Positions 1-64,000 of a stretch of DNA of 64,000 nt are shown here, piece after piece. The position numbers were made by a program, and so were the translations under genes. Source of the stretch: Brucella sp. 21LCYQ03. Lineage in GTDB: Bacteria; Pseudomonadota; Alphaproteobacteria; Rhizobiales; Rhizobiaceae. The stretch is taken from NCBI RefSeq assembly GCF_023554105.1, contig NZ_JAMJWE010000002.1:1-64000 (forward strand). The letters run 5' to 3'. How positions within the stretch are numbered: position 1 is the first letter of the stretch; the number at the start of each line of letters is the position of its first letter. Below the pieces are notes generated by a model. It worked only from the letters and a program-made list of their open reading frames with translations, was not told the origin of the DNA and made no database searches.

Positions 1-69
1 CGCCTGCTCACCCGGCGCATCGCAAGAGCCTGATATCGTTACATTCATTATGATTCAGGCTCTCAGCGA

Positions 70-219
70 CTAATACGGCTGGGTCAACCCGACGTTAAAA
101 TAGAAGAACTTGGAAAGCTTTTGTTTGGTAAAATAGACAACATCATCGCCGATATAAAAGAGAACGGTGATGACAAGGCTCACGATATAGACGATCGCCC
201 AACACCACCCTCTTTTCAC
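70..219 (-). CDS. possible small hydrophobic protein (49 aa)
   Basis: An open frame from a GTG codon at 219 down to TAG at 70-72 would encode 49 residues. They begin VKRGWCWAIVYIVSL and have one strongly hydrophobic stretch of about 20 residues, then a basic tail ending TQPY. This looks like a single-pass inner-membrane miniprotein. No convincing ribosome binding site precedes the GTG and I do not recognise the family. It lies just beyond the lepA terminator hairpin on the same strand, so it would need its own promoter. It may equally be a chance frame. Confidence 0.3.
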   Translation of the reverse strand: MKRGWCWAIVYIVSLVITVLFYIGDDVVYFTKQKLSKFFYFNVGLTQPY

Positions 220-222
220 TGA

Positions 223-247
223 GAGAAAGCCTGCCTAACCGGCAGGC
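223..247 (-). terminator. lepA rho-independent terminator
   Basis: A perfect 7-bp stem (gcctgcc/ggcaggc, 229-235 with 241-247) with a 5-nt loop lies immediately after the lepA stop on the minus strand. It is followed on that strand by a T-rich run (TTTCTCTC). The tail is short, so termination may be leaky. Confidence 0.65.
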
Positions 248-249
248 AA

Positions 250-2058
250 TCAATCATCACCCATCTTGAGTGCCTGAATGAAGGCCTCTTGCGGGATTTC
301 CACCTTGCCGAACTGGCGCATGCGCTTCTTGCCTTCCTTCTGCTTGTCCAGAAGTTTGCGCTTACGCGAAATATCGCCGCCATAGCACTTGGCCGTCACG
401 TCCTTGCGCAATGCCGAAATGGTTTCGCGCGCCACGATACGCCCGCCAATCGCCGCCTGAATAGGAATCTTGAACATGTGCTGCGGGATAAGCTCTTTGA
501 GTTTTTCGCAAAGCACACGGCCACGCTTTTCAGCAGCCGAACGGTGAACCAGCATCGAAAGCGCGTCCACTGGCTCTTCATTGACCAGGATCGACATCTT
601 GACCAGATCGCCCTCACGGTAATCCGAGAGATTATAGTCGAACGAAGCATAACCCTTCGAGATCGACTTGAGACGATCATAGAAATCGAACACGACTTCG
701 TTGAGCGGCAGATCATAGGTGATCATCGCGCGCGGGCCAACATAGGTCAGATCGATCTGGAGGCCGCGGCGCTCCTGACAGAGCTTCATGATCGCACCGA
801 GATAATCATCCGGCGTCATGATTGTTGCGCGAATCCACGGCTCTTCAATCGCTTCGATCTTCACAACATCCGGCATATCAGCTGGATTGTGCAGTTCTTT
901 TTGCGAGCCGTCCTGCATGTTCAGGCGATAGACAACCGAAGGTGCTGTCGTGATGAGGTCGAGATCGAACTCACGCTCAAGGCGTTCCTGAATAATTTCG
1001 AGGTGCAGAAGCCCCAGGAACCCGCAGCGGAAGCCGAAACCAAGCGCCGCAGAGGTTTCCATTTCAAACGAGAACGACGCATCGTTGAGACGCAGCTTGC
1101 CCATGGCAGCGCGCAGGTCTTCAAAGTCGGCAGCATCAACCGGGAACAATCCGCAGAACACGACCGGCTGCGCTGGCTTAAAGCCCGTCAAAGCCGCTGC
1201 TGTCGGGCGGCGATCTTCGGTGATGGTATCACCGACGCGGGTATCAGCCACTTCCTTGATGGAAGCGGTGATGAAGCCCAGTTCGCCCGGTCCAAGTTCG
1301 TCCATCTGAACCATCTTCGGCGTAAACACGCCGGTGCGTTCAACCGGATATTTGGCGCCCGTACCCATCATGCGGATGGTCTGGCCCTTTTTGAGCACAC
1401 CGTCGATCACACGGACCAGAACGATAACGCCAAGATAGCTGTCATACCAGCTGTCGACCAGCATGGCTTTCAGCGGCGCATTGCGGTCGCCCTCTTTTGG
1501 AGGCGGCAGCTGCTCAACAATCGCTTCCAGCACATCCGGAATACCGAGGCCAGTCTTGGCCGAGATCATCACGGCCTTGCTGGCATCAATGCCGATCACT
1601 TCTTCGATCTGGTTTTGAACGCGTTCAGGCTCTGCCGCCGGGAGATCGACCTTGTTCAGCACCACCACGATGTCGTGGTTGTTGTCGATAGCCTGATAGA
1701 CATTGGCTAGCGTCTGCGCTTCAACGCCCTGTGAAGCATCCACCACCAGAAGCGAACCTTCGCACGCAGCCAGCGAACGCGAGACTTCATAGGCGAAGTC
1801 GACGTGTCCGGGGGTGTCGATAAGGTTCAGCACATAGTCCTCGCCGTTCTTCGCCTTATAGGTAAGACGAACGGTCTGGGCTTTGATGGTAATGCCGCGC
1901 TCGCGCTCGATATCCATCGAGTCGAGGACCTGGTCCTTCATCTCACGCGTGTCCAGCCCGCCCGTCAATTGAATGAGGCGGTCGGCCAGCGTCGATTTGC
2001 CGTGGTCGATATGGGCGACGATCGAAAAATTGCGAATATGGTCAAGTGGTGTGCTCAT
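250..2058 (-). CDS. lepA: elongation factor 4 (LepA) GTPase
   Basis: Ribosome-associated translational GTPase that binds stalled or mistranslocated ribosomes and promotes back-translocation; cytosolic with some membrane association in known family members. The 602-residue length is normal for LepA. The N-terminal G domain is complete: P-loop AHIDHGKST near residue 16, switch II DTPGH near 81, and NKVD near 135. It continues into domain II, EF-G-like domains and the LepA-specific C-terminal domain, with the basic segment [20 protein letters not shown]. Start chosen at the ATG giving [16 protein letters not shown], which aligns with family N-termini. It is transcribed away from the NDUFA9-like gene and followed by a hairpin terminator, so probably monocistronic. 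Confidence 0.97.
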
Positions 2059-2252
2059 GCGCGCGATTTACCAGTAAGCCGCGAAATCTCAAAGCGGTAT
2101 TGCATGTTTAATATGGGAAAAGCGGCCTTTGTCGCAGTCGTGACAACAAGTCCCCTTTGCGTTGTTGCCAAAAGGCGATAAATCAGCGCCAGAAAACATG
2201 CCGCAATGATCATGTCCGGCGTAATAATCAGGCTTTCATGCAGGAGTTCAGG

Positions 2253-3239
2253 ATGAAGACCGAACCAAACGAAGTACACAATAAGCCGAAACTGGTCACC
2301 GTTTTCGGCGGCTCTGGCTTTGTTGGACGCGCGGTCGTCGCAGCCCTTACCAAACGCGGTTATCGTGTGCGCGTTGCTGTGCGCAAGCCGGAAGTTGCCT
2401 ATTATATGGCGCCGCTGGGCAATGTTGGTCAGATCCAGATGCTTCAGGCCAATGTCCGCAATCGCGCATCGGTAGAACGCGCAATCGTCGGCGCCGATCA
2501 CGTTATCAACCTTGTCGGCATTCTTTCGGAAAGCGGCAAACAGCGTTTCAACGCTGTTCAGGTTCTGGGTGCAAAGAACATCGCCGAAGCGACCAAAGCT
2601 GCAGGCATTAAGCTGACGCATCTTTCATCGCTTGCAGCAGATGCAAATTCCGCATCTGACTATGCCCGCACGAAAGCGGAAGGCGAAAAGGCCGTTCTGA
2701 GCGTACTGCCTGATACGGTCATCCTTCGTCCGTCGATCATTTTTGGCCATGAAGATCGCTTCTTCAACCGCTTTGCCAATATGGCACGCTTCTCGCCATT
2801 CCTGCCGGTTGTCGGTGGCGGCGAAACAAAGCTTCAGCCAGTTTATGTTGGTGATGTTGCCGAAGCTGTTGCACGCGCCGTCGATGGCAATCTGACCGCA
2901 GGCACGATTTATGAACTGGGCGGACCAGACGTACAGCCATTCAAGCATTGGATGAAAGATATGCTCGGCGTCATCGCACGCAAGCGGATTATCTTGTCCA
3001 TGCCATTCTGGGTTGCACGCATTCAGGCTTCGGTTCTCGGACTGCTGCCAAATCCGCTGCTCACCAATGATCAGGTGACACTGCTCAAGTCCGATAATGT
3101 TGTATCGGATCAGGCTACAAAAGAAGGCCGCACGTTGCAGGGTATGGGCATCAAGCCGGAAGCCGTCGATGCCGTTCTTCCAGCTTACCTCTGGCGCTAC
3201 CGTGTTGCGGGCCAGTACACCAAGACCGGATTTGCATGA
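2253..3239 (+). CDS. complex I NDUFA9-subunit-like NAD(P)-binding protein
   Basis: Atypical short-chain dehydrogenase of the NDUFA9/39-kDa type, 328 aa. In mitochondria this protein is a peripheral complex I subunit; in alphaproteobacteria it is a conserved core protein whose exact role is unsettled. The Rossmann glycine motif VFGGSGFVGRA is near residue 16 and a degenerate active-site region SDYARTKAEGE follows, matching the family. An upstream in-frame codon would add 32 residues, but the ATG at 2253 has a good ribosome binding site (aggag at 2242-2246) and the canonical N-terminus, so I use it. The gene stands alone and ends at a strong terminator. Confidence 0.9.
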   Translation: MKTEPNEVHNKPKLVTVFGGSGFVGRAVVAALTKRGYRVRVAVRKPEVAYYMAPLGNVGQIQMLQANVRNRASVERAIVGADHVINLVGILSESGKQRFNAVQVLGAKNIAEATKAAGIKLTHLSSLAADANSASDYARTKAEGEKAVLSVLPDTVILRPSIIFGHEDRFFNRFANMARFSPFLPVVGGGETKLQPVYVGDVAEAVARAVDGNLTAGTIYELGGPDVQPFKHWMKDMLGVIARKRIILSMPFWVARIQASVLGLLPNPLLTNDQVTLLKSDNVVSDQATKEGRTLQGMGIKPEAVDAVLPAYLWRYRVAGQYTKTGFA

Positions 3240-3258
3240 GATCGAAATACAAATAAAT

Positions 3259-3286
3259 AAAGGGGCCAAAAGGCCCCTTTTCTTTT
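3259..3286 (+). terminator. rho-independent terminator of the NDUFA9-like gene
   Basis: A 9-bp perfect stem (3259-3267 with 3272-3280, core ggggcc/ggcccc) with an AAAA loop is followed by TCTTTT. It lies 20 nt after the stop codon. Confidence 0.9.
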
Positions 3287-3378
3287 GTGCGGAACGCTCC
3301 AGCCCTCCGCTATGGCTCCGGGCGTTCGTCGCTCAAAAAGCCAAATCGTTGGCTTTTTTCCGCTACGCGGAACGCTCC
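3287..3378. repeat. intergenic repeat-like segment with bidirectional terminator hairpin
   Basis: The 12-mer gcggaacgctcc occurs at 3289-3300 and again at 3367-3378, bracketing a 10-bp perfect hairpin (aaaaagccaa at 3335-3344, ttggcttttt at 3349-3358) with A and T tracts on both sides. The hairpin can terminate uppP coming from the right as well as readthrough from the left. The bracketing repeat and GC-rich filler look like one unit of a dispersed intergenic repeat; that is an impression and no second unit lies in this window. Confidence 0.55.
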
Positions 3379-4185
3379 TCACCCCCAAATCAGAAGTGCA
3401 GCCATTCCAAGCGAACCAACGATCAGACGCCACCATGCAAAAAGCTTGAAGCCATGGCGCGAGACGTAATCAAGCAAATGCTTCACAACGAACACGCCTG
3501 AGATAAACGCCATGATAAAGCCAACGACGATCAGCGCTGTGTCATTCATCGAAAGCGAGCTGTGGCTTTTATAAAGGTCATAGGTGAAAGCACCGGCCAT
3601 GGTTGGCATGGCGAGGAAGAACGAAAACTCTGCCGCCGAACGTTTATCAGCTCCGAGCAAAAGCGCGCCAACAATCGTCGAGCCTGAGCGTGACACGCCG
3701 GGTATCATGGCAAGGCACTGCACAAAACCAATCGCCAGACAAATCGGCAGCGGATAATCCATCACATTATTATAGCGCGGTTTAAGGTCGAGCTGATCGA
3801 CCCAGAGCAGAATAAAACCGCCAAGGATCAACATAACGCAAACCAGCATCGGCGTTTCAAACAATACACTTTTGATAAAGCCATGCGCCATTGCGCCAAT
3901 CACAGCCGCAGGCAGAAACGCCAACAGAATACCGAAGACAAAGCGCCGTGTGCGGGCATCGCGCGGAAAATCGGTGAGGATTTTGATGAGTTTTGACGAG
4001 TAGACCGTCAAGATCGCGAGGATTGCACCAAGCTGAATGAGCACCTCAAAGGTCTTACCGTTTGATTCAAAGCCCAGAAAATGGCCGATCAGCAGCAAGT
4101 GGCCTGTCGACGAAACAGGGATGAATTCCGTCAAACCTTCGACCAGACCGAGAAAAGCGGCTTCCAGAAGATTATAAATTTCCAT
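3379..4185 (-). CDS. uppP: undecaprenyl-diphosphate phosphatase (BacA/UppP)
   Basis: Integral membrane phosphatase that recycles undecaprenyl pyrophosphate to the monophosphate carrier for peptidoglycan and other envelope polymers; the family is linked to bacitracin tolerance. The 268-aa length and roughly eight hydrophobic segments fit. Both signature regions are intact: the E-rich motif [15 protein letters not shown] at residues about 16-30 and [10 protein letters not shown] near 165. Start at [14 protein letters not shown]. It is convergent with the preceding gene and shares the bidirectional hairpin at 3335-3358. Confidence 0.96.
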
Positions 4186-4437
4186 GAAGTCAGTACCTTA
4201 GAAGGTGGCAGGATAAAAATGGCGCATCTTGACGAGCTGTTAAGCATGAAAGTGCTACAATTAGCGCCTACAGCGATTGCTTGTCTCCATCAAGCTTAGC
4301 ACCTATAACCTAAACATTCCGTTGAGGTGGCTTAAATCTCCTGACAGCAGAAAAACCTGCTGCCAGTGCAAATGCCAGCCACAATTCCTGAGCGGAATTC
4401 AATCAGAGCTTTTTTAGTCGAGAGTACCGCGTCGATT

Positions 4438-5130
4438 ATGCTTACGCTTTTTCATCATCCTATGTCTTCAGGCTCGCGCTATGTGCGGCTTATTCTCGGT
4501 GAGTACGATGTTGAAGCGGAAATGATCGAGGAACGTCCGTGGTCGCGCCGCAAAGAGTTTCTTGCGCTCAACCCGGCAGCAACGCTTCCTGTGCTGTTGG
4601 CCGAACGCGACCTGCCGGTCGTCGGCGCAACCGTCATTGCCGAATATCTTGATGAGACGCGCGGTGCATTGAAGCGCAGCCGTCGCCTTTTGCCAGAAAG
4701 CCCGATGGAACGCGCCGAAGTGCGCCGCTTGGTCGATTGGTTTTTGCTCAAGCTCGAAAATGAAGTCACGCGCCACATCGCCCGCGAGCGTGTGTTCAAA
4801 CTTCAAATGGCCGACGAAATGGGCGGCAGTGCGCCTGATTCAACCGCTATTCGTGCCGCACGCACCAATATTCGCCAGCATATGCGCTATATTGATTGGC
4901 TTGCGGCAACGCGCGACTGGCTTGCCGGTGGGCATCCGAGTTATGCGGATATGGCAGCAGCGGCTTCTATTTCCGTCCTCGACTATCTCGGCGAAATCGA
5001 ATGGGGCGAGACAAAAGCTGCGCGTGACTGGTATGCTCGCATGAAATCGCGCCCTGCTTTCCGTCCGCTCCTGGCTGATCGTGTGCGCGGACTGGCTCCA
5101 GTGGCTCATTATGGCGACCTCGATTTCTGA
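4438..5130 (+). CDS. glutathione S-transferase family protein
   Basis: 230-aa protein with an N-terminal thioredoxin-like domain (LFHHPMSSGSRYVRL, Ser-rich glutathione-site region; NPAATLPVL cis-proline motif near residue 47) and an all-helical C-terminal domain. Likely a cytosolic detoxification or thiol-transfer enzyme; substrate unknown. The frame is open further upstream to 4366, but the family N-terminus (MLTLFHHP) begins at 4438, so that start is preferred even though its ribosome binding site is weak. The 3' end overlaps queG by 20 nt, so the two are probably cotranscribed and translationally coupled. Confidence 0.88.
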   Translation: MLTLFHHPMSSGSRYVRLILGEYDVEAEMIEERPWSRRKEFLALNPAATLPVLLAERDLPVVGATVIAEYLDETRGALKRSRRLLPESPMERAEVRRLVDWFLLKLENEVTRHIARERVFKLQMADEMGGSAPDSTAIRAARTNIRQHMRYIDWLAATRDWLAGGHPSYADMAAAASISVLDYLGEIEWGETKAARDWYARMKSRPAFRPLLADRVRGLAPVAHYGDLDF

Positions 5131-6271
5131 CAACAATCAAGCTGCGGAAAAAGCGCTCAAACTCAAGCGGTTTCTGATCGAAGAAGCGAAAGCTGTCGGC
5201 TTTGATGCTGTGGCTTTCACTGGTCCTGATTCCATCCCGCAAGCACCCCAACGTCTGCGGCAATATATTGCTGACGGCCATCATGCCGATATGCTCTGGA
5301 TGGAAGAAACCGAAGAACGCCGCGGCAATCCGAGCGTTTTATGGCCTGAAGTCCGGTCCATCATGGTACTTGCCATGAATTATGGCCCGGACAGCAACCC
5401 GCTCGAAATCCTCAAACACAAAGACCGTGCGGCAATCTCGGTCTATGCGCAGAACCGCGATTATCACGACATCATCAAAGGCAAGCTCAAGCATGTAGCG
5501 AGCCGTTTTGCTGCGCGTGCGGGGCAAGATGTCAAAGTCTTTGTTGATACGGCTCCCGTGATGGAAAAGCCGCTGGCACAGGCCGCAGGGCTTGGCTGGC
5601 AGGGCAAACACACCAATCTCGTCAGCCGTGAACTCGGCTCATGGCTGTTTCTCGGCTCAATTTTTACCACCGCTGAAATACCACCGGATCAGCCGGATCG
5701 CGATCATTGTGGCTCCTGTCGTGCGTGTTTGGATGCTTGCCCGACCAAGGCTTTTCCCTCGCCTTACCGGATTGATGCGCGGCGCTGCATCTCCTATCTG
5801 AGTATCGAAAACAAAGGCCCGATCCCGCTTGGGTTCCGCAGAGCGATGGGCAATCGCATCTATGGCTGCGACGATTGTCTGTCGGTCTGTCCTTGGAACA
5901 AATTTGCGCAAGCGACCAGCGAAATGAAGCTGAAAGCGCGTGATGATCTCAAAGCACCAAAGCTTGCTGATTTTCTCGCTCTCGATGATCCGAGCTTTCG
6001 CACACTGTTTTCCGGCTCGCCCGTCAAGCGCATTGGGCGTGATCGATTCTTACGCAATGTTTTGATTGCTGCGGGTAATTCCGAAGACCAAACCTTGCTG
6101 GCGCAAGTGGAAATCCTGCTCGAAGACCCTGCTGCTGTGGTGCGCGGAGCAGCTATCTGGGCATTGAGGCAACTCGCAGATGAAGAACATTTCAGAATTC
6201 TAAAAAATCGTCTGGCCTCACGCGAAGAGGATGATACGGTGCGCGAAGAATGGAAATTGGAGGACTGTTAG
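5111..6271 (+). CDS. queG: epoxyqueuosine reductase
   Basis: Cobalamin- and iron-sulfur-dependent enzyme that reduces epoxyqueuosine to queuosine in the wobble base of GUN tRNAs. The 386-aa protein has an N-terminal DUF1730-type domain, then two 4Fe-4S motifs: CGSCRACLDACP near residue 201 and GCDDCLSVCP near 256. A C-terminal HEAT-like helical tail follows (AVVRGAAIWALRQLA). Start ATG at 5111 (MATSISDNNQAAEK) lies inside the end of the GST gene; an upstream frame extension (MCADWLQW) has no family support. The next gene starts 1 nt after the stop, indicating one operon. Confidence 0.95.
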   Translation: MATSISDNNQAAEKALKLKRFLIEEAKAVGFDAVAFTGPDSIPQAPQRLRQYIADGHHADMLWMEETEERRGNPSVLWPEVRSIMVLAMNYGPDSNPLEILKHKDRAAISVYAQNRDYHDIIKGKLKHVASRFAARAGQDVKVFVDTAPVMEKPLAQAAGLGWQGKHTNLVSRELGSWLFLGSIFTTAEIPPDQPDRDHCGSCRACLDACPTKAFPSPYRIDARRCISYLSIENKGPIPLGFRRAMGNRIYGCDDCLSVCPWNKFAQATSEMKLKARDDLKAPKLADFLALDDPSFRTLFSGSPVKRIGRDRFLRNVLIAAGNSEDQTLLAQVEILLEDPAAVVRGAAIWALRQLADEEHFRILKNRLASREEDDTVREEWKLEDC

Positions 6272-6272
6272 A

Positions 6273-7142
6273 ATGCGCATTTTTCTGTTTGGAGCTGGTT
6301 ATTCTGCGAGAGCCTTTTCCCGCCTGATGACCGGAGAGGCAGAACGCATTGACGGCACCACCCGTAACGAACAAAATTTCCCACTTCTCGAAAAATCCGG
6401 CATCGCGCCGATGATCTTTGATGGCGAGACCGCTTCGCCTGAAATGATCGACCGCCTTGCAAAATCAACCCATGTGGTGATTTCGATTTCACCGCGTGAC
6501 AATGGTGATCCATCGCTTGCAATCGTTGAAGAAGCACTGCGTCGCCCCGGCAACACCATTCGCTGGATCGGCTATCTTTCAACAGTCGGCGTCTATGGCA
6601 ATTTTGACGGCAACTGGATTGACGAGACCGCGCAACGCCAGCCCGGTTCGCGACGTTCGCTTGAACGCGTTGAAGCAGAAGATGCCTGGGAAGCGCTGAG
6701 TGAGCGCCACGGCACGCCGGTCGCTCTTTTGCGTCTGTCGGGAATTTACGGCCCCGGCCGCAACGCTTTTATCAATCTTGAACGCGGCACCGCACGCCGT
6801 GTTATCAAGGAAGATCAGGTCTTCAATCGTATCCATGTAGAAGATATTGCCGGATCGTTGCGCTTTCTTGCAGGCACCAACACCGGCGGCGCATTCAACA
6901 TCACCGATAATGAACCTGCGCCTCCACAAGACGTCGTCACCTATGCCGCAGAGCTGATGGGCGTTGTTCCGCCGCCGGAAGTTCCGTTTAACGAAGCGGA
7001 AATGACGCCAATGGCGCGCTCATTCTACGGTGAAAACAAACGCGTCTCCAACCAGCGCATCAAAGCGCTGGGCTATGAATTTATCTACCCCGATTACAAA
7101 ACCGCCTTTAGCACGATGTGGCGGGATGAGAACTGGCGCTAA
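6273..7142 (+). CDS. NAD(P)-dependent epimerase/dehydratase family protein (YeeZ-like)
   Basis: Extended SDR-type Rossmann protein of 289 aa. The glycine motif MRIFLFGAGYSARAF is at the extreme N-terminus, and YGPGRNAF and RIHVEDIA segments are typical of UDP-sugar epimerase relatives. The catalytic Tyr-x3-Lys is not evident, as in the YeeZ subgroup, so catalysis is uncertain. Start ATG at 6273 has a strong ribosome binding site (ttggagga at 6257-6264) and lies 1 nt after the queG stop, so expression is coupled to queG. Confidence 0.85.
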   Translation: MRIFLFGAGYSARAFSRLMTGEAERIDGTTRNEQNFPLLEKSGIAPMIFDGETASPEMIDRLAKSTHVVISISPRDNGDPSLAIVEEALRRPGNTIRWIGYLSTVGVYGNFDGNWIDETAQRQPGSRRSLERVEAEDAWEALSERHGTPVALLRLSGIYGPGRNAFINLERGTARRVIKEDQVFNRIHVEDIAGSLRFLAGTNTGGAFNITDNEPAPPQDVVTYAAELMGVVPPPEVPFNEAEMTPMARSFYGENKRVSNQRIKALGYEFIYPDYKTAFSTMWRDENWR

Positions 7143-7190
7143 AGCGTATCGCGTAAAAGTGGGAACCTGATTTGGCTAAAGACAAGCGCA
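7141..7190. repeat. degenerate copy of a dispersed palindromic intergenic repeat
   Basis: The segment beginning aaagcgtatcgcgtaaaagt resembles the better copies at 8299-8342, 39791-39840 and 55964-56010, but its right half has decayed. It starts at the stop codon of the preceding gene. Confidence 0.5.
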
Positions 7191-7283
7191 AAATAAGTGA
7201 TTAATTGCCGTTTTAATCAACGCGAAGCATAATCCGCGCTATCCGTTCGAATGATTCGAGCAATATTTATTTGGAAACTGCCC

Positions 7284-8228
7284 ATGGCTAAGAGATTTCT
7301 CTCCAAATTCTGGTCGCGTTTCGTCCTTGCAACCTGCCTTACGGCAATGATTGCGCCGGAATTCGCTGCGCAAGCATTTGCGCAGGATGCACCCGCCAAA
7401 CAGGCATTTGGCAGCAAGCAACTGCCAAATGTTGCACAGCAGCCAAAATCCATCGGCTTCTACGCCAAGGGCTGTCTTTCCGGTGGCGTTGCGCTCCCTA
7501 TTGACGGTCCAAACTGGCAGGTCATGCGCCTTTCACGCAACCGCAACTGGGGGCACCCACGCACAATCGCGCTGTTAGAAAAACTTTCCCGCGATGCCGC
7601 AAAAGACGGCTGGCCAGGGCTTCTCGTTGGTGATATTTCGCAGCCACGTGGTGGTCCGATGCTGACAGGCCATGCCTCGCATCAGGTCGGGCTTGATGCC
7701 GACATCTGGCTCACACCGATGCCTAAGAAGCGCTTCACAGATGCCGAGCGCGAAAGTGTCTCTGCGGTATCAATGCTGAAAAACGATTCACTTTATGTTG
7801 ATCCAAAGAAATGGACGCCAGCACGCACCGCGTTGATCAAGCACGCCGCAAGTTACCCTGAAGTTGAGCGCATTTTCGTTCATCCCGGCATCAAGAAGCA
7901 GCTTTGCGACACCGTCACAGGCGATCGAAAGTGGCTTGGAAAAGTACGCCCTTACTGGGGCCATTTCTATCATTTCCACGTGAGACTGCATTGCCAACCG
8001 GGATCTCCGGATTGCACACCACAGCCGAAAGTCACCGGTGGCGATGGCTGCGATAAGTCGCTTGCATGGTGGTTTACGGACGAGCCGTGGAAGCCAGCAA
8101 AGCCATCCAAAGAGCCGCCGAAAAAGCCAAAGCCAGTGATGGTTTCGGATCTACCAAAGGCTTGCGCTTCGGTGCTGAACGGTCCCTCACCTGATTCCAT
8201 CGCAGATGTGATCTATAATGCCAATTAA
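7284..8228 (+). CDS. mepA: penicillin-insensitive murein endopeptidase
   Basis: Periplasmic zinc peptidase (family M74/LAS) that cleaves D-Ala-meso-DAP cross-links in peptidoglycan. The 314-aa precursor has a signal peptide (MAKRFLSKFWSRFVLATCL, cleavage expected after AFA-QD near residue 34). The metal-binding motifs are present: GHASHQVGLDADIW, whose His and Asp bind zinc, and GHFYHFHVRLHC with the HxH pair. Cysteines spread along the chain suggest the disulfides seen in the family. The tail is Pro/Lys-rich (KPSKEPPKKPKP). Start ATG at 7284 is chosen because it begins the signal peptide; the ribosome binding site is weak. Confidence 0.93.
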   Translation: MAKRFLSKFWSRFVLATCLTAMIAPEFAAQAFAQDAPAKQAFGSKQLPNVAQQPKSIGFYAKGCLSGGVALPIDGPNWQVMRLSRNRNWGHPRTIALLEKLSRDAAKDGWPGLLVGDISQPRGGPMLTGHASHQVGLDADIWLTPMPKKRFTDAERESVSAVSMLKNDSLYVDPKKWTPARTALIKHAASYPEVERIFVHPGIKKQLCDTVTGDRKWLGKVRPYWGHFYHFHVRLHCQPGSPDCTPQPKVTGGDGCDKSLAWWFTDEPWKPAKPSKEPPKKPKPVMVSDLPKACASVLNGPSPDSIADVIYNAN

Positions 8229-8298
8229 AGCATGTATAGAAAACAAGCTTTTCACTGGCTTATGGCTTCGCTATAGCTTTCAAACGATTTAACTCAAA

Positions 8299-8342
8299 GC
8301 ACATCCCGAAAAGTGGGAACCGGTTTTCGGAACAAGATGTGC
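8299..8342. repeat. dispersed palindromic intergenic repeat, good copy
   Basis: Inverted repeat with outer arms gcacatc/gatgtgc and inner arms ccgaaaa/ttttcgg around the core gtgggaaccgg. The same core and architecture recur at 39791-39840 and, in reverse orientation, at 55964-56010. It lies between mepA and mgsA and could form a stem-loop in readthrough RNA. Confidence 0.8.
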
Positions 8343-8374
8343 GTAAAAAAACGTGTGACAAGGTTATCATTCTC

Positions 8375-8752
8375 ATGTCCGAACGCCTGCGCATTGCACT
8401 GATTGCCCATGATCTGAAAAAGGACGAGATGGTTGCTTTCGCACGCAGCCACGAGAAGGCTTTGGCGCATTATGATATTGTGGCGACCGGCACGACAGGC
8501 GGGCTTATTCAGGAAGCCTGTCCTTCGCTCAATATTCTGCGTGTTAAAAGTGGTCCATTAGGGGGCGACCAGCAAATCGGTGCAATGATCGCAGAAGGTA
8601 CTGTGCAGGCATTGTTTTTCTTCATTGATCCGCTTTCGCCACTCCCGCATGACGTGGACGTGAAAGCCCTGACCCGTCTTGGCAGCGTTTATGACATTCC
8701 TATGGCGCTCAATCCTGCAACGGCAGACAGACTTATAAAAGTGCTGGATTAA
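8375..8752 (+). CDS. mgsA: methylglyoxal synthase
   Basis: Converts dihydroxyacetone phosphate to methylglyoxal and phosphate, a glycolytic overflow bypass in the cytosol. 125 aa from the ATG at 8375 ([13 protein letters not shown]), which matches the usual length. An in-frame upstream ATG at 8339 lies in the repeat and would add 12 unlikely residues. Family motifs are complete: [24 protein letters not shown] with the catalytic Asp, and [18 protein letters not shown]. It sits just upstream of glk, a sensible pairing in lower glycolysis and sugar entry. Confidence 0.95.
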
Positions 8753-8807
8753 TAAGGCACTCCGGTATCGCCCGCCAATAATAAGAATAAATGAGACAGC
8801 AAGGCAC

Positions 8808-9830
8808 ATGATGATTAACGCTGACCAGAGTTTTAAGTTTCCCGTCCTTGTCGGCGACATCGGTGGCACCAATGCGCGTTTTGCACTGCTTGTTGATTCT
8901 CATGCAGAGCCAAAAGAGTTTCCGGTCGTACAAACAGCTGATTATGCAACGATTGATGATGCAATCGAGCAAACAGTGCTCAACCACACATCCATTCGTC
9001 CGCGTTCGGCAATTCTTGCGGTTGCAGGTCCAGTTGATGGCGATGAAATTGACCTCACCAATTGCGATTGGGTTGTGCGCCCAAAACAGCTGATTGCCAA
9101 TCTGGGCTTTGAAGACATAACCGTTCTCAATGATTTTGAAGCACAGGCGCTTGCCGTCGTCTCCATTGAAAAAGAATATCTGCATCAGATTGGCGGCAAT
9201 GACGAAGAGATCGTCGCCACTCGCGTCGTGCTGGGACCAGGCACAGGCCTAGGCGTTGCCGGGCTTGTGCGTACCAGCAAAGCGTGGGTTCCCGTCCCCG
9301 GTGAAGGCGGTCATATCGATATTGGCCCGCGCAGCGCGCGCGACTATGAAGTGTTCCCGCATATCGAGACGATTGAAGGCCGCGTTGCAGCCGAACAGAT
9401 CCTGTGTGGACGCGGTTTGCGCAATCTTTATCTTGCAATCTGCGCTGCCGACAAAGTAACGCCGGTTCTTGATATGCCGCCGGACATTACCGCAGCTGGC
9501 CTTGATCGCAGCAATACACAGGCTGTCGAAACGCTGGAACTTTTCGTGACCTATCTGGGACGCATTGCAGGTGATCTGGCGCTCGTTTTCAAAGCACATG
9601 GCGGTGTCTATCTTTCTGGCGGCATTCCACAGCGCATTTTATCCGCGCTTCAGGCCGGATCGTTCCGCGCAGCTTTTGAAGACAAGGCACCACACAGCCA
9701 TTTCATGCGCGAAATTCCAGTACGCGTCGTGGTCCATCCGCTTGCCGCTTTGAGCGGATTATCCGCATTTGCGCGCGCGCCGACGCGGTTTGAAGTTGCC
9801 ACCAAAGGCCGTCGCTGGCGCATCGACTAA
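8808..9830 (+). CDS. glk: glucokinase
   Basis: ATP-dependent glucose kinase of the bacterial ROK-related Glk family, cytosolic, 340 aa. Visible motifs are the phosphate-binding loop [13 protein letters not shown] near residue 16, the catalytic-base region [10 protein letters not shown] near 106, [12 protein letters not shown] near 145, the sugar-binding GEGGHIDIG near 166, and [13 protein letters not shown] near 266. Start at the first of two consecutive ATGs, preceded by aagg at about 6 nt. It follows mgsA by 55 nt on the same strand. Confidence 0.96.
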
Positions 9831-9939
9831 TGGCGCTTTTATTCTCAGGCATGGTCAAGCCACAAAGATAACGCTATAGAAGCGCTGCAAACAGACACCT
9901 ATTGCGGCCGTTGGCTGCCAGATAAAAAGCACTTTGCCC

Positions 9940-11763
9940 GTGAGCTTATTCAAAAAGAAAAAGAAGAAGATCGACCCGAGCGAAGCCACGCGCGTCATTC
10001 GCCGCATGATGTCGGAGAACGCAAGCGAGTATAAAGCAAGCTACGCTATCGCCATTGCAGCTTCTCTGATTGTTGGCGCATCCAATGGTGCACTTGCCTA
10101 TATGATGAAGCCGATGATCGACAAGATTTTCTATGAGCAGAAAATCGGTCTCATATGGATTATTTGCGGGGTTATTTTTGGCATATTCGTTTTGCGCGGT
10201 CTGTCGAGTTATGTCCAAGCTGTTGAACTTGCCAAGATCGGCAACAATCTGGTCGCACGCTATCAAAAGCGTATCTTCGATCATTTGCTCAAACTTGGCC
10301 TCGATTTTTACAGCGATACGCGCTCCGGCCATCTGGCCGCGCAGATCAATCAGAATGTGAATGGCATCCGTGATCTTCTCAACATGACGATCACATCGAT
10401 AGCGCGCGATTTCGTGGCGCTTATCGGTCTGATTGGCATGATGTTCTACACCGATCCCTTCATGTCGACGGTGGTTTTCCTCATCGGTCCGCCGCTGGTT
10501 CTGGCTGTTGCCTATATTTCGCGGCGTATTCGCGCCGTCACCCGCGATCTTGTTCATCTGAATTCGCATCTTCTGGGTGCCATGCAGGAAACCGTGCAGG
10601 GTATTGCCATTGTGAAAGCCTTCACAATGGAAAGCCAGCTGCAAAGCAAGATCGGTACACTGATTGATCAGGCTGAGAACCGCAGCAACAAGATTGCCCG
10701 AGTATCAGAGCGCACAACGCCTATTGCAGAAATTCTGGCAGGTTTCGCTATTGCTGGCGTGCTGGCCTATAGCGGCTATAATGCAATCCTCAATCAACAG
10801 CCTCCCGGCTCGATGTTTGCTTTTATCACCGCTCTTCTTCTGGCTTATGATCCGGCGCGGCGTCTCGCGCGTCTACAAGTTGGCCTCGAACGTGCGCTTG
10901 TCAATGCGCGCATGATTTATGAAGTGCTGGATATTGAGCCCAATCAGGGCGATGCACCTGATGCTGTGGCTCTCAAAGCTGTTGCGGGTGAAATCAATTT
11001 TCAGAATGTGCATTTCGCTTATAGCGACGTGGCGCCGGTTCTGCATGGCGTGAACTTCATCGCCAAAGCAGGCCAGACCACCGCGATCGTTGGTGCATCC
11101 GGTGCAGGCAAATCAACGCTTATCAACCTCGTGCAGCGGTTCTACGATGTCACCGACGGGAAAATTCTGTTCGACGGACAGGATATTGCCAAAGTCACGA
11201 AGCACTCGCTTCGCCATTCCGTCGCCTATGTCTCGCAGCAGCCTTACCTGTTTGAAGGCACGATTGCCGATAATATTCGCTACGGACGCCCGGATGCGAC
11301 ACAGAACGATATTATCGAGGCAGCAAAGCTTGCCAATGCGCACGAGTTCATTCTGCAACAGCCACAGGGATACGATACCCCCGTTGGTGAAAACGGTGTA
11401 ACACTTTCGGGCGGCCAGCGTCAGCGCTTATCGATTGCGCGCGCCATTGTACGCAATGCGCCGGTGCTTCTGCTTGATGAGGCCACATCCGCACTCGACA
11501 ATGAATCAGAGCAGCGCGTCCAGCAGGCGCTTGATCACATCATGCATGACCGCACGACCATCGTGATCGCGCACCGTCTTTCCACGGTCGTGAATGCCGA
11601 CCGCATCATTGTGATGGAAGCAGGATACGTTGTTGAAGAAGGTCGTCATAACGATCTGATTCAAATACCGAACGGTGTTTATGCCCGCTTCTATGAACTT
11701 CAAGGCGGTAAAAGCACCGACCTCATCGGAAATGCGGCAACGGAGGAAAAGTCCATTGGCTGA
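9940..11763 (+). CDS. MsbA-like ABC transporter (fused permease-ATPase exporter)
   Basis: Inner-membrane half-transporter that works as a homodimer; relatives export lipid A or other lipids and drugs. The 607-aa protein has six hydrophobic segments in residues about 30-320, then an ATPase domain with Walker [10 protein letters not shown] near 388, signature LSGGQRQRL near 491 and Walker [12 protein letters not shown] near 513. The N-terminus is strongly basic (SLFKKKKKK). The start is ambiguous: GTG at 9940 or TTG at 9934, neither with a good ribosome binding site; GTG is preferred. The 3' end overlaps dapB by 8 nt. Substrate cannot be told from sequence. Confidence 0.92.
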
Positions 11764-12580
11764 GAATGCTGAAATCGGATTGGTGGTTGTTGGTGCGAAT
11801 GGCCGTATGGGACAGGCGCTCATCCGCGCTATCCATGCGATTAATGGTGCGCATCTCGTGGGAGCCATTGCGCGTCCCGGCTCACCATTTCTTGGTAAAG
11901 ACGCTGGCGAAGTGGCAGGCGTCGGCAATCTCGGTGTCACAATCACTGATGACCCACTGCCCGTTTTTGCAAAAGCGCAGGGTGTCCTTGATTTCACCAC
12001 GCCTGCCACAAGCGTTGACTATGCAGGCCTCGCGGCTCAGGCGCGCATCGCGCATGTCATTGGCACAACGGGCTTTTCGAACGATGATAATGAGAAGCTT
12101 CTGGCGGCAGCCCGCCACGCAACAATCGTCAAATCCGGCAATATGAGCCTTGGTGTCAATCTTCTGTCCGGCCTCGTGAAAAAAGCCGCACAAGCACTTG
12201 GCCCTGAAGACTTCGACATTGAAATTCTCGAAATGCATCACAAGCACAAGGTCGATGCGCCGTCAGGTACAGCGCTTCTGCTGGGTGAAGCCGCAGCCCT
12301 TGGCCGCGCCATCAATCTTGAACAGAAAAGTGTGCGTGTTCGCGATGGACATACCGGACCGCGTGAGCAAGGCACTATCGGCTTTGCAACATTGCGCGGC
12401 GGTTCTGTCATTGGCGACCATGACGTCATTCTGGCTGGCGAAGGCGAGCGCATCACGCTCTCCCATCATGCGCAGGACCGTTCAATCTTTGCCCGTGGCG
12501 CTGTGAAGGCAGCGCTTTGGGCGCATGGCAAAAAGCCCGGCCTTTATTCCATGCTCGATGTTCTTGGACTTAACGACTAA
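11756..12580 (+). CDS. dapB: 4-hydroxy-tetrahydrodipicolinate reductase
   Basis: NAD(P)H-dependent enzyme of lysine and meso-diaminopimelate synthesis, cytosolic, 274 aa. The N-terminal nucleotide-binding motif is [10 protein letters not shown], and the substrate region [13 protein letters not shown] near residue 158 carries the catalytic His and Lys. Start is a TTG at 11756: it has a strong ribosome binding site (cggagga at 11741-11747) and gives the expected N-terminus. No ATG lies nearby in frame, and longer extensions run back into the ABC gene. The TTG overlaps the transporter stop, so translation is probably coupled. Confidence 0.95.
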
Positions 12581-12608
12581 CTAATAATTATCCCAACGGA
12601 GTGCTGCG

Positions 12609-13229
12609 ATGTCTCGTACCCTCGTCCTGGTCCGCCACGGCCAAAGCGAATGGAACCTAAAGAACCTGTTTACCGGCTGGCACGATCCCGGCCTCACCGA
12701 ACAGGGCCATGCTGAGGCCAAAGCTGCTGGTCAGCGCCTAAAGGCTGCTGGCCTTAAGTTCGACCTCGCTTATACATCGGGCCTTTCGCGCGCACAGGTC
12801 ACCTGCCAGCACATCCTCGACGAACTTGGCCAGTCCGATCTCGAAACCATCCGCGATCAGGCTTTGAACGAACGCGACTATGGCGATCTGTCGGGCCTCA
12901 ACAAGGACGACGCGCGCGAAAAATGGGGCGAAGAGCAGGTTCACATCTGGCGCCGTTCATATGACGTCCCTCCTCCGGGTGGCGAAAGCCTGAAAGACAC
13001 TGGCGCACGCGTCTGGCCTTATTACCTGCACACCATCCAGCCACACGTTCTGCGTGGCGAAACCATTCTGGTTGCGGCACACGGCAATTCGCTGCGCGCG
13101 CTCATCATGGCGCTTGATGGCCTGACACCAGAAGAAATCCTCAAACAGGAACTCAATACCGGCGTTCCGATCATCTACAAGCTGAATGCCGATTCGACAG
13201 TCGCTTCCAAGGAAGTGCTTTCTGCATAA
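12609..13229 (+). CDS. gpmA: 2,3-bisphosphoglycerate-dependent phosphoglycerate mutase
   Basis: Interconverts 3- and 2-phosphoglycerate in glycolysis and gluconeogenesis. 206 aa, the short alphaproteobacterial form. The phosphohistidine motif VRHGQSEWN is at residues 8-16, followed by [39 protein letters not shown], and the second catalytic His in [10 protein letters not shown] near 158. It starts 28 nt after dapB with cggag as ribosome binding site, so it is probably in the same transcript. Confidence 0.96.
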
Positions 13230-13381
13230 GGATTTTTCGGGTGCGGAAGCTCTAACACCCCGCGCCCGATCTGCGTTTCCTGCCTTTTTGATTGCTTCAA
13301 ACTGCAATGTGAAAAAAAGCTGATAGAAGTATGAAATCACGATTGACAGAAGCAGGCTGACCCCTTAGATCGGTCCTCGTC

Positions 13382-13468
13382 GCCCAGATGGCGGAATTGG
13401 TAGACGCACCAGCTTCAGGTGCTGGCGCTCGCAAGGGCGTGGAGGTTCGAGTCCTCTTCTGGGCACCA
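13382..13468 (+). tRNA. tRNA-Leu(CAG)
   Basis: Complete cloverleaf with a long variable arm: acceptor GCCCAGA/TCTGGGC, anticodon stem CCAGC/GCTGG with loop TTCAGGT (anticodon CAG), T loop GTTCGAGTC, encoded CCA at 13466-13468. Its 3' end is the attachment site of the island that follows; the tRNA itself stays intact. Confidence 0.97.
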
Positions 13469-13539
13469 TTTCCAAGTCTTCAGACCACTACCGAGGTCTA
13501 GAAGCACCCCAAAAAGCCCGCGCAAGCGGGTTTTTTTGT
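13450..13539. repeat. attL: tRNA 3' end plus trailer and terminator
   Basis: Left copy of the direct repeat. It starts inside the T arm of tRNA-Leu (agtcctcttctgggcacca) and runs through the trailer to the end of a terminator T-run. It differs from the right copy at only a handful of positions, including one G of the acceptor stem that is missing on the right. Confidence 0.92.
13511..13538 (+). terminator. terminator of tRNA-Leu supplied by the island
   Basis: Stem cccgc/gcggg (13517-13521 with 13526-13530), loop gcaa, flanked by an A run and followed by seven T. It lies inside attL, so the island replaces the tRNA's own terminator, which is now at 32288-32313, with a near-identical one. Confidence 0.85.
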
Positions 13540-13576
13540 ATCCTGCGGTCTGATGTCGTCCGATTGCATCCGAGAA

Positions 13577-13643
13577 ATTTGTTGGTACATTTGTTGGTAT
13601 CGAGCCCAATACCAACAAATTCTGGAAAAGTGATACCAACAAT
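13577..13643. promoter_or_regulatory. putative integrase arm-binding repeats, left end
   Basis: Two tandem 12-bp units (aatttgttggtac, then atttgttggtat at 13589-13600) are followed by two inverted copies (ataccaacaaat at 13609-13620 and gataccaacaat at 13632-13643). The last covers the integrase ATG. The same tandem pair recurs at the island's right end. The arrangement suits arm-type integrase or excisionase sites, with possible autoregulation of the integrase. Confidence 0.6.
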
Positions 13644-14853
13644 GGCGCTGACCGACACGGCAATTAAGGCTTTAAAACAAGGTGTTAGCGCCAGAAAACA
13701 CAGCGACGCCAATGGCCTGTTTTTGTTGGTACAGCCTAACGGTTCAAAACTCTGGCGATACGCCTACCGATTCCAGGGGAAACAAAAGACGTTATCGCTC
13801 GGATCATACCCTTTGGTGAGTTTGCGCGATGCACGCACAAAACGTGATGAAGCCCGCGAATTGCTGACACAACAAATCGACCCTGGCGAGAAACTCAAAT
13901 CAGATAAGTTGCAGCGCCTCATCCAGTCTGCAATCACCTTCACCCATGTCGCCGATGAATTCGTAGAAAAATTGGAATGTGAAGGTAAAGCTGCAGTCAC
14001 GCTCACCAAGAAGAAATGGCTTCTGGATATGGCTAAGGCCGACTTTGGTCAAAAGCCAATCCATGAAATTAAAGCACCCGAAATTCTGCTAGCACTCAAG
14101 AAGGTTGAGGCGAAAGGTAATTACGAAACCGCCCGCCGACTTCGATCCACCATCAGCCAAGTCTTCCGCTATGCCATCGCTACTGCACGCGCGGACAATG
14201 ATCCGACATTTGGACTGCGCGGCGCTCTGATTGCTCCCACTGTCACCCATAGAGCCGCAATCACTGAGAAAGATAAATTCACCGGCCTAATACGATCCAT
14301 ATGGGAATATCAAGGAAACCCAGAGACGCGTATTGCCCTTAAATTGATGGCGCTGATGTTTCCGCGCCCAGGCGAACTACGACAAGCGTGCTGGAAAGAA
14401 TTCGATCTTGATAAGAATGTTTGGACAATCCCCGCATCGCGGATGAAAATGCGTCGCGAACACAAAAAATACCTGAGCCCGCTGGTCAGAGAATTATTGT
14501 CAGAGCTTAAACAATATTCCGGTTACACAGATCTTGCCTTTCCAGGCATTCATTCCCGGCATCGCCCAATGAGCGAAAATACGCTGAACAGCGCATTACG
14601 ACGCATGGGCTTTACAGCTGATGAGGCAACGTCCCATGGCTTCCGAGCCAGCGCATCAAGCTTGCTCAATGAAAGTAATCTCTGGTCTGCGGATGCCATT
14701 GAAGCAGAACTTGCACATGTTGGTGCTGACGAAGTGCGCCGAGCTTACCACCGCTCCCTCTACTGGGAAGAACGGATCAAGATGATGGAATGGTGGAGCG
14801 AACAAATTCAAGGTTTTGCTTTATCCTCCAAACAGGGAGTTACATCATTTTGA
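13642..14853 (+). CDS. tyrosine-type site-specific integrase (P4 family)
   Basis: Catalyses integration and excision of the island at tRNA-Leu. 403 aa: N-terminal DUF4102-like arm-binding domain (LTDTAIKAL... GLFLLVQPNGSKLWRY), a SAM-like core-binding domain, then the catalytic domain. The catalytic domain shows the first Arg in PRPGELRQA, the box HGFRASAS, the AHVGADEVRRAY region and the nucleophile Tyr in AYHRSLYWEER. The start is ATG 13642 (MALTDTAIKAL), not the open frame from 13564, because family members begin this way. The ribosome binding site ggaaaag lies 11 nt upstream. Directly adjacent to attL, as expected. Confidence 0.95.
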   Translation: MALTDTAIKALKQGVSARKHSDANGLFLLVQPNGSKLWRYAYRFQGKQKTLSLGSYPLVSLRDARTKRDEARELLTQQIDPGEKLKSDKLQRLIQSAITFTHVADEFVEKLECEGKAAVTLTKKKWLLDMAKADFGQKPIHEIKAPEILLALKKVEAKGNYETARRLRSTISQVFRYAIATARADNDPTFGLRGALIAPTVTHRAAITEKDKFTGLIRSIWEYQGNPETRIALKLMALMFPRPGELRQACWKEFDLDKNVWTIPASRMKMRREHKKYLSPLVRELLSELKQYSGYTDLAFPGIHSRHRPMSENTLNSALRRMGFTADEATSHGFRASASSLLNESNLWSADAIEAELAHVGADEVRRAYHRSLYWEERIKMMEWWSEQIQGFALSSKQGVTSF

Positions 14854-15761
14854 GCTTATTTGACGACAACTACCGAGACAAAATGATTCAAGACATCTTA
14901 AACTGGGAATTCCCAGCCCGTGCCAGCCTAGGCCCCGGACTCGGTGCTTTTCTAGGAGCGGCAGACAAGAGGGACAGGGCGAATAGGCGGCTTGCGCTGC
15001 TAAACCTGTCTGAAGTTGAGCTTCATAAGACCCATGCTGCCGCTAAAAATCATTATGAGCAAGGCGACCGTGATCGCGATAGCGACGCATACGATGGCCT
15101 CGGCTTTCCCAATTTTTTCAAAGAGGTTGACCAACCTCAAGCCATACTCGAACAATGGAAACTTGCCAGCGATGACATAGCATACTGGTGCAACTTAGAA
15201 CATTGGACCATCGATGAGTTTATTGCCCTTTCGTTTGATCTTTGTCCAACAAAAGCAACACCGGAAAACTTGCGGAAATTTCGCCACCGAATTCCAGGAG
15301 CTACTTACCAAAATATAACGCAACGAGCTGAGGTTTGTCGCCGAGCACAGCAAGCTCGCAAAATAATGCCAAAAATGCCACCAGATCGTTTCACCCTATG
15401 GGCGAAAACAAAGAACATCTTATTATCGGCAGAAATATCCACATTAATAAAAACCGCTGCTCCCTATTCATCGGCGGAAAGCAAACCGATTAGCGCGGAG
15501 ATTGCGGATAAACTTCAAGCCCAGACGTCCGGCAACCAACATAAGGCTGCCACTGCACGCGCAGACACATCATTATATAAAATTCTCTACGCTATCGCCG
15601 TATCACGATATAAATTCGATCCTGATAAGCGCAACTCGTCATCTCCCTCCATGATCCTGGGGAAGCTTGAACGAGTAGGTTTAAGCATGGATGTCGCTAC
15701 GATAAAAGGTCACTTATCAAAAGCGGCAGAAATTGTAGATGAAATTAAATCAAATAGTTAG
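14850..15761 (+). CDS. integrase-associated protein of unknown function
   Basis: About 303 aa, beginning at a TTG (14850) that overlaps the integrase stop codon with aggga about 11 nt upstream; an ATG at 14883 is the alternative. The central part (YWCNLEHWTIDEFIALSFD) and the C-terminal domain (YKILYAIAVSRYKFDPDKR, then KLERVGLSMDVATIKGHLSKA) resemble a protein type often found beside integrases in proteobacterial islands. No enzymatic motif is seen. Translational overlap suggests it works with or is regulated like the integrase, perhaps in excision or island maintenance; that is inference. Confidence 0.7.
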   Translation: MSLFDDNYRDKMIQDILNWEFPARASLGPGLGAFLGAADKRDRANRRLALLNLSEVELHKTHAAAKNHYEQGDRDRDSDAYDGLGFPNFFKEVDQPQAILEQWKLASDDIAYWCNLEHWTIDEFIALSFDLCPTKATPENLRKFRHRIPGATYQNITQRAEVCRRAQQARKIMPKMPPDRFTLWAKTKNILLSAEISTLIKTAAPYSSAESKPISAEIADKLQAQTSGNQHKAATARADTSLYKILYAIAVSRYKFDPDKRNSSSPSMILGKLERVGLSMDVATIKGHLSKAAEIVDEIKSNS

Positions 15762-15862
15762 GCACTATTTTTTCCGAAATCGGAATTTTCTTTCTGAATT
15801 CGGACAATAAATATTCTGCACAAATTAGGTCTCGTTCATTCTTCACCCTACGAGGTCAAACG

Positions 15863-16069
15863 ATGAACGAGATCCAGAGTTTCCCGACTACCGGCTTTGT
15901 CCGATTGAACCAAATTATCGCACCACGCGGCCTAATCCCTGTCAGCAAGTCTACTTGGTGGGCAGGCGTAAAAGATGGGCGCTTCCCTAAGCCCTTAAAA
16001 CTCGGCCCCAAAATAACGGTCTGGCGTGCAGAAGACATTCACGCTCTCATTCAAAAGGGAGTCCGCTAA
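15863..16069 (+). CDS. AlpA-family excisionase/regulator
   Basis: 68-aa helix-turn-helix protein. The pattern GFVRLNQIIAPRGLIPVSKSTWW, then GRFPKPLKLGP and VWRAEDIHALI, is the AlpA/winged-HTH excisionase signature. Family members act as transcriptional activators or directionality factors for neighbouring integrases. The ribosome binding site acgagg is 7 nt from the ATG. The stop codon overlaps the next ATG by 1 nt, so the next gene is coupled. It probably binds near island ends or its own promoter. Confidence 0.82.
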   Translation: MNEIQSFPTTGFVRLNQIIAPRGLIPVSKSTWWAGVKDGRFPKPLKLGPKITVWRAEDIHALIQKGVR

Positions 16070-16485
16070 TGTCTCGCCGTTACAATCACCGCAGCCTCCG
16101 CATGCATCGCAACTATACCTACGGCGAAATTAGCCGAAAGTTGCACGTGTCCAAAAAGACGATCCGTAATTGGATCGTCAAAGGCTTGCCTGTGTTGAAC
16201 GACCAGCGCCCTTTCCTCATACAAGGAAAGCATCTGGTCGAATTCCTCAAAAACAAACGTATACCCCAGCGGCCATGTGAACTTATCGAGCTCTACTGTT
16301 TCAAGTGCAAGAAACCACAGCCTGCAAGTCAGTTTGTTGCGGAATATCTGCCTATGACTTCTCTCAGTGGTCAGCTGAAAGCCCAATGCCCTTCCTGTAA
16401 GACAACTACTTACAAAAATATTTCATTGGCTCAAATCGATGAAATCGCGGGAAAAATCACGGTCAATTTCCCTAAGGCCATTTAG
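16069..16485 (+). CDS. helix-turn-helix protein with C-terminal zinc-ribbon-like cysteines
   Basis: 138 aa. The N-terminal part YTYGEISRKLHVSKKTIRNW is a MerR/excisionase-type helix-turn-helix. The C-terminal part has two CxxC pairs (CFKCKKP and CPSCKTT) separated by about 30 residues, as in a small zinc ribbon. It looks like a DNA-binding accessory protein. It sits between an AlpA-like gene and a tyrosine recombinase, so it is plausibly a partner of that recombinase. No family name can be assigned with confidence. Confidence 0.72.
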   Translation: MSRRYNHRSLRMHRNYTYGEISRKLHVSKKTIRNWIVKGLPVLNDQRPFLIQGKHLVEFLKNKRIPQRPCELIELYCFKCKKPQPASQFVAEYLPMTSLSGQLKAQCPSCKTTTYKNISLAQIDEIAGKITVNFPKAI

Positions 16486-16541
16486 GCCTAATCCATAAAC
16501 GTTTCCCCTGTTGAAACTTCCGGTTCGTAAGGGCTCAAATT

Positions 16542-17648
16542 ATGAAGAAAACCAATCCGAGAAACGAGCGCGTAAAGCGCGATTATTTTCTCTATCTAGA
16601 GGAGGCAAAACGTATGCAATCAAGCAGCGTCGACAAAGCCGCTGCTGCTATCGCTGAGTTTGAACGATTTACCAATTACCGTGATTTTGTTTTGTTTCAC
16701 ATTGAGCGTGCGAAAGCCTTCAAACAGCATCTGAATGATAAAATTAACGCCACATCCAAACTGCCATTATCGAAGTCAACCATCCATTCGCGACTGATGG
16801 CATTACGGACGTTCTTCATTTGGCTCGCTGGTCAGCATGGCTACCGCGCAAAACTGAAATATTCTGATGCTGAGTATTTCAACCCATCCGCCAATGACAG
16901 CCGCATTGCAACTGCTCGTCGAGAAAAACGTACCCCCACCATAGAGCAGGTTTTGCACGTCATTGGCATGATGCCGACAACCACCGATGTAGAGCTTCGA
17001 GACAGAGCCCTTATCGCTTTCACGTTGCAAACGGGAGCACGAGATAGCGCCATCGCTTCAATGAAATTAAAGCACGTGAATTTAATTGACAGTTCAGTGT
17101 TCCAAGATGCCCGTGAAGTCGCCACAAAAAATCGGAAAACTTTCACCAGCTATTTCTTTCCTGTCGGCGATGCTGTTAACACGGTTGTACGCGAATGGAT
17201 TAAGCACCTGCAAACCAATTACCATTTTGGTCCGGACGATCCCATTTTTCCCTCAACTGAGGTGACAACGAACTCAGATGGCCTCTTCGCGCCATCAGGT
17301 CTAACGCGCAACCATTGGCATTCTGCTGCTCCCATCCGCAGAATATTCAAATCAGCATTTGAAGCTGCCAAACTTCCATATGCCAATCCACACAGCCTAA
17401 GAAACACACTTGCCCAGCTGGGCGAACGCGTCTGCCGGACTCCTGAAGAATTCAAAGCATGGAGCCAAAATTTGGGTCACGAAGGCGTACTCACGACATT
17501 TACAAGCTACGGTTCTGTTGCCAGTAGCCGACAATCCGAAATTATCCTTGGATTAAATCCTCAAAGTGTTCCAACGATAGAAAATCGAGAGGACAGGCTG
17601 GATAAGATCGAAGCGATGCTTGCAAAACTGGCCCTAAAAACCGGCTGA
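16542..17648 (+). CDS. second tyrosine recombinase/integrase-like protein
   Basis: 368 aa, with a SAM-like N-terminal core-binding domain and a C-terminal catalytic domain. Visible catalytic residues are Arg in TGARDSAIASM, the HSLRN box, the Gly-His of NLGHEGVL and a downstream Tyr in TFTSYG. The C-terminal coiled tail RLDKIEAMLAKLAL is unusual. It is distinct from the P4-type integrase at 13642. It may be an accessory recombinase that belongs to the AlpA-HTH-recombinase cassette rather than to island integration. Confidence 0.8.
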   Translation: MKKTNPRNERVKRDYFLYLEEAKRMQSSSVDKAAAAIAEFERFTNYRDFVLFHIERAKAFKQHLNDKINATSKLPLSKSTIHSRLMALRTFFIWLAGQHGYRAKLKYSDAEYFNPSANDSRIATARREKRTPTIEQVLHVIGMMPTTTDVELRDRALIAFTLQTGARDSAIASMKLKHVNLIDSSVFQDAREVATKNRKTFTSYFFPVGDAVNTVVREWIKHLQTNYHFGPDDPIFPSTEVTTNSDGLFAPSGLTRNHWHSAAPIRRIFKSAFEAAKLPYANPHSLRNTLAQLGERVCRTPEEFKAWSQNLGHEGVLTTFTSYGSVASSRQSEIILGLNPQSVPTIENREDRLDKIEAMLAKLALKTG

Positions 17649-17706
17649 CATCGCCCGGTCACTATTAAATTGTTGACAATTGCGTACATCTCCACTGATC
17701 GATACG

Positions 17707-18354
17707 ATGATATTAAAATCTGAAAATGCCCTCAAAATGCGGGTCTCTCACTATGAGCAAAAAATGTTTAAGCTTAAACAAATAACCACGGGTTCAATTG
17801 CGATTGAGGTCCACGATCAAGACGCCATCTTTGAAACTATTATTGATGATTTCAATGACGACCTGCAAAAGCTTTCCGATTTCGTTACCTCATTAATTGC
17901 AGGCGGCTATCCGGCTGTTTATGTATCAGATCATAAAAATTGCTTATGGACATATGATGAAGATGAAGCATTGAAGCTTCATTGTGAATTTGATCCAAAT
18001 GCGCGAAATCTGCTTTCCAAAATTTCAATAAAAACAAACCGCTCTGCTTTAATCAGCGCGCTGCAAAATCTTGTCCATGACATTGCTTTTCACGAGAATT
18101 TCGCACGGGGCTATTTGTTTTTCGCAAATGGTGGTGCAGAGGAGGATAAGTTTTATTACGTTGTTGATCGCGAGTGGAGCGAAGGAGTGAAAGCTGGCCG
18201 CTTTCCTGATGATATTTATTTGAAAGATGCTTATGAAGATCGCCGGCTTATCGAAAAGTTTCCGCTGAATGAGATTGAAATGGCAATTCTCAAGGAAAAT
18301 CAGGAAATGCTGTTAAGTACATCTCCCGAAAGACACAACATTATTCCGGCATAA
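17707..18354 (+). CDS. hypothetical acidic protein
   Basis: About 215 aa from the ATG at 17707; the frame stays open to a TTG at 17680. No family recognised. It is rich in Asp and Glu, has no signal peptide or membrane segment, and contains short ordered stretches such as YPAVYVSDHKNCLWTYDEDE and GYLFFANGGAEEDKFYYVVD. It lies between the recombinase and an oppositely oriented Mrr nuclease, with the two ends only 5 nt apart. A TTGACA hexamer at 17673-17678 could be a -35 box, but no matching -10 is clear. Could be a defence accessory or an anti-restriction factor; no evidence favours either. Confidence 0.6.
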   Translation: MILKSENALKMRVSHYEQKMFKLKQITTGSIAIEVHDQDAIFETIIDDFNDDLQKLSDFVTSLIAGGYPAVYVSDHKNCLWTYDEDEALKLHCEFDPNARNLLSKISIKTNRSALISALQNLVHDIAFHENFARGYLFFANGGAEEDKFYYVVDREWSEGVKAGRFPDDIYLKDAYEDRRLIEKFPLNEIEMAILKENQEMLLSTSPERHNIIPA

Positions 18355-18359
18355 TGCCA

Positions 18360-19295
18360 TTACAGCCCTTTAAACCAGTCAGCAGAAACTGTGACTTTCT
18401 CGACTGTCTCCGTTTTTACACCCAGTTCATATTGCTTGAGCAAGTCGCAAAGACGTTCGCCATCAATCAGGTCAATGGCAATGGCACCATCACGCGTTGC
18501 TTCGTCTGAGGCTTGCGAGGTGAAATTGCCAGTGGTGATGAACAGTCCCTTATCAGCCCTACCCTGCAATGCGCCGCGAAAATCGCGGATGTCCTTCGCA
18601 CCCACACTACCTTTCCAGCGCTTGCACTGAAAATAGACTTGAAAGGAGACAAGGTTCACGCGAAGAACGCCTACACCATCTATGCCGCCATCACCGGTTT
18701 TGCCCCTGACCTCAACTTTAACGAAACCGGCCTCTCGCAATAATCGTTGTGAGAGTCGTTCAAACGCGTCTGGTGCAATATTTAACAAAGCGTTCAATAA
18801 TTCCGCGCGCCAATCAGCATCGACAACCTCATCAATATCTGTGCCGATATTCATGGTCGCGGGTGCAACCTGCATCACACCATTCTTACCCTTATCGGCC
18901 AATCGCTTCAGCCGCGCACGTTCCCGCTCTTCAGCGTTGACCTGCTTATGAATTTGCTGGGTTTGCGCAAGCGTGGTGATTTTTTCACCCAGCTCGGTCA
19001 ATGCCCAGACACCACGCGATGAATTCTCTAACGCTTTTCCCCGTTTGAGGTAGGTGCGCGCCCATGCGAGATAATAATTCAACCTTCGATATTGGCCATT
19101 TGGCATCATTAAAGACTGCTCATCTTCGGAAATTGCTTCTAACTCAACAACCTGCTCATCAAGTTCTTGAATGGACGCAGAGCCTCCGAGCGACTTAAGC
19201 GCTTCAACAACAACCAGCATCATTCCTGGCAAATCCGGGAATCCGTCAGCTTCGATAATGAATTTCCGCAATTTCGCTCTCCCGCAACTATCCAA
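18360..19295 (-). CDS. Mrr-type restriction endonuclease
   Basis: 311 aa with an N-terminal winged-helix Mrr_N domain (residues about 20-110), a basic linker and a C-terminal Mrr catalytic domain. The nuclease core is intact: the Asp of GGIDG at about 206 and QCKRW at about 223-227, giving the D...QxK form of the PD-(D/E)xK fold, followed by FITTGNFTSQA and IDLIDGERL. Mrr-family enzymes cut modified DNA (type IV restriction). It is divergent from the methyltransferase operon that starts 118 nt away. It might protect against foreign methylation, or belong functionally to the adjacent system. Confidence 0.9.
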   Translation of the reverse strand: MDSCGRAKLRKFIIEADGFPDLPGMMLVVVEALKSLGGSASIQELDEQVVELEAISEDEQSLMMPNGQYRRLNYYLAWARTYLKRGKALENSSRGVWALTELGEKITTLAQTQQIHKQVNAEERERARLKRLADKGKNGVMQVAPATMNIGTDIDEVVDADWRAELLNALLNIAPDAFERLSQRLLREAGFVKVEVRGKTGDGGIDGVGVLRVNLVSFQVYFQCKRWKGSVGAKDIRDFRGALQGRADKGLFITTGNFTSQASDEATRDGAIAIDLIDGERLCDLLKQYELGVKTETVEKVTVSADWFKGL

Positions 19296-19412
19296 ACCCT
19301 TTGTTTCTGCTCTTATAATTTAATATCAGCTTTAAACAATAACTTGCTCAGTAGTTGATTGTCGCAAACGGTTCAGCCATAGATTGGTGAAACACGGGGC
19401 GTGCGACTTACT

Positions 19413-22091
19413 ATGATGAATCCCACCGAAATTGCCGATGCGCTCGATCAAATTGCCAGTGCGCCATTTGATCCAGCAGAGTTCGGCTTTGCTTTTGCTG
19501 AAGCGACGGACAATGCCAAAGCAACGATCTCAAAGCTGCGGACAACGACCAATAAATCGGATTTGCCGGGTGGTGTTCTTCTCAATCGCAAGTTCCACTA
19601 TGCCCCGGCAGACCCAGGCATGGTCAGCAAAACGCTGGATGCCTTGCGTACCAGCAAAAAGACTGCATCCGCAAAGCCGGCTATTTTAGTTGCAACTGAC
19701 GGCGAAACCATTGCCGCAGCGCACCCCAAAAGCGGTGACACACTGCATTGCCCATTTTCCGAGCTGGGGCTGCATTTTGGTTTCTTTCTGCCAGCTGCGG
19801 GCAAGGATCGCTATAAGCCTGCCGAAGAAAATCCAGTTGATGTCAAAGCGGCAGGAAAACTTGCCAAGCTCTACGACACATTAATGCGTGCTAACCCGGA
19901 ATGGGTAGCAGATGAGCGCCGCCATGATATGAACCTGTTCATGACGCGGCTGATTTTCTGCCTGTTTTCCGAAGATGTTGGCATATTCAGCGAAAACCAG
20001 TTTTCTCATGCTGTGTTTTCATACAGTGGCAATAAGGGCGAACACGCGCATTCGACAATAATCAGCGCATTCAGCGCTATGAACCTACCCAAAGACCAGC
20101 GCAAGGAATTGCCTGGCTGGGTAGCCGATTTTGAGTATGTGAACGGTGGACTCTTTGCTGGGCACATTGATGCACCGCATTTTGATCCGCTCTCATTCCG
20201 CTACCTGCGCGATGCGTGCGATCTGGATTGGAAGCTCATCAATCCGGATATTTTCGGCTCTATGATCCAGTCAATCGCCGATCCTTCTGCGCGATCCGAA
20301 CTGGGTATGCATTATACCTCGGTGCCTAACATCATGAAGGTACTGGGACCCTTGTTTCTGGACGATCTTGATGAGGCGATTAAAAAGGCCAATGACAAGT
20401 TACCTGCACTTCGTGCCTTATTGCAGCGGCTGGCTCATATCAAAGTGTTTGACCCAGCATGTGGTTCAGGAAACTTTCTTGTTGTTGCTTATCGCCAATT
20501 GCGTGAGCGTGAGATACGCATCCTACAAAGAATAGAAGAGATCACCGGAAACAAACAAAATGAACTTTGGTCATCGGTACCACTATCAAATTTCTATGGC
20601 ATTGAAATAACTGATTTTGCGGCTGAAACCGCAAAATTGGCGCTATTCATTGCAGAATATCAGGCCAATGCGCGGTTTAGAGATGTATTTGGCCGTATGC
20701 CCGCCTTGCTGCCACTACGTGACGGCGGAAATATTGTCCATGGCAATGCTCTGCAACTGAACTGGGAACAAGTCTGCCCTCCACCTCGAGATGGAGAGGA
20801 AGTATTCATTGCAGGTAATCCACCTTTTCTGGGAGCGACATATAGAAAACCCGAACAAAGAGCTGACTTTGCAAATGTTTTCGAGAATAAAATTGAGGGG
20901 TATGGAAGACTTGACTTCAGCGCAGCTTGGATGTTTTTGGCATCAAAATACATTTTGAATATAGGTGCCCGTTCAGCATTAATCACGACCAGCTCTACGG
21001 TTCAAGGTTCGGCGGTAGAACCACTGTGGTTGCCGATCTTCGAGAATGGCGCCAGAATATTCTTCGCTTACAGACCCTTCAAATGGGCGAATAATGCAGC
21101 AAAAAATGCCGCCGTTGAATGCGTTATCATTGGATTGTCGAGTGAAAAATCCGATGTAGCACGCTTATTTGACGACAATCACATCGTTCACACGACCCAC
21201 ATAAACGCATACCTAAGCGATGGCCCAGCGATATTTATAAGCGCATGCAGAGATGCGATATTTAGTTTACCTCAAATGGGACCCGGCAATTTTCCATATG
21301 ATTTCGGCCACCTCATACTTTCAACTTCTGAAAAAGATGAAATCATAGCATCGTACCCAAATGCTAAAAGATTCATACGTAAGTTTGCAGGATCGAAGGA
21401 AGTTATCCATTCAATACCCCGTTATTGCTTATGGATTTCAGACGATGACCTGAATGAGGCATTGGAAATAATTCCAATCGCTGATCGTATCACATCAGTT
21501 GCCCAAGATCGTTCCAAAAGCAGTGACGCTGGCACTCGTCGCTTAGCGGCTCGCCCCCACCAATTTCGTGAACACAAAACTTCAGAACACCATTCAATTC
21601 TAGTACCACGTACTAGTTCGGAGCATCGTGATTATCTACCGGTAGAGTATGCAGACGCAAATATTATCTCATCAGATAATAATCATGTAATTTTTGACGG
21701 GCCAGACTGGTGCATTGCGTTAATTGCCTCACGACTGCATCTGGTATGGATCGCCACCGTTTGCGGAAGACTAGAATCGCGTTTCCGCTATTCCAACACG
21801 TTGGGCTGGAACACATTTCCAGTACCGAAGTTTTCTACGGAACAGCTTGAGCAACTAACCGCCTCGGCGCGACAGATCTTGAAAACCCGCTATCAGCACC
21901 ATCCCAAAAGCATTGCAGATCTTTATGATCCCGAAGAAATGCCAGAAGATCTACGAGCAGCCCACAAGGCCAATGATGAGCTTTTGGAGACAATGTATAT
22001 CGGACGGCCATTTCGCAACGATACCGAGCGGCTGGAAAAGCTGTTCAAGCTCTATGCGGCACGGATAGAGAAAAAGGCCAAGGGGGCGTAA
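19413..22091 (+). CDS. MmeI-like adenine DNA methyltransferase (possible type IIL/IIG enzyme)
   Basis: 892 aa from ATG 19413; a GTG at 19401 is the alternative. The segment ERRHDMNLFMTRLIFCLFSEDVGIF near residues 165-190 is typical of the MmeI-family N-terminal/helical region. The SAM-binding motif DPACGSGNFLV is near 345, catalytic motif IV NPPF near 468, then a target-recognition-like region and a helical end. This marks an N6-adenine methylase. I cannot identify a clear nuclease triad in the first 150 residues, so cleavage is probably delegated. The helicase gene starts 3 nt after the stop and the GIY-YIG gene 3 nt after that, implying one operon and one machine. Confidence 0.9.
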   Translation: MMNPTEIADALDQIASAPFDPAEFGFAFAEATDNAKATISKLRTTTNKSDLPGGVLLNRKFHYAPADPGMVSKTLDALRTSKKTASAKPAILVATDGETIAAAHPKSGDTLHCPFSELGLHFGFFLPAAGKDRYKPAEENPVDVKAAGKLAKLYDTLMRANPEWVADERRHDMNLFMTRLIFCLFSEDVGIFSENQFSHAVFSYSGNKGEHAHSTIISAFSAMNLPKDQRKELPGWVADFEYVNGGLFAGHIDAPHFDPLSFRYLRDACDLDWKLINPDIFGSMIQSIADPSARSELGMHYTSVPNIMKVLGPLFLDDLDEAIKKANDKLPALRALLQRLAHIKVFDPACGSGNFLVVAYRQLREREIRILQRIEEITGNKQNELWSSVPLSNFYGIEITDFAAETAKLALFIAEYQANARFRDVFGRMPALLPLRDGGNIVHGNALQLNWEQVCPPPRDGEEVFIAGNPPFLGATYRKPEQRADFANVFENKIEGYGRLDFSAAWMFLASKYILNIGARSALITTSSTVQGSAVEPLWLPIFENGARIFFAYRPFKWANNAAKNAAVECVIIGLSSEKSDVARLFDDNHIVHTTHINAYLSDGPAIFISACRDAIFSLPQMGPGNFPYDFGHLILSTSEKDEIIASYPNAKRFIRKFAGSKEVIHSIPRYCLWISDDDLNEALEIIPIADRITSVAQDRSKSSDAGTRRLAARPHQFREHKTSEHHSILVPRTSSEHRDYLPVEYADANIISSDNNHVIFDGPDWCIALIASRLHLVWIATVCGRLESRFRYSNTLGWNTFPVPKFSTEQLEQLTASARQILKTRYQHHPKSIADLYDPEEMPEDLRAAHKANDELLETMYIGRPFRNDTERLEKLFKLYAARIEKKAKGA

Positions 22092-22094
22092 ATC

Positions 22095-24167
22095 ATGGTT
22101 GAAGTCGTAAACATGGCCTATGGCCGTACGGGCGCGTCGAAAACAACCAATGCACTGGGGCAGAGACCGATGCAGGAACGCGCCTATGCGGCGCGCGGCG
22201 CGCAGTTTCTGCTTTTGAAAGCGCCACCCGCCGCTGGCAAAAGTCGCGCGTTGATGTTTGTCGCACTTGATAAGATGAACCATCAGGGACTGGCAAAGAC
22301 GATTGTCTGCGTACCGGAAACCTCTATTGGCAGCTCGTTTCGCTCAACCGATCTTACGTCTTACGGCTTCGATGCCGACTGGAAAGTCGAGCCGCGCTGG
22401 AACCTGTGTCTGAGTGGCACGGAAGACGGCAGCACCAACCAGAAGGTAAAGGCATTTCAAGACTTTTTGGCATCCGATGCGAAAGTGCTCATCTGCACCC
22501 ATGCGACCTTCCGCTTTGGTTTTGATGCCATTGAAAAAGAACAAGGTATTGAAGCATTCGACAATGTTTTCATCGCTATCGATGAATTCCATCATGTTTC
22601 TGCCGCTGACAATAACCGTCTTGGTGAAATTCTGCGCCGTTTGATCACGCGCGAGCAAGCGCATGTCATGGCCATGACTGGCTCTTACTTTCGTGGCGAT
22701 GCGGTTCCGGTGTTGCGTCCAGAGGATGAAGACAAGTTCACCACCGTCACCTATTCCTATTATGAGCAGCTTGATGGCTACGAGTTCCTAAAATCGCTCG
22801 GCATTAATTATAGCTTCTATAAAGGAAACTATATCAATGGTTTGCCTGAAGTGCTCGATACTGATCTCAAAACCATTATCCATATTCCGCATCGCGGATC
22901 TGCCGAAGCCTTTGACGATAAATATGGCGAAGTGGGACGTATTCTCGACCTGATCGGCAAGCATATTGGCCGTGAAACGGAGACGGGCTTTGATCTTGTT
23001 GAAACACTTGCTGGCCGCATTCTGAAAATTGCAGATCTGGTCGATGACGGGCCTGAGCGCGACATTGTCAAAGCTGCACTATCACGTGAAATCAAAGGAA
23101 AAGACGGCAAGCGTGATGATGCAGCCGACCGTGCCAAGGTGGATATTATTATTGCGCTGGGCATGGCTAAGGAAGGATTTGACTGGGTCTGGTGCGAGCA
23201 TGCCCTGACCATTGGCTATCGTGCATCGCTGACCGAAATAATCCAGATTATCGGGCGCGCCACACGCGATGCGCCGGGCAAACCAACTGCACGCTTCACC
23301 AATCTGGTTGCAGAACCCGGCGTTGAAACCGGTCTTGTTGCAGATGCCGTCAACGATATGCTCAAGGCCATATCAGGCGCGCTCCTGATGGAGCAGGTAT
23401 TGGCTCCGAATTTCAAATTTTATCGTCGTGAAGATGGTGACATACGCGATCCGATCAACGTTGACGGTCAGGGCACAGTTACCATCGGCATCAAGGGTTT
23501 GATGGAACCTCCCACAGATCGCGCACGCGATATTTGTGAAAAAGATATGCATGAACTGGTCGCCAAAGCCTGTCAGGCGATGGATCGACGCACCGTTGCA
23601 CCTGACGTCGCGCCCGAAGTTGCCAACCAAATGGTGCTGACCGAAATCATCGAACACAGCTATCCCAACCTGAATGCAGATGAGACCGAAGCCATTCGCC
23701 AAGATCTTGCAGCGCGCATGAATATTCTGACGCTCGCACGCCGTGAAGCCGAACAGAGCTTTGCAGAAACGCCGGTCGACTATGATAGTGCTGGTCGTGA
23801 TGATGACGACAACGAAGCGTCACCCAACACGCTTTTGAAGTTGGTGAGGAAATTTATCAATGTGCAGGAACTTGACATTGATTTGATCGACAGTGTCAAC
23901 ACATTCAAAGAACGCTTCGAGATTGCTTCTAAGGCACTCGATGCGTCCATTTTGCAGCATATTCAATCGGCCATGGTGGCCCAACGCATTCAGATGACTG
24001 ATGACGAAGCTCGCACCTTATGGCCACGGATAAAGCGTTTTCGGGCGATTGAGGGCCGTGAACCAAACGTTCATTCTGCTGATGCTTTAGAAAAACGAAT
24101 GGCTGAAGCGCTTGCCTGGTTAAAAGCTAAAAAAGCTGAAGCCTTGCGCGCACAGATGGTAAACTAA
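22095..24167 (+). CDS. DEAH-box superfamily 2 helicase of a methylase-linked system
   Basis: 690 aa, SF2 helicase: Walker A PPAAGKSR near residue 45, DEFHH (motif II) near 163, MTGSY (motif III) near 195 and QIIGRATRD (motif VI) near 384. A C-terminal half of about 280 residues has no recognised domain but ends in helical, charged segments. No nuclease motif is evident. It probably translocates on DNA for the adjoining methylase and GIY-YIG nuclease, in the way type I and III restriction helicases do. Ribosome binding site agggggc lies about 8 nt before the ATG, inside the end of the methylase gene. Confidence 0.88.
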   Translation: MVEVVNMAYGRTGASKTTNALGQRPMQERAYAARGAQFLLLKAPPAAGKSRALMFVALDKMNHQGLAKTIVCVPETSIGSSFRSTDLTSYGFDADWKVEPRWNLCLSGTEDGSTNQKVKAFQDFLASDAKVLICTHATFRFGFDAIEKEQGIEAFDNVFIAIDEFHHVSAADNNRLGEILRRLITREQAHVMAMTGSYFRGDAVPVLRPEDEDKFTTVTYSYYEQLDGYEFLKSLGINYSFYKGNYINGLPEVLDTDLKTIIHIPHRGSAEAFDDKYGEVGRILDLIGKHIGRETETGFDLVETLAGRILKIADLVDDGPERDIVKAALSREIKGKDGKRDDAADRAKVDIIIALGMAKEGFDWVWCEHALTIGYRASLTEIIQIIGRATRDAPGKPTARFTNLVAEPGVETGLVADAVNDMLKAISGALLMEQVLAPNFKFYRREDGDIRDPINVDGQGTVTIGIKGLMEPPTDRARDICEKDMHELVAKACQAMDRRTVAPDVAPEVANQMVLTEIIEHSYPNLNADETEAIRQDLAARMNILTLARREAEQSFAETPVDYDSAGRDDDDNEASPNTLLKLVRKFINVQELDIDLIDSVNTFKERFEIASKALDASILQHIQSAMVAQRIQMTDDEARTLWPRIKRFRAIEGREPNVHSADALEKRMAEALAWLKAKKAEALRAQMVN

Positions 24168-24170
24168 ACT

Positions 24171-25397
24171 ATGTCGCCGCGCCCTAGTCTTGACGATATT
24201 TTTAATGAGCCTGATGAATTCGGCCTGCTCAATGTCCGCCCTAAAGCACGCGGTGGTCAATCCACAGATGATGAGCGCAATGTCGCAATCGTTCAACAAA
24301 CCAACGCGTTCTTCGACAACCATGGCCGCCTTCCTGATGGCAATGCGGATGATCATGATGAAATGCGACTTGGCACGATCTGGGAAAAGATTTCAGCCAA
24401 TCCGACAGAGGCGATGCATGCAGCCGATACGCATGGCTTGCTGCAAAGTTTCAATCTAAGAAAAACGGAACGAACTCTTAGCTGGCGCGATGACGTAGCA
24501 GCCGATGAAATTCCGGCTTCACTTGATGATATTTTCGGTGAGGATGGCATTGACGTGGATGCAGACCATCTCTCAATCCGCAATATAACCCCTGCGACTA
24601 TGCGCAATGTGCCTGACCACCGAGCCGAAAATCGCCCATGCCGGGATTTTGCCAGTTTTGCAGATCGTTTTGAAGAGATACAGGAAGCCCTCGACAGCGG
24701 AAAGCGCGTTGCCACTATTGTGGAAGACCGAGCAATCATCGAACCCTTTGAGGGAGATTTTTTCATTCGCAATGGGTTGCTCGCCTATATTGCTGAAAAG
24801 ACAGAAATGACATCGCGAGGTGGATCACGCGACCACCGCCTGCGGATTATCTTCTCCAATGGTACGGAAAGCGACCCGCTAATGTCGTCCTTTCGTAAAT
24901 CGCTCAACGAAGACAAAACCGCCCGCGTCATCCAGCGTGAAGGCCTTGGGCCGCTCGATAAAAAGTGGCAGTCGGACAGCCCTGACATTTCCGGCACAAT
25001 CTATGTTGCACGTAGCCTTTCGACAGATCCGACAGTCGTTGAAGTCAGCAACATTTTATACAAAATCGGGGTCACATCGCAGGACGTCAAAAGACGCCTT
25101 GCCGATGCCCGCAATGACCCGACATTCTTGATGGCACCCGTTGAGCTGGTTGCAACTTATGAACTTAAAAACCTCGCGCGTTCAAAAGTAGAAGAGCTGC
25201 TACATCGTTTCTTCGAAGCTGCACGCCCTGCCGATTTATTTGTGACAGATCGGTTTGGAAAAAGAATCCGTCCACGTGAATGGTTTTATGTGTTGCCAGA
25301 ACACGTGAGCCAGGCGGCAAAACTCATTCAGGACGGCACCCTGCACGAGTATCGCTATGATGTCGGGTCTCAGCGGATAACAAAAAGACACTCGTGA
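24171..25397 (+). CDS. T5orf172/GIY-YIG-type nuclease of a methylase-linked system
   Basis: 408 aa. The C-terminal third is a T5orf172/MUG113-type GIY-YIG domain: TIYVA near residue 275 and YKIGVTS near 296 (the GIY and YIG elements), an Arg-rich helix KRRLADARND, and the metal-binding Glu in VEELLHRFF near 340. The N-terminal two thirds are not recognised; the hexapeptide SLDDIF occurs twice, at residues 6-11 and 117-122. As the third gene of the methylase-helicase operon (3-nt spacing), it is the likely cutting subunit. Known T5orf172 proteins occur in phages and restriction contexts. Confidence 0.85.
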   Translation: MSPRPSLDDIFNEPDEFGLLNVRPKARGGQSTDDERNVAIVQQTNAFFDNHGRLPDGNADDHDEMRLGTIWEKISANPTEAMHAADTHGLLQSFNLRKTERTLSWRDDVAADEIPASLDDIFGEDGIDVDADHLSIRNITPATMRNVPDHRAENRPCRDFASFADRFEEIQEALDSGKRVATIVEDRAIIEPFEGDFFIRNGLLAYIAEKTEMTSRGGSRDHRLRIIFSNGTESDPLMSSFRKSLNEDKTARVIQREGLGPLDKKWQSDSPDISGTIYVARSLSTDPTVVEVSNILYKIGVTSQDVKRRLADARNDPTFLMAPVELVATYELKNLARSKVEELLHRFFEAARPADLFVTDRFGKRIRPREWFYVLPEHVSQAAKLIQDGTLHEYRYDVGSQRITKRHS

Positions 25398-26126
25398 GTA
25401 TATAGGCCCGACCAAAATTGCCATATGAATGGTCGGCGCTTATGATTTATCCAAAGGACATCTTACGTCAGAATATCTGATTTGCGTCACGACATGCTCT
25501 CAGAATTCATACTCGAGTGTGTCTACTTGGGGGCCTGACTGATAGGTTTGGGTGCGAATGTCGGGAAGCAGTCACATGTTTGGGTCCGGTGATATAATTG
25601 AGTGAATGACGTTGCATTTTGCTCTGTGAAACTTTTGACCGTACGCAGCCTATGGTGGTTGGTATTTCATGTAGATTCGGCTCGACCAAACCGTGATCAA
25701 ACTTTTTAAATGGATTGAGGAACTCACAGTAAATCTGAAGTCCCATACGGTACTTTCGAGCACTCACCGATACATCCTTACATCGAGACAGGTTTCATTT
25801 GGGGGCACTGGGCGTTCCTGCGCTTATGATGTACTGACCAGAAATGGCGCATTTCATAGCGACTCTTGTCTTGGAACTATCCCCATCGACCAAAGATCAT
25901 TTTGCCGCTTTCCCCAAGAGCAGGACCCGCAGAATCCCCTCTCCATCCTGCATATCAGCCATGGTCAAGAGAGGGCGTGTCGAAGCAGCGGCTCAGACAA
26001 CCGGTCAACGATCCAAGCTCACAGCTCATAGAGATGAAAAAACTTTGTTTCTCTGGCAGTTTATTGCTAGCCTGAGTCGAATCTCGTAAATTAAACTCTT
26101 TCTGTAAGTAAGAATGCTACAAAGAC
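25398..26126. other. 729-bp stretch without a convincing gene
   Basis: Frames of up to 112 codons exist on both strands, but they overlap one another, lack ribosome binding sites and translate to low-complexity or compositionally odd peptides. I recognise no domain, terminal inverted repeat or insertion sequence. It separates the methylase operon from the Gabija-like pair and should contain the promoter of the latter. It may be a decayed gene or the seam between two acquired modules. Confidence 0.5.
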
Positions 26127-28178
26127 ATGCATATTGAGCAGATTAGAATTGAGAATTTTAGATTATTGCAGAAATGCTGCATTGATATGCGTGAAACAAC
26201 GACTTTGCTCGTAGGGAAAAACAATACTGGAAAGACATCTTTCGCCGTATTGCTCGAAAAATTCCTCGAACGACCGGACACATTTTCTTTCACAGATTTT
26301 CCGCTCAGTCTGCGGGAGGCGATTTTCAAAATAGACGATGAGACGAGCGTCGAAGAACTCGCGATTAGAATGGTGCTCCGCATTTCCTATACTGAGGCGG
26401 ATGATCTCGGTATTCTTTCCGAGTTCATGCTGGACCTTGATCCAGCAAGGCGGCACACGAGTATTCTGTTCGAATGTACAATCGATAAGAAAAAGCTTCT
26501 TCGCGTTCTCCCGTCTGATGAAAAAGAACGTAAGAAGTTCATTGAAAATAACCTTTCAGGAAAATTTCTGGACGTAAGAGTATATGCATTTGATGATTTT
26601 GGGCATGTCGGCGAACAAGCTTACTACATGTCTCACCGTAATCAGCTTGAGGAGAAGGAGCGCACCAGCCTGCATGCTCTCCTAAACTTCCAGGTCATCC
26701 ACGCCCGCAGAAACGTTGTAAGCTCAGAGGATGCCGGACGCGGTTCAAAGCCACTTTCTGCGATATCAACCAAATTCTTCCGTAAACGAAATATTGAAGC
26801 AGATGCTTCCGTTGAAGCAGACGATGACACTAGCGCAGATAAGCCCGGCGATGGGAGCATAGAAAAGCTTAGATCTATTTTGGCTGATATCGACACGAAA
26901 CTAGGCGAGCAATATAAGGAAGTTTTCGGCAGCTTTCTAACAAATTCCCGTGACTTTCTGGACATTGGTAATTTGAAAGTGGTCTCTAATATTCAGTCCC
27001 AGTCTCTCATTGAGAATTCATCACAGGTTATCTATGGCGACACAGATAACTTTCTTCCAGAGCACTATAGCGGCCTCGGCTATCTAAATATCCTGTATCT
27101 GCTTTTACAGATCGAACTTTGCCGTGACGATTTCGCAACGCGTAATGCGCCGTTGAACCTTTTGTTGATTGAGGAGCCCGAGGCTCATACGCACCCGCAG
27201 ATGCAATATGTGTTTGCGGGCAAAATCCATAGATTGGTATCTGAGATACCTAACCTGCAAGCTTTAGTAACTACTCATTCGTCCCACATTGTATCAAAAT
27301 CAAAATTTGAAGATATTAGATATCTATCAAGATCGTCGGCCACAAGCCCGGTCACTATCAAGAATTTTCATACCGATCTCAGTAAGGAATACGATGAGCT
27401 TGGTGCCGATGGAAAGGCGTTATTTAAATTTTTGAAACAATATCTCACCATCAATTCGGCTGAGCTGTTTTTTGCCCATAAGGCTATTTTTATCGAGGGT
27501 ACAACTGAACGCATTCTCCTCCCATTGTTTATTGAGATGCACGATAACGATAAAGAGAATAAAGAGGTCACCGAGGCAGGCGGCCTGTCATCTCAAAACA
27601 TCTCAGTACTGGAGGTTGGTGCGAACGCGCGTGCTTTTGTACCATTCCTGAATTTCATCGGTGTCCGTACTCTAATAATTACAGACATTGACACAACCAA
27701 GTCCGTAACCAACGAGAAAACCGGAAAATCTAGCTACAATGCATGGCAGGTAGAGGGCTCGACACACACATCAAACGAAACTCTCAAACACTTCCTTTCG
27801 GCTCCGAAAGACAATCCCGTCGAGTATCAAGAATGGCACAAGCGTCTGCTGAGTGGCGAAATTGCATGTGATGACGGGCACATTAAGATTGCATACCAGG
27901 TAAAAGAAAATGGCTATCACGCAAGAAGCTTCGAAGACGCTTTTATTGCAAAGAATTTTGAAAAGATAAGAAGTAGAAAAGACGGCCTGGAAGGGCTCAA
28001 AAACTTTAAAGACATCGATGAATTTGAGGGGAGCGATTATTACGCCCTCACGGAAAGCATTCTAAGTAAGAAATCCGACTTCGCTGGATCTCTTCTATAT
28101 GCAGCATTGGTTGACGGCGAGACATGGGAAGCGCCCGAATATATTATGGATGGTCTGAAATGGATTCACAGAAATTGA
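26127..28178 (+). CDS. OLD-family ATPase-TOPRIM nuclease (Gabija GajA-like)
   Basis: 683 aa. N-terminal ABC/SMC-type ATPase: Walker A GKNNTGKTS at residues 30-38, Walker B LLLIEEPEAHTHPQ near 346 and the switch His in TTHSSHI near 385. The C-terminal TOPRIM nuclease has the metal Glu in IFIEGTTE near 453 and the acidic pair IITDIDTT near 517. The pairing with a UvrD-like helicase immediately downstream defines class 2 OLD, the Gabija arrangement. It is about 100 residues longer than the characterised GajA (my recollection is about 580), with an acidic low-complexity insert near 230-245. The next gene starts inside its 3' end. Confidence 0.9.
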   Translation: MHIEQIRIENFRLLQKCCIDMRETTTLLVGKNNTGKTSFAVLLEKFLERPDTFSFTDFPLSLREAIFKIDDETSVEELAIRMVLRISYTEADDLGILSEFMLDLDPARRHTSILFECTIDKKKLLRVLPSDEKERKKFIENNLSGKFLDVRVYAFDDFGHVGEQAYYMSHRNQLEEKERTSLHALLNFQVIHARRNVVSSEDAGRGSKPLSAISTKFFRKRNIEADASVEADDDTSADKPGDGSIEKLRSILADIDTKLGEQYKEVFGSFLTNSRDFLDIGNLKVVSNIQSQSLIENSSQVIYGDTDNFLPEHYSGLGYLNILYLLLQIELCRDDFATRNAPLNLLLIEEPEAHTHPQMQYVFAGKIHRLVSEIPNLQALVTTHSSHIVSKSKFEDIRYLSRSSATSPVTIKNFHTDLSKEYDELGADGKALFKFLKQYLTINSAELFFAHKAIFIEGTTERILLPLFIEMHDNDKENKEVTEAGGLSSQNISVLEVGANARAFVPFLNFIGVRTLIITDIDTTKSVTNEKTGKSSYNAWQVEGSTHTSNETLKHFLSAPKDNPVEYQEWHKRLLSGEIACDDGHIKIAYQVKENGYHARSFEDAFIAKNFEKIRSRKDGLEGLKNFKDIDEFEGSDYYALTESILSKKSDFAGSLLYAALVDGETWEAPEYIMDGLKWIHRN

Positions 28179-30244
28179 ATCCGGTAGATCGGATTGTCGA
28201 AATTATTGGTGATGGTAGAAGCTTTATCCTTCAAGGCGGCGCGGGAAGCGGCAAAACCGAGAGCCTGAAGAAAGTCATTCAGAAAGCGCTTTCGGTCAAT
28301 CGGAAGCTCAAAATTGCATGCATAACGCATACGAATAAAGCTGCCGACGAGATAGCCGATCGTATTTCGGCTGACATAAAGGTCTCAACTATCCACTCGT
28401 TTCTGGGCGGGATAATCTCGCCATACAAACGAAACATTCAGCATGTTTTTCCCGCCCTATTCGAGCTTCCTGCTTTTGTCGGCTTAGGGGATGAACATTA
28501 TGGCGGAGACGAAAAGCTCAGAAAGTTAGAGGAACATGGGCGTTACAAGAAGGCATACGAGAAATTGGAGGGTCGTCGCCAGACTGTTCTAGGCGAATTA
28601 ACACCTAAGGTAATCGGGAAGCGGGAATACGATAAGACCCCGGAGACGTATATCGCGCAGATGAACGAATTAATTGCTGGGCTAAACCAGGAAATTCGCG
28701 CAAAACTAGCAGTCCGAAAATCCGACGAATTCTTCTACAACGAATCAAAATTCGACAATTTCAACGAGCCCTCATTCGGGCATGACGGCTTGATCGCCAT
28801 TGCTTGCAAGATGTTCTATGAGTTCCCGCTGCTAGGAAAGATTGTATCGGATCGGCATGATTGCATCTTCATTGATGAGTATCAGGATACGAACGCGGAT
28901 GTAATACGCGTTTTGCTCCGCTGCTTACCCAAGCCATCACAAACAATCATTGGCTTGTTTGGAGATTCTGAGCAGGCCATTTACTCAGATGGTATAGGGA
29001 GTGCTCAAGAGCATATCGACGCAGAGGAAATCGTTCTTGTGGAGAAGGACGACAATTACCGTTGCTCCCCACAGGTCATAACCTTCGCCAATAAGTTTCG
29101 CACAGACGGATTAAAGCAAGAAGTAGCGCTCAAAACACTCGATGACGGCACGATTGAACCTCCTGAGAGCAGAGAAGGCAGCGTAAAGCTGCTGTATGAT
29201 TTCGCCCCAGACAAAGTAGACACGGGTGATAAAACACAAGATCGGAAAACCAATGCCGCGTTGTTTCGTGAAGCGCTCGATGATCTTGTTGGAAGCGTCA
29301 GCCAAGATTTCCCCGGCTACGTCCAGCTAAAACTCACGAACAAGTCGATTGCCAATGATGTAGGTTTTGGACGGCTCTATCAGATATTTGACTATCGGTA
29401 CTCGGAGCCCCGAGACCGAATGCGCAAAACACTCGATCGATTGCAGTTTGATGAAATAGTCAATTTGACGACATTGCATCAGAGCCTGCCCGGGAACAGG
29501 CGCTCATACAATCGCTTGATCAGCGGTCTTCGAAAGCGGGGATTTTCGATTTCTTCGGTCTCTGACAAAACCGAGCTGGACCAGATGCTACGTGCACTCA
29601 CTGCCAAGGACCTTTCCGCTTACAAAGCAGTGGAATTTGCAGCGAAAGCTGGGCTGATCAGAATTTCAGAGAGCCACGCAGCGTTTTTGAAGCGCCGTGA
29701 CGAGCTGTTAGCGCGTCTTAAGGAGGATCCCGTATTCAAGGCTTTTGAAGCTCTACATACCAGTGGCCATAAAACTAAAGCGCAGATGCTCAAGGAAATT
29801 GAGACTGCACCGACACAGAACCTAAATGCGGATTTAATTGAGACCGAATACGACGACCGGGCCAACGAAATCAAACAAAAGGCATTCTTTACCGCATTGT
29901 TTTCAGACGAACTTCGATTTGAAGAAGTCTTGTCGTTCTACGACTACGAGGAAAATGATGGCGGCTTCGCCACGATGCATAAAACGAAAGGGACCGGGAT
30001 AGAGAACGTGCTGCTCGTAATTGACGAGTACGGATGGACGACGGAATACGATTTTGTGAATTGTTTTAATGATGGGGCCCCATCTACGAAAAGGGATATT
30101 GCATCACGGAAGCTTCTATACGTGGCTGCCTCGCGAACGAAAAAAAATCTAGTCTGCGTCAGATTGATGAATGATCAGGCAGAGATGGAAAGTATATCAC
30201 GATATTTTTCAGATTCTATTCAAGTGAAGTCAGGATTTAATTAG
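28160..30244 (+). CDS. UvrD-like helicase (Gabija GajB-like)
   Basis: 694 aa from ATG 28160, overlapping the OLD gene by 19 nt. SF1A helicase motifs are Walker A GGAGSGKTES at residues 26-35, motif Ia THTNKAADEI near 66, motif II FIDEYQDTN near 237, GDSEQAIY near 272, and the C-terminal MHKTKGTGIENVL and LYVAASRTKKNL (motifs V-VI). It is clearly longer than the roughly 500-aa GajB prototype, with extra middle sequence at about 110-230 and 480-600. In Gabija GajB senses or unwinds DNA termini and activates GajA; the same division of labour is inferred here. Confidence 0.88.
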   Translation: MDSQKLNPVDRIVEIIGDGRSFILQGGAGSGKTESLKKVIQKALSVNRKLKIACITHTNKAADEIADRISADIKVSTIHSFLGGIISPYKRNIQHVFPALFELPAFVGLGDEHYGGDEKLRKLEEHGRYKKAYEKLEGRRQTVLGELTPKVIGKREYDKTPETYIAQMNELIAGLNQEIRAKLAVRKSDEFFYNESKFDNFNEPSFGHDGLIAIACKMFYEFPLLGKIVSDRHDCIFIDEYQDTNADVIRVLLRCLPKPSQTIIGLFGDSEQAIYSDGIGSAQEHIDAEEIVLVEKDDNYRCSPQVITFANKFRTDGLKQEVALKTLDDGTIEPPESREGSVKLLYDFAPDKVDTGDKTQDRKTNAALFREALDDLVGSVSQDFPGYVQLKLTNKSIANDVGFGRLYQIFDYRYSEPRDRMRKTLDRLQFDEIVNLTTLHQSLPGNRRSYNRLISGLRKRGFSISSVSDKTELDQMLRALTAKDLSAYKAVEFAAKAGLIRISESHAAFLKRRDELLARLKEDPVFKAFEALHTSGHKTKAQMLKEIETAPTQNLNADLIETEYDDRANEIKQKAFFTALFSDELRFEEVLSFYDYEENDGGFATMHKTKGTGIENVLLVIDEYGWTTEYDFVNCFNDGAPSTKRDIASRKLLYVAASRTKKNLVCVRLMNDQAEMESISRYFSDSIQVKSGFN

Positions 30245-30337
30245 TCAGATTGGTTTCCGTTATTCCAACAACCTAGCCCCATGTTTCTACCTATTAAGAG
30301 AGAAACCGCGCGTAATTGGATCAACGCTTTTCGGTCA

Positions 30338-30649
30338 TTAAGCATGCGCACGATCAGCGATAATAAGTCCGATCCGTTTGACATCCTCTTTGACGGTTCC
30401 AGAGCAGACGTGGCCGAGCGGCATCGCGCACGATTGAGTGATGAACCGCAGGTCGGCTTCTTCATCTCGGGACAACATTGTGATGTCGGCATTGGGAACT
30501 ACCGCCGACAGAAGTTGCTTGCAATGGATGGCAAAGTGGCAGGACGCCGAACCGACGTCGGAATGAACGATCAAGAGGTCTACGTCGTGCGCTGGCGTCA
30601 TCCCATGAAAGCGTGATCCGAAGCCGTAGATTTGAACGCTCTCCGTCAT
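30338..30649 (-). CDS. minimal nucleotidyltransferase-domain protein
   Basis: 103 aa carrying a Pol-beta-type nucleotidyltransferase core: GFGSRFHG at residues 9-16 (the GS motif), HDVDLLIVH with Asp22 and Asp24, and a third acidic residue in ADITML at about 55. A short helical tail follows. Such small NTases modify proteins or RNA (for example by AMPylation) or act as defence enzymes. ATG overlaps the stop of the upstream gene (4 nt, ATGA), so it is the third, coupled gene of the minus-strand HNH operon. Target unknown. Confidence 0.8.
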   Translation of the reverse strand: MTESVQIYGFGSRFHGMTPAHDVDLLIVHSDVGSASCHFAIHCKQLLSAVVPNADITMLSRDEEADLRFITQSCAMPLGHVCSGTVKEDVKRIGLIIADRAHA

Positions 30650-31056
30650 CCGCGTCGGACGGCCTTCTCTCGCTCGCGTTCCGCTGGAGTCTGATAGTTC
30701 CAGAAGTCCTCTTGTCCCAGAGCTCCCATGAACTCAGCAATAGTGAACAGACCAACTTGCGCAGCGCCGCAATGCTCCCGCGCATCCTTGGTGTAGCCAC
30801 ACCAATTGGAATTGATGATCACGACATCCACATGACCGAGCTGGGTTTGTACGTCGATGAACTGGGCGACGCCGAACGAGTAGCATTCGCAGATGAAAAC
30901 ACGAAGGACTTGTCCAGTATCGCGCGTTAGCTCGTAAAGCCCATTTCCTGCATATGCGAGATTCGCGACCCGGCCATGGCTCTTCATCCGATCCTCGAAA
31001 AAGCGAAAATGGCCATAATGGCTCGGCCAAGGGAAAAGGTTGCTACGCGCCGCCAT
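30646..31056 (-). CDS. unknown protein, possibly a divergent restriction-endonuclease fold
   Basis: 136 aa, no named family. The middle reads YELTRDTGQVLRVFICECY, then VDVVIINSNWCGYTKDAREHC, then VGLFTIAEFMGAL. The order of strand, ECx strand, INSNW...T.DA helix and final GLF strand recalls Mrr-like proteins, with E57 in ICECY as a potential catalytic acid, but no clear Lys partner is present. Four Cys are noticeable. It overlaps the HNH gene by 14 nt and the NTase gene by 4 nt, so the three are one translational unit. The function is a guess from context. Confidence 0.7.
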   Translation of the reverse strand: MAARSNLFPWPSHYGHFRFFEDRMKSHGRVANLAYAGNGLYELTRDTGQVLRVFICECYSFGVAQFIDVQTQLGHVDVVIINSNWCGYTKDAREHCGAAQVGLFTIAEFMGALGQEDFWNYQTPAEREREKAVRRG

Positions 31057-31756
31057 TTGCTGCCCTCCTTATCCGATCGGCGAACTCTGCGGGAAAACGC
31101 AGAACGCCAGCATATGATATCTCGTCGTTGACCCAGCTCTCGTAGCTACGCGAATGGAGTAAAAACGCCGAGATGGCCTTTTGGTCGTCAGGGTCGAGTG
31201 CACCTCTGTGCCGCTCGAGCAGACCAGTGATCTTCCGGTTGTTCGGCACGATGGTGGACAGACGCTCGGAAACCCAGATGGAGAAGACTTCATCGTTGTG
31301 AGGCTCACTCAGGGCGAGCTCCGACATGGGGCCATAGGTTAGCCAAGACTGATGATTCTCCTCGAGGAGGACCAAGATGGACTGGGCAAGCGTTTGCCTC
31401 TCGAGTGACTCGTCTGTGTCTGTACGCTGATCCACCCAGTCTTCGTGCTTGGTCTTCATCTTGAGCAATATTGCGACGGTGAAGACCCCTTCATTCTGCT
31501 TCTCGTCGATTTCGGTGTGGTGGTTGGGGCAAAGCAGGATGAGGTTAGTGTAGTCGTCGCGCTCTGCAGAAGTCTGGGAGGTATCATGGCGGTTCGCGCC
31601 AGGTTTGTTACCACGAATGTGGGCCATTTCACCTATTGTGTACGGCGCACGGCCTTCGGCTTCCCGCTGAGAGAGGCGAACACGGCAACCATCAAATGAG
31701 CAGCGACCTGCTGCGTTTGACCACAGAAGCTTGATGGATTTCTCCGTTATTGCCAT
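31043..31756 (-). CDS. HNH endonuclease-domain protein
   Basis: 237 aa. N-terminal HNH (His-Me finger) domain: Cys19 and Cys24 in RCSFDGC, GEMAHIRG with the first His at 46, the Asn in YTNLILLC at 71 and CPNHH at 76-80. The Cys residues form a zinc knuckle. The remaining 140 residues (LAQSILVLLEENHQSWLTYGPMSE onward) form a helical domain without a known name. It is the first gene of a compact three-gene minus-strand operon in the right end of the island. Likely cuts nucleic acid in response to, or under control of, the partner proteins. Confidence 0.85.
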   Translation of the reverse strand: MAITEKSIKLLWSNAAGRCSFDGCRVRLSQREAEGRAPYTIGEMAHIRGNKPGANRHDTSQTSAERDDYTNLILLCPNHHTEIDEKQNEGVFTVAILLKMKTKHEDWVDQRTDTDESLERQTLAQSILVLLEENHQSWLTYGPMSELALSEPHNDEVFSIWVSERLSTIVPNNRKITGLLERHRGALDPDDQKAISAFLLHSRSYESWVNDEISYAGVLRFPAEFADRIRRAANGGA

Positions 31757-32227
31757 TGACGAAATTTGTCCCCCGACGAATCAAACTCGATAACGACAGC
31801 TCTCGAAACAAGTTGTTCAATATTTAGATACTTCAGCCAGCTGTTTCAATACCTTCGATCCAGGCTCAGCTCATCTTGCAAAAGGCCGCTAGTGGCCAGA
31901 GGAATAACGCACAAGCAAAATAAAGTAGTGGGGCTGCTAGCTACCGCAAAGCTGACATATGTCGCGAATTGAGGGCATCATCTCGCTACACCATTGTAAT
32001 CAGTATGTGGCAAGCTCTACCTTTAAGCTGCAAAACGTGCCCGACGCACTTCAGCTTTATTGTGAATCACAGCTTGTTCATAATGCCGCAGCTTTACATA
32101 AATTGGGCGTTCAATTTTATCATGCAAATATCGGGCAACATTTTGAAATGTTGGTATATTTGTTGGTATAAAAGAAAAACCAAAACATAATAATCACTAC
32201 TAAACAAATGCTTATTAGATAATTAAC
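31757..32227. other. gene-free right end of the island
   Basis: About 470 bp with only short frames (up to 73 codons) that lack ribosome binding sites and recognisable domains. It should contain the promoter of the HNH operon at its left edge and the integrase arm-type motifs at its right edge (32145-32170). It is AT-rich. Confidence 0.6.
32145..32170. promoter_or_regulatory. putative integrase arm-binding repeats, right end
   Basis: Tandem units aaatgttggtat and atttgttggtat with a 12-bp period, in the same orientation as the left-end pair at 13577-13600. They lie 58 nt inside attR. The match of motif and period at both ends argues for protein binding sites used in recombination. Confidence 0.6.
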
Positions 32228-32316
32228 AGTCCTCTTCTGGCACCATTTCCAAGTCTTCAGACCACTACCAAGGTCCAGAAGCACCCCAAAAAGCCCGCGA
32301 AAGCGGGCTTTTTTGT
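32228..32316. repeat. attR: chromosomal copy of the attachment repeat, with terminator
   Basis: Right copy of the direct repeat, beginning agtcctcttctggcaccatt. Only the last part of the tRNA is present, with one G fewer than in attL. It includes a strong terminator (stem 32288-32298 with 32303-32313, loop gaaa, T run), presumably the original tRNA-Leu terminator before insertion. Confidence 0.9.
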
Positions 32317-32371
32317 TGTCTGCGCTAGCAGTCGAAGTACACACAGTTAAAACAGAAAATTATCCAGATAC

Positions 32372-32401
32372 GAAAAAAGCCGACAATTTGCCGACTTTTT
32401 T
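32372..32401 (+). terminator. imperfect hairpin with A and T tracts
   Basis: Seven perfect outer pairs (aaaaaag/ctttttt) followed by an imperfect inner stem formed by two ccga blocks. It could terminate in either direction. It lies in the chromosomal flank just right of attR. Confidence 0.5.
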
Positions 32402-32585
32402 ATGCTGCTGACAGTGCTGGTACATCCGCAGTCACCGCAACAGTTATGCCCTTATAGTGAAAGCGAATGGTTAATAAAACGTTAACCCGCCAGGCTTTCC
32501 TGCATCGCAAAGCTTTGGGCCTTGCCACATGCAGCAACTCCGCGCATCCTGCCTGAGAGTGTTTGCAAGTTGAGGATCAAATCAG

Positions 32586-32753
32586 ATGGCGCAGCCTACC
32601 TATGATCTTGAGTTTGGTGAGATAATTCGCTGGCTCAAAGAACATGGCCTTATTTTGCAATCCGATCTGGAAGGAAATAGCGAACTCTCGACACGAGCGG
32701 AACGTATGGGTCGCAAACGTCGGCGTGAGGCAGAGAAGCAAAGCGAGCCGTAA
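32586..32753 (+). CDS. small basic conserved-looking protein (55 aa)
   Basis: ATG at 32586 opens a 55-residue frame: MAQPTYDLEFGEIIRWLKEH, then a charged helix and a very basic end (RAERMGRKRRREAEKQSEP). The codon use resembles the flanking core genes, and the sequence is organised as an N-terminal amphipathic segment plus basic tail rather than noise. A tgagga motif lies about 10 nt upstream. No known family. It precedes the lysoplasmalogenase-like gene by 62 nt on the same strand and may be cotranscribed. Confidence 0.55.
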   Translation: MAQPTYDLEFGEIIRWLKEHGLILQSDLEGNSELSTRAERMGRKRRREAEKQSEP

Positions 32754-32815
32754 GCCGCATAAAAGGCCTCAGAAAAACAAGGGAAACGGCCTGACGAAAG
32801 CAATGGGGGAGCAAA

Positions 32816-33535
32816 ATGCGACACAAGAAGCTGTTCGATTTTGAACGCCATGGTGTGTTCTTTAAACTGTTTTTCATCTGTGCTGCCTGTGCGATTTTCA
32901 GCAGTCTTCTTGGCCAAAACAGTGATGCAATTTTCTGGCGCTGGCTTCATTATCTCACGAAACCCACCGCAACATTGCTGTTGCTCTGCGCAATTCTGGC
33001 AGCCCCGCGCCTGATCTCCAAAAGCTACGGATTTACGATTGCCTTTGGCCTTTTATTTGCGGCGGCAGGAGACTTTTTTCTGATGCTGCCCGGAGATTAT
33101 TTTCTGGCGGGACTGATCTGTTTTCTGATTACCCATTGCATCTATATCTATGCTCTTTGTCGCAATACGAAATTCGCAGGCAACAAGCTTGTCTTTGCAA
33201 TCTTTGCCGCTTTTGCAATTGCGATTATTGCGGGCCTATGGACCAGCCTGCCAAATGCAATGAAAATTCCGGTTGTTATCTATGCAATTGCGATTGCGGT
33301 TATGGCAGCGCAAGCTTTCAGCCGCGCAATCTCCATGCCGCCCGAAACCACACCGCGCTACAGCGCATGGCTTGCAGCCGCTGGCGGCTTTTTCTTCATG
33401 GCAAGCGACACTTTGCTAGCCTTCAACCGCTTTCACACGCCAATCCCATTGGCTGGCTTTTGGGTGCTTAGCACGTATTATGCAGCACAATTCCTCTTTG
33501 CCCGATCAACCGAGAACTTTGCCTATGAGCGCTGA
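32816..33535 (+). CDS. YhhN-family lysoplasmalogenase-like membrane protein
   Basis: 239 aa with about eight hydrophobic helices. The family pattern is present: KPTATLLLL near residue 50, the acidic pair in AAGDFFLMLPGD near 87-98, and a late SDTLLAF near 197. YhhN/TMEM86 proteins hydrolyse the vinyl-ether bond of lysoplasmalogens in eukaryotes; the bacterial substrate is unclear. Very strong ribosome binding site (gggggag) 6 nt before the ATG. The 3' end overlaps the aldehyde dehydrogenase start by 11 nt. Confidence 0.82.
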   Translation: MRHKKLFDFERHGVFFKLFFICAACAIFSSLLGQNSDAIFWRWLHYLTKPTATLLLLCAILAAPRLISKSYGFTIAFGLLFAAAGDFFLMLPGDYFLAGLICFLITHCIYIYALCRNTKFAGNKLVFAIFAAFAIAIIAGLWTSLPNAMKIPVVIYAIAIAVMAAQAFSRAISMPPETTPRYSAWLAAAGGFFFMASDTLLAFNRFHTPIPLAGFWVLSTYYAAQFLFARSTENFAYER

Positions 33536-34928
33536 TACCCAGCTTCGCACGACCTTTGAGCATTTAAGGCAAAGCTGGCTCGACGACCGCCCCTCCTATG
33601 AGCAGCGTGTCGATGATCTACGGCTTTTGCGTAAGCTGCTGCATGAACGCCTTGAGGACATGGCAAAGGCGATCAATGCCGATTTTGGCAATCGTTCTGT
33701 TCATGAAACATTGCTGGGCGAAGCCAGTGTAGTGTTTGCCGAAATCGACCACTCGCTGCATCATCTCAAACGCTGGATGAAGCCACAACGCCGCAAGGCG
33801 GGCTGGAAGCTTTGGCCCGCAAAAGCAGAACTGCGTTTTGTACCGCTCGGCGTGGTCGGCATCATTTCGCCGTGGAATTATCCGGTCAATCTCGCACTCG
33901 CGCCACTTGTCGCTGCAATCGCCGCCGGGAACCACGTTTTTCTGAAGCCTTCAGAGCACACACCGAATACTTCCGAGTTTCTGCGCAAGTTGATAGCGGA
34001 TGTTTTCCCAGAGGATAGGGCAACGGTCATTCTGGGCGATGCAGAACTCTCAGCCACCTTTTCCGCCCTGCCCTTTGATCATCTGTTCTTTACAGGTTCA
34101 ACGTCTGTGGGGCGCAAGATCATGAAGGCAGCCGCTGAAAACCTCACGCCCGTCACCCTAGAGCTTGGCGGAAAATCACCTGCCATCATCAGCGAAAGCA
34201 CCAATCTCAAACGTGCCGCCGCATTGATTGCGACGGGCAAATATTTCAACTCTGGTCAGACATGTATCGCGCCAGATTATGTGCTTATCAATCACAGCAA
34301 ACGCGATGATTTTGTAAGCTTGCTGCGTGCCGAAACGCAAAAGCGATATAGCGGCGACACCGCTCAAGCCGACCGCACGACAATCATCAATGATATGCAG
34401 TATTCGCGTCTTGCTGGACTGCTTGATGATGCAAAAGACAAAAGCGAAGCCGTCATACCTTTATTGGATGACGCAGCAATAGAGAGTCAGTCGCGGCTTG
34501 TGACGCCGACGCTCGTTCTTGAACCAGCCCCGACCAGCGCAATCATGAACGATGAAATTTTCGGGCCGCTGCTGCCGATTATAAGTTATCGGTCGATTGA
34601 TGAAGCAATTGCCCTCATATTAAAGCATGAGCGACCACTGGCGCTCTATTGCTTCAGCGACAACTCAGCAGAAGTCGAAACCGTACTTTCGCAAGTCGTG
34701 GCCGGTGGTGTCTGCATCAATGATACACTCTATCATTTCGCGTGCGGTGATCTGCCCTTTGGCGGCGTCGGGCACAGTGGCATGGGGCATTATCACGGAC
34801 ATGACGGCTTCCTTACGTTCTCCAAAGCCATGCCGGTACTGACCAAATATACGCCCGCCTCAACGGATATGATTAAGCCGCCCTATGCGGGGCTAACTGA
34901 TCGGATCATCCGCTTCATCACGAGATAG
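33525..34928 (+). CDS. coniferyl-aldehyde dehydrogenase-type aldehyde dehydrogenase
   Basis: NAD(P)-dependent aldehyde dehydrogenase of the class 3/coniferyl subgroup, 467 aa from ATG 33525 (MSADTQLRTTFEHL). A longer frame from 33480 exists but runs inside the upstream gene. Motifs are ISPWNYP near residue 115, KPSEHTP near 140, the Glu in ELGGKSP near 212 and the nucleophile Cys in NSGQTCIAPDY near 246. Likely oxidises aromatic or fatty aldehydes. The overlap with the YhhN-like gene is suggestive, because lysoplasmalogen cleavage releases a fatty aldehyde this enzyme could remove (inference). Confidence 0.9.
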   Translation: MSADTQLRTTFEHLRQSWLDDRPSYEQRVDDLRLLRKLLHERLEDMAKAINADFGNRSVHETLLGEASVVFAEIDHSLHHLKRWMKPQRRKAGWKLWPAKAELRFVPLGVVGIISPWNYPVNLALAPLVAAIAAGNHVFLKPSEHTPNTSEFLRKLIADVFPEDRATVILGDAELSATFSALPFDHLFFTGSTSVGRKIMKAAAENLTPVTLELGGKSPAIISESTNLKRAAALIATGKYFNSGQTCIAPDYVLINHSKRDDFVSLLRAETQKRYSGDTAQADRTTIINDMQYSRLAGLLDDAKDKSEAVIPLLDDAAIESQSRLVTPTLVLEPAPTSAIMNDEIFGPLLPIISYRSIDEAIALILKHERPLALYCFSDNSAEVETVLSQVVAGGVCINDTLYHFACGDLPFGGVGHSGMGHYHGHDGFLTFSKAMPVLTKYTPASTDMIKPPYAGLTDRIIRFITR

Positions 34929-35009
34929 AATATAAATACTGTTCAAACTGCAAAATGCCCTATTTAAGAGTAACAATACTCTTCGGATCATAATACGAGG
35001 CAGCAACGC

Positions 35010-35876
35010 GTGCAGAAGAAGAAAACACCGGGTCGGATTTCCACAAAGATACTGACTGCAATCCGTAACCGGCCCGGATTTCGCCCCCATCACCCCGATA
35101 CGCCGGAAGGTGATATTACGATTGCTTCGTATAATGTGCATAAATGCATTGGCGTTGATAAGGTCTTTGACCCACAGCGTACTGCCGATGTTATCAGCGA
35201 AATCGATGCGGATGTGATCGCGCTACAAGAAGCGGACAAACGTTTTGGCGAGCGCTCCGGTCTGCTTGATCTTGGTCTGCTCGAAAAGCGTCACGGTCTC
35301 GTTCCTGTGCCGATCACTTCAACCATGCCGAAAGGCCATGGCTGGCACGGAAATATATTGCTGTTTCGCGAAGGCGTTGTGCGCAATGTTCGCCAGCTGG
35401 CACTGCCCGGCGTTGAGCCACGCGGCGCGCTTGTCGCGGACTTGCAGTTTTCCTCCGGCCCTTTACGCGTCATCGCTGCCCATCTCGGGCTTTTGAAGCG
35501 CTCACGCCAGCAGCAAGCCGAAAGCATCCTTTCCGCCCTGGAAGATGCCGACACGCTGCCAACCTTGCTGATCGGTGACCTCAACGAATGGCGTATCGGC
35601 AAGCGTTCATCGCTGGCGTCGCTCATGCCGACCTTCAACCATGTCGCGACCGCTGTGCCGAGCTTTCCATCACGCTTTCCAATCTTCGCGCTGGATCGCG
35701 TTCTTGGCACGCCGCATAATTTGGTAACAGCTGTCGAAGTGCACAACACGCCGCTCGCGCGCATGGCATCCGATCATCTGCCAATCAAGGCACATCTTGA
35801 TCTCAGAACTGCTTCACAACTTTTGAAAGAGTTCAATCCATCGCTGCTGACCAGCAACTCTTCCATTAAGAATTAA
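35010..35876 (+). CDS. endonuclease/exonuclease/phosphatase-family phosphodiesterase
   Basis: 288 aa from a GTG at 35010 with gagg 9 nt upstream. Motifs of the DNase I-like EEP fold are SYNVHKCIG near residue 41, ALQEADKRF near 71, the IAAHLGL strand near 153, IGDLNEW near 189 and the late SDHLPIKAHL near 254. Substrate could be phospholipid, nucleic acid or another phosphodiester; no signal peptide. Its last 4 nt overlap the end of the oppositely oriented cardiolipin synthase. EEP proteins and cardiolipin synthases are often neighbours, which hints at a phospholipid role. Confidence 0.85.
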   Translation: MQKKKTPGRISTKILTAIRNRPGFRPHHPDTPEGDITIASYNVHKCIGVDKVFDPQRTADVISEIDADVIALQEADKRFGERSGLLDLGLLEKRHGLVPVPITSTMPKGHGWHGNILLFREGVVRNVRQLALPGVEPRGALVADLQFSSGPLRVIAAHLGLLKRSRQQQAESILSALEDADTLPTLLIGDLNEWRIGKRSSLASLMPTFNHVATAVPSFPSRFPIFALDRVLGTPHNLVTAVEVHNTPLARMASDHLPIKAHLDLRTASQLLKEFNPSLLTSNSSIKN

Positions 35877-37333
35877 AGATAAGGCGATCCGAGCCAGATA
35901 ATCCGGTCAATCAGCCGCTCATGGAATGGGCGGTTTTTCAGCCTTGTGAGATTGACTTCACGGCTGGTTTCAATTGCCTTGCCGATGCGTTCTTCCACCT
36001 GAAGTGCGACATCCCGATCCAGAATTTCAAGATCAATCTCAAAGTTCAGCCGAAGCGAACGCGCATCCAAATTAGATGAGCCGACATAAGACCATGCGCC
36101 GTCGATGGTCATCAGCTTCGAGTGGTTAAACGCTCCGCCAGCGCGCCAGATGCGGCAGCCGCCTTTGAGCAACTGATCAAACTGCGCACGCATGGCGCGA
36201 TCAACCAGCTTGAGATTGTTAACGCCCGGAATAACGACATCGACCGACACCCCGCGCCGCGCTGCTGTGACCAGCGCACTGATAAATTCACGGTCCGGCA
36301 GCAGATAAGGCGACATGATCAGAATATGCTCCTGAGCAATCGAAAAGGCGCCCATCATCATGCGGTGATTGGTTTCGATATTCTTGTCGGGGCCAGACCC
36401 AACAACGCGGATCAGCTTGCCAGTTCCCGGCGGGTCATTGGGTGCAACAATGCTCCACGCATCCCCCTTCAAAAGCTCTCCCGTTGCAAAGCGCCAGTCT
36501 TCAGACGCCACATGAAACAGATCGGCAACTGCCGGGCCTTCGATATGAAAATGCGTGTCGAAAGCTACGTCGTCACCCGCAATGGCCTTCACAAAAGCCC
36601 CGCGAATGTTCATGCCGCCAGTAAAGGCGAGCTTTCCATCAACGATCAGGATCTTGCGGTGCGTACGCAAATTGGCATAGGGCAAACGCAGACCCATGAT
36701 GATATTACCGTTGAAGACATCAACAATAATACCTTTTTCCTTCAACAAACCGACAATGCTCGGAATGGAATAACGAGCGCCCACAGCATCAACCAGCACG
36801 CGCACTTCAACGCCACGTTTAACCGCTGCTTCCAGAGCATCAGCAAATTTCTGACCGATCGCGTCTCGGTCAAAAATGTAGGTTTCGAGCATAATGCTGC
36901 GTTCGGCCTTAGCAATGGCTTCCAGCATTTGATCATAGGCTTCGTCGCCCGTTTGCAGCATTTGAATGTTATTGCCGCTGGTGAAATCATAAAGGCTGAC
37001 AGTGTCGCCGAGGATTTTCATCGCGCCAAACTGTCGGCCAAAAGCTTCACGCACTCGGTCATTGGTCGTGTCGAAATGAGACAGATGATAGAGCGCTATA
37101 TTGCCCGCATTGTCGCGTTGATGGCTCAGCGTATTGCGTCTGATCCGGTTGACACCAGCCAGACCATAAACCACAGCACCGACGATGGGTGAGAGCACAA
37201 TAACGCCAACCCAGCCGAGTGCTGTGCGAACTTCATCTTTGGTCATTGTAGCGTGAATGGCAGCTATTGCACCAAGAATGATCGACAGAACTGCGAGGAT
37301 ATGCGGCCAATAATGTGAAAGAATATCAAACAT
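35873..37333 (-). CDS. cls: cardiolipin synthase (phospholipase D family)
   Basis: Makes cardiolipin from phosphatidylglycerol in the inner membrane. 486 aa with two N-terminal membrane helices (ILAVLSIILGAIAAIHA and GWVGVIVLSPIVGAVVYG) and two HKD motifs: HRKILIVDG near residue 225 and HSKLMTIDG near 404, each followed by the usual GGMN or GSSN. Length normal. It is convergent with the EEP gene, with stop codons overlapping. Start at MFDILSHYWPH, the only good N-terminus. Confidence 0.94.
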   Translation of the reverse strand: MFDILSHYWPHILAVLSIILGAIAAIHATMTKDEVRTALGWVGVIVLSPIVGAVVYGLAGVNRIRRNTLSHQRDNAGNIALYHLSHFDTTNDRVREAFGRQFGAMKILGDTVSLYDFTSGNNIQMLQTGDEAYDQMLEAIAKAERSIMLETYIFDRDAIGQKFADALEAAVKRGVEVRVLVDAVGARYSIPSIVGLLKEKGIIVDVFNGNIIMGLRLPYANLRTHRKILIVDGKLAFTGGMNIRGAFVKAIAGDDVAFDTHFHIEGPAVADLFHVASEDWRFATGELLKGDAWSIVAPNDPPGTGKLIRVVGSGPDKNIETNHRMMMGAFSIAQEHILIMSPYLLPDREFISALVTAARRGVSVDVVIPGVNNLKLVDRAMRAQFDQLLKGGCRIWRAGGAFNHSKLMTIDGAWSYVGSSNLDARSLRLNFEIDLEILDRDVALQVEERIGKAIETSREVNLTRLKNRPFHERLIDRIIWLGSPYL

Positions 37334-37497
37334 AAACCGACCTTATCCTGAAACGCACTGCAACGGCCTAGAGATATAGTGGAAAGCCCAATCCGCCAAC
37401 ACTCATTTACCAAATAAACCAAACTTATAGAGTTCACTGGCCAAATCTGCGATCTACTTTATATTAGCTGTGGGACTTGCAATCAGAGGGACATCTC

Positions 37498-38058
37498 ATG
37501 GCGACAACGCAAAGTAATTTTAACCGTTCTAATCTTCCGACAGAAGTCACAACAAAATGGGGCTGGTTTGTCGCTCTTGGCGTGGCACTACTGATTCTGG
37601 GCGGCATTGCGTTCGGCAATCTCGTGCTTGCTACCGTGGTTTCGGTTTACTATGTCGGCATCATGATGCTGGTCGCAGGTATCATCGAAATCATCCACGC
37701 ATTCGGCGTAAAGACATGGGGCGGCTTCTTCTTCTGGCTGCTGAGCGGCCTGCTTTATGCCGCTGCGGGTATTGTTGCATTCACCAATCCGTTTCTCGCC
37801 GCCAGCGTATTCACTATCTTTCTGGCAGCAGCCCTAATTGGTGCTGGCATTTTCCGTATCTGGCTTGGTTTTCATTCAAAACCCGCAGCAGGCTGGGGCT
37901 GGATTGTTGCCGCAGGTGTTATCACCGCGCTCGCGGGCCTCGTCATCGCAATGCAGTGGCCAGTCAACAGCCTGTTCATTCTCGGCTTGTTCCTTGCCAT
38001 AGATCTGATCTTCCAAGGCTGGTCGTTCATTGCCTTCGGCCTTGGCATCAAGCGCTAA
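37498..38058 (+). CDS. HdeD-family membrane protein
   Basis: 186 aa with six hydrophobic helices in three pairs (GWFVALGVALLILGGIAFG; YVGIMMLVAGIIEIIHAF; FFFWLLSGLLYAAAGIVAF, and so on), the DUF308/HdeD pattern. HdeD in enterobacteria is an acid-stress membrane protein; function here unproved. ATG at 37498 has agaggg 7 nt upstream; the 7-residue upstream extension is not needed. Own terminator follows. Confidence 0.85.
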   Translation: MATTQSNFNRSNLPTEVTTKWGWFVALGVALLILGGIAFGNLVLATVVSVYYVGIMMLVAGIIEIIHAFGVKTWGGFFFWLLSGLLYAAAGIVAFTNPFLAASVFTIFLAAALIGAGIFRIWLGFHSKPAAGWGWIVAAGVITALAGLVIAMQWPVNSLFILGLFLAIDLIFQGWSFIAFGLGIKR

Positions 38059-38078
38059 TATAGCCTCTCAAACGACAC

Positions 38079-38106
38079 AAAGCGGCGTTCACACGCCGCT
38101 TTTTTC
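38079..38106 (+). terminator. rho-independent terminator of the HdeD-like gene
   Basis: 9-bp stem aaagcggcg/cgccgcttt with loop ttcaca, followed by a run of T. Confidence 0.88.
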
Positions 38107-38208
38107 ATTTCAACTCGACCTTTTGCCCAATGACTGCTAGATGCAGCGCAACATCTTCGCGGCGCGCGTTTTGCGCAGCCCATCCTTTCGCAATTACGAG
38201 TTTCTTTT

Positions 38209-39789
38209 ATGTCCGCTCAAGACCATCCAGTTTCAAAGCGCCGCACCTTCGCGATCATCGCGCACCCGGATGCCGGTAAAACCACACTCACCGAAAAGCT
38301 GCTGCTGTTCGGCGGCGCTATCCAGCTTGCCGGCGAAGTGAAGGCCAAGAAAGACCGCATCCAGACCCGTTCAGACTGGATGAACATCGAACGCGATCGC
38401 GGTATCTCGGTTGTCACCTCCGTGATGACGTTTGAGTATAAGGATTGCATCTTCAACCTGCTCGACACACCGGGCCACGAAGACTTTGCGGACGATACCT
38501 ATCGCACGCTGACAGCAGTGGATTCCGCCGTTATGGTCATCGACGCCGCAAAGGGTATCGAGCCACGGACGTTGAAGCTGTTTGAAGTCTGCCGAATGCG
38601 CGATATTCCAATCGTAACCTTCGTCAACAAGATGGACCGCGAAGCCCGCGACCCGCTCGAAATCCTTGATGAGATCGAAGAAAAGCTGGCGCTTGATACA
38701 GCACCAATCACATGGCCTATCGGCTCCGGCAAAAGCTTTGCCGGCACCTATGATCTGCGCAACAACACTGTGCGCCAGAAGGATTCCGAAGAAAAGCCAA
38801 CCAAAGTGAGCGGACCCGAAGAAGCAGCAAAGCTTCTGCCGGAAAACGAACGTCAGGCATGGATCGACAGTCTCGAACTGGCGCAGGGCGTTTGCCGCCC
38901 GTTCGATCTTGAATCCTTCCGCGAAGGACATATGACGCCGGTTTATTTCGGCTCGGCGCTGAAAAATTACGGCGTGCGCGATCTGATTGAAGCCTTCTGC
39001 GATTTCGGCCCAAGCCCACGCGATCAAAAGGCAGATGCCCGTATGGTTGGCGCTACCGAAGCCAAAATGACCGGCTTCGTGTTCAAGATTCAGGCCAATA
39101 TGGACCCGAACCATCGCGACCGTATTGCGTTTCTGCGCGTCTGCTCCGGCACGCTTTCACGCGGCATGAAGGCCAAGCTGGTTCGTACCGGCAAGCCGAT
39201 GAGCTTGTCTGCGCCGCAGTTCTTCTTTGCGCGTTCGCGTCAGATCGCTGACGAAGCTTTTGCAGGCGACGTCGTCGGCATCCCGAACCATGGCACATTG
39301 CGTATTGGTGATACGCTGACCGAGGGCGAAGACATTTTGTTCCGCGGCGTGCCAAACTTCGCGCCGGAAATCCTGCGCCGGGTACGCCTCGATGATGCGA
39401 TGAAGGCCAAGAAGCTGCGTGAAGCGCTTCAACAGATGGCAGAAGAAGGCGTCGTGCAGCTTTTCGTGCCCGATGATGGCTCTCCAGCGATTGTCGGCGT
39501 CGTCGGCGCTCTCCAGATCGACGTTTTGACCGAACGCCTGAAGATCGAATATTCATTGCCTGTCGGCTTTGAAATGTCGCGCTTCTCCGTTTGCCGTTGG
39601 ATCACGGCAGATGAACCAGCAGAGCTTGACCGCTTCATTGCTTCACACCGCGCCGATATTGCACATGATCTCGACAATGATCCGGTGTTTCTCGCGCAAA
39701 ACGGATTCTCGCTCAACTATGAAGCTGAGCGCTGGAAGGCAATCCGCTTTGCCGCGATCAAGGATTATCAGGTCCGCGAAAAGGCCTGA
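38209..39789 (+). CDS. prfC: peptide chain release factor 3
   Basis: GTPase that removes RF1 and RF2 from the ribosome after termination. 526 aa. G-domain motifs are AHPDAGKTTLTEKLLLFGG near residue 19, switch I RGISVVTSVM, DTPGHEDFADDTYR near 84 and NKMD near 140. Domain II and III follow, with FVPDDGSPAIVGVVG near 423. A normal single gene, followed by a palindromic repeat. Confidence 0.96.
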   Translation: MSAQDHPVSKRRTFAIIAHPDAGKTTLTEKLLLFGGAIQLAGEVKAKKDRIQTRSDWMNIERDRGISVVTSVMTFEYKDCIFNLLDTPGHEDFADDTYRTLTAVDSAVMVIDAAKGIEPRTLKLFEVCRMRDIPIVTFVNKMDREARDPLEILDEIEEKLALDTAPITWPIGSGKSFAGTYDLRNNTVRQKDSEEKPTKVSGPEEAAKLLPENERQAWIDSLELAQGVCRPFDLESFREGHMTPVYFGSALKNYGVRDLIEAFCDFGPSPRDQKADARMVGATEAKMTGFVFKIQANMDPNHRDRIAFLRVCSGTLSRGMKAKLVRTGKPMSLSAPQFFFARSRQIADEAFAGDVVGIPNHGTLRIGDTLTEGEDILFRGVPNFAPEILRRVRLDDAMKAKKLREALQQMAEEGVVQLFVPDDGSPAIVGVVGALQIDVLTERLKIEYSLPVGFEMSRFSVCRWITADEPAELDRFIASHRADIAHDLDNDPVFLAQNGFSLNYEAERWKAIRFAAIKDYQVREKA

Positions 39790-39790
39790 T

Positions 39791-39840
39791 AAAGCGTATC
39801 CCGAAAAGTGGGAACCGGTTTTCGGATAAGATACGCTTTA
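39791..39840. repeat. dispersed palindromic intergenic repeat, best copy
   Basis: Nested inverted repeat with outer arms aaagcgtatc/gatacgcttt and inner arms ccgaaaa/ttttcgg around gtgggaaccgg. It begins 2 nt after the prfC stop and lies between convergent genes, so it may act as a bidirectional terminator. Confidence 0.85.
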
Positions 39841-39860
39841 AAACAGAGATTTAGTGCTGA

Positions 39861-40736
39861 TTATCCCATCCGCAGATGCGTAAGCTTCTGCGGATGGCGG
39901 ATGAGATAAACCCCTCTGATAAGCCCATCCTGCACATCCAGAGCAACGACTTGCGGCAAGCCATCCGCCTCAAGGCTCATATGGCCGGGTAAGCCATCAA
40001 ACAGCGCAAAATGATTGATGGCAGGCACCAGCCCATCAGTCTTACGCGCAATACCGTCATAAAAGCGCATTATCTTTTCACGCCCATATATCGGGTTGAG
40101 CGCTGCATTGCGGATACCGCCACCGTCGGAATACATCACAGCATCTTCAGCCAGCAGACCTTTCAACGCCGTCATATCGCCGCTGCGCGACGCTTGAAAG
40201 AAAGCCTCGGCAATCGTGCGACCGCGATCCTCAGGCATCGAAAACCGCGACTTCTCCTGTCGAACATGGCTGCGTGCGCGGCTCGCCAGCTGACGACAGG
40301 CCACCGCATCGCGATCAAGCACACGCCCGACCTCCTCAAAGCCCATATAGAACACGTCATGCAAAAGAAATCCCGCCCGCTCAAGCGGCGACAGACGGTC
40401 GAGCGCCAGCATCAATGTCAAAGTGATATCGTCGCTGCGGTCCTCTTCATCCTCCACAAGCGGTTCAGGCAACCATGTGCCGGGATAGGTTTCGCGCCGC
40501 ACCCTTGCTGATTTCAGATGATCGAGCGCAAGACGGCTGACCACACGCGTGAGCCAGCCCTGCGGCTCACGGATGGTTGCACGATCCGCAGCACTCCAGC
40601 GCAGCCAAGCATCCTGCACAATGTCTTCGGCTTCGGCATGGGTGCCCACCATACGATAGGCAATGCGGATGAGCCGAGGCCGCAAAGCTTCGAACACACC
40701 CGCATCACTGATATTTGGCTCAAGCGGCAGCGGCAT
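39861..40736 (-). CDS. ECF41-type RNA polymerase sigma factor
   Basis: 291 aa: sigma region 2 (RLIRIAYRMVGTHAEAEDIVQDAWLRW, residues about 21-47), region 4 (LDRLSPLERAGFLLHDVFYMGFEEVGRVL) and a C-terminal SnoaL/NTF2-like domain. It carries the ECF41 hallmarks WLPEP (88-92) between regions 2 and 4, DGGG (204-207) and a late HPQKLTHL related to NPDKL. In this group the C-terminal domain controls activity without a classical anti-sigma factor. Start ATG 40736 overlaps the AhpD-like gene by 17 nt; a TTG at 40775 would lengthen it. Confidence 0.92.
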   Translation of the reverse strand: MPLPLEPNISDAGVFEALRPRLIRIAYRMVGTHAEAEDIVQDAWLRWSAADRATIREPQGWLTRVVSRLALDHLKSARVRRETYPGTWLPEPLVEDEEDRSDDITLTLMLALDRLSPLERAGFLLHDVFYMGFEEVGRVLDRDAVACRQLASRARSHVRQEKSRFSMPEDRGRTIAEAFFQASRSGDMTALKGLLAEDAVMYSDGGGIRNAALNPIYGREKIMRFYDGIARKTDGLVPAINHFALFDGLPGHMSLEADGLPQVVALDVQDGLIRGVYLIRHPQKLTHLRMG

Positions 40737-41181
40737 CGGTTTTGACCGGATGAACGAGACGCAAACCAACCGCAATGCGGTTCCAGGAATTGATGGTGGT
40801 GATAAGCATGGTCAGATTGACGATCTCTTCGTCGGAAAAATGCGCTTTCAAAGCATCGAAATCCTTATCCGGTGCACCAGTCTGGGCCACGAGTGTCAGC
40901 GCCTCGGTCCATCCAAGTGCCGCCCGCTCCCGCGCAGTATAAAGCGGTGATTCACGCCATGCAGCAACCAGATAGAGACGCTCTTCGGTTTCGCCAGCCT
41001 TCCGCGCATCAGCCGTATGCATATAGATACAATAAGCACAGCCATTGATCTGCGAAGCACGGATTTTCACCAACTCATAAAGACTATATTCAAGCCCGGA
41101 AGCGGCAACGCGCTTTTCCAGTTCCACCATTGCCTGCATGATCTGTGGTGCGAAAGTGTAAGTGGCAAGTCTTAGTTCCAT
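40720..41181 (-). CDS. carboxymuconolactone decarboxylase/AhpD-like protein, ECF41 partner
   Basis: 153 aa from the ATG at 41181 with aggaaaagag upstream (an extension to 41244 is unlikely). The AhpD core motif CAYCIYMHTADARKAG near residues 51-66 contains the CxxC and the following His used in peroxidatic relay. A helical bundle follows. Genes of the carboxymuconolactone, oxidoreductase or epimerase type are the standard neighbours of ECF41 sigma factors and are usually the regulated target. It likely has alkylhydroperoxidase-like activity. The sigma gene starts within its end. Confidence 0.9.
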   Translation of the reverse strand: MELRLATYTFAPQIMQAMVELEKRVAASGLEYSLYELVKIRASQINGCAYCIYMHTADARKAGETEERLYLVAAWRESPLYTARERAALGWTEALTLVAQTGAPDKDFDALKAHFSDEEIVNLTMLITTINSWNRIAVGLRLVHPVKTDAAAA

Positions 41182-41273
41182 GATCTCTTTTCCTTGATGT
41201 TGACCAATGTCTTGTCGTTCACCATCAGGACGAAATAGCTGCATGTGAATGTGACATGCCCCAGATAAAAAAT

Positions 41274-42644
41274 TCAGCTTTTTATTTCGAGAAGTGCTGA
41301 TGCAATTTTTTCTGCAAGCTTTTCAGCCACTTGCTCTTTGCTCATTTCCGGCCATTCCTCAATGCCAGCATGGCTCAGAACACGCACGCGGTTGCGATCG
41401 CCCCCCATCACATCGCCAGACACATCATTGGCAATAATCCAGTCGGCACCTTTCTTGTCGAGCTTGCGACCGGCATTGGCGAGAACGTCCTGCGTTTCCG
41501 CAGCAAAGCCCACCACAAGAGCGGGACGTTTTTCACTATGGCCCACGCCTGCCAGAATATCCGGGTTCTCGACCATGCTCAGCGTCGGAGCGCCCTCACC
41601 CGGCTGTTTCTTGATCTTCTGATCGGCTGCATTAGCCGTCCGCCAATCGGCAACAGCTGCAACCATCACAGCCGCATCAGCGGGAAGATGGCTTTCGACC
41701 GCCGCCTGCATTTCCCGCGCGGTTTCAACATGGGTGACGTTGACGCCCTGCGGATCAGCGATCGTGACAGGACCGGAGACCAGATGCACCGTGGCGCCCA
41801 GATGTGCTAGGGCCGCAGCGATGGCATGGCCCTGCTTGCCTGAGGAACGGTTGGCAATATAGCGCACCGGATCAATCGGCTCATGTGTCGGGCCGGATGT
41901 CATGACGATCACTTTACCTGCAAGCGGCCTTGCCTGTGGCGCAAGCAGGTTTTCAATTGCCGCGACAATTGCAAGCGGCTCACTCATGCGGCCTGTGCCC
42001 GCCTCTCCGCTTTCCGCCATCTCGCCCTTTTCAGGCCCAATGAAATGCACGCCATCCTTTTCCAATGTCAGTCGGTTGCGCCGGGTCGCGGCGTTGTCCC
42101 ACATGGCAGGGTTCATGGCAGGTGCAATCAGCAATGGCACCTTGCGTGCAAGAAGCACGGCACTCGCAAGATCGTCAGCAATTCCATTGGCCATTTTAGC
42201 CATAAGGCCAGCCGTTGCAGGTGCGACAACGATCAGATCAGCATCACGCGCAAGGCGGATATGGCCGACATCCTGTTCGTCTTCGCGCGAGAAAAGATCG
42301 GTAAATACGTGATCGGCAGCAACTGCACCAATCGTCAGAGGCGTCACGAATTGCTGAGCTGCCGCTGTCATCAGCGGACGCACATGCGCGCCGCGTTCAC
42401 GCAGACGGCGGATAAGATCCGGTGCTTTATAAGCAGCGATACCACCACTGATGATGAGAAGAATGCGCTTGCCCTTTAGTGAACCGAGAACTGATGGGGA
42501 AACTGTGGTTTGAGGCTTTGTCTCTTCCAGCCCGCCAAGAAGAAGCCGCGCTTCTTCTTCCATCGAGCGCCCGTTTTGAGCGGCTCTTACGCGAAGCCGC
42601 TCTTTGGCTGCGTCATCAAGGTTGCGGATAGTGATACTGGCCAT
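41274..42644 (-). CDS. coaBC: CoaBC with N-terminal ribbon-helix-helix extension
   Basis: Bifunctional phosphopantothenate-cysteine ligase and phosphopantothenoylcysteine decarboxylase of coenzyme A synthesis. From the ATG at 42644 the protein has 456 aa. Residues 1-40 (MASITIRNLDDAAKERLRVR onward, GRSMEEEARLLL) match a FitA-type ribbon-helix-helix antitoxin fold. The CoaC part starts near 55 (KRILLIISGGIAAYKAPD) with PAMNPAMWDN; the CoaB part has ANRSSGKQG and the Lys-rich KIKKQPGE. The extension seems genuine because the frame is continuous, but no ribosome binding site is obvious. Downstream of ubiB in one operon. Confidence 0.92.
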   Translation of the reverse strand: MASITIRNLDDAAKERLRVRAAQNGRSMEEEARLLLGGLEETKPQTTVSPSVLGSLKGKRILLIISGGIAAYKAPDLIRRLRERGAHVRPLMTAAAQQFVTPLTIGAVAADHVFTDLFSREDEQDVGHIRLARDADLIVVAPATAGLMAKMANGIADDLASAVLLARKVPLLIAPAMNPAMWDNAATRRNRLTLEKDGVHFIGPEKGEMAESGEAGTGRMSEPLAIVAAIENLLAPQARPLAGKVIVMTSGPTHEPIDPVRYIANRSSGKQGHAIAAALAHLGATVHLVSGPVTIADPQGVNVTHVETAREMQAAVESHLPADAAVMVAAVADWRTANAADQKIKKQPGEGAPTLSMVENPDILAGVGHSEKRPALVVGFAAETQDVLANAGRKLDKKGADWIIANDVSGDVMGGDRNRVRVLSHAGIEEWPEMSKEQVAEKLAEKIASALLEIKS

Positions 42645-42717
42645 TTGATTGCACCGGATGGTTTCTGGTGCAATCAATGAAATCACTCTTCTGTTGGATA
42701 ATCAACTAAATGTTGAA

Positions 42718-44301
42718 TTAAAGCTCAATATAGAGCTTAATTGCAATCGCAGCCAGTGAAATTGCAATCACTATCTGCGCAATGCGACCCCAACGCGTAT
42801 GACGTGCTTCTGCTCTGCCAATAGCTTCCGCTGTCTCTGCATCGAAATGCAAACCCTTGACAGCCATCGCGTCCATCGCAGCCGTAGCACGATCCATTCG
42901 CGCAACCATTTCAGGCGTTTTGCGAGCAAAATGTAGCAGCGCATAGGCACTGTCTTTTGCATCAAGCAACATGCCCTGCGGTCCGAGATTCTTACGAATC
43001 CAACCGCCGACAACAGGTTCTGCCGCTTTCCACATGTTGAAATGCGGATCGAGCGTGCGCGACACACCTTCAACCACCACCATCGTCTTCTGAAGCATCA
43101 GAAGCTCAGGCCGTGTTTCCATGTCGAACAACTCGGTCACTTCAAACAGAAGCGTGAGCAGCTTCGCCATAGAAATGGTTTCGGCTGGCTGACCGTGAAT
43201 AGGCTCGCCAATTGCGCGAATTGCCTGCGCAAAGCTCGCAACATCGTGGGTATGTGGTACATAGCCTGCTTCAAAATGCACTTCGGCCACGCGCAGATAA
43301 TCGCGTGTGATGAAGCCATAAAGAATTTCTGCGAGAAAGCGCCGCTGATCTTTATTCAGTCGTCCGGTAATGCCGAAATCGACGGCAACAATAACGCCCT
43401 GAGGATCAACGAACAAATTGCCCGGATGCATATCCGCATGGAAAAAGCCGTCGCGCAGCGTATGGCGCAGGAACGACTGGATCAGTGTTTCCGAAAGCTT
43501 TTTGAGATCAAAGCCTGCTGCTCTCAAGCCATCGATGTCCGACATTTTAATGCCGTCGATCCATTCAAGCGTTAAAACATCGCGCCCCGTGCGCTCCCAA
43601 TCCACGTTGGGAACGCGGAAGCCTTCATCGTCCTTAATGTTTTCCGCAATCTCGGACAGTGCAGCTGCTTCAAGCCGCAAATCCATCTCGATACGCGTGG
43701 TCTGATGCAGCGTTTCAACCATCTCGACCGGACGCAAGCGCCGCGTAAACGGTATATGCCGCTCCTGCATACGCGCAACCATGAAAAAACTTTCAAGATC
43801 ACGCGCAAAACGCTGGCGCACGCCGGGACGGATAACCTTGACCGCAACCTTATGCGGCGCGCCATCCTTCATCACATAAGCCGGATGAACCTGCGCCATG
43901 GATGCAGCTGCTATCGGCGCATCAAAACTCACATAGAGATCGTCAATCTTGCGGCCAAGAGAACTCTCGATTGCTGCAACAGCCTCTGCGTGCGGGAAGA
44001 AATCGAGCCTATCCTGCAAAAGCTCCAGATCAGCCGCGACATCCTTGCCGACAATATCGGGACGGGTAGCGAGAAACTGGCCCAATTTCACATAGGAAGG
44101 GCCAAGCTTGTTCATAGCCCGCGAAATACGCTCTGAGCGAGGTGCATCTTTCGCACGTTTGCGCGCAAGAAGCTTTGCAACCTTATGCCCAAAAGCAGGC
44201 AATCCCGCCGCATCATCAACCGGCAACGAACCAAGCACGCCTTCGCGCGCCATGATCCAGCCAGCACGCATCAATCTCAAAGCCGCAGAAATATCGCTCA
44301 T
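42718..44301 (-). CDS. ubiB: UbiB-family atypical kinase/ATPase for ubiquinone synthesis
   Basis: Membrane-anchored ADCK/ABC1-type protein needed for ubiquinone production. 527 aa from ATG 44301 (MSDISAALRLMRAGW), 7 nt after ubiE. Family signatures are the KxGQ motif KLGPSYVKLGQFLATRPD near residue 65, the Ala-rich loop AAASMAQVH, KVAVKVIRPG, HADMHPGN near 288 and AVDFGITG. A C-terminal hydrophobic helix (IVIAISLAAIAIKLYI) anchors it. An upstream start would overlap ubiE by 32 nt. Order ubiE-ubiB-coaBC is usual for this bacterial group. Confidence 0.95.
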   Translation of the reverse strand: MSDISAALRLMRAGWIMAREGVLGSLPVDDAAGLPAFGHKVAKLLARKRAKDAPRSERISRAMNKLGPSYVKLGQFLATRPDIVGKDVAADLELLQDRLDFFPHAEAVAAIESSLGRKIDDLYVSFDAPIAAASMAQVHPAYVMKDGAPHKVAVKVIRPGVRQRFARDLESFFMVARMQERHIPFTRRLRPVEMVETLHQTTRIEMDLRLEAAALSEIAENIKDDEGFRVPNVDWERTGRDVLTLEWIDGIKMSDIDGLRAAGFDLKKLSETLIQSFLRHTLRDGFFHADMHPGNLFVDPQGVIVAVDFGITGRLNKDQRRFLAEILYGFITRDYLRVAEVHFEAGYVPHTHDVASFAQAIRAIGEPIHGQPAETISMAKLLTLLFEVTELFDMETRPELLMLQKTMVVVEGVSRTLDPHFNMWKAAEPVVGGWIRKNLGPQGMLLDAKDSAYALLHFARKTPEMVARMDRATAAMDAMAVKGLHFDAETAEAIGRAEARHTRWGRIAQIVIAISLAAIAIKLYIEL

Positions 44302-44308
44302 ATTGATC

Positions 44309-45100
44309 TCAGAGCTTCCAGCCGGAATGAAGGGCTGCAATACCGCCGGTGAAATTGCGATAGCTCACACGCTCAAAACCCGCCTCGCGGATCATACGTG
44401 CAAAATCTTCCTGCTTGGGGAATTTGCGGATCGATTCCACCAGATAGCTATAGGAATCAGCGTCACCCGTAATCATCTTTCCGATCTGCGGGATCGCGTT
44501 AAACGACCACTGATCATAAATCTTATCAAGCAGCGGCATTTCGACTTCCGAAAACTCAAGGCACAGGAAACGACCACCGGGCTTTAACACGCGATAGGCT
44601 TCGGACAGCGCCTTGTCGATATGCGGCACGTTACGGATACCGAATGAAATCGTGTAAGCATCAAAGCTTGCATCTTCAAATGGCAGCTCTTCAGCACTGG
44701 CTTCAACAAATTCGAGATTGTCAGCCAAACCCTTCTTTATCGCACGCTCACGACCAACACCCAGCATCGAGCCGTTAATGTCGAGAATGGTGACATGCGC
44801 CTGACGATTCGAAGCTTCAACAATACGGAAAGCAATATCGCCCGTGCCACCAGCCACATCGAGCGACTTGAAGCCCGGACGCTTGGATGGTGCCAGCCAG
44901 CCAATCATCGCATCTTTCCAGACGCGATGCAGGCCACCCGACATGAGATCATTCATCACATCGTAACGCTTGGCGACTTTATGGAAAACGTCGTTGACCA
45001 GCCCCTGCTTTTCGCTTTCATCGACCGCTTTGAAGCCGAATGAATGCTCCATGCCACCTTGTGCGCCCACGCGGTCTGCATTGCCGTTGTGCTGGCTCAT
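44309..45100 (-). CDS. ubiE: ubiquinone/menaquinone biosynthesis C-methyltransferase
   Basis: SAM-dependent C-methylation of the quinone ring (demethylmenaquinol or DDMQH2). 263 aa; UbiE signatures [18 protein letters not shown] near residue 47, SAM loop [13 protein letters not shown] near 81, SFGIRNV near 152 and [11 protein letters not shown] near 173. The start gives an Asn/Gly-rich N-terminus ([16 protein letters not shown]), typical of alphaproteobacterial forms. First gene of a three-gene coenzyme operon. Confidence 0.96.
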
Positions 45101-45348
45101 AACTATCCTGCCGGTTCATGTGCGAAACGAAGCCGATCTCCGTTTTCCGTTTGCTTGATGCATATAAAGCTTGTACCGGACGATACAAGCACAGACCGCA
45201 AGCCGATACCCCTTTTGTGATCGCCACTTGCGCATCTGTGCAAAATGTTCGAAGAAATAGAAAACTGTGCGTGCGCGCCTGCCACGCGTTTTCTCCGGCT
45301 TAATTAGCCGTTACAGTCGATAAAGATAACAAGAAAAGTGGAAACAAC

Positions 45349-45975
45349 ATGGGCGTTAATGTCGTCAGCCATCCGCTTGTCCAGCACAAGCTCACCATTA
45401 TGCGCAAGCGCGAAACCTCAACCGCCAGTTTCCGGCGTTTGCTGAAAGAAATATCGCTGCTGCTTTGCTATGAAGTGACACGCGATCTCGAACTGACCAC
45501 CATGCATATCGAAACGCCGATGATGCCAATGGAAGCGCCAACGCTTGAAGGCAAGAAGCTGGTTTTTGCTTCGATCCTGCGCGCTGGTAATGGCCTGCTG
45601 GAAGGCATGCTGGATCTGGTGCCAGCGGCACGCGTGGCCCATATCGGTCTTTATCGCGATCACGACACGCTTCAGCCAATCGAATATTACTTCAAGGCAC
45701 CGGAAGACATCGTCAACCGCCTGATTATCGTGGTCGATCCGATGCTCGCAACCGGCCATTCGGCCATTGCAGCCATCGATAAGCTGAAAGAGCGCGGCGC
45801 GACCAATATCAAGTTCCTGTGCCTGCTCGCAGCACCGGAAGGCATTGAGCGCTTCACGGCTGCTCATCCAGATGTCGATGTCTTCACCGCTTCTATCGAT
45901 GATAGCCTTGATGAAAAAGGTTACATCATTCCGGGTCTCGGTGACGCCGGCGACCGCATGTACGGCACGAAGTAA
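45349..45975 (+). CDS. upp: uracil phosphoribosyltransferase
   Basis: Pyrimidine salvage: uracil plus PRPP to UMP. 208 aa; [12 protein letters not shown] near residue 76, the PRPP loop [12 protein letters not shown] near 126 and the C-terminal uracil-binding [17 protein letters not shown]. Divergent from ubiE across 248 bp. Ends at a long hairpin terminator. Confidence 0.96.
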
Positions 45976-46006
45976 GTTTCAAACCTTACGATAAGCAATA
46001 TAATAG

Positions 46007-46059
46007 TCCGCGTATTGGCCGCTCGATAATCGATATTGAGCTGCCAGCGCGGATTTTTT
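46007..46059 (+). terminator. extended hairpin terminator of upp
   Basis: Outer stem tccgcg/cgcgga (46007-46012 with 46048-46053), a tggc/gcca segment and an inner hairpin gctcgata/ tattgagc, followed by six T. It is unusually long for a simple terminator. Confidence 0.75.
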
Positions 46060-46094
46060 ATCTCTTCGATATCAACTGGTATGGAACATTGCTC

Positions 46095-46301
46095 ATGTCT
46101 ACCGAAGCCCGCCTGACAGAACTTGAAATCCGGGTCGCTCAACAAGAACAGACGATTGAAGAGCTTTCCGCCGTCATTGCGGAGCAGTGGAAAACGATAG
46201 ACCGTCTCGATAAAAAACACTCAGCCCTGACAGATCGGTTTCTGACGCTGGAAGGGCAAACCGCACCCGAAATTCCCATCACGAAGCCACCTCATTGGTA
46301 A
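46095..46301 (+). CDS. slyX: SlyX family protein
   Basis: 68-aa coiled-coil protein (TELEIRVAQQEQTIEELSAVIAEQW..., heptad pattern from about residue 5 to 50) with the characteristic PHW end. Function unknown in the family. Start ATG 46095; a TTG two codons earlier is less likely. It lies 4 nt before the GNAT gene, so they are cotranscribed. Confidence 0.88.
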   Translation: MSTEARLTELEIRVAQQEQTIEELSAVIAEQWKTIDRLDKKHSALTDRFLTLEGQTAPEIPITKPPHW

Positions 46302-46305
46302 GAGC

Positions 46306-46770
46306 ATGATCGAAATCATTACCCTCGAACAACGTAAAGATCTCGCAGCCATCTGCGCAAAATGGAACCATGCCGAATGGGGACAAGCAGCGGGCGCAAC
46401 CGAAGAACAAATCGTCGATGCTCTGAATGAGCTGATCCACGCCACTGATGGTCAGGCCGTGCGTGCAGCGCTCTGGAATGGTGAATTGGCAGGCTTTGTT
46501 CTGCTCATTCACAATGATCTCGAAAGCCACCCCCATCTCAAGCCATGGGTTGCAAGCCTGCTTGTTGCACCGGAGTTTCGTGGGCGAGGTGTTGCCAAGG
46601 CGCTCATGGCTTCAATTGAAACGGCAGCCCACGAACTCGGCTATAGCGAAGCCTATCTCTATACCGACAAGCCAGACCTTTACAGGAAAATCGGCTGGAG
46701 CGACTTTGAAGAACTGACCGGCGATGATGAAGGCATACTGATCCTAAATAAGAAAATCGCGCGGGGCTAA
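46306..46770 (+). CDS. GNAT family N-acetyltransferase
   Basis: 154 aa. The acetyl-CoA pyrophosphate loop region is LVAPEFRGRGVAKALM near residues 86-101 and the C-terminal strand is YLYTDKPDLYRKIGW. Likely acetylates a small molecule or protein N-terminus; substrate unknown. Downstream of slyX by 4 nt; the stop codon lies in the loop of the following terminator. Confidence 0.85.
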   Translation: MIEIITLEQRKDLAAICAKWNHAEWGQAAGATEEQIVDALNELIHATDGQAVRAALWNGELAGFVLLIHNDLESHPHLKPWVASLLVAPEFRGRGVAKALMASIETAAHELGYSEAYLYTDKPDLYRKIGWSDFEELTGDDEGILILNKKIARG

Positions 46771-46787
46771 CCGCGCGATTTTTTTGC
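46753..46787 (+). terminator. bidirectional terminator overlapping the GNAT stop codon
   Basis: 12-bp stem aaaatcgcgcgg/ccgcgcgatttt (46753-46764 with 46771-46782), loop ggctaa containing the TAA, then more T. The A run on the left allows it to serve msrA from the other strand as well. Confidence 0.88.
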
Positions 46788-46790
46788 TTC

Positions 46791-47447
46791 TTATGATGCA
46801 GCCGGTATTGGGCAACTCACGCCCGTCCCGCGCAACCCGCAATAGCCATTCGGGTTCTTGGCCAGATATTGCTGGTGATAATCTTCCGCGTAATAGAACG
46901 TCGGAGCATCAGCAATTTCCGTCGTGATCGGGCCGAGACCACGCGACGCCAGCGCCGCCTGATAAGCATCCCTGCTCTTTTCAACCGCTTCGCGATCTAC
47001 AGCATCAAAGGTGTAGATCACCGAGCGATAGGTCGTGCCAATATCATTGCCCTGCCGCATGCCCTGCGTCGGGTCGTGCTCTTCCCAGAATAGCGTCAGC
47101 AACTCTTCAAGGCTCACAACCTTGGGATCATAGACGACCAGCACCACTTCAGCATGACCAGTCAGACCGGTGCATGTTTCTTCATAAGTTGGATTAGGCG
47201 TAATACCGCCCGCATAGCCAACGGCAGTGACATAAACGCCTGGCACCTGCCAGAAGAGCCGTTCGGCACCCCAGAAACAGCCCATGCCGAACATGATTTG
47301 TTTCATGCCTTCCGGCCATGGCCCCTTAAGCGGCTTACCCGATACATAATGCGATGCTGCCGTCGGAAGCGCGGCAGCGCGACCCGGTAAAGCGTCCTGA
47401 TGTGAAGGCATTTCTACCTTTTTGCGATAGCTGTCTAGGAAACTCAT
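46791..47447 (-). CDS. msrA: peptide-methionine (S)-S-oxide reductase
   Basis: Repairs the S-epimer of methionine sulfoxide in proteins. 218 aa from ATG 47447, preceded by a strong aggaggtg; the extension to 47489 has no support. The catalytic motif GMGCFWGAE (Cys57) is present, with a C-terminal resolving Cys in [24 protein letters not shown] and WEEHDPTQG are family segments. Convergent with the GNAT gene; the two share the terminator between them. Confidence 0.95.
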
Positions 47448-47546
47448 TAACACCTCCTGAAGAGCTGAGAATATGCGCATACTGCGCAACGCTCTTGGAC
47501 AAACCGATCTTATGTAACTTCCGAAGATAGCGCCCTGATACCGATG

Positions 47547-47870
47547 CTAACGTGCGCTAAAATTACCAAAGCGCTTTTCGCGACGATGGCCAGCCAGATA
47601 AAACAACAGTGCGAGTATGCCGAACACCAGCCAACCTGGCTGTTCAAGCAAAGGAACGAACACCCTGTCCCAAGCCGCTATGCCTATATAGTGCGTCACA
47701 AATGCTTCTGCATCCCCCAGCAGTTCTGGTGCACCAACAGCCCACATATCCAGCAATGGCTTCACGACGAATTCTTGTGCTCCGACCGAGCGTGCACCAT
47801 CCAAAACCGCAAAAATAACCGCCAGCGCCAGACACACCACCGCGAGACTACGCAATACAAAACGAAACAC
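47547..47870 (-). CDS. conserved small membrane protein
   Basis: 107 aa with an N-terminal hydrophobic segment (FRFVLRSLAVVCLALAVIFAVLD), a central amphipathic region and a second membrane segment (GWLVFGILALLFYLAG) followed by a basic HRREKRFG. The plan (helix, periplasmic DGARS start, helix, basic end) resembles a small protein conserved in Hyphomicrobiales that is sometimes labelled PetM-like. No function known. Apparently monocistronic. Confidence 0.7.
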   Translation of the reverse strand: MFRFVLRSLAVVCLALAVIFAVLDGARSVGAQEFVVKPLLDMWAVGAPELLGDAEAFVTHYIGIAAWDRVFVPLLEQPGWLVFGILALLFYLAGHRREKRFGNFSAR

Positions 47871-48239
47871 GGCTTTCTATCCTCGAGTTTACAGACCTGC
47901 ATTAAACGCGAAAATACACGTTCATTGCTATCGAATATCATCTCAATTCGCCCGAGCAGCCTAACACAAGGCTAATGTAGCGCGTAGCCTAAACCTGAAA
48001 TCCGATCTACCCATAAAAATATCTTTTAAAAACAATTACTTAATTGCCAATGAAAAACTTTCGCACAGCCAAACACAAATTAACGTAAAAACTGACAAAT
48101 AGCAGTTGAACATATGTGTATTCTGGCTATATTGCGCGCCGCAGCATCTGTTTTGGCAACTAACCAATGCCTGATTTGAACGGTGTCGTGTTTGCGAGAG
48201 TTCTTACCGCGCTTGCGGATTTCAAGACAGCAAATAAGT
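47871..48239. other. 369-bp intergenic region with putative tRNA-Ser promoter
   Basis: AT-rich stretch with no gene-like frame. The only element I can point to is a sigma-70-like promoter at 48106-48133; the rest shows nothing recognisable. Confidence 0.5.
48106..48133 (+). promoter_or_regulatory. putative housekeeping promoter of tRNA-Ser
   Basis: TTGAAC (48106-48111) and TATATT (48128-48133) spaced by 16 bp, about 100 bp before the tRNA. The distance implies a long leader removed by RNase P. Confidence 0.4.
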
Positions 48240-48329
48240 GGAGAGGTGGCCGAGTGGTTGAAGGCGCACGCCTGGAAAGTGTGTATACGGGGAACCGTAT
48301 CGCGGGTTCGAATCCCGCTCTCTCCGCCA
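48240..48329 (+). tRNA. tRNA-Ser(GGA)
   Basis: Class II tRNA with a long variable arm (tacgg/ccgta hairpin). Acceptor GGAGAGG pairs with CTCTCC plus a G-T. Anticodon stem CACGC/GTGTG has loop CTGGAAA (anticodon GGA). T loop GTTCGAATC, encoded CCA. Confidence 0.95.
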
Positions 48330-48470
48330 TACAACCTTCCTAAGCGCTTGTTTTATTCAAAATCAAAAATTTAAGAGCAGAAAGCTCCTGCAAATTAAAG
48401 CAAATGATAAGCATGCTCCGCCGTTAAGTTTTCAAAGAAGCGGAAAGAGCAGCGATAAGATCGCACTACC

Positions 48471-49520
48471 TTACTTAGACAATTTTTCGAAATAACGAAG
48501 TGGCAAATAGCCAAGAATAATCACTATCGCGCCACCGATTGCTGTGTCGACGAGGCGCTGAACTCCATAATCAAAATCCCCTGTTCCAGCTGCAATTACG
48601 TCTACAAGCATCAAGATCAGTGGCGTTAGAAATACGGCCTGCAAAATATATGAGCGCTGCATGGCCCAAGGCAGCAAACCCGCGAAAACGGCCATGACAG
48701 CAACAAACAGCGCGCCTTTTGATAGGGTTGCCAGAACCACTGCACCAATAACGACACCTGCGATTGTTCCAATAACCCGCTGGATAGCCCGATCTTTTAT
48801 CGAACCAAAATCAGGCTTCATCACCAGACCGACCGTTAGCGGTATCCAGAACCAATGTGCATTATGATCAAACCAATAGGCGCAATACGCCACGCCAAGG
48901 CAAACAGCAAAAGCTGTAGCAGCAGCAACCGACGGGATCGCAGTTCCCTCGGAATGCTGATGTGAGACGCTTGAAGGTTTTGCTTGATGCAACTCATCGC
49001 GCGAATGCCAGCCGCAAATGAGAGCTTCTAAGCCAAGAACTACCGCGTAAAAGGCCGCTCCCACGAGATAAAGAATGGCGGGCTGCCAAAACGGTGTAAT
49101 CGCGGGAACACCCAGTGCGATTGAAGCAAGAAGCAGCGTTTGCAGTGTAGCAATGGATAAGGTGCTATTCTTACTGCTTAGCATGGCCGCAAGAAAGCCA
49201 ACAACCATCATTCCGATCACGACCGCTGCCCATGACAACGAACCGAGATAGCCAAGAAGATAACCCAAAGCGCCAACGGGCGCGGCAATAAGCATTTTTT
49301 TATAAATAGAACTATAGCTGCCAGAGCCTTCCCCGGTCACCATCATGAGACAGCCCATGGCGATCCACATGCCGGTCATTATATCGTTAAACATTAGCCC
49401 AACAGCAAACGGTAAACTGATGCATAGAGCAGCGCGGATCGCTCTCCCCCAGTGCCAACTTGCAGGCTTCAGTTGAAGAATTTGTGGAACTGAAGGGTCT
49501 CGCCCTATCGATTCAGACAT
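48471..49520 (-). CDS. FUSC-family inner-membrane protein (aromatic acid exporter-like)
   Basis: 349 aa from ATG 49520, preceded by ggggg. Two blocks of membrane helices (residues about 30-155 and 185-345) separated by a short cytoplasmic loop (CGWHSRDELHQAKPSS), the duplicated FUSC/YccS-like architecture without the large soluble domain. A typical family stretch is WFWIPLTVGLVMKPDFGS with GTIAGVVIGA. Family members are linked to efflux of aromatic acids. Stands alone between tRNA-Ser and tRNA-Thr. Confidence 0.83.
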   Translation of the reverse strand: MSESIGRDPSVPQILQLKPASWHWGRAIRAALCISLPFAVGLMFNDIMTGMWIAMGCLMMVTGEGSGSYSSIYKKMLIAAPVGALGYLLGYLGSLSWAAVVIGMMVVGFLAAMLSSKNSTLSIATLQTLLLASIALGVPAITPFWQPAILYLVGAAFYAVVLGLEALICGWHSRDELHQAKPSSVSHQHSEGTAIPSVAAATAFAVCLGVAYCAYWFDHNAHWFWIPLTVGLVMKPDFGSIKDRAIQRVIGTIAGVVIGAVVLATLSKGALFVAVMAVFAGLLPWAMQRSYILQAVFLTPLILMLVDVIAAGTGDFDYGVQRLVDTAIGGAIVIILGYLPLRYFEKLSK

Positions 49521-49784
49521 ATAGCCCCCGCTAAAAATCAAAATGCGGCGCGATATTGCCACTTTTTAGTGAACATAAAGGGATATTAGCTTACGAGTAT
49601 TAGATAATACAATCGGCTAATGATCCCAAAGTGGGACAATAAGCTTGTTAACGAACTAACTGGGGCAGGTTCAGACTGATTAACTAAAAAATACACAGGT
49701 GGGGCGGGAGAACACCTCTGCGCATATAGAGAATGATCTAAAAGTCATTATTTTAGGGAGCTGCATAAATTCAAGCATATAGAC

Positions 49785-49859
49785 TGGTGCTGCGAGAGAG
49801 GATTGAACTCTCGACCTCTCCATTACCAATGGAGTGCTCTACCACTGAGCTACCGCAGC
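49785..49859 (-). tRNA. tRNA-Thr(GGT)
   Basis: On the minus strand: acceptor GCTGCGG/TCGCAGC (last pair G-T), anticodon stem CTCCA/TGGAG with loop TTGGTAA (anticodon GGT), T loop GTTCAATCC, encoded CCA at 49785-49787. Confidence 0.95.
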
Positions 49860-50006
49860 ATTCTCTTGAACGCGGCGGACTTCTGACACATCATTACGCA
49901 AATCGCAAGCAACCAAATGCAATTATTTTGACATAATGTGGAAATCTCCCACAAGCAGCTATAAAACCCACTTTTCGCAGACAATGCGCCGTAGTACACA
50001 GTCCTC

Positions 50007-50186
50007 ATGAGCGAAAAAGACACCAAAAACAACAAACACAGCCAGCCTGACCCGCGTGAAAAGCGGCGCGCAGAGCAGCTACGGGCGAATCTGATGCGCC
50101 GCAAAGTGCAATCTCGATCCAGACGTGCGGGTGATGCAGACGAGCGCAACGACGGCATTACAGCCGGCAAACAGGATCAGGATTGA
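50007..50186 (+). CDS. small highly charged protein upstream of murA (59 aa)
   Basis: ATG at 50007 opens 59 residues: MSEKDTKNNKHSQPDPREKR, then a basic helix (AEQLRANLMRRKVQSRSRRAG) and an acidic end (DADERNDG...KQDQD). A small protein of this charge pattern (DPRE...RRAEQLRANLMRRK) upstream of murA is common in the order, as I recall it. Probably nucleic-acid binding given its basic helix, but unproved. No other gene overlaps it. Confidence 0.65.
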   Translation: MSEKDTKNNKHSQPDPREKRRAEQLRANLMRRKVQSRSRRAGDADERNDGITAGKQDQD

Positions 50187-50457
50187 GATCCGTTGCGCTT
50201 AATCAGGATTTGAAACTTTAAACACTGCCTTTTTAGCGAATAAGTATGTTGTGAAGCCTTCCTTGAAGATAGGGAGGAGCTGTTATAAAAGCGCAATTAA
50301 TCTCTTGCTGGCGTCACCGCACGACTATGATTCGTGATCGACGTAATTTCGCCGCAGGATCAGTCAATTTCATATTGCAATACTGCGAGTCCCAAGACCG
50401 CAGAATTTGCAAATATCGATTACCGGGCAACGGCTTCGGCCCAGAAGGTGAAACAGC

Positions 50458-51750
50458 ATGGATCGCATCAAAATCGTCGGCGGCAATAAGCTTAATGGCG
50501 TCATTCCTATCTCTGGTGCGAAAAATGCCGCGCTGCCACTGATGATTGCTTCGCTTCTCACCGACGATACGCTGACACTTGAAAACGTGCCGCACCTCGC
50601 CGATGTCGAGCAGCTGATCCGCATTTTGGGCAATCACGGCGTTGATTATTCGGTTAATGGCCGCCGCGAACATCAGGACGGTTCTTATTCGCGCACGATC
50701 CATTTCACGGCCCGCACGATTGTCGATACCGTTGCTCCTTATGAGCTGGTGTCCAAGATGCGTGCAAGCTTTTGGGTTATCGGACCACTTCTGGCGCGTA
50801 TGGGCGAAGCGACCGTATCGCTGCCAGGCGGTTGCGCGATTGGTACGCGCCCGGTTGATTTGCTTCTTGAGTGCCTTCAGGCGCTTGGAGCTCAGATCGA
50901 CATTGAAAACGGTTATGCCAAAGCCCGCGCGCCGAAGGGTGGTCTTGTTGGGGCACGCTATCGCTTCCCGAAAGTTTCGGTCGGTGCAACCCATGTCATG
51001 CTGATGGCAGCGGTGCTTGCCAAGGGCGAAACCATTATCGAAAACCCTGCACGTGAACCGGAAGTCGTCAATCTTGCCGACTGCCTGAACGCCATGGGTG
51101 CAAAAATCACAGGTGCTGGCACCGAGACAATCCACATTCAGGGTGTAACCAGCCTGTCGGGTGCTCGCGTTCGCGTCATTCCTGACCGCATCGAAACCGG
51201 CACCTATGCCATGGTTGTCGCGATGACTGGCGGTGATGTTGTGCTCGAAGGTGCTGAAGCAAGCCAGTTGACTGCCGCGCTTGATGTCCTGCGCAAGGCC
51301 GGTGCGGAAATCACCGAAACCAATAGCGGTCTGCGCGTTGTTCGCAATGGCCATGGCATTCATCCGGTCGATGTTACCACTGACCCATTCCCCGGCTTCC
51401 CAACCGATCTTCAGGCACAGTTCATGGGCTTGATGACGATGGCCAAGGGTACTTCGCACATTACTGAGACGATTTTCGAAAACCGCTTCATGCATGTGCA
51501 GGAACTGGCACGTCTTGGCGCAAAGATTTCGCTGTCCGGCCAGACGGCAACCGTTGAAGGCGTCGAGCGCCTTAAGGGTGCGCAGGTTATGGCAACCGAT
51601 CTGCGCGCTTCGGTTTCGCTGGTTATCGCTGGCCTTGCAGCTGAAGGCGAAACCATCGTCAACCGCGTCTATCACCTTGATCGCGGTTTTGAACGTCTGG
51701 AAGAAAAGCTTTCGCGTTGCGGAGCGAATGTCGAACGCATCAGCGGATAA
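50458..51750 (+). CDS. murA: UDP-N-acetylglucosamine 1-carboxyvinyltransferase
   Basis: First committed step of peptidoglycan synthesis: transfers enolpyruvate from PEP to UDP-GlcNAc. 430 aa; Lys22-Asn23 in SGAKNAALP, the catalytic cysteine Cys126 in [11 protein letters not shown] (fosfomycin target), KGASHI-like AKGTSHITE and the C-terminal [13 protein letters not shown]. Preceded by about 270 bp that hold no gene and presumably the promoter. Followed by a terminator. Confidence 0.97.
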
Positions 51751-51756
51751 TCACCT

Positions 51757-51792
51757 AAAGCCGGAGTTGCGCACAGCATTCCGGCTTTTCTT
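51757..51792 (+). terminator. rho-independent terminator of murA
   Basis: 9-bp stem aaagccgga/tccggcttt (51757-51765 with 51780-51788) and a TCTTTC tail. Confidence 0.8.
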
Positions 51793-51902
51793 TCATTCCC
51801 AGCTTATTAATCAACAGGCTGAAAAGCCTGTCGATTTTTTTGTGGCTACATGTAAAGTTGCTTCCAACATCATTTTGAGAATAGCAGGGAATGATACCAG
51901 AT

Positions 51903-52343
51903 ATGGAAATGTTGAAGCTTGTGGCGCTGGATGAGGAAGATTTGCAGGTCCTGTCCGCCCATCTTCAGGATGCAGTTCTGAAAGTATCAGACCTGCAATA
52001 TCTGGCGGCGGATAAGCGCTTTGTGCTGACGCTCAACCGTTTTGCTTGGGAAGAAGCCAAGCCAAAGCTGTTCCGCAAGCCGCAATATCAACGCCGCCGC
52101 ACCGCTTTGCATTTTAATCGTGTCACAGCGGTCAAAGGCAGCGGCATCGACCGGCAGAAGACCGAAGAGGTTCTTTCACTGCTGGCTATCCGTTTTATCG
52201 CGGGCGAAGCACCAGCCGGAACTTTGGAACTGACTTTCTCGGCAAATGCCGCTATCCGTCTCGATGTAGAATGCATTGAAGCGCAGCTAACAGATCTTGG
52301 TCCAGCATGGGAAACAGCCTCCGTGCCAAAACACGAAGCCTGA
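51903..52343 (+). CDS. DUF2948 family protein
   Basis: About 146 aa (MEMLKLVALDEEDLQVLSAH start). The family pattern LKLVALDEEDL, a basic YQRRRTALHFNRV segment and VLSLLAIRF match the alphaproteobacterial DUF2948. Function unknown; it is a standard neighbour of murA and hisD in this order. Other starts at 51891 or 51909 are possible. The cagggaa ribosome binding site is too close to the first and somewhat far from the others. Confidence 0.85.
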   Translation: MEMLKLVALDEEDLQVLSAHLQDAVLKVSDLQYLAADKRFVLTLNRFAWEEAKPKLFRKPQYQRRRTALHFNRVTAVKGSGIDRQKTEEVLSLLAIRFIAGEAPAGTLELTFSANAAIRLDVECIEAQLTDLGPAWETASVPKHEA

Positions 52344-52408
52344 TTGCCGCTTTGACCATAGGGGCTTTGCCCAGACTGAAAATGACTGATAATTAAAGGA
52401 ATACCAGC

Positions 52409-53701
52409 GTGGCCACGACGCTCAGACAAAACGATCCTGATTTTGAACAGAAGTTTGCAGCTTTCCTCACAGGCAAGCGCGAAGTTTCGGAAGATGTGGA
52501 TCGTGCTGCGCGCGAAATCGTTGACCGTGTGCGCCGCGAAGGCGATGCTGCACTGATTGAATATTCACAGCGTTTCGACCGTATTGATCTGAATAAGACC
52601 GGCATTCGTGTGACGGAAGCTGAAATTGATGCGGCCTTTGAAGAGGCTCCAGCCTCGACCATCGAAGCGCTGAAGCTTGCGCATGAGCGTATTGAAAAGC
52701 ACCACGCACGTCAGCTACCAAAAGACGACCGCTACACCGATGCACTTGGTGTGGAACTCGGTTCGCGCTGGACGGCAATCGAAGCTGTCGGCCTTTATGT
52801 TCCGGGCGGCACGGCAAGCTATCCAAGCTCGGTGCTGATGAATGCCGTGCCTGCAAAGGTTGCAGGCTGTGAGCGCATCGTGATGGTTGTCCCCTCGCCC
52901 GACGGCAAGCTGAACCCGCTGGTTCTGGTGGCAGCACGTCTGGCAGGTGTTTCAGAAATCTATCGTGTTGGCGGTGCGCAAGCTGTTGCTGCACTCGCCT
53001 ATGGCACAGAGACTATTGCCCCGGTTGCTAAAATCGTCGGTCCCGGCAACGCTTTCGTGGCTGCCGCCAAGCGCATCGTGTTTGGCACGGTCGGCATCGA
53101 CATGATCGCCGGACCATCGGAAGTGCTGGTGATTGCCGACAAGGACAACAATCCAGACTGGCTCGCCGCAGATATTCTGGCACAGGCCGAACATGACACG
53201 GCGGCACAATCGATCCTGATGACCAATGACGAGCCTTTCGCAAAGGCCGTCGAAGAAGCCGTCGAACGTCAGCTCAAAACTTTGCCGCGTGCAGAAACAG
53301 CTTCCGCAAGCTGGCGCGATTTTGGCGCGGTCATTCTGGTCGATGATTTTGAAGCGGCCATTCCGCTGGCCAACCGCATTGCTGCCGAGCATCTGGAAAT
53401 CGCCACCGCTGACCCGGAAGCGCTTTTGCCAAAAATTCGAAATGCCGGTTCTGTATTCATCGGCGCTTACACGCCGGAAGTGATCGGCGATTATGTCGGC
53501 GGCTGCAACCACGTTTTGCCAACGGCACGTTCGGCGCGATTCTCGTCTGGCCTGTCGGTTCTGGATTACATGAAGCGCACCTCGCTTCTGAAACTCGGTC
53601 CCGATCAGCTGCGCGCGCTCGGACCAGCAGCCATTGAAATCGCCCGTGCCGAAGGCCTTGATGCTCACGCACAATCCGTCGCCATTCGGCTTAATCTATG
53701 A
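52409..53701 (+). CDS. hisD: histidinol dehydrogenase
   Basis: Last two steps of histidine synthesis (histidinol to histidine with 2 NAD+), zinc enzyme. 430 aa; GLYVPGGTASYPSSVLMNAVPA near residue 129, GPSEVLVIAD near 236, the zinc site in AEHDTAAQS near 260, AAEHLEI near 330 and GGCNHVLPT near 366. Followed at 6-nt intervals by UPF0262 and the phosphatase-like gene, a conserved operon. Confidence 0.97.
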   Translation: MATTLRQNDPDFEQKFAAFLTGKREVSEDVDRAAREIVDRVRREGDAALIEYSQRFDRIDLNKTGIRVTEAEIDAAFEEAPASTIEALKLAHERIEKHHARQLPKDDRYTDALGVELGSRWTAIEAVGLYVPGGTASYPSSVLMNAVPAKVAGCERIVMVVPSPDGKLNPLVLVAARLAGVSEIYRVGGAQAVAALAYGTETIAPVAKIVGPGNAFVAAAKRIVFGTVGIDMIAGPSEVLVIADKDNNPDWLAADILAQAEHDTAAQSILMTNDEPFAKAVEEAVERQLKTLPRAETASASWRDFGAVILVDDFEAAIPLANRIAAEHLEIATADPEALLPKIRNAGSVFIGAYTPEVIGDYVGGCNHVLPTARSARFSSGLSVLDYMKRTSLLKLGPDQLRALGPAAIEIARAEGLDAHAQSVAIRLNL

Positions 53702-53707
53702 GGGATC

Positions 53708-54190
53708 ATGACCGCTGGCGTTCCTAATGCCCGATTGATCGACATCGAGCTGGATGAGTCCATCGGCCGCTCGACGCCTGATGTCGAGCATGAACGCGCG
53801 GTCGCGATTTTCGATCTGGTTGAAGAAAACGCATTCTACCCGGTCGGCGACGATGTGGGTGGACCCTACAAGCTCAAATTGTCGCTGATGGAATCACGCC
53901 TGATTTTTTTGATCATGCGCGAGAGCGGCGACACCGTTGCGACTCACATTCTATCGCTGACACCTTTGCGCCGTGTGGTGCGAGATTATTTCATGGTCTG
54001 CGAAAGCTATTATGAAGCGATCCGTTCCGCCAGCCCCAGCAAGATCGAAGCCATCGATATGGGGCGGCGCGGCTTGCATAATGAAGGATCGCAAGTTCTG
54101 CAAACCCGTTTGAACGGCAAAATCGAAGTCGATTTCACCACCGCACGGCGTCTTTTCACGCTCGTTTGCGTGCTGCACTGGCGGGGCTGA
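53708..54190 (+). CDS. UPF0262 family protein
   Basis: 160 aa with the full UPF0262 signature ([47 protein letters not shown]). A conserved, uncharacterised alphaproteobacterial protein of the hisD operon; no catalytic motif. It starts 6 nt after hisD. Confidence 0.9.
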
Positions 54191-54196
54191 TCCTTG

Positions 54197-54667
54197 ATGC
54201 CGATTGAGGACGTGATTGCAGAACCAGAAGAAGTTAAAGCCGCCAAACGGCCAACCTCCGTGCTTTTTGTCTGCGGAAAGAACGCGATACGCTCACCGAT
54301 TGCCGAACTTTTTGCCAGAAAACTGTTGCCGTCCAATATGTTCATTGCTTCCGCAGGTGTGCAGCGCGGCGAACGTGATCCGTTTGTTGATGCCGTACTT
54401 GTCGAAGAAGGTCTATCGCTGGATGATCGGCAACCACGCGGGCTGGAAGAACTGGCGGATGGTTATTTTGATCTGATCATTACACTGACCCCGCTTGCAC
54501 ATCACACAGTGCTTGAAAAAATGCGTGGCTTTTCAGTCGATGTGGAATATTGGCCAACGCCAGACCCAACGCTTGTGACTGGCAGTCGCGAGCAGATCAT
54601 GAATGCTTATCGTGATGTACGCGACCGACTAAAGCGCCAAATTACGCAGCGTTTGGCCCCAAATTAA
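54197..54667 (+). CDS. low-molecular-weight phosphatase/arsenate reductase-like protein
   Basis: 156 aa. The P-loop VCGKNAIRSPIAE near residues 28-40 preserves Cys-x5-Arg, but the second Cys of the usual CxxNxCRS is Ile. The general-acid Asp region appears as WPTPDPT. It is probably a protein-tyrosine phosphatase fold of unknown substrate. Start ATG 54197, one codon after an in-frame TTG. It follows UPF0262 by 6 nt, so it belongs to the hisD transcript; the link to histidine synthesis is not obvious. Confidence 0.85.
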   Translation: MPIEDVIAEPEEVKAAKRPTSVLFVCGKNAIRSPIAELFARKLLPSNMFIASAGVQRGERDPFVDAVLVEEGLSLDDRQPRGLEELADGYFDLIITLTPLAHHTVLEKMRGFSVDVEYWPTPDPTLVTGSREQIMNAYRDVRDRLKRQITQRLAPN

Positions 54668-54790
54668 CAGCCTCACAGCCTAATCCAATTCCGTTGTTCA
54701 CAAATGCCGTCTAATCATATAGGTTCCGGCCAAATTTAAAGCTATGGCCCGGTTTCAGGCCAATTTATCGTAGAAAGAAATAGGTATCGT

Positions 54791-55009
54791 ATGCCGAAAG
54801 AAGAAGTCCTAGAGTTTCCAGGTGTTGTTACGGAACTGCTGCCAAATGCGATGTTCCGCGTAAAGCTCGAAAACGACCACGAAATTATTGCTCACACTGC
54901 TGGCCGTATGCGCAAGAACCGCATCCGCGTTCTCGCAGGCGACAAGGTTCTGGTTGAAATGACCCCTTACGACCTGACCAAGGGCCGTATTACCTATCGC
55001 TTCAAATAA
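54791..55009 (+). CDS. infA: translation initiation factor IF-1
   Basis: 72-aa S1-fold protein binding the 30S A site. [36 protein letters not shown] and the KGRITYRFK end are the standard IF-1. First gene of infA-maf-yacG. Confidence 0.97.
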
Positions 55010-55042
55010 GCCTCCACTCGCTTTTCAGGAAAACTGGTGTCT

Positions 55043-55669
55043 ATGAGCGCGCAACATAAGCTGGTTCTTGCCTCCGGCTCTCCCCGCAGGATTGAGCTTC
55101 TGGGGCAGGTCGGCATTGAGCCGGATCATATTCAGCCGGCTGACATCGATGAGACGCCAGACCGCAGCGAACATCCACGTTCGCTCGCGCGTCGTCTTGC
55201 GCGCGAAAAAGCAAAGGCTGCACAGGCACAATTGCAGGGCGATGAAAACTTCGCCAAGGCTTTTGTACTGGCAGCCGATACGGTTGTAGCCGTAGGGCGT
55301 CGCGTTTTGCCCAAAGCGGAAATCACCGATGAAGCGCGGGAATGCTTGCGCCTATTGTCGGGGCGCACGCATAAGGTTTTTACCGGCGTTTGTCTGGTTC
55401 TGCCCAATGGCAATCTGCGCCAGACGCTTGTTGAAACACGCTTGCGCTTTGAACGCCTGACACGCAAACAGATCGACGCCTATCTCGCTTCCGGCGAATG
55501 GCGCGGTAAGGCTGGCGGCTATGCCATTCAGGGCCTTGCAGGCAGCTTTGTGGTCAAGCTGGTTGGGTCTTACAGCAATGTTGTGGGGCTGCCGCTTCAG
55601 GAAGTTGTAAGCCTGCTGGCTGACGGTGATTATCCAGTTTATGCAAACTGGGAAAGCGGCAAGGTCTGA
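55043..55669 (+). CDS. maf: Maf-family nucleoside triphosphate pyrophosphatase
   Basis: House-cleaning dNTP/NTP pyrophosphatase related to septum formation inhibitor. 208 aa from the ATG at 55043; a GTG two codons earlier is better placed relative to cagga and could be used. LASGSPRR at residues 9-16, the catalytic Asp in [10 protein letters not shown] near 77, [11 protein letters not shown], and [13 protein letters not shown] near 153. Between infA and yacG. Confidence 0.93.
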
Positions 55670-55676
55670 GATTTCT

Positions 55677-55892
55677 ATGAGCGATAAGAAAGACATATCA
55701 ACAGCACCGGACGCACGCGTCACACCGTTGCGCCCAACGCGGCCCTGCCCTGAATGCAGCAAGCCGTCGACTCGCGATTCTTATCCGTTCTGTTCGCCAC
55801 GCTGTAAAAGCATCGATCTCAATCGCTGGCTTTCTGGAAGCTATGTTATTCCCGGAAAAACGATTGAAGAAGAGGAAGAAAACGACAACTGA
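55677..55892 (+). CDS. yacG: DNA gyrase inhibitor YacG
   Basis: Small zinc protein that binds GyrB and inhibits gyrase. 71 aa from the ATG at 55677, 7 nt after maf. The zinc motif [10 protein letters not shown]...[13 protein letters not shown] (Cys pairs near residues 22-25 and 38-42) is intact, followed by [12 protein letters not shown]. An acidic tail ends in EEEEENDN. Confidence 0.92.
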
Positions 55893-55904
55893 CGTTTTCT
55901 TGTG
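55877..55904 (+). terminator. weak terminator hairpin at the yacG stop
   Basis: 8-bp stem agaaaacg/cgttttct (55877-55884 with 55893-55900) spanning the stop codon; the T run is short. Confidence 0.4.
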
Positions 55905-55963
55905 TCTAATGCGCGTTGCATTTTGTCTTAATCAAACAACACGCATTAGCCTTTTGTTTTTTA

Positions 55964-56010
55964 AGCATGTCTTTATCCCAAAACCGGTCCCCACTTTTGG
56001 GAGACATGCT
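55964..56010. repeat. dispersed palindromic intergenic repeat, reverse orientation
   Basis: Outer arms agcatgtct/agacatgct, inner arms cccaaaa/ttttggg around ccggtcccc. It is the reverse complement of the core at 8299 and 39791. Between yacG and tRNA-Phe. Confidence 0.8.
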
Positions 56011-56165
56011 ATAATTTCCACAATCAAAACGGTGCTTTAGCGCATTTATAAGAAATCTTATAAAAAGTGCGATAGGGTGCTGGACAGCGCGAAATTTAAT
56101 GCTATAACGCACCCACTTCCGGCGGACACCAACACCGCCACCAAGTGAGAAATCACTGACAGGAT

Positions 56166-56241
56166 GCCCGGATAGCTCAGTTGGTAGAGCAGCGGATTGA
56201 AAATCCGCGTGTCGGCGGTTCAAATCCGTCTCCGGGCACCA
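56166..56241 (+). tRNA. tRNA-Phe(GAA)
   Basis: 76 nt: acceptor GCCCGGA/TCCGGGC, D loop, anticodon stem GCGGA/TCCGC with loop TTGAAAA (anticodon GAA), T loop GTTCAAATC, encoded CCA. Probable attachment site of the decayed element that follows. Confidence 0.97.
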
Positions 56242-56313
56242 CTCTAAGCCCTTCATATCATTATCGTTTCTGACTTTGCTCATTTCTCGATCCAATCAAG
56301 TTTGACGCTTTTT

Positions 56314-56614
56314 TCAGGCGGGTTTGACAGTTTTTGTTCTTCGCCTGTTCATTTCAGCGTCTAAATCCGTCACGGTTGCCGACATTAATTTGCTCACATC
56401 TGCACGGCGCGAATAGTGTTTCGCCATGGCTTCGGTTTTGTGGCCAAGCATCGCCGCAATCGTCTCATGATCCTTGCCCATTTCGCGGAGAATCGTTGCC
56501 ACGGTGTGACGCAATCCTTTGAGAGTTAGGCCCGGAGTTATGGTGCCAGCATCTTCCAGCTTCTTTTTCAATTTCGCCCAGTTGGTACTAAAGCCGTTAT
56601 AGGTCCACGGCCTT
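56314..56614 (-). pseudogene. 3' fragment of a phage-type tyrosine integrase
   Basis: Minus-strand frame whose last ~95 codons carry the C-terminal integrase catalytic region: PWTYNGFSTNWAKLKKKLED, LKGLRHTVATIL (box with the HxxR-like pair), MLGHKTEAMAKHYSRRAD with the nucleophile Tyr. There is no start: upstream of about 56614 the frame runs into a different gene. The end of the gene faces tRNA-Phe, as for a tRNA-integrating element. This is a deletion remnant, unrelated to the island integrase at 13642. Confidence 0.85.
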
Positions 56615-56906
56615 CCTCTTTGGCGATGCGGAGTTCTACTTCTCGCTGTCGCGCGGCTTTCAGGCCGTTATCAGCGGCCGATTTTGTTGATCGCCGCTCC
56701 TCGTCTTTGAGTGAGCGGATATATCCTTGCACTACGGCCAAGAATGGATATTTGCCCTTTACGGCTGTCGGTACAAAGCCGTTGCCCGCAAGCTGGCGGA
56801 GCCATTGCGTCGTAACTCCAAGCAAGGCGGCAGCACCGCTTGCCGAAATCAAATCTGCGTCTGTGAGGACTAGGACACGAGGCGTAGAGGTCGGCTTTTT
56901 CACCAT
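56568..56906 (-). pseudogene. 5' part of a terminase small subunit/HTH (Nu1-like) gene, fused to integrase sequence
   Basis: ATG at 56906 opens MVKKPTSTPRVLVLTDADLI, then an HTH-like region (ASGAAALLGVTTQWLRQLA), GKYPFLAVVQGYI and KAARQREVELRIAKEE, the pattern of Nu1/phage DNA-packaging small-subunit relatives. After RIAKEEGR the frame continues out of register through integrase sequence for 12 codons and stops at 56568. So the 3' end has been lost and joined to the integrase remnant. Confidence 0.75.
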
Positions 56907-57619
56907 TGTGGATTTCCGCAAATCCCTTCGTGATAGACCTTCCGGGCATTCGATTTTATCTTGGTGCTCCGCTGATTGCGCCCGATGGCTCAACGCTGGG
57001 GGCAATCTGCGCGCTGGATACCAAGACGAGAACATGCACGCCGGAAGAAAAGATCAAGCTTGCCAGCCTCGCCAGTACGGCAGTGGAAATCCTCAACATG
57101 CGTCGCCAAATGCGCGAAGCACACAAGCTGGCGCTCGTTGACGGGCTGACCGGCATTGCCAACCGCTCCGGTATTGAACTGGAAATCGAGAAAGCCATCC
57201 TTGCATTACGCAATCACAGCCTGCCATTCTCGTTGCTATATTTCGACGTTGATCACTTCAAGCAGGTTAATGACCAGCGCGGGCACACTGCTGGCGATAG
57301 TTTACTGCGACTGATTGGCGAAACCCTTTCGGAGCGCAATCGCCCGGATGAAATTTACGCCCGACACGGGGGAGACGAATTCATCGTGCTGCGCTTGGGC
57401 GGCACCAAGACCAGCGATCTCGATGAAGCGCAACAGATTAAAACCGCACTCGATAACGCAGTCGCACAGGCTGAATTTCCCGTCAGCTTTTCAATGGGGC
57501 TGGTTTCATTCTCGCAGGCACCCAGTGATGTAAGCGGTGCAATTTATGCCGCCGACGCACTGCTCTACAATGCTCAGCGCAACGGTAAAAATCAAATCTC
57601 GGCAGGCGAACAGAAATAA
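56906..57619 (+). pseudogene. 5'-truncated GAF-GGDEF diguanylate cyclase
   Basis: Encodes the second half of a GAF domain (NPFVIDLPGIRFYLGAPLIA, GAICALDTK) and a full GGDEF domain (DGLTGIANRSGIE, FDVDHFKQVND, active-site HGGDEFIVL, SFSMGLV). The first half of GAF is missing; the frame opens only after a TAG at 56885 and the possible starts are TTG 56906 or later codons. The phage-remnant genes abut exactly here, so the insertion removed the 5' end. If still expressed, a sensor-less cyclase making c-di-GMP would result. Confidence 0.8.
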
Positions 57620-57737
57620 CAGCGTTGCCCCGTCAATTTTGAGTGAGACTCTTTATAAGAACGAGAGAGATGATTGATCTGGCTCAGATTCAGGCTATTT
57701 TCGCGCAAAACTCAATCTGATTTGACGAGGCTTCGAC

Positions 57738-58178
57738 ATGATCTGGACCCTGTTCGGCATTCTTTCAGGCGCCTGCATAGCCATTCAAGCACCCATTAAT
57801 GCCGCATTGGCGCGCGGCCTTGGCTCTCCCGTGACCGCCGCAGCAATTTCGTTTTTATCGGGAGCTGTCATTCTTGGTATGATCGCAGCGATAACTGCGC
57901 GTGCAACGGGTGCCATGCCAAACTTCAACGTACCTGCGGGCTGGTTGTTTGTGGCGGGTGGCGCGCTTGGCTGCATCTATGTGACAACATCAGTTCTACT
58001 CACACCACGCATTGGAGCGGCCGCCGTAATGGGGCTTGCTGTCGCCGGTCAATTGCTGGCAGGACTTGCCGCAGACCGCATCGGCTTCATGGGAGTGGCC
58101 GTGCGCGAGATCACCGCCGGGCGCATTGCGGGAGCCATCTTATTGCTGACCGGCGCGCTGATGATCCGCTTTCTTTAA
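57738..58178 (+). CDS. DMT-type (DUF606/YdcZ) small membrane transporter
   Basis: 146 aa with five hydrophobic helices (MIWTLFGILSGACIAIQAPI; ISFLSGAVILGMIAAI; LFVAGGALGCIYVTTSVLL and so on). PINAALARGLGSPVTAAAISF is the family signature. Members of DUF606 act as drug/metabolite exporters, often as pairs; here only one copy is present. Substrate unknown. Followed by a terminator. Confidence 0.85.
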   Translation: MIWTLFGILSGACIAIQAPINAALARGLGSPVTAAAISFLSGAVILGMIAAITARATGAMPNFNVPAGWLFVAGGALGCIYVTTSVLLTPRIGAAAVMGLAVAGQLLAGLAADRIGFMGVAVREITAGRIAGAILLLTGALMIRFL

Positions 58179-58183
58179 TGGCA

Positions 58184-58214
58184 AAAAAGCGCACCATTAA
58201 TCTGGTGCGCTTTT
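58184..58214 (+). terminator. bidirectional rho-independent terminator
   Basis: Stem aaaagcgcacca/tggtgcgctttt with loop ttaatc between the convergent DMT and DUF992 genes; A and T runs on both sides. Confidence 0.9.
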
Positions 58215-58235
58215 GTCTTTCCGGGGGAGTGAAAC

Positions 58236-58712
58236 TTACGGCTGAACATATTCCAGCGTCAGCGTTTCAACACCGGCGGAAAGTGCAGTGCCCTTTTCGG
58301 TATCAACAGCCAGCGGCTGAAGCGTGAAAGCCTGACCGGTTCCGCCCACCAGAACCTGAACGCCTGCGCCAAGGCCAAGGCTTGCATCAGCTTCTGCACC
58401 AGCATAAGTGCCAGCAAGCGCGCCCGGCTCAACCGTCGTGGTTGCAGCGAGAACAGTCCAGGTCATCTGACCACCACTGGTTTCACCCAGCTCCAGACCA
58501 TACTGATCGATCGAGCCATTATACTGCTGCGACAGGCCATTGCCATTCGACAGCGTGCAGCTAACTTTCTGCTTCTGCTCGATGATCAAGCCAATACCGG
58601 CTGAAACATCACAGGAAAGCACGCCAACTTCAGCGCTAATCTGCGCTGAACCCGAAGACGTTGCTGCCAGAAGAATGGAAGCGCCCAGAACCCAAACTGC
58701 TTTTTTCATCAC
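58236..58712 (-). CDS. DUF992 secreted protein
   Basis: 158 aa with a signal peptide (MMKKAVWVLGASILLAATSS, cleavage near SAQ-IS) and a single DUF992 beta-rich domain (VGVLSCDVSAGIGLIIEQKQ; YNGSIDQYGLELG; GTYAGAEADASLG). Two Cys probably form a disulfide. Periplasmic or outer-surface protein of unknown role, common in Hyphomicrobiales. Two adjacent ATGs can start it. Confidence 0.9.
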   Translation of the reverse strand: MMKKAVWVLGASILLAATSSGSAQISAEVGVLSCDVSAGIGLIIEQKQKVSCTLSNGNGLSQQYNGSIDQYGLELGETSGGQMTWTVLAATTTVEPGALAGTYAGAEADASLGLGAGVQVLVGGTGQAFTLQPLAVDTEKGTALSAGVETLTLEYVQP

Positions 58713-58922
58713 GACCCCTTTTCCAAATCAAAAGTTCCACAGTTTTATACGGAACAGACTATTCGTAAGCGATCAATAATAAAAATAATACTTAAAAGCT
58801 AACTATCCTTTGGTTTTAGTTTTACTATCCGTTCCATCTACACAGCATTGCTTACAAAAACCAAAAGCCGCACTGCGAAATAATATTTCAACAGCGCGGC
58901 TTTGTATTTCGATGCGGCTCTA

Positions 58923-60200
58923 TCAACCCTTAAAGGTATATTCCGTAATCGACTGTGGCTTCATTTCAATCGAGAAGCCCGGCAGCGATGGCGGCATATA
59001 AGCCGCATCCTTGATGATGCATGGTTCGATAAAATGCTCGTGCAAATGATCAACATATTCGATTACACGACCATCCATGGTGCCAGAAACAGCAACATAA
59101 TCGATCATTGAAAGATGCTGAACATATTCGCACAGGCCAACACCGCCCGCATGTGGCCAGACCGGCTTGTTGTATTTTGCAGCAATCAACAGCACCGCCA
59201 GAACTTCATTCAGACCACCCATGCGGCATGAATCGATCTGAACAATATCGATCGCGCCTTCTGCGATGAACTGCTTGAACATGATGCGGTTCTGGCACAT
59301 TTCGCCGGTCGCAACCTTCACGTCGCCAATGGCTTCGCGGATTTTGCGATGACCTGCAACATCATCCGGACTGGTCGGTTCTTCGATGAAGAAGGGTTTC
59401 GAGAAGGCAAGCTTGTTGACCCACTCAATCGCCTGATCAACTTCCCATACCTGATTAGCGTCGATCATCAGATAACGATCCGGGCCGATCACTTCGCGCG
59501 CAATGGTGAGACGGCGAATATCGTCTTCAAGATCGCGGCCAACCTTCATCTTGATGTGGTTGAAGCCCTCGTCAATCGCTTCCTGACAAAGACGACGCAG
59601 CTTGTCGTCGCCGTAACCAAGCCAGCCCGCCGAGGTCGTGTAGCAAGGATAGCCGGTAGCTTCTAGCTTCGTGATACGCTCAGCCTTGCCGCTCTCTGCT
59701 TTGCGCAGAATCTCAACCGCTTCGTCGCGGGTCAGCGCATCGGTGAGATAGCGATAATCGACGATATCGGCAATTTCTTCCGGCGACATATCGGCCACGA
59801 GCCGCCATACCGGCTTGCCCGCCTGCTTTGCAGCGAGGTCCCAGAAGGCGTTGACGACGGCACCGGTGGCGAGATGCATCGCACCCTTGTCCGGGCCGAT
59901 CCAACGCAGCTGGCTATCGCCAGTCAGGTAACGCCAGAACTTGCCGGGGGCCGCGAGGAAATCATCCATCGAGGAGCCGACAACAAGATGGCGCATGGCA
60001 AGAATGGCCTGACAGCAAATGTCATTGCCACGACCAATGGTGAAAGTGAGACCATGGCCTTTCAGCGCGTCATCATCCGTATCGAGGATGACATAGGCTG
60101 CCGAATAATCCGGGTCCGGGTTCATTGCGTCAGAACCGTCCAGACTTTGCGAAGTCGGGAAGCGGAGATCGAAGACGCGCAGATCAGTGATTTTTGTCAT
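58923..60200 (-). CDS. L-fuconate dehydratase (enolase superfamily)
   Basis: Dehydrates L-fuconate to 2-keto-3-deoxy-L-fuconate, Mg-dependent, cytosolic. 425 aa. Active-site elements are KMKVGR near residue 218 (KxK base), DANQVW near 247, EEP near 274, ATGEMCQNR near 300, DSCRMGG and the late PHAGGVG with the general acid/base His near 350. This set matches L-fuconate dehydratases rather than generic mandelate racemases. Last gene of the sugar-acid operon; 68 nt downstream of the FAH-type gene. Confidence 0.9.
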   Translation of the reverse strand: MTKITDLRVFDLRFPTSQSLDGSDAMNPDPDYSAAYVILDTDDDALKGHGLTFTIGRGNDICCQAILAMRHLVVGSSMDDFLAAPGKFWRYLTGDSQLRWIGPDKGAMHLATGAVVNAFWDLAAKQAGKPVWRLVADMSPEEIADIVDYRYLTDALTRDEAVEILRKAESGKAERITKLEATGYPCYTTSAGWLGYGDDKLRRLCQEAIDEGFNHIKMKVGRDLEDDIRRLTIAREVIGPDRYLMIDANQVWEVDQAIEWVNKLAFSKPFFIEEPTSPDDVAGHRKIREAIGDVKVATGEMCQNRIMFKQFIAEGAIDIVQIDSCRMGGLNEVLAVLLIAAKYNKPVWPHAGGVGLCEYVQHLSMIDYVAVSGTMDGRVIEYVDHLHEHFIEPCIIKDAAYMPPSLPGFSIEMKPQSITEYTFKG

Positions 60201-60268
60201 GATTTATCCGTGATCAGAGCATGCTCCCCACCCATAAAGACGGGCTTCGGGGAGCATGTTCAAAAGAA

Positions 60269-61114
60269 TTAAACGTCAGCGCGCACGTTCTGCTTCTGCG
60301 TGCCGAGACCTTCAATGCCGAGTTCCACAACGTCGCCAGCCTTGAGGTAACGCGGTGGCTTCATGCCCATACCAACGCCCGGAGGCGTGCCGGTGGAGAT
60401 GATGTCGCCCGGCTGCAACGACATGAACTGCGACAGGTACGACACCAGATGACGCACGCCATAGACCATGGTTTTGGTCGAGCCGTCCTGCATGGTTTCG
60501 CCGTTGACCTTGAGCCACATGCCAAGGTTTTGTGGGTCGGCAACTTCGTCTTTCGTCACCAGCCATGGACCTGTTGGGCCGAAGGTGTCGCAGGATTTGC
60601 CCTTGGTCCACTGACCAGCGCGCTCGATCTGGAAGGCGCGTTCCGAAACGTCATGCAGCGTGCAATAGCCCGCAACATAATCAAGCGCATCATCTTCCGA
60701 GACATATTTCGCGGTTTTGCCGATAACGATGCCGAGCTCAACTTCCCAGTCGGTCTTTTCCGAACCGCGCGGGATGAGCAGATCGTCGTTCGGGCCAACG
60801 ATAGCCGACGTTGCCTTCATGAAAATGACTGGTTCTGGCGGAACAGCCATGCCGGATTCGGCTGCGTGGTCAGCATAGTTGAGGCCGATGCAGATGAACT
60901 TGCCGGTGCCTGCAACGCATGGGCCGAGGCGCGGATTGCCGTCGACCTTTGGCAGCGCATTCACATCGAGCGAACCGAGCTTTGCAAGGGTTTCAGGGCT
61001 GAGAACGGCACCCGACAAATCGCTGACATGCGCAGAAAGATCACGGATATTGCCGTCTGCATCGAGAAGGCCCGGCTTTTCCTGACCTGTTTCGCCATAG
61101 CGAAGAAATTTCAT
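60269..61114 (-). CDS. fumarylacetoacetate hydrolase-family enzyme (2,4-diketo-3-deoxy-L-fuconate hydrolase-like)
   Basis: 281 aa. The metal-binding Glu/Glu/Asp pattern shows as GLNYADHAAESG, then the glutamates in DWEVELGIVIG, and YCTLHDVSERAFQ. The end QPGDIISTGTPPGVGMGMKPP is the family lid and product site. In L-fucose pathways this enzyme cleaves 2,4-diketo-3-deoxyfuconate to pyruvate and lactate; position between the SDR and the dehydratase supports that reaction here (inference). Confidence 0.88.
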   Translation of the reverse strand: MKFLRYGETGQEKPGLLDADGNIRDLSAHVSDLSGAVLSPETLAKLGSLDVNALPKVDGNPRLGPCVAGTGKFICIGLNYADHAAESGMAVPPEPVIFMKATSAIVGPNDDLLIPRGSEKTDWEVELGIVIGKTAKYVSEDDALDYVAGYCTLHDVSERAFQIERAGQWTKGKSCDTFGPTGPWLVTKDEVADPQNLGMWLKVNGETMQDGSTKTMVYGVRHLVSYLSQFMSLQPGDIISTGTPPGVGMGMKPPRYLKAGDVVELGIEGLGTQKQNVRADV

Positions 61115-61189
61115 GAGTTTACTCCTTGTGGGGATAAAATTGGTGGCGGTGGAATGCCTAGAGCTGTCGAAATTCAGGTTATGGCGTGC

Positions 61190-61262
61190 CGAAAATGGTG
61201 TTTTTCGAGAACCGGAGCGGAATGTACTTAAAGGTACATGAGCACCGGAAGCGCAGAAGAAT
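61190..61262. repeat. palindromic intergenic repeat resembling a Brucella-group repeat
   Basis: A 6-bp inverted repeat atgtac/gtacat (61223-61240) lies inside the segment gagaaccggagcggaatgta ... catgagcaccggaagcgcag. Composition and layout recall the Bru-RS type of dispersed palindromes in Brucella. Only one copy occurs in the window, so the repeat identity is unproved. Between the FAH and SDR genes of the operon. Confidence 0.4.
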
Positions 61263-61300
61263 ACCGTTTGCAGGCCGCCAGAGCTTGAATAGCGATAGCT

Positions 61301-62041
61301 CTAGATCGTCCAACCACCATCGATGTTGTACGCCTGACCGGTCGTGTAAGTGGCACCCGCGAGATAGACCGCGAGGTCGGCAATTTCTTCCGGCTGGCCG
61401 ATACGGCCAATTGGCTGACGCGCGATGAAGGCTGCACGCTGCTCTTCATAATCGCCCTGTGCGCGCAGGCGATCCTGAAGCGACGGGCTTTCAACCGTAC
61501 CGGGGCAGATGGCATTGCAGCGGATGCCCTTGGCAACATAATCGGCAGCAACAGCCTTGGTCAGACCGATGACAGCAGCCTTGGTGACACCATAAGCGAA
61601 GCGGTTCGGCACGCCTTTGACGCTCGAAGCAACGGATGCCATGTTGACAATAGAACCGTCTTTGCGCTCCAGCATACCCGGCAGCACGGCCTGAATGGTG
61701 CGGATCATCGCCTTGATGTTGAGATTGACCGCGAAATCGAGGTCTTCGTCCTTCATTTCTAAAATCGAACCGCCATGGACAACGCCTGCGCAGTTGAACA
61801 GAATATCGACCTGGCCGATTTCGGCAACAAGTGCCTTCACGGCTGCATCATCAAGCACGTTGAGCTTACGGGTGATGATGCCCGAAACACCTTCGAGTTC
61901 CTTGAGTGCAGTCTCGTTGATGTCGGTCGCATAGACCTTCGCACCCGCTTCCGCGAAAGCCAAAGCACTTGCGCGGCCAATGCCCTGAGCCGCCGCCGTA
62001 ATCAGCGCAGTTTTTCCATCAAATCGTATCGTCATAGTCAT
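61301..62041 (-). CDS. short-chain dehydrogenase (2-keto-3-deoxy-L-fuconate 4-dehydrogenase-like)
   Basis: 246 aa classical SDR: cofactor loop [13 protein letters not shown] near residue 13, NCAGVVHGG near 84, catalytic Ser in ASVASS and YGVTKAA (Tyr-x3-Lys) near 146, PGTVESPS near 178. NAD-dependent oxidation of the 2-keto-3-deoxy sugar acid is the expected role in this operon. ATG overlaps the MaoC stop (ATGA). Confidence 0.9.
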
Positions 62042-62484
62042 GCCTTCCGTTCAACAAGCAGGATGTGGTCGCAAGCCAGCACCACTTCGTCCCGCTGATT
62101 AAGCACTTCGCACCGCTCAGTCACGCGGCCCATATTTGCCCGCTTCGGATCGTCTTCCTTAGCGCTGATTGTTACGCGCGTGCGGATCGTATCGCCAATA
62201 TGCACCGGACGTATAAAACGAAGCCGGTCATAGCCATAAGAAAACGCAACAGGATTGATCAGCGTGGCGGTCAGACCGACGCCGATTGCAAACACCATCG
62301 TTCCATGCGCAATACGCTGACCGCCCGGCAGAGTTTTTGCAAATTCCACATCCATGTGATGCGGAAAGAAATCGCCCGTATGACCGGCATGAACCACGAA
62401 ATCGGTTTCTGTGATCGTGCGGCCATAGGTTATGCGCTGATGGCCCAATTCATAGTCTTCAAAATAGATTACCTGTTCAGACAT
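62038..62484 (-). CDS. MaoC-like hot-dog-fold hydratase/dehydratase
   Basis: 148 aa from the ATG at 62484; an extension to 62574 would run deep into the previous gene. The family core [20 protein letters not shown] with the Asp/His pair, [14 protein letters not shown] and [12 protein letters not shown] is intact. It hydrates or dehydrates thioesters or carbonyl compounds in this family; the substrate here is unknown. Overlaps neighbours on both sides (8 nt upstream, 4 nt downstream). Confidence 0.85.
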
Positions 62485-63565
62485 GATCAAACTCCGGTTT
62501 TGCAGCGAGCGGCGTGGCGGGCGCAGCGCTTGACTGATAGGCGGCTTCAACCAGCGCCATGGTGTGCCACGCATCCTCGACCGAGCCGATCAGTTCTGCA
62601 TCTTCACCAGTGGCGAAACGCTGCAATTGCGCCATGCGGTTGAGGAATGCATCCGGGAACCACGCGCCCTCAAGCGCGACCTGCACCCAGTCGTCCGCGC
62701 CCTTTGGCTTGATCCAGAGCTCATCCGGTTCGCCATGCGGATAGTCGAGATTGACACCAAGTTTCACATAGGCGGCACCTTCGGTGCCGCAGATACGAAA
62801 CTCGCAGGCCTGAAATTTGCGGCCGAAATCATGGTCGTGATTGATCGACAGCGCACAGCGCACGCGATTGCCATAGTCGAGAATTGCAGCCGTGCGGGTC
62901 TGAGCCACTTCGTGGTTCGGATGGCCAATAGTCTTGGCGTGAACGCCTTGCGGATTACCGAGCAGACCGCGCACGAAATCCAGATAGTGGATCGAATGCA
63001 TGGCGATCTCGATACGCGGCAGACCTTTGAGGAACGGCCACAGACCCCAAGGGGTAGCAAGCGCCAGCCATGCGTCGAAATCCACCACTTCGCCAAGCAG
63101 GCCCTTATCGACGGCATCGTAAAGTGCCAACATCATCGGCGCGAAACGCAGCTGGAAATTGACCGCAGCCTTGAGATTACGCGCGCGACAGACTTTCAGG
63201 ATTTCGGTTGCCGCGGCAAGATCGCTGCCCATCGGCTTCTGGATCAGAACAGCCGCGCCTTCCGGCAATTGCGACAGGATCGAAGCATGGGCTGATGGCG
63301 GCGTTGCCAGATCGAAGATCGCGCCTTCAACCGCAAGCGCTTCTTCAAGATTTGCAAAAGCCTTCACGTCCCATTGGTCAGCAAGTGCCGATGCTTTCTC
63401 GAAATTGGGATCGAAAATGCCCACAACTGGAAAACCGCCCTGCTTATAAGCTGGCAGATGCGCGTCGCCGACAATGCTGCCCGCACCGAAAATCACAATC
63501 GGCTTTGGCTGTGTGGGCTTCGCCCACCACTGGCGCAGGCTTTTCGGATCAAAGGTCTCAGTCAT
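62477..63565 (-). CDS. Gfo/Idh/MocA-family oxidoreductase
   Basis: 362 aa. N-terminal Rossmann ([18 protein letters not shown] near residue 22), AEKPM-like [10 protein letters not shown] near 121 and a C-terminal substrate domain. Sugar or inositol dehydrogenases of this family use NAD(P). In this operon it may oxidise L-fucose/L-rhamnose or a derivative. Overlaps the mutarotase gene by 8 nt and MaoC by 8 nt. Confidence 0.87.
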
Positions 63566-63890
63566 GATGGAAAACCTCCTCCATCATCGCCCACCATTCG
63601 CCGTCTTTACGGGTTTCGAGCGGCTTCTGGCATGGCATACAGACTGACCACCATTCCTGATTTTTCGGGTTATCGGCCATCTTCTTCATATCGGCTTCAA
63701 AGTCGGTGCCGACATAGTCCCATGTGCCAAACAGCAGGTTTTCCGGCTCTTTGAGAAAAATCGTGTAATTGGTGATGTTGCACTCGGAAATGAGCGCAAG
63801 AATTTCTGGCCAGACACTCGCGTGCAACTTTTTATAGTCTGCGATCTTCTCAGGCTTTAGCCCGATCACCATGCCCATTCTTTCAGCCAT
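63558..63890 (-). CDS. L-rhamnose/L-fucose mutarotase-like protein
   Basis: 110 aa (MAERMGMVIGLKPEKIADYK start at 63890; the extension to 63956 is out of family). Family elements LHASVWPEILALI, NYTIFLKEPENLLFGTWDYVG and WWSVCMPCQKPL are present. It interconverts alpha and beta anomers of a 6-deoxyhexose in the cytosol. ATG overlaps the stop of the upstream partial gene by 1 nt. Confidence 0.9.
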   Translation of the reverse strand: MAERMGMVIGLKPEKIADYKKLHASVWPEILALISECNITNYTIFLKEPENLLFGTWDYVGTDFEADMKKMADNPKNQEWWSVCMPCQKPLETRKDGEWWAMMEEVFHHD

Positions 63891-64000
63891 TATGATCTCA
63901 CGATCTCGCGGGTGAATTCGGAAACAGAGCGCGAGCGCACGGCATCCCAATCCCACGAAATGCCAATGCCCGGCTCGGAAGGCGCAATGGCGTGACCATC
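63890..64000 (-). CDS. C-terminal end of an enolase-superfamily protein (partial)
   Basis: The last 36 codons of a gene cut by the window edge: GHAIAPSEPGIGISWDWDAV then a helical end REIVRS. The APxEPGxGxxWDWDA pattern is the C-terminus of mandelate racemase/muconate-lactonising-type enzymes. It would be the upstream member of the same sugar-acid operon. Confidence 0.7.
   Translation of the reverse strand, partial: DGHAIAPSEPGIGISWDWDAVRSRSVSEFTREIVRS

Follow-up and report, generated by a model that had tools for sequence, protein, structure and literature searches.

The described systems that stand closest to the locus analysed here are CBASS, in which the effector Cap5 joins an HNH domain to a SAVED domain, and HEPN/MNT, in which the nucleotidyltransferase MntA acts on the effector HepT. 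According to PMC7641770, the DxD motif of MntA together with D71 binds two Mg2+, and GSX10DXD is the key motif for AMPylating HepT. The available parts of PMC3710099 and PMC12839542 treat MNT proteins with HEPN and HNH effectors separately, and contain no description of the gene trio that concerns us: a gene for an HNH protein (gene 1), a gene for a small protein (gene 2) and a gene for a nucleotidyltransferase (gene 3), found in Brucella sp. 21LCYQ03 within a stretch of 64,000 nucleotides (hereafter the window). The trio is a real, mobile and conserved three-gene module that is undescribed in the open-licence PMC literature searched and apparently unnamed in the sources searched. Our main reading, to which we give a probability of roughly 0.45, is that it constitutes a compact, modular defence system of the abortive-infection type, with an effector controlled by the nucleotidyltransferase.

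Three overlapping genes and their products

The preliminary description placed three minus-strand genes, for proteins of 237, 136 and 103 aa, in the window, with overlaps of 14 nt (genes 1 and 2) and 4 nt (genes 2 and 3); all three were re-found at the same positions (Table 1). Its suggestion that they form no named system also stood: in the libraries searched no catalogued system corresponds to the trio, the HNH half alone matching CBASS effector models and the candidate PDC-M68A.

Table 1. Features of the trio and of the island that carries it (window coordinates).
Feature	Position	Strand	Method
Gene 1: HNH protein, 237 aa, HNH domain and helical C-terminal domain	31043..31756	-	
HNH nuclease domain, CBASS Cap5 type (gene 1 residues 1-114)	31415..31756	-	
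Predicted four-helix C-terminal domain (gene 1 residues 115-237)	31046..31414	-	
Gene 2: 136-aa protein, predicted PD-(D/E)XK-like fold	30646..31056	-	
Gene 3: 103-aa minimal nucleotidyltransferase, GSx9DxD	30338..30649	-	
136 bp upstream of trio, conserved in Mesorhizobium composti (L009)	31757..31892	-	blastn
Stretch 90.5% identical to Mesorhizobium composti (L009)	30303..31892	.	blastn
Left repeat, attL-like, overlapping 3' end of tRNA-Leu(CAG) (13382-13468)	13450..13547	+	
Tyrosine integrase of island	13564..14853	+	
GajA (Gabija)	26127..28178	+	PADLOC
GajB (Gabija), convergent with trio	28124..30244	+	PADLOC
Right repeat, attR-like, 92% identical, closing island just past trio	32228..32324	+	

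The HNH identity of gene 1 was borne out by Pfam (HNH_2, E 6.2e-5; 23.2 bits, with the cut-off at 21). Judged by its sequence, the protein begins with a Cap5-type HNH domain, and a four-helix domain is predicted to follow. Residues C19, C24, H46, N71, C76 and H80, which we take to be the HNH motif residues and zinc cysteines, are invariant in 22/22 aligned proteins. In the window's gene 1, matches to PADLOC models of HNH effectors extend as far as residue 123 (138 for one SduA model), the SAVED-HNH models ending at residue 121–123 or earlier; NCBIfam returned no match for this protein. Residues 115–237 are all-helical in prediction, without strands, and no model in any library searched scored above cut-off against this C-terminal domain. 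As to a HEPN-like identity for the four helices, there is no HEPN entry among the 50 matches listed, no Pfam HEPN match for gene 1 at E <= 1, and no conserved Rx4-6H visible by eye in the gene 1 alignment; the domain may be a divergent HEPN. The same genome encodes a second HNH protein (G000:C445:16584-16874, L002), 33% identical over residues 9–110 only.

Gene 3 is, on its motifs and profile matches, a minimal nucleotidyltransferase of the Pol-beta superfamily. The preliminary description had read GS...DxD...D in it: GS and DxD proved invariant (24/24), whereas the third D, present in the window copy, is not conserved in the family. The full GSx7-10DxD is present in all 32 gene 3 proteins aligned and, by eye, in those of L062 and L065, while the third metal-ligand site, again by eye, holds D in 17, H in 11 and S in 4 of the 32, N in L062 and H in L065. 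At E <= 0.01, Pfam Polbeta matches 15 and NTP_transf_2 8 of 24 gene 3 proteins; the window's gene 3 alone gives sub-threshold Pfam matches, one weak and irrelevant NCBIfam match and no PADLOC match. MntA (5yep) is among the profile matches of gene 3 (E 0.016). Three gene 3 proteins are just 82 aa long. At L008 (8398-8643) the annotated start at 8458 omits the GS motif, which an in-frame GTG at 8398 would take in.

A Cap5-type HNH domain with a nucleotidyltransferase in the same operon brings to mind CBASS-like signalling, in which the HNH effector would be opened by a nucleotide messenger made by the small nucleotidyltransferase. We consider this very improbable: the PADLOC CBASS effector models align to gene 1 no further than residue 123, residues 115–237 are predicted all-helical, and gene 3, at about 100 aa, has Polbeta and NTP_transf_2 matches. 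Among the 24 gene 3 proteins scanned with PADLOC (E <= 0.01) the only matches were to PDC-S09, PDC-M63A, PDC-M05A and one PtuB model, none of which bears the name of a CBASS cyclase (PDC entries come without a description). Membership of CBASS itself was rejected, because gene 1 – to which effector profiles align over residues 1–123 at most – shows no SAVED part or other nucleotide sensor, and because none of the PADLOC matches of the 24 gene 3 proteins is to a model with the name of a CBASS cyclase.

For gene 2, previously described as a protein of no known family, no library model indeed scored above cut-off: for the window copy Pfam matches are sub-threshold only and NCBIfam gives none, PADLOC (2023) returns nothing for the five gene 2 proteins scanned, and no sequence match was found in the PDB (best E 0.2). 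The predicted fold, however, resembles PD-(D/E)XK nucleases, with modest structural scores; EndoMS, Can2 and MspJI are among the structural neighbours, and unrelated folds turn up lower in both structural match lists. The catalytic D and (D/E)xK of such nucleases were not found. Tyr59, invariant in 32/32, sits at the would-be catalytic Lys position; position 57 is E in 20, N in 5, D in 4 and another residue in 3 of the 32; and in the strand and turn that come before, positions 42, 44 and 46 hold mixed residues. Gene 2 is predicted to be a non-catalytic PD-(D/E)XK-like protein. Among the 34 complete trios described below it falls into two length classes, short (100–161 aa, 27 trios) and long (213–233 aa, 7 trios).

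A predicted nuclease-like fold with these neighbours, next to an HNH DNase, would also suit a restriction-type system in which DNA reading falls to the dead PD-(D/E)XK-like protein, which brings the HNH domain to invading DNA, the nucleotidyltransferase merely binding ATP or the complex. This reading appears unlikely, in that the invariant GS and DxD of gene 3 suggest more than scaffolding, and the exchange of the HNH domain for a membrane segment (see below) is left unexplained by it.

Linkage, distribution and mobility of the trio

Linkage in other genomes, proposed in the preliminary description as a check, was found in 34 complete loci (window copy included), all with the identical gene order, which rules out a one-off or chance neighbours. 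By gene 1 type, 32 of the 34 are HNH and two probably transmembrane. The hosts come from several proteobacterial classes – among them Mesorhizobium, Sphingobium, Bradyrhizobium, Dechloromonas, Pseudomonas, Shewanella, Vibrio and Acinetobacter – plus a few metagenome-assembled genomes of other phyla (Electrothrix, Kurthia, Ruminiclostridium), whose placements may carry binning errors.

With gene 2 as query, relatives were found in two further genomes among 398 (3/398 with the window's own), at 18 loci in a species-genome collection (two being the two genomes already found) and in four plasmid records, one with a gene 2 identical to another's; the viral contigs held none. This seeding gave 22 distinct loci, window included, all with the three genes in the same order. 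To lessen the bias of seeding with gene 2, the gene 1 C-terminal domain served as a second seed: it matched in 5/398, 2/369, 4/199, 1/4 and 3/357 genomes (overlapping samples), and a whole transmembrane-type gene 1 matched in 2/85. These gene 1 seeds led to 10 distinct genuine genomes, four of them already known through gene 2; nine carry complete trios, and in the tenth (L064, uncounted) gene 2 stops at about 35–40 residues, after which an apparent insertion element is seen by eye. In the viral-contig collection 9/15 matches carry the gene 1 C-terminal domain, six in complete trios and three ended by the contig. One further trio lies on a Vibrio plasmid; in all, copies are present on plasmids of Novosphingobium, Acinetobacter, Klebsiella and Vibrio.

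Some records required separate treatment. L021 and L025 duplicate L004 and L005, and each locus enters the count once; outside the count of 34 stand another Klebsiella record, whose gene 2 is identical, and L047–L049, which stop within or right after gene 1 (L047 and L048 look like one sequence). L007, near an IS66 element and with a gene 3 of only 70 aa, is within the 34. Matches to the gene 1 C-terminal domain in the Firmicutes loci L042–L044 (E 1.3e-5 to 6.0e-4) were rejected as false: the frames are of 510–516 aa, neither gene 2 nor gene 3 has a match in the locus, and L042 resembles by eye a flagellar cap protein. The remaining six of the 15 viral matches (L052–L057) were likewise set aside: they share the HNH part only, and the C-terminal domain, gene 2 and gene 3 were all without a match there; in L054 the sequence stops some 480 bp past the HNH match, so that partner genes would be beyond reach. 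The Klebsiella DNA was not found in E. coli genomes, the transmembrane-type gene 1 and its nucleotidyltransferase had no match among plasmids, and the long gene 2 from Vibrio had only its self-match among plasmids and none in viral contigs.

The three genes diverge together. Pairwise distances correlate at 0.93 between genes 1 and 2, 0.82 between genes 1 and 3, and 0.85 between genes 2 and 3, with none of 2000 permutations as high (n = 30, uncorrected for host phylogeny; 30/32 loci were used, L007 and L035 being omitted).

In one pair, the window copy and its nearest relative in Mesorhizobium composti, the trio seems to have moved as a unit. Since neither flank of the shared stretch has a blastn match in the 12.4 kb of the M. 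composti locus, the trio and about 136 bp upstream probably constitute one mobile unit; the upstream segment presumably contains the trio promoter. Both copies are under purifying selection, the dN/dS of the pair being 0.22 for gene 1, 0.11 for gene 2 and 0.29 for gene 3.

In Brucella, direct repeats of 92% identity bound an island of about 18.8 kb (13450-32324) at tRNA-Leu(CAG), at one end of which the trio lies beside Gabija; the other cargo comprises an Mrr-type enzyme, an MmeI-type enzyme, a helicase and a T5orf172-domain protein. The claim that all flanking genes are defensive thus holds on the Gabija side but not on the other, where the island ends at 32324 and is followed by YhhN-family and aldehyde dehydrogenase genes. 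A second gene with a phage-integrase domain lies inside the island (16542-17648), and a histidine-phosphatase-family gene (12609-13229) adjoins the tRNA-Leu attachment site. At 18360-25397 a divergent Mrr gene is followed by genes for the MmeI-type enzyme, the DEAD helicase and the T5orf172-domain protein, 3 nt apart each; this segment is possibly one composite system.

Effector replacement and genomic neighbours

Abortive defence systems habitually swap the killing domain over a constant core. In two of the 34 trios the HNH domain alone has given way to a hydrophobic, probably transmembrane segment (judging from hydropathy), while the rest of the trio is kept. Gene 1 of L035 lacks HNH: a hydrophobic stretch from residue 19, with a mean hydropathy of 2.57 over 19 residues (at most 1.54 in the other 31 gene 1 proteins), precedes the same C-terminal domain (E 1.5e-11, genome search), and after it come gene 2 (104 aa) and gene 3, overlapping by 10 and 23 nt. 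L062 is the second case (hydropathy 1.88 from residue 58; overlaps of 14 and 4 nt). A plain HMM finds the L035 gene 2 borderline and gives no match for that of L062. Profile–profile scores against the gene 2 profile are 38.5 for L035 and 33.6 for L062 (best of 47 unrelated neighbour ORFs, 18.4), and the L062 gene 2 scores 32.3 against a profile including L035, a value reached by 0/100 shuffles (best 21.7). Of the new arguments for a modular, abortive-type system this replacement is the strongest, and it backs the earlier suggestion that the HNH protein could be the effector. Upstream of the L062 trio (443-1294) is a gene whose product resembles by eye a membrane-anchored Mrr-type nuclease.

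Small tRNA-modifying nucleotidyltransferases are known toxins, and the roles could in principle be reversed, the nucleotidyltransferase being a toxin that modifies tRNA or other host RNA under the control of the HNH protein and gene 2. That the exchanged part is the HNH domain and not the nucleotidyltransferase, and that three gene 3 proteins have only 82 aa, makes such an arrangement highly unlikely.

Beyond the window, two copies have defence genes as direct neighbours. In L006 the DRT3a/DRT3b reverse transcriptases lie directly past the trio, followed by a gene annotated as nucleotidyltransferase and HEPN domain-containing protein (8734-13075), and in L011 (Bradyrhizobium sp. S69) SIR2 and HerA genes (2239-5249) end 29 bp ahead of it. 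More widely, we scanned neighbour proteins of about 180 aa or longer (107 of 184 ORFs, 20 loci; L006, already annotated, and L017, with none so long, were omitted). Few PADLOC matches were obtained at 1e-20 (31 families; the 25 listed match one protein each); three neighbours have integrase domains and many are housekeeping genes.

This scarcity of defence neighbours is among the points in favour of a toxin–antitoxin or plasmid-addiction module, with the HNH or transmembrane protein as toxin and genes 2 and 3 as antitoxin, that stabilises mobile elements rather than acting against phage. The tight gene overlaps, the toxin-like effector, and the copies on plasmids of four genera and in an integrase island fit the same picture. 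Three genes including a pseudo-nuclease are, however, unusual for such modules, defence neighbours occur in the window, L006 and L011, and the contigs that carry several of the copies are long, up to 1.09 Mb, although one long record (721 kb) is a plasmid. On balance we regard addiction as a credible but rather doubtful explanation. Effector replacement, the type of effector and the three settings (Gabija, DRT3 and SIR2–HerA) point to defence, and we think it likely that the trio is defensive.

A proposed mechanism and its relation to known systems

Under the reading of the trio as a modular abortive-infection system with a nucleotidyltransferase-controlled effector, gene 1 would be the effector, with a helical switch domain preceded by an HNH DNase domain, whose place a probable transmembrane segment takes in two genomes, and genes 2 and 3 would be a control core whose products bind each other and the switch domain. 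In the uninfected cell the core would keep the effector inactive, with nucleotidylation of gene 1 or gene 2, in the way MntA acts on HepT, as the probable means. Infection would upset the core, whereupon the HNH domain would be free to cut DNA, its presumed target, or the membrane segment to depolarise the cell, with protection against phage as the expected outcome. A more specific version – in which the nucleotidyltransferase modifies the invariant Tyr of the dead restriction-enzyme fold, thereby locking the exchangeable effector until infection reverses or outruns the lock – is speculative and, in our estimation, improbable; were it true, it would represent a new immune architecture with a dead restriction-enzyme fold as switch.

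The resemblance of gene 1 to CBASS Cap5 lies in the type of HNH domain. Where Cap5 has SAVED, gene 1 has the predicted four-helix domain, and the partner genes differ too. Likewise, the PADLOC candidate PDC-M68A shares the HNH domain (E 4.5e-30 over gene 1 residues 3–114), but the rest of this 253-position model does not align to the gene 1 C-terminal domain. Searches of open-licence PMC found no paper under the name PDC-M68A and no relevant paper for the entry names 9OM4 and 9XBD. For gene 2, EndoMS and RPB5 provide nearby PD-(D/E)XK folds – that of RPB5 being non-catalytic – from which it differs by the Tyr at the catalytic Lys position.

With HEPN/MNT (HepT/MntA) the trio shares a minimal nucleotidyltransferase with GSxnDxD beside an effector gene. 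It differs in that its effector is HNH or transmembrane and not a demonstrated HEPN RNase, in having an extra gene for a pseudo-nuclease, in the last position of the nucleotidyltransferase gene, and in a third Asp that is not conserved. Known immune systems show the same pattern as this module of about 1.4 kb, namely occurrence in distant bacteria and an effector that can be exchanged; if our proposal is true, the trio would provide a clear test of the role of dead nuclease folds in immunity, and would join killing by a Cap5-type HNH domain to MNT-type control by AMPylation through a pseudo-nuclease.
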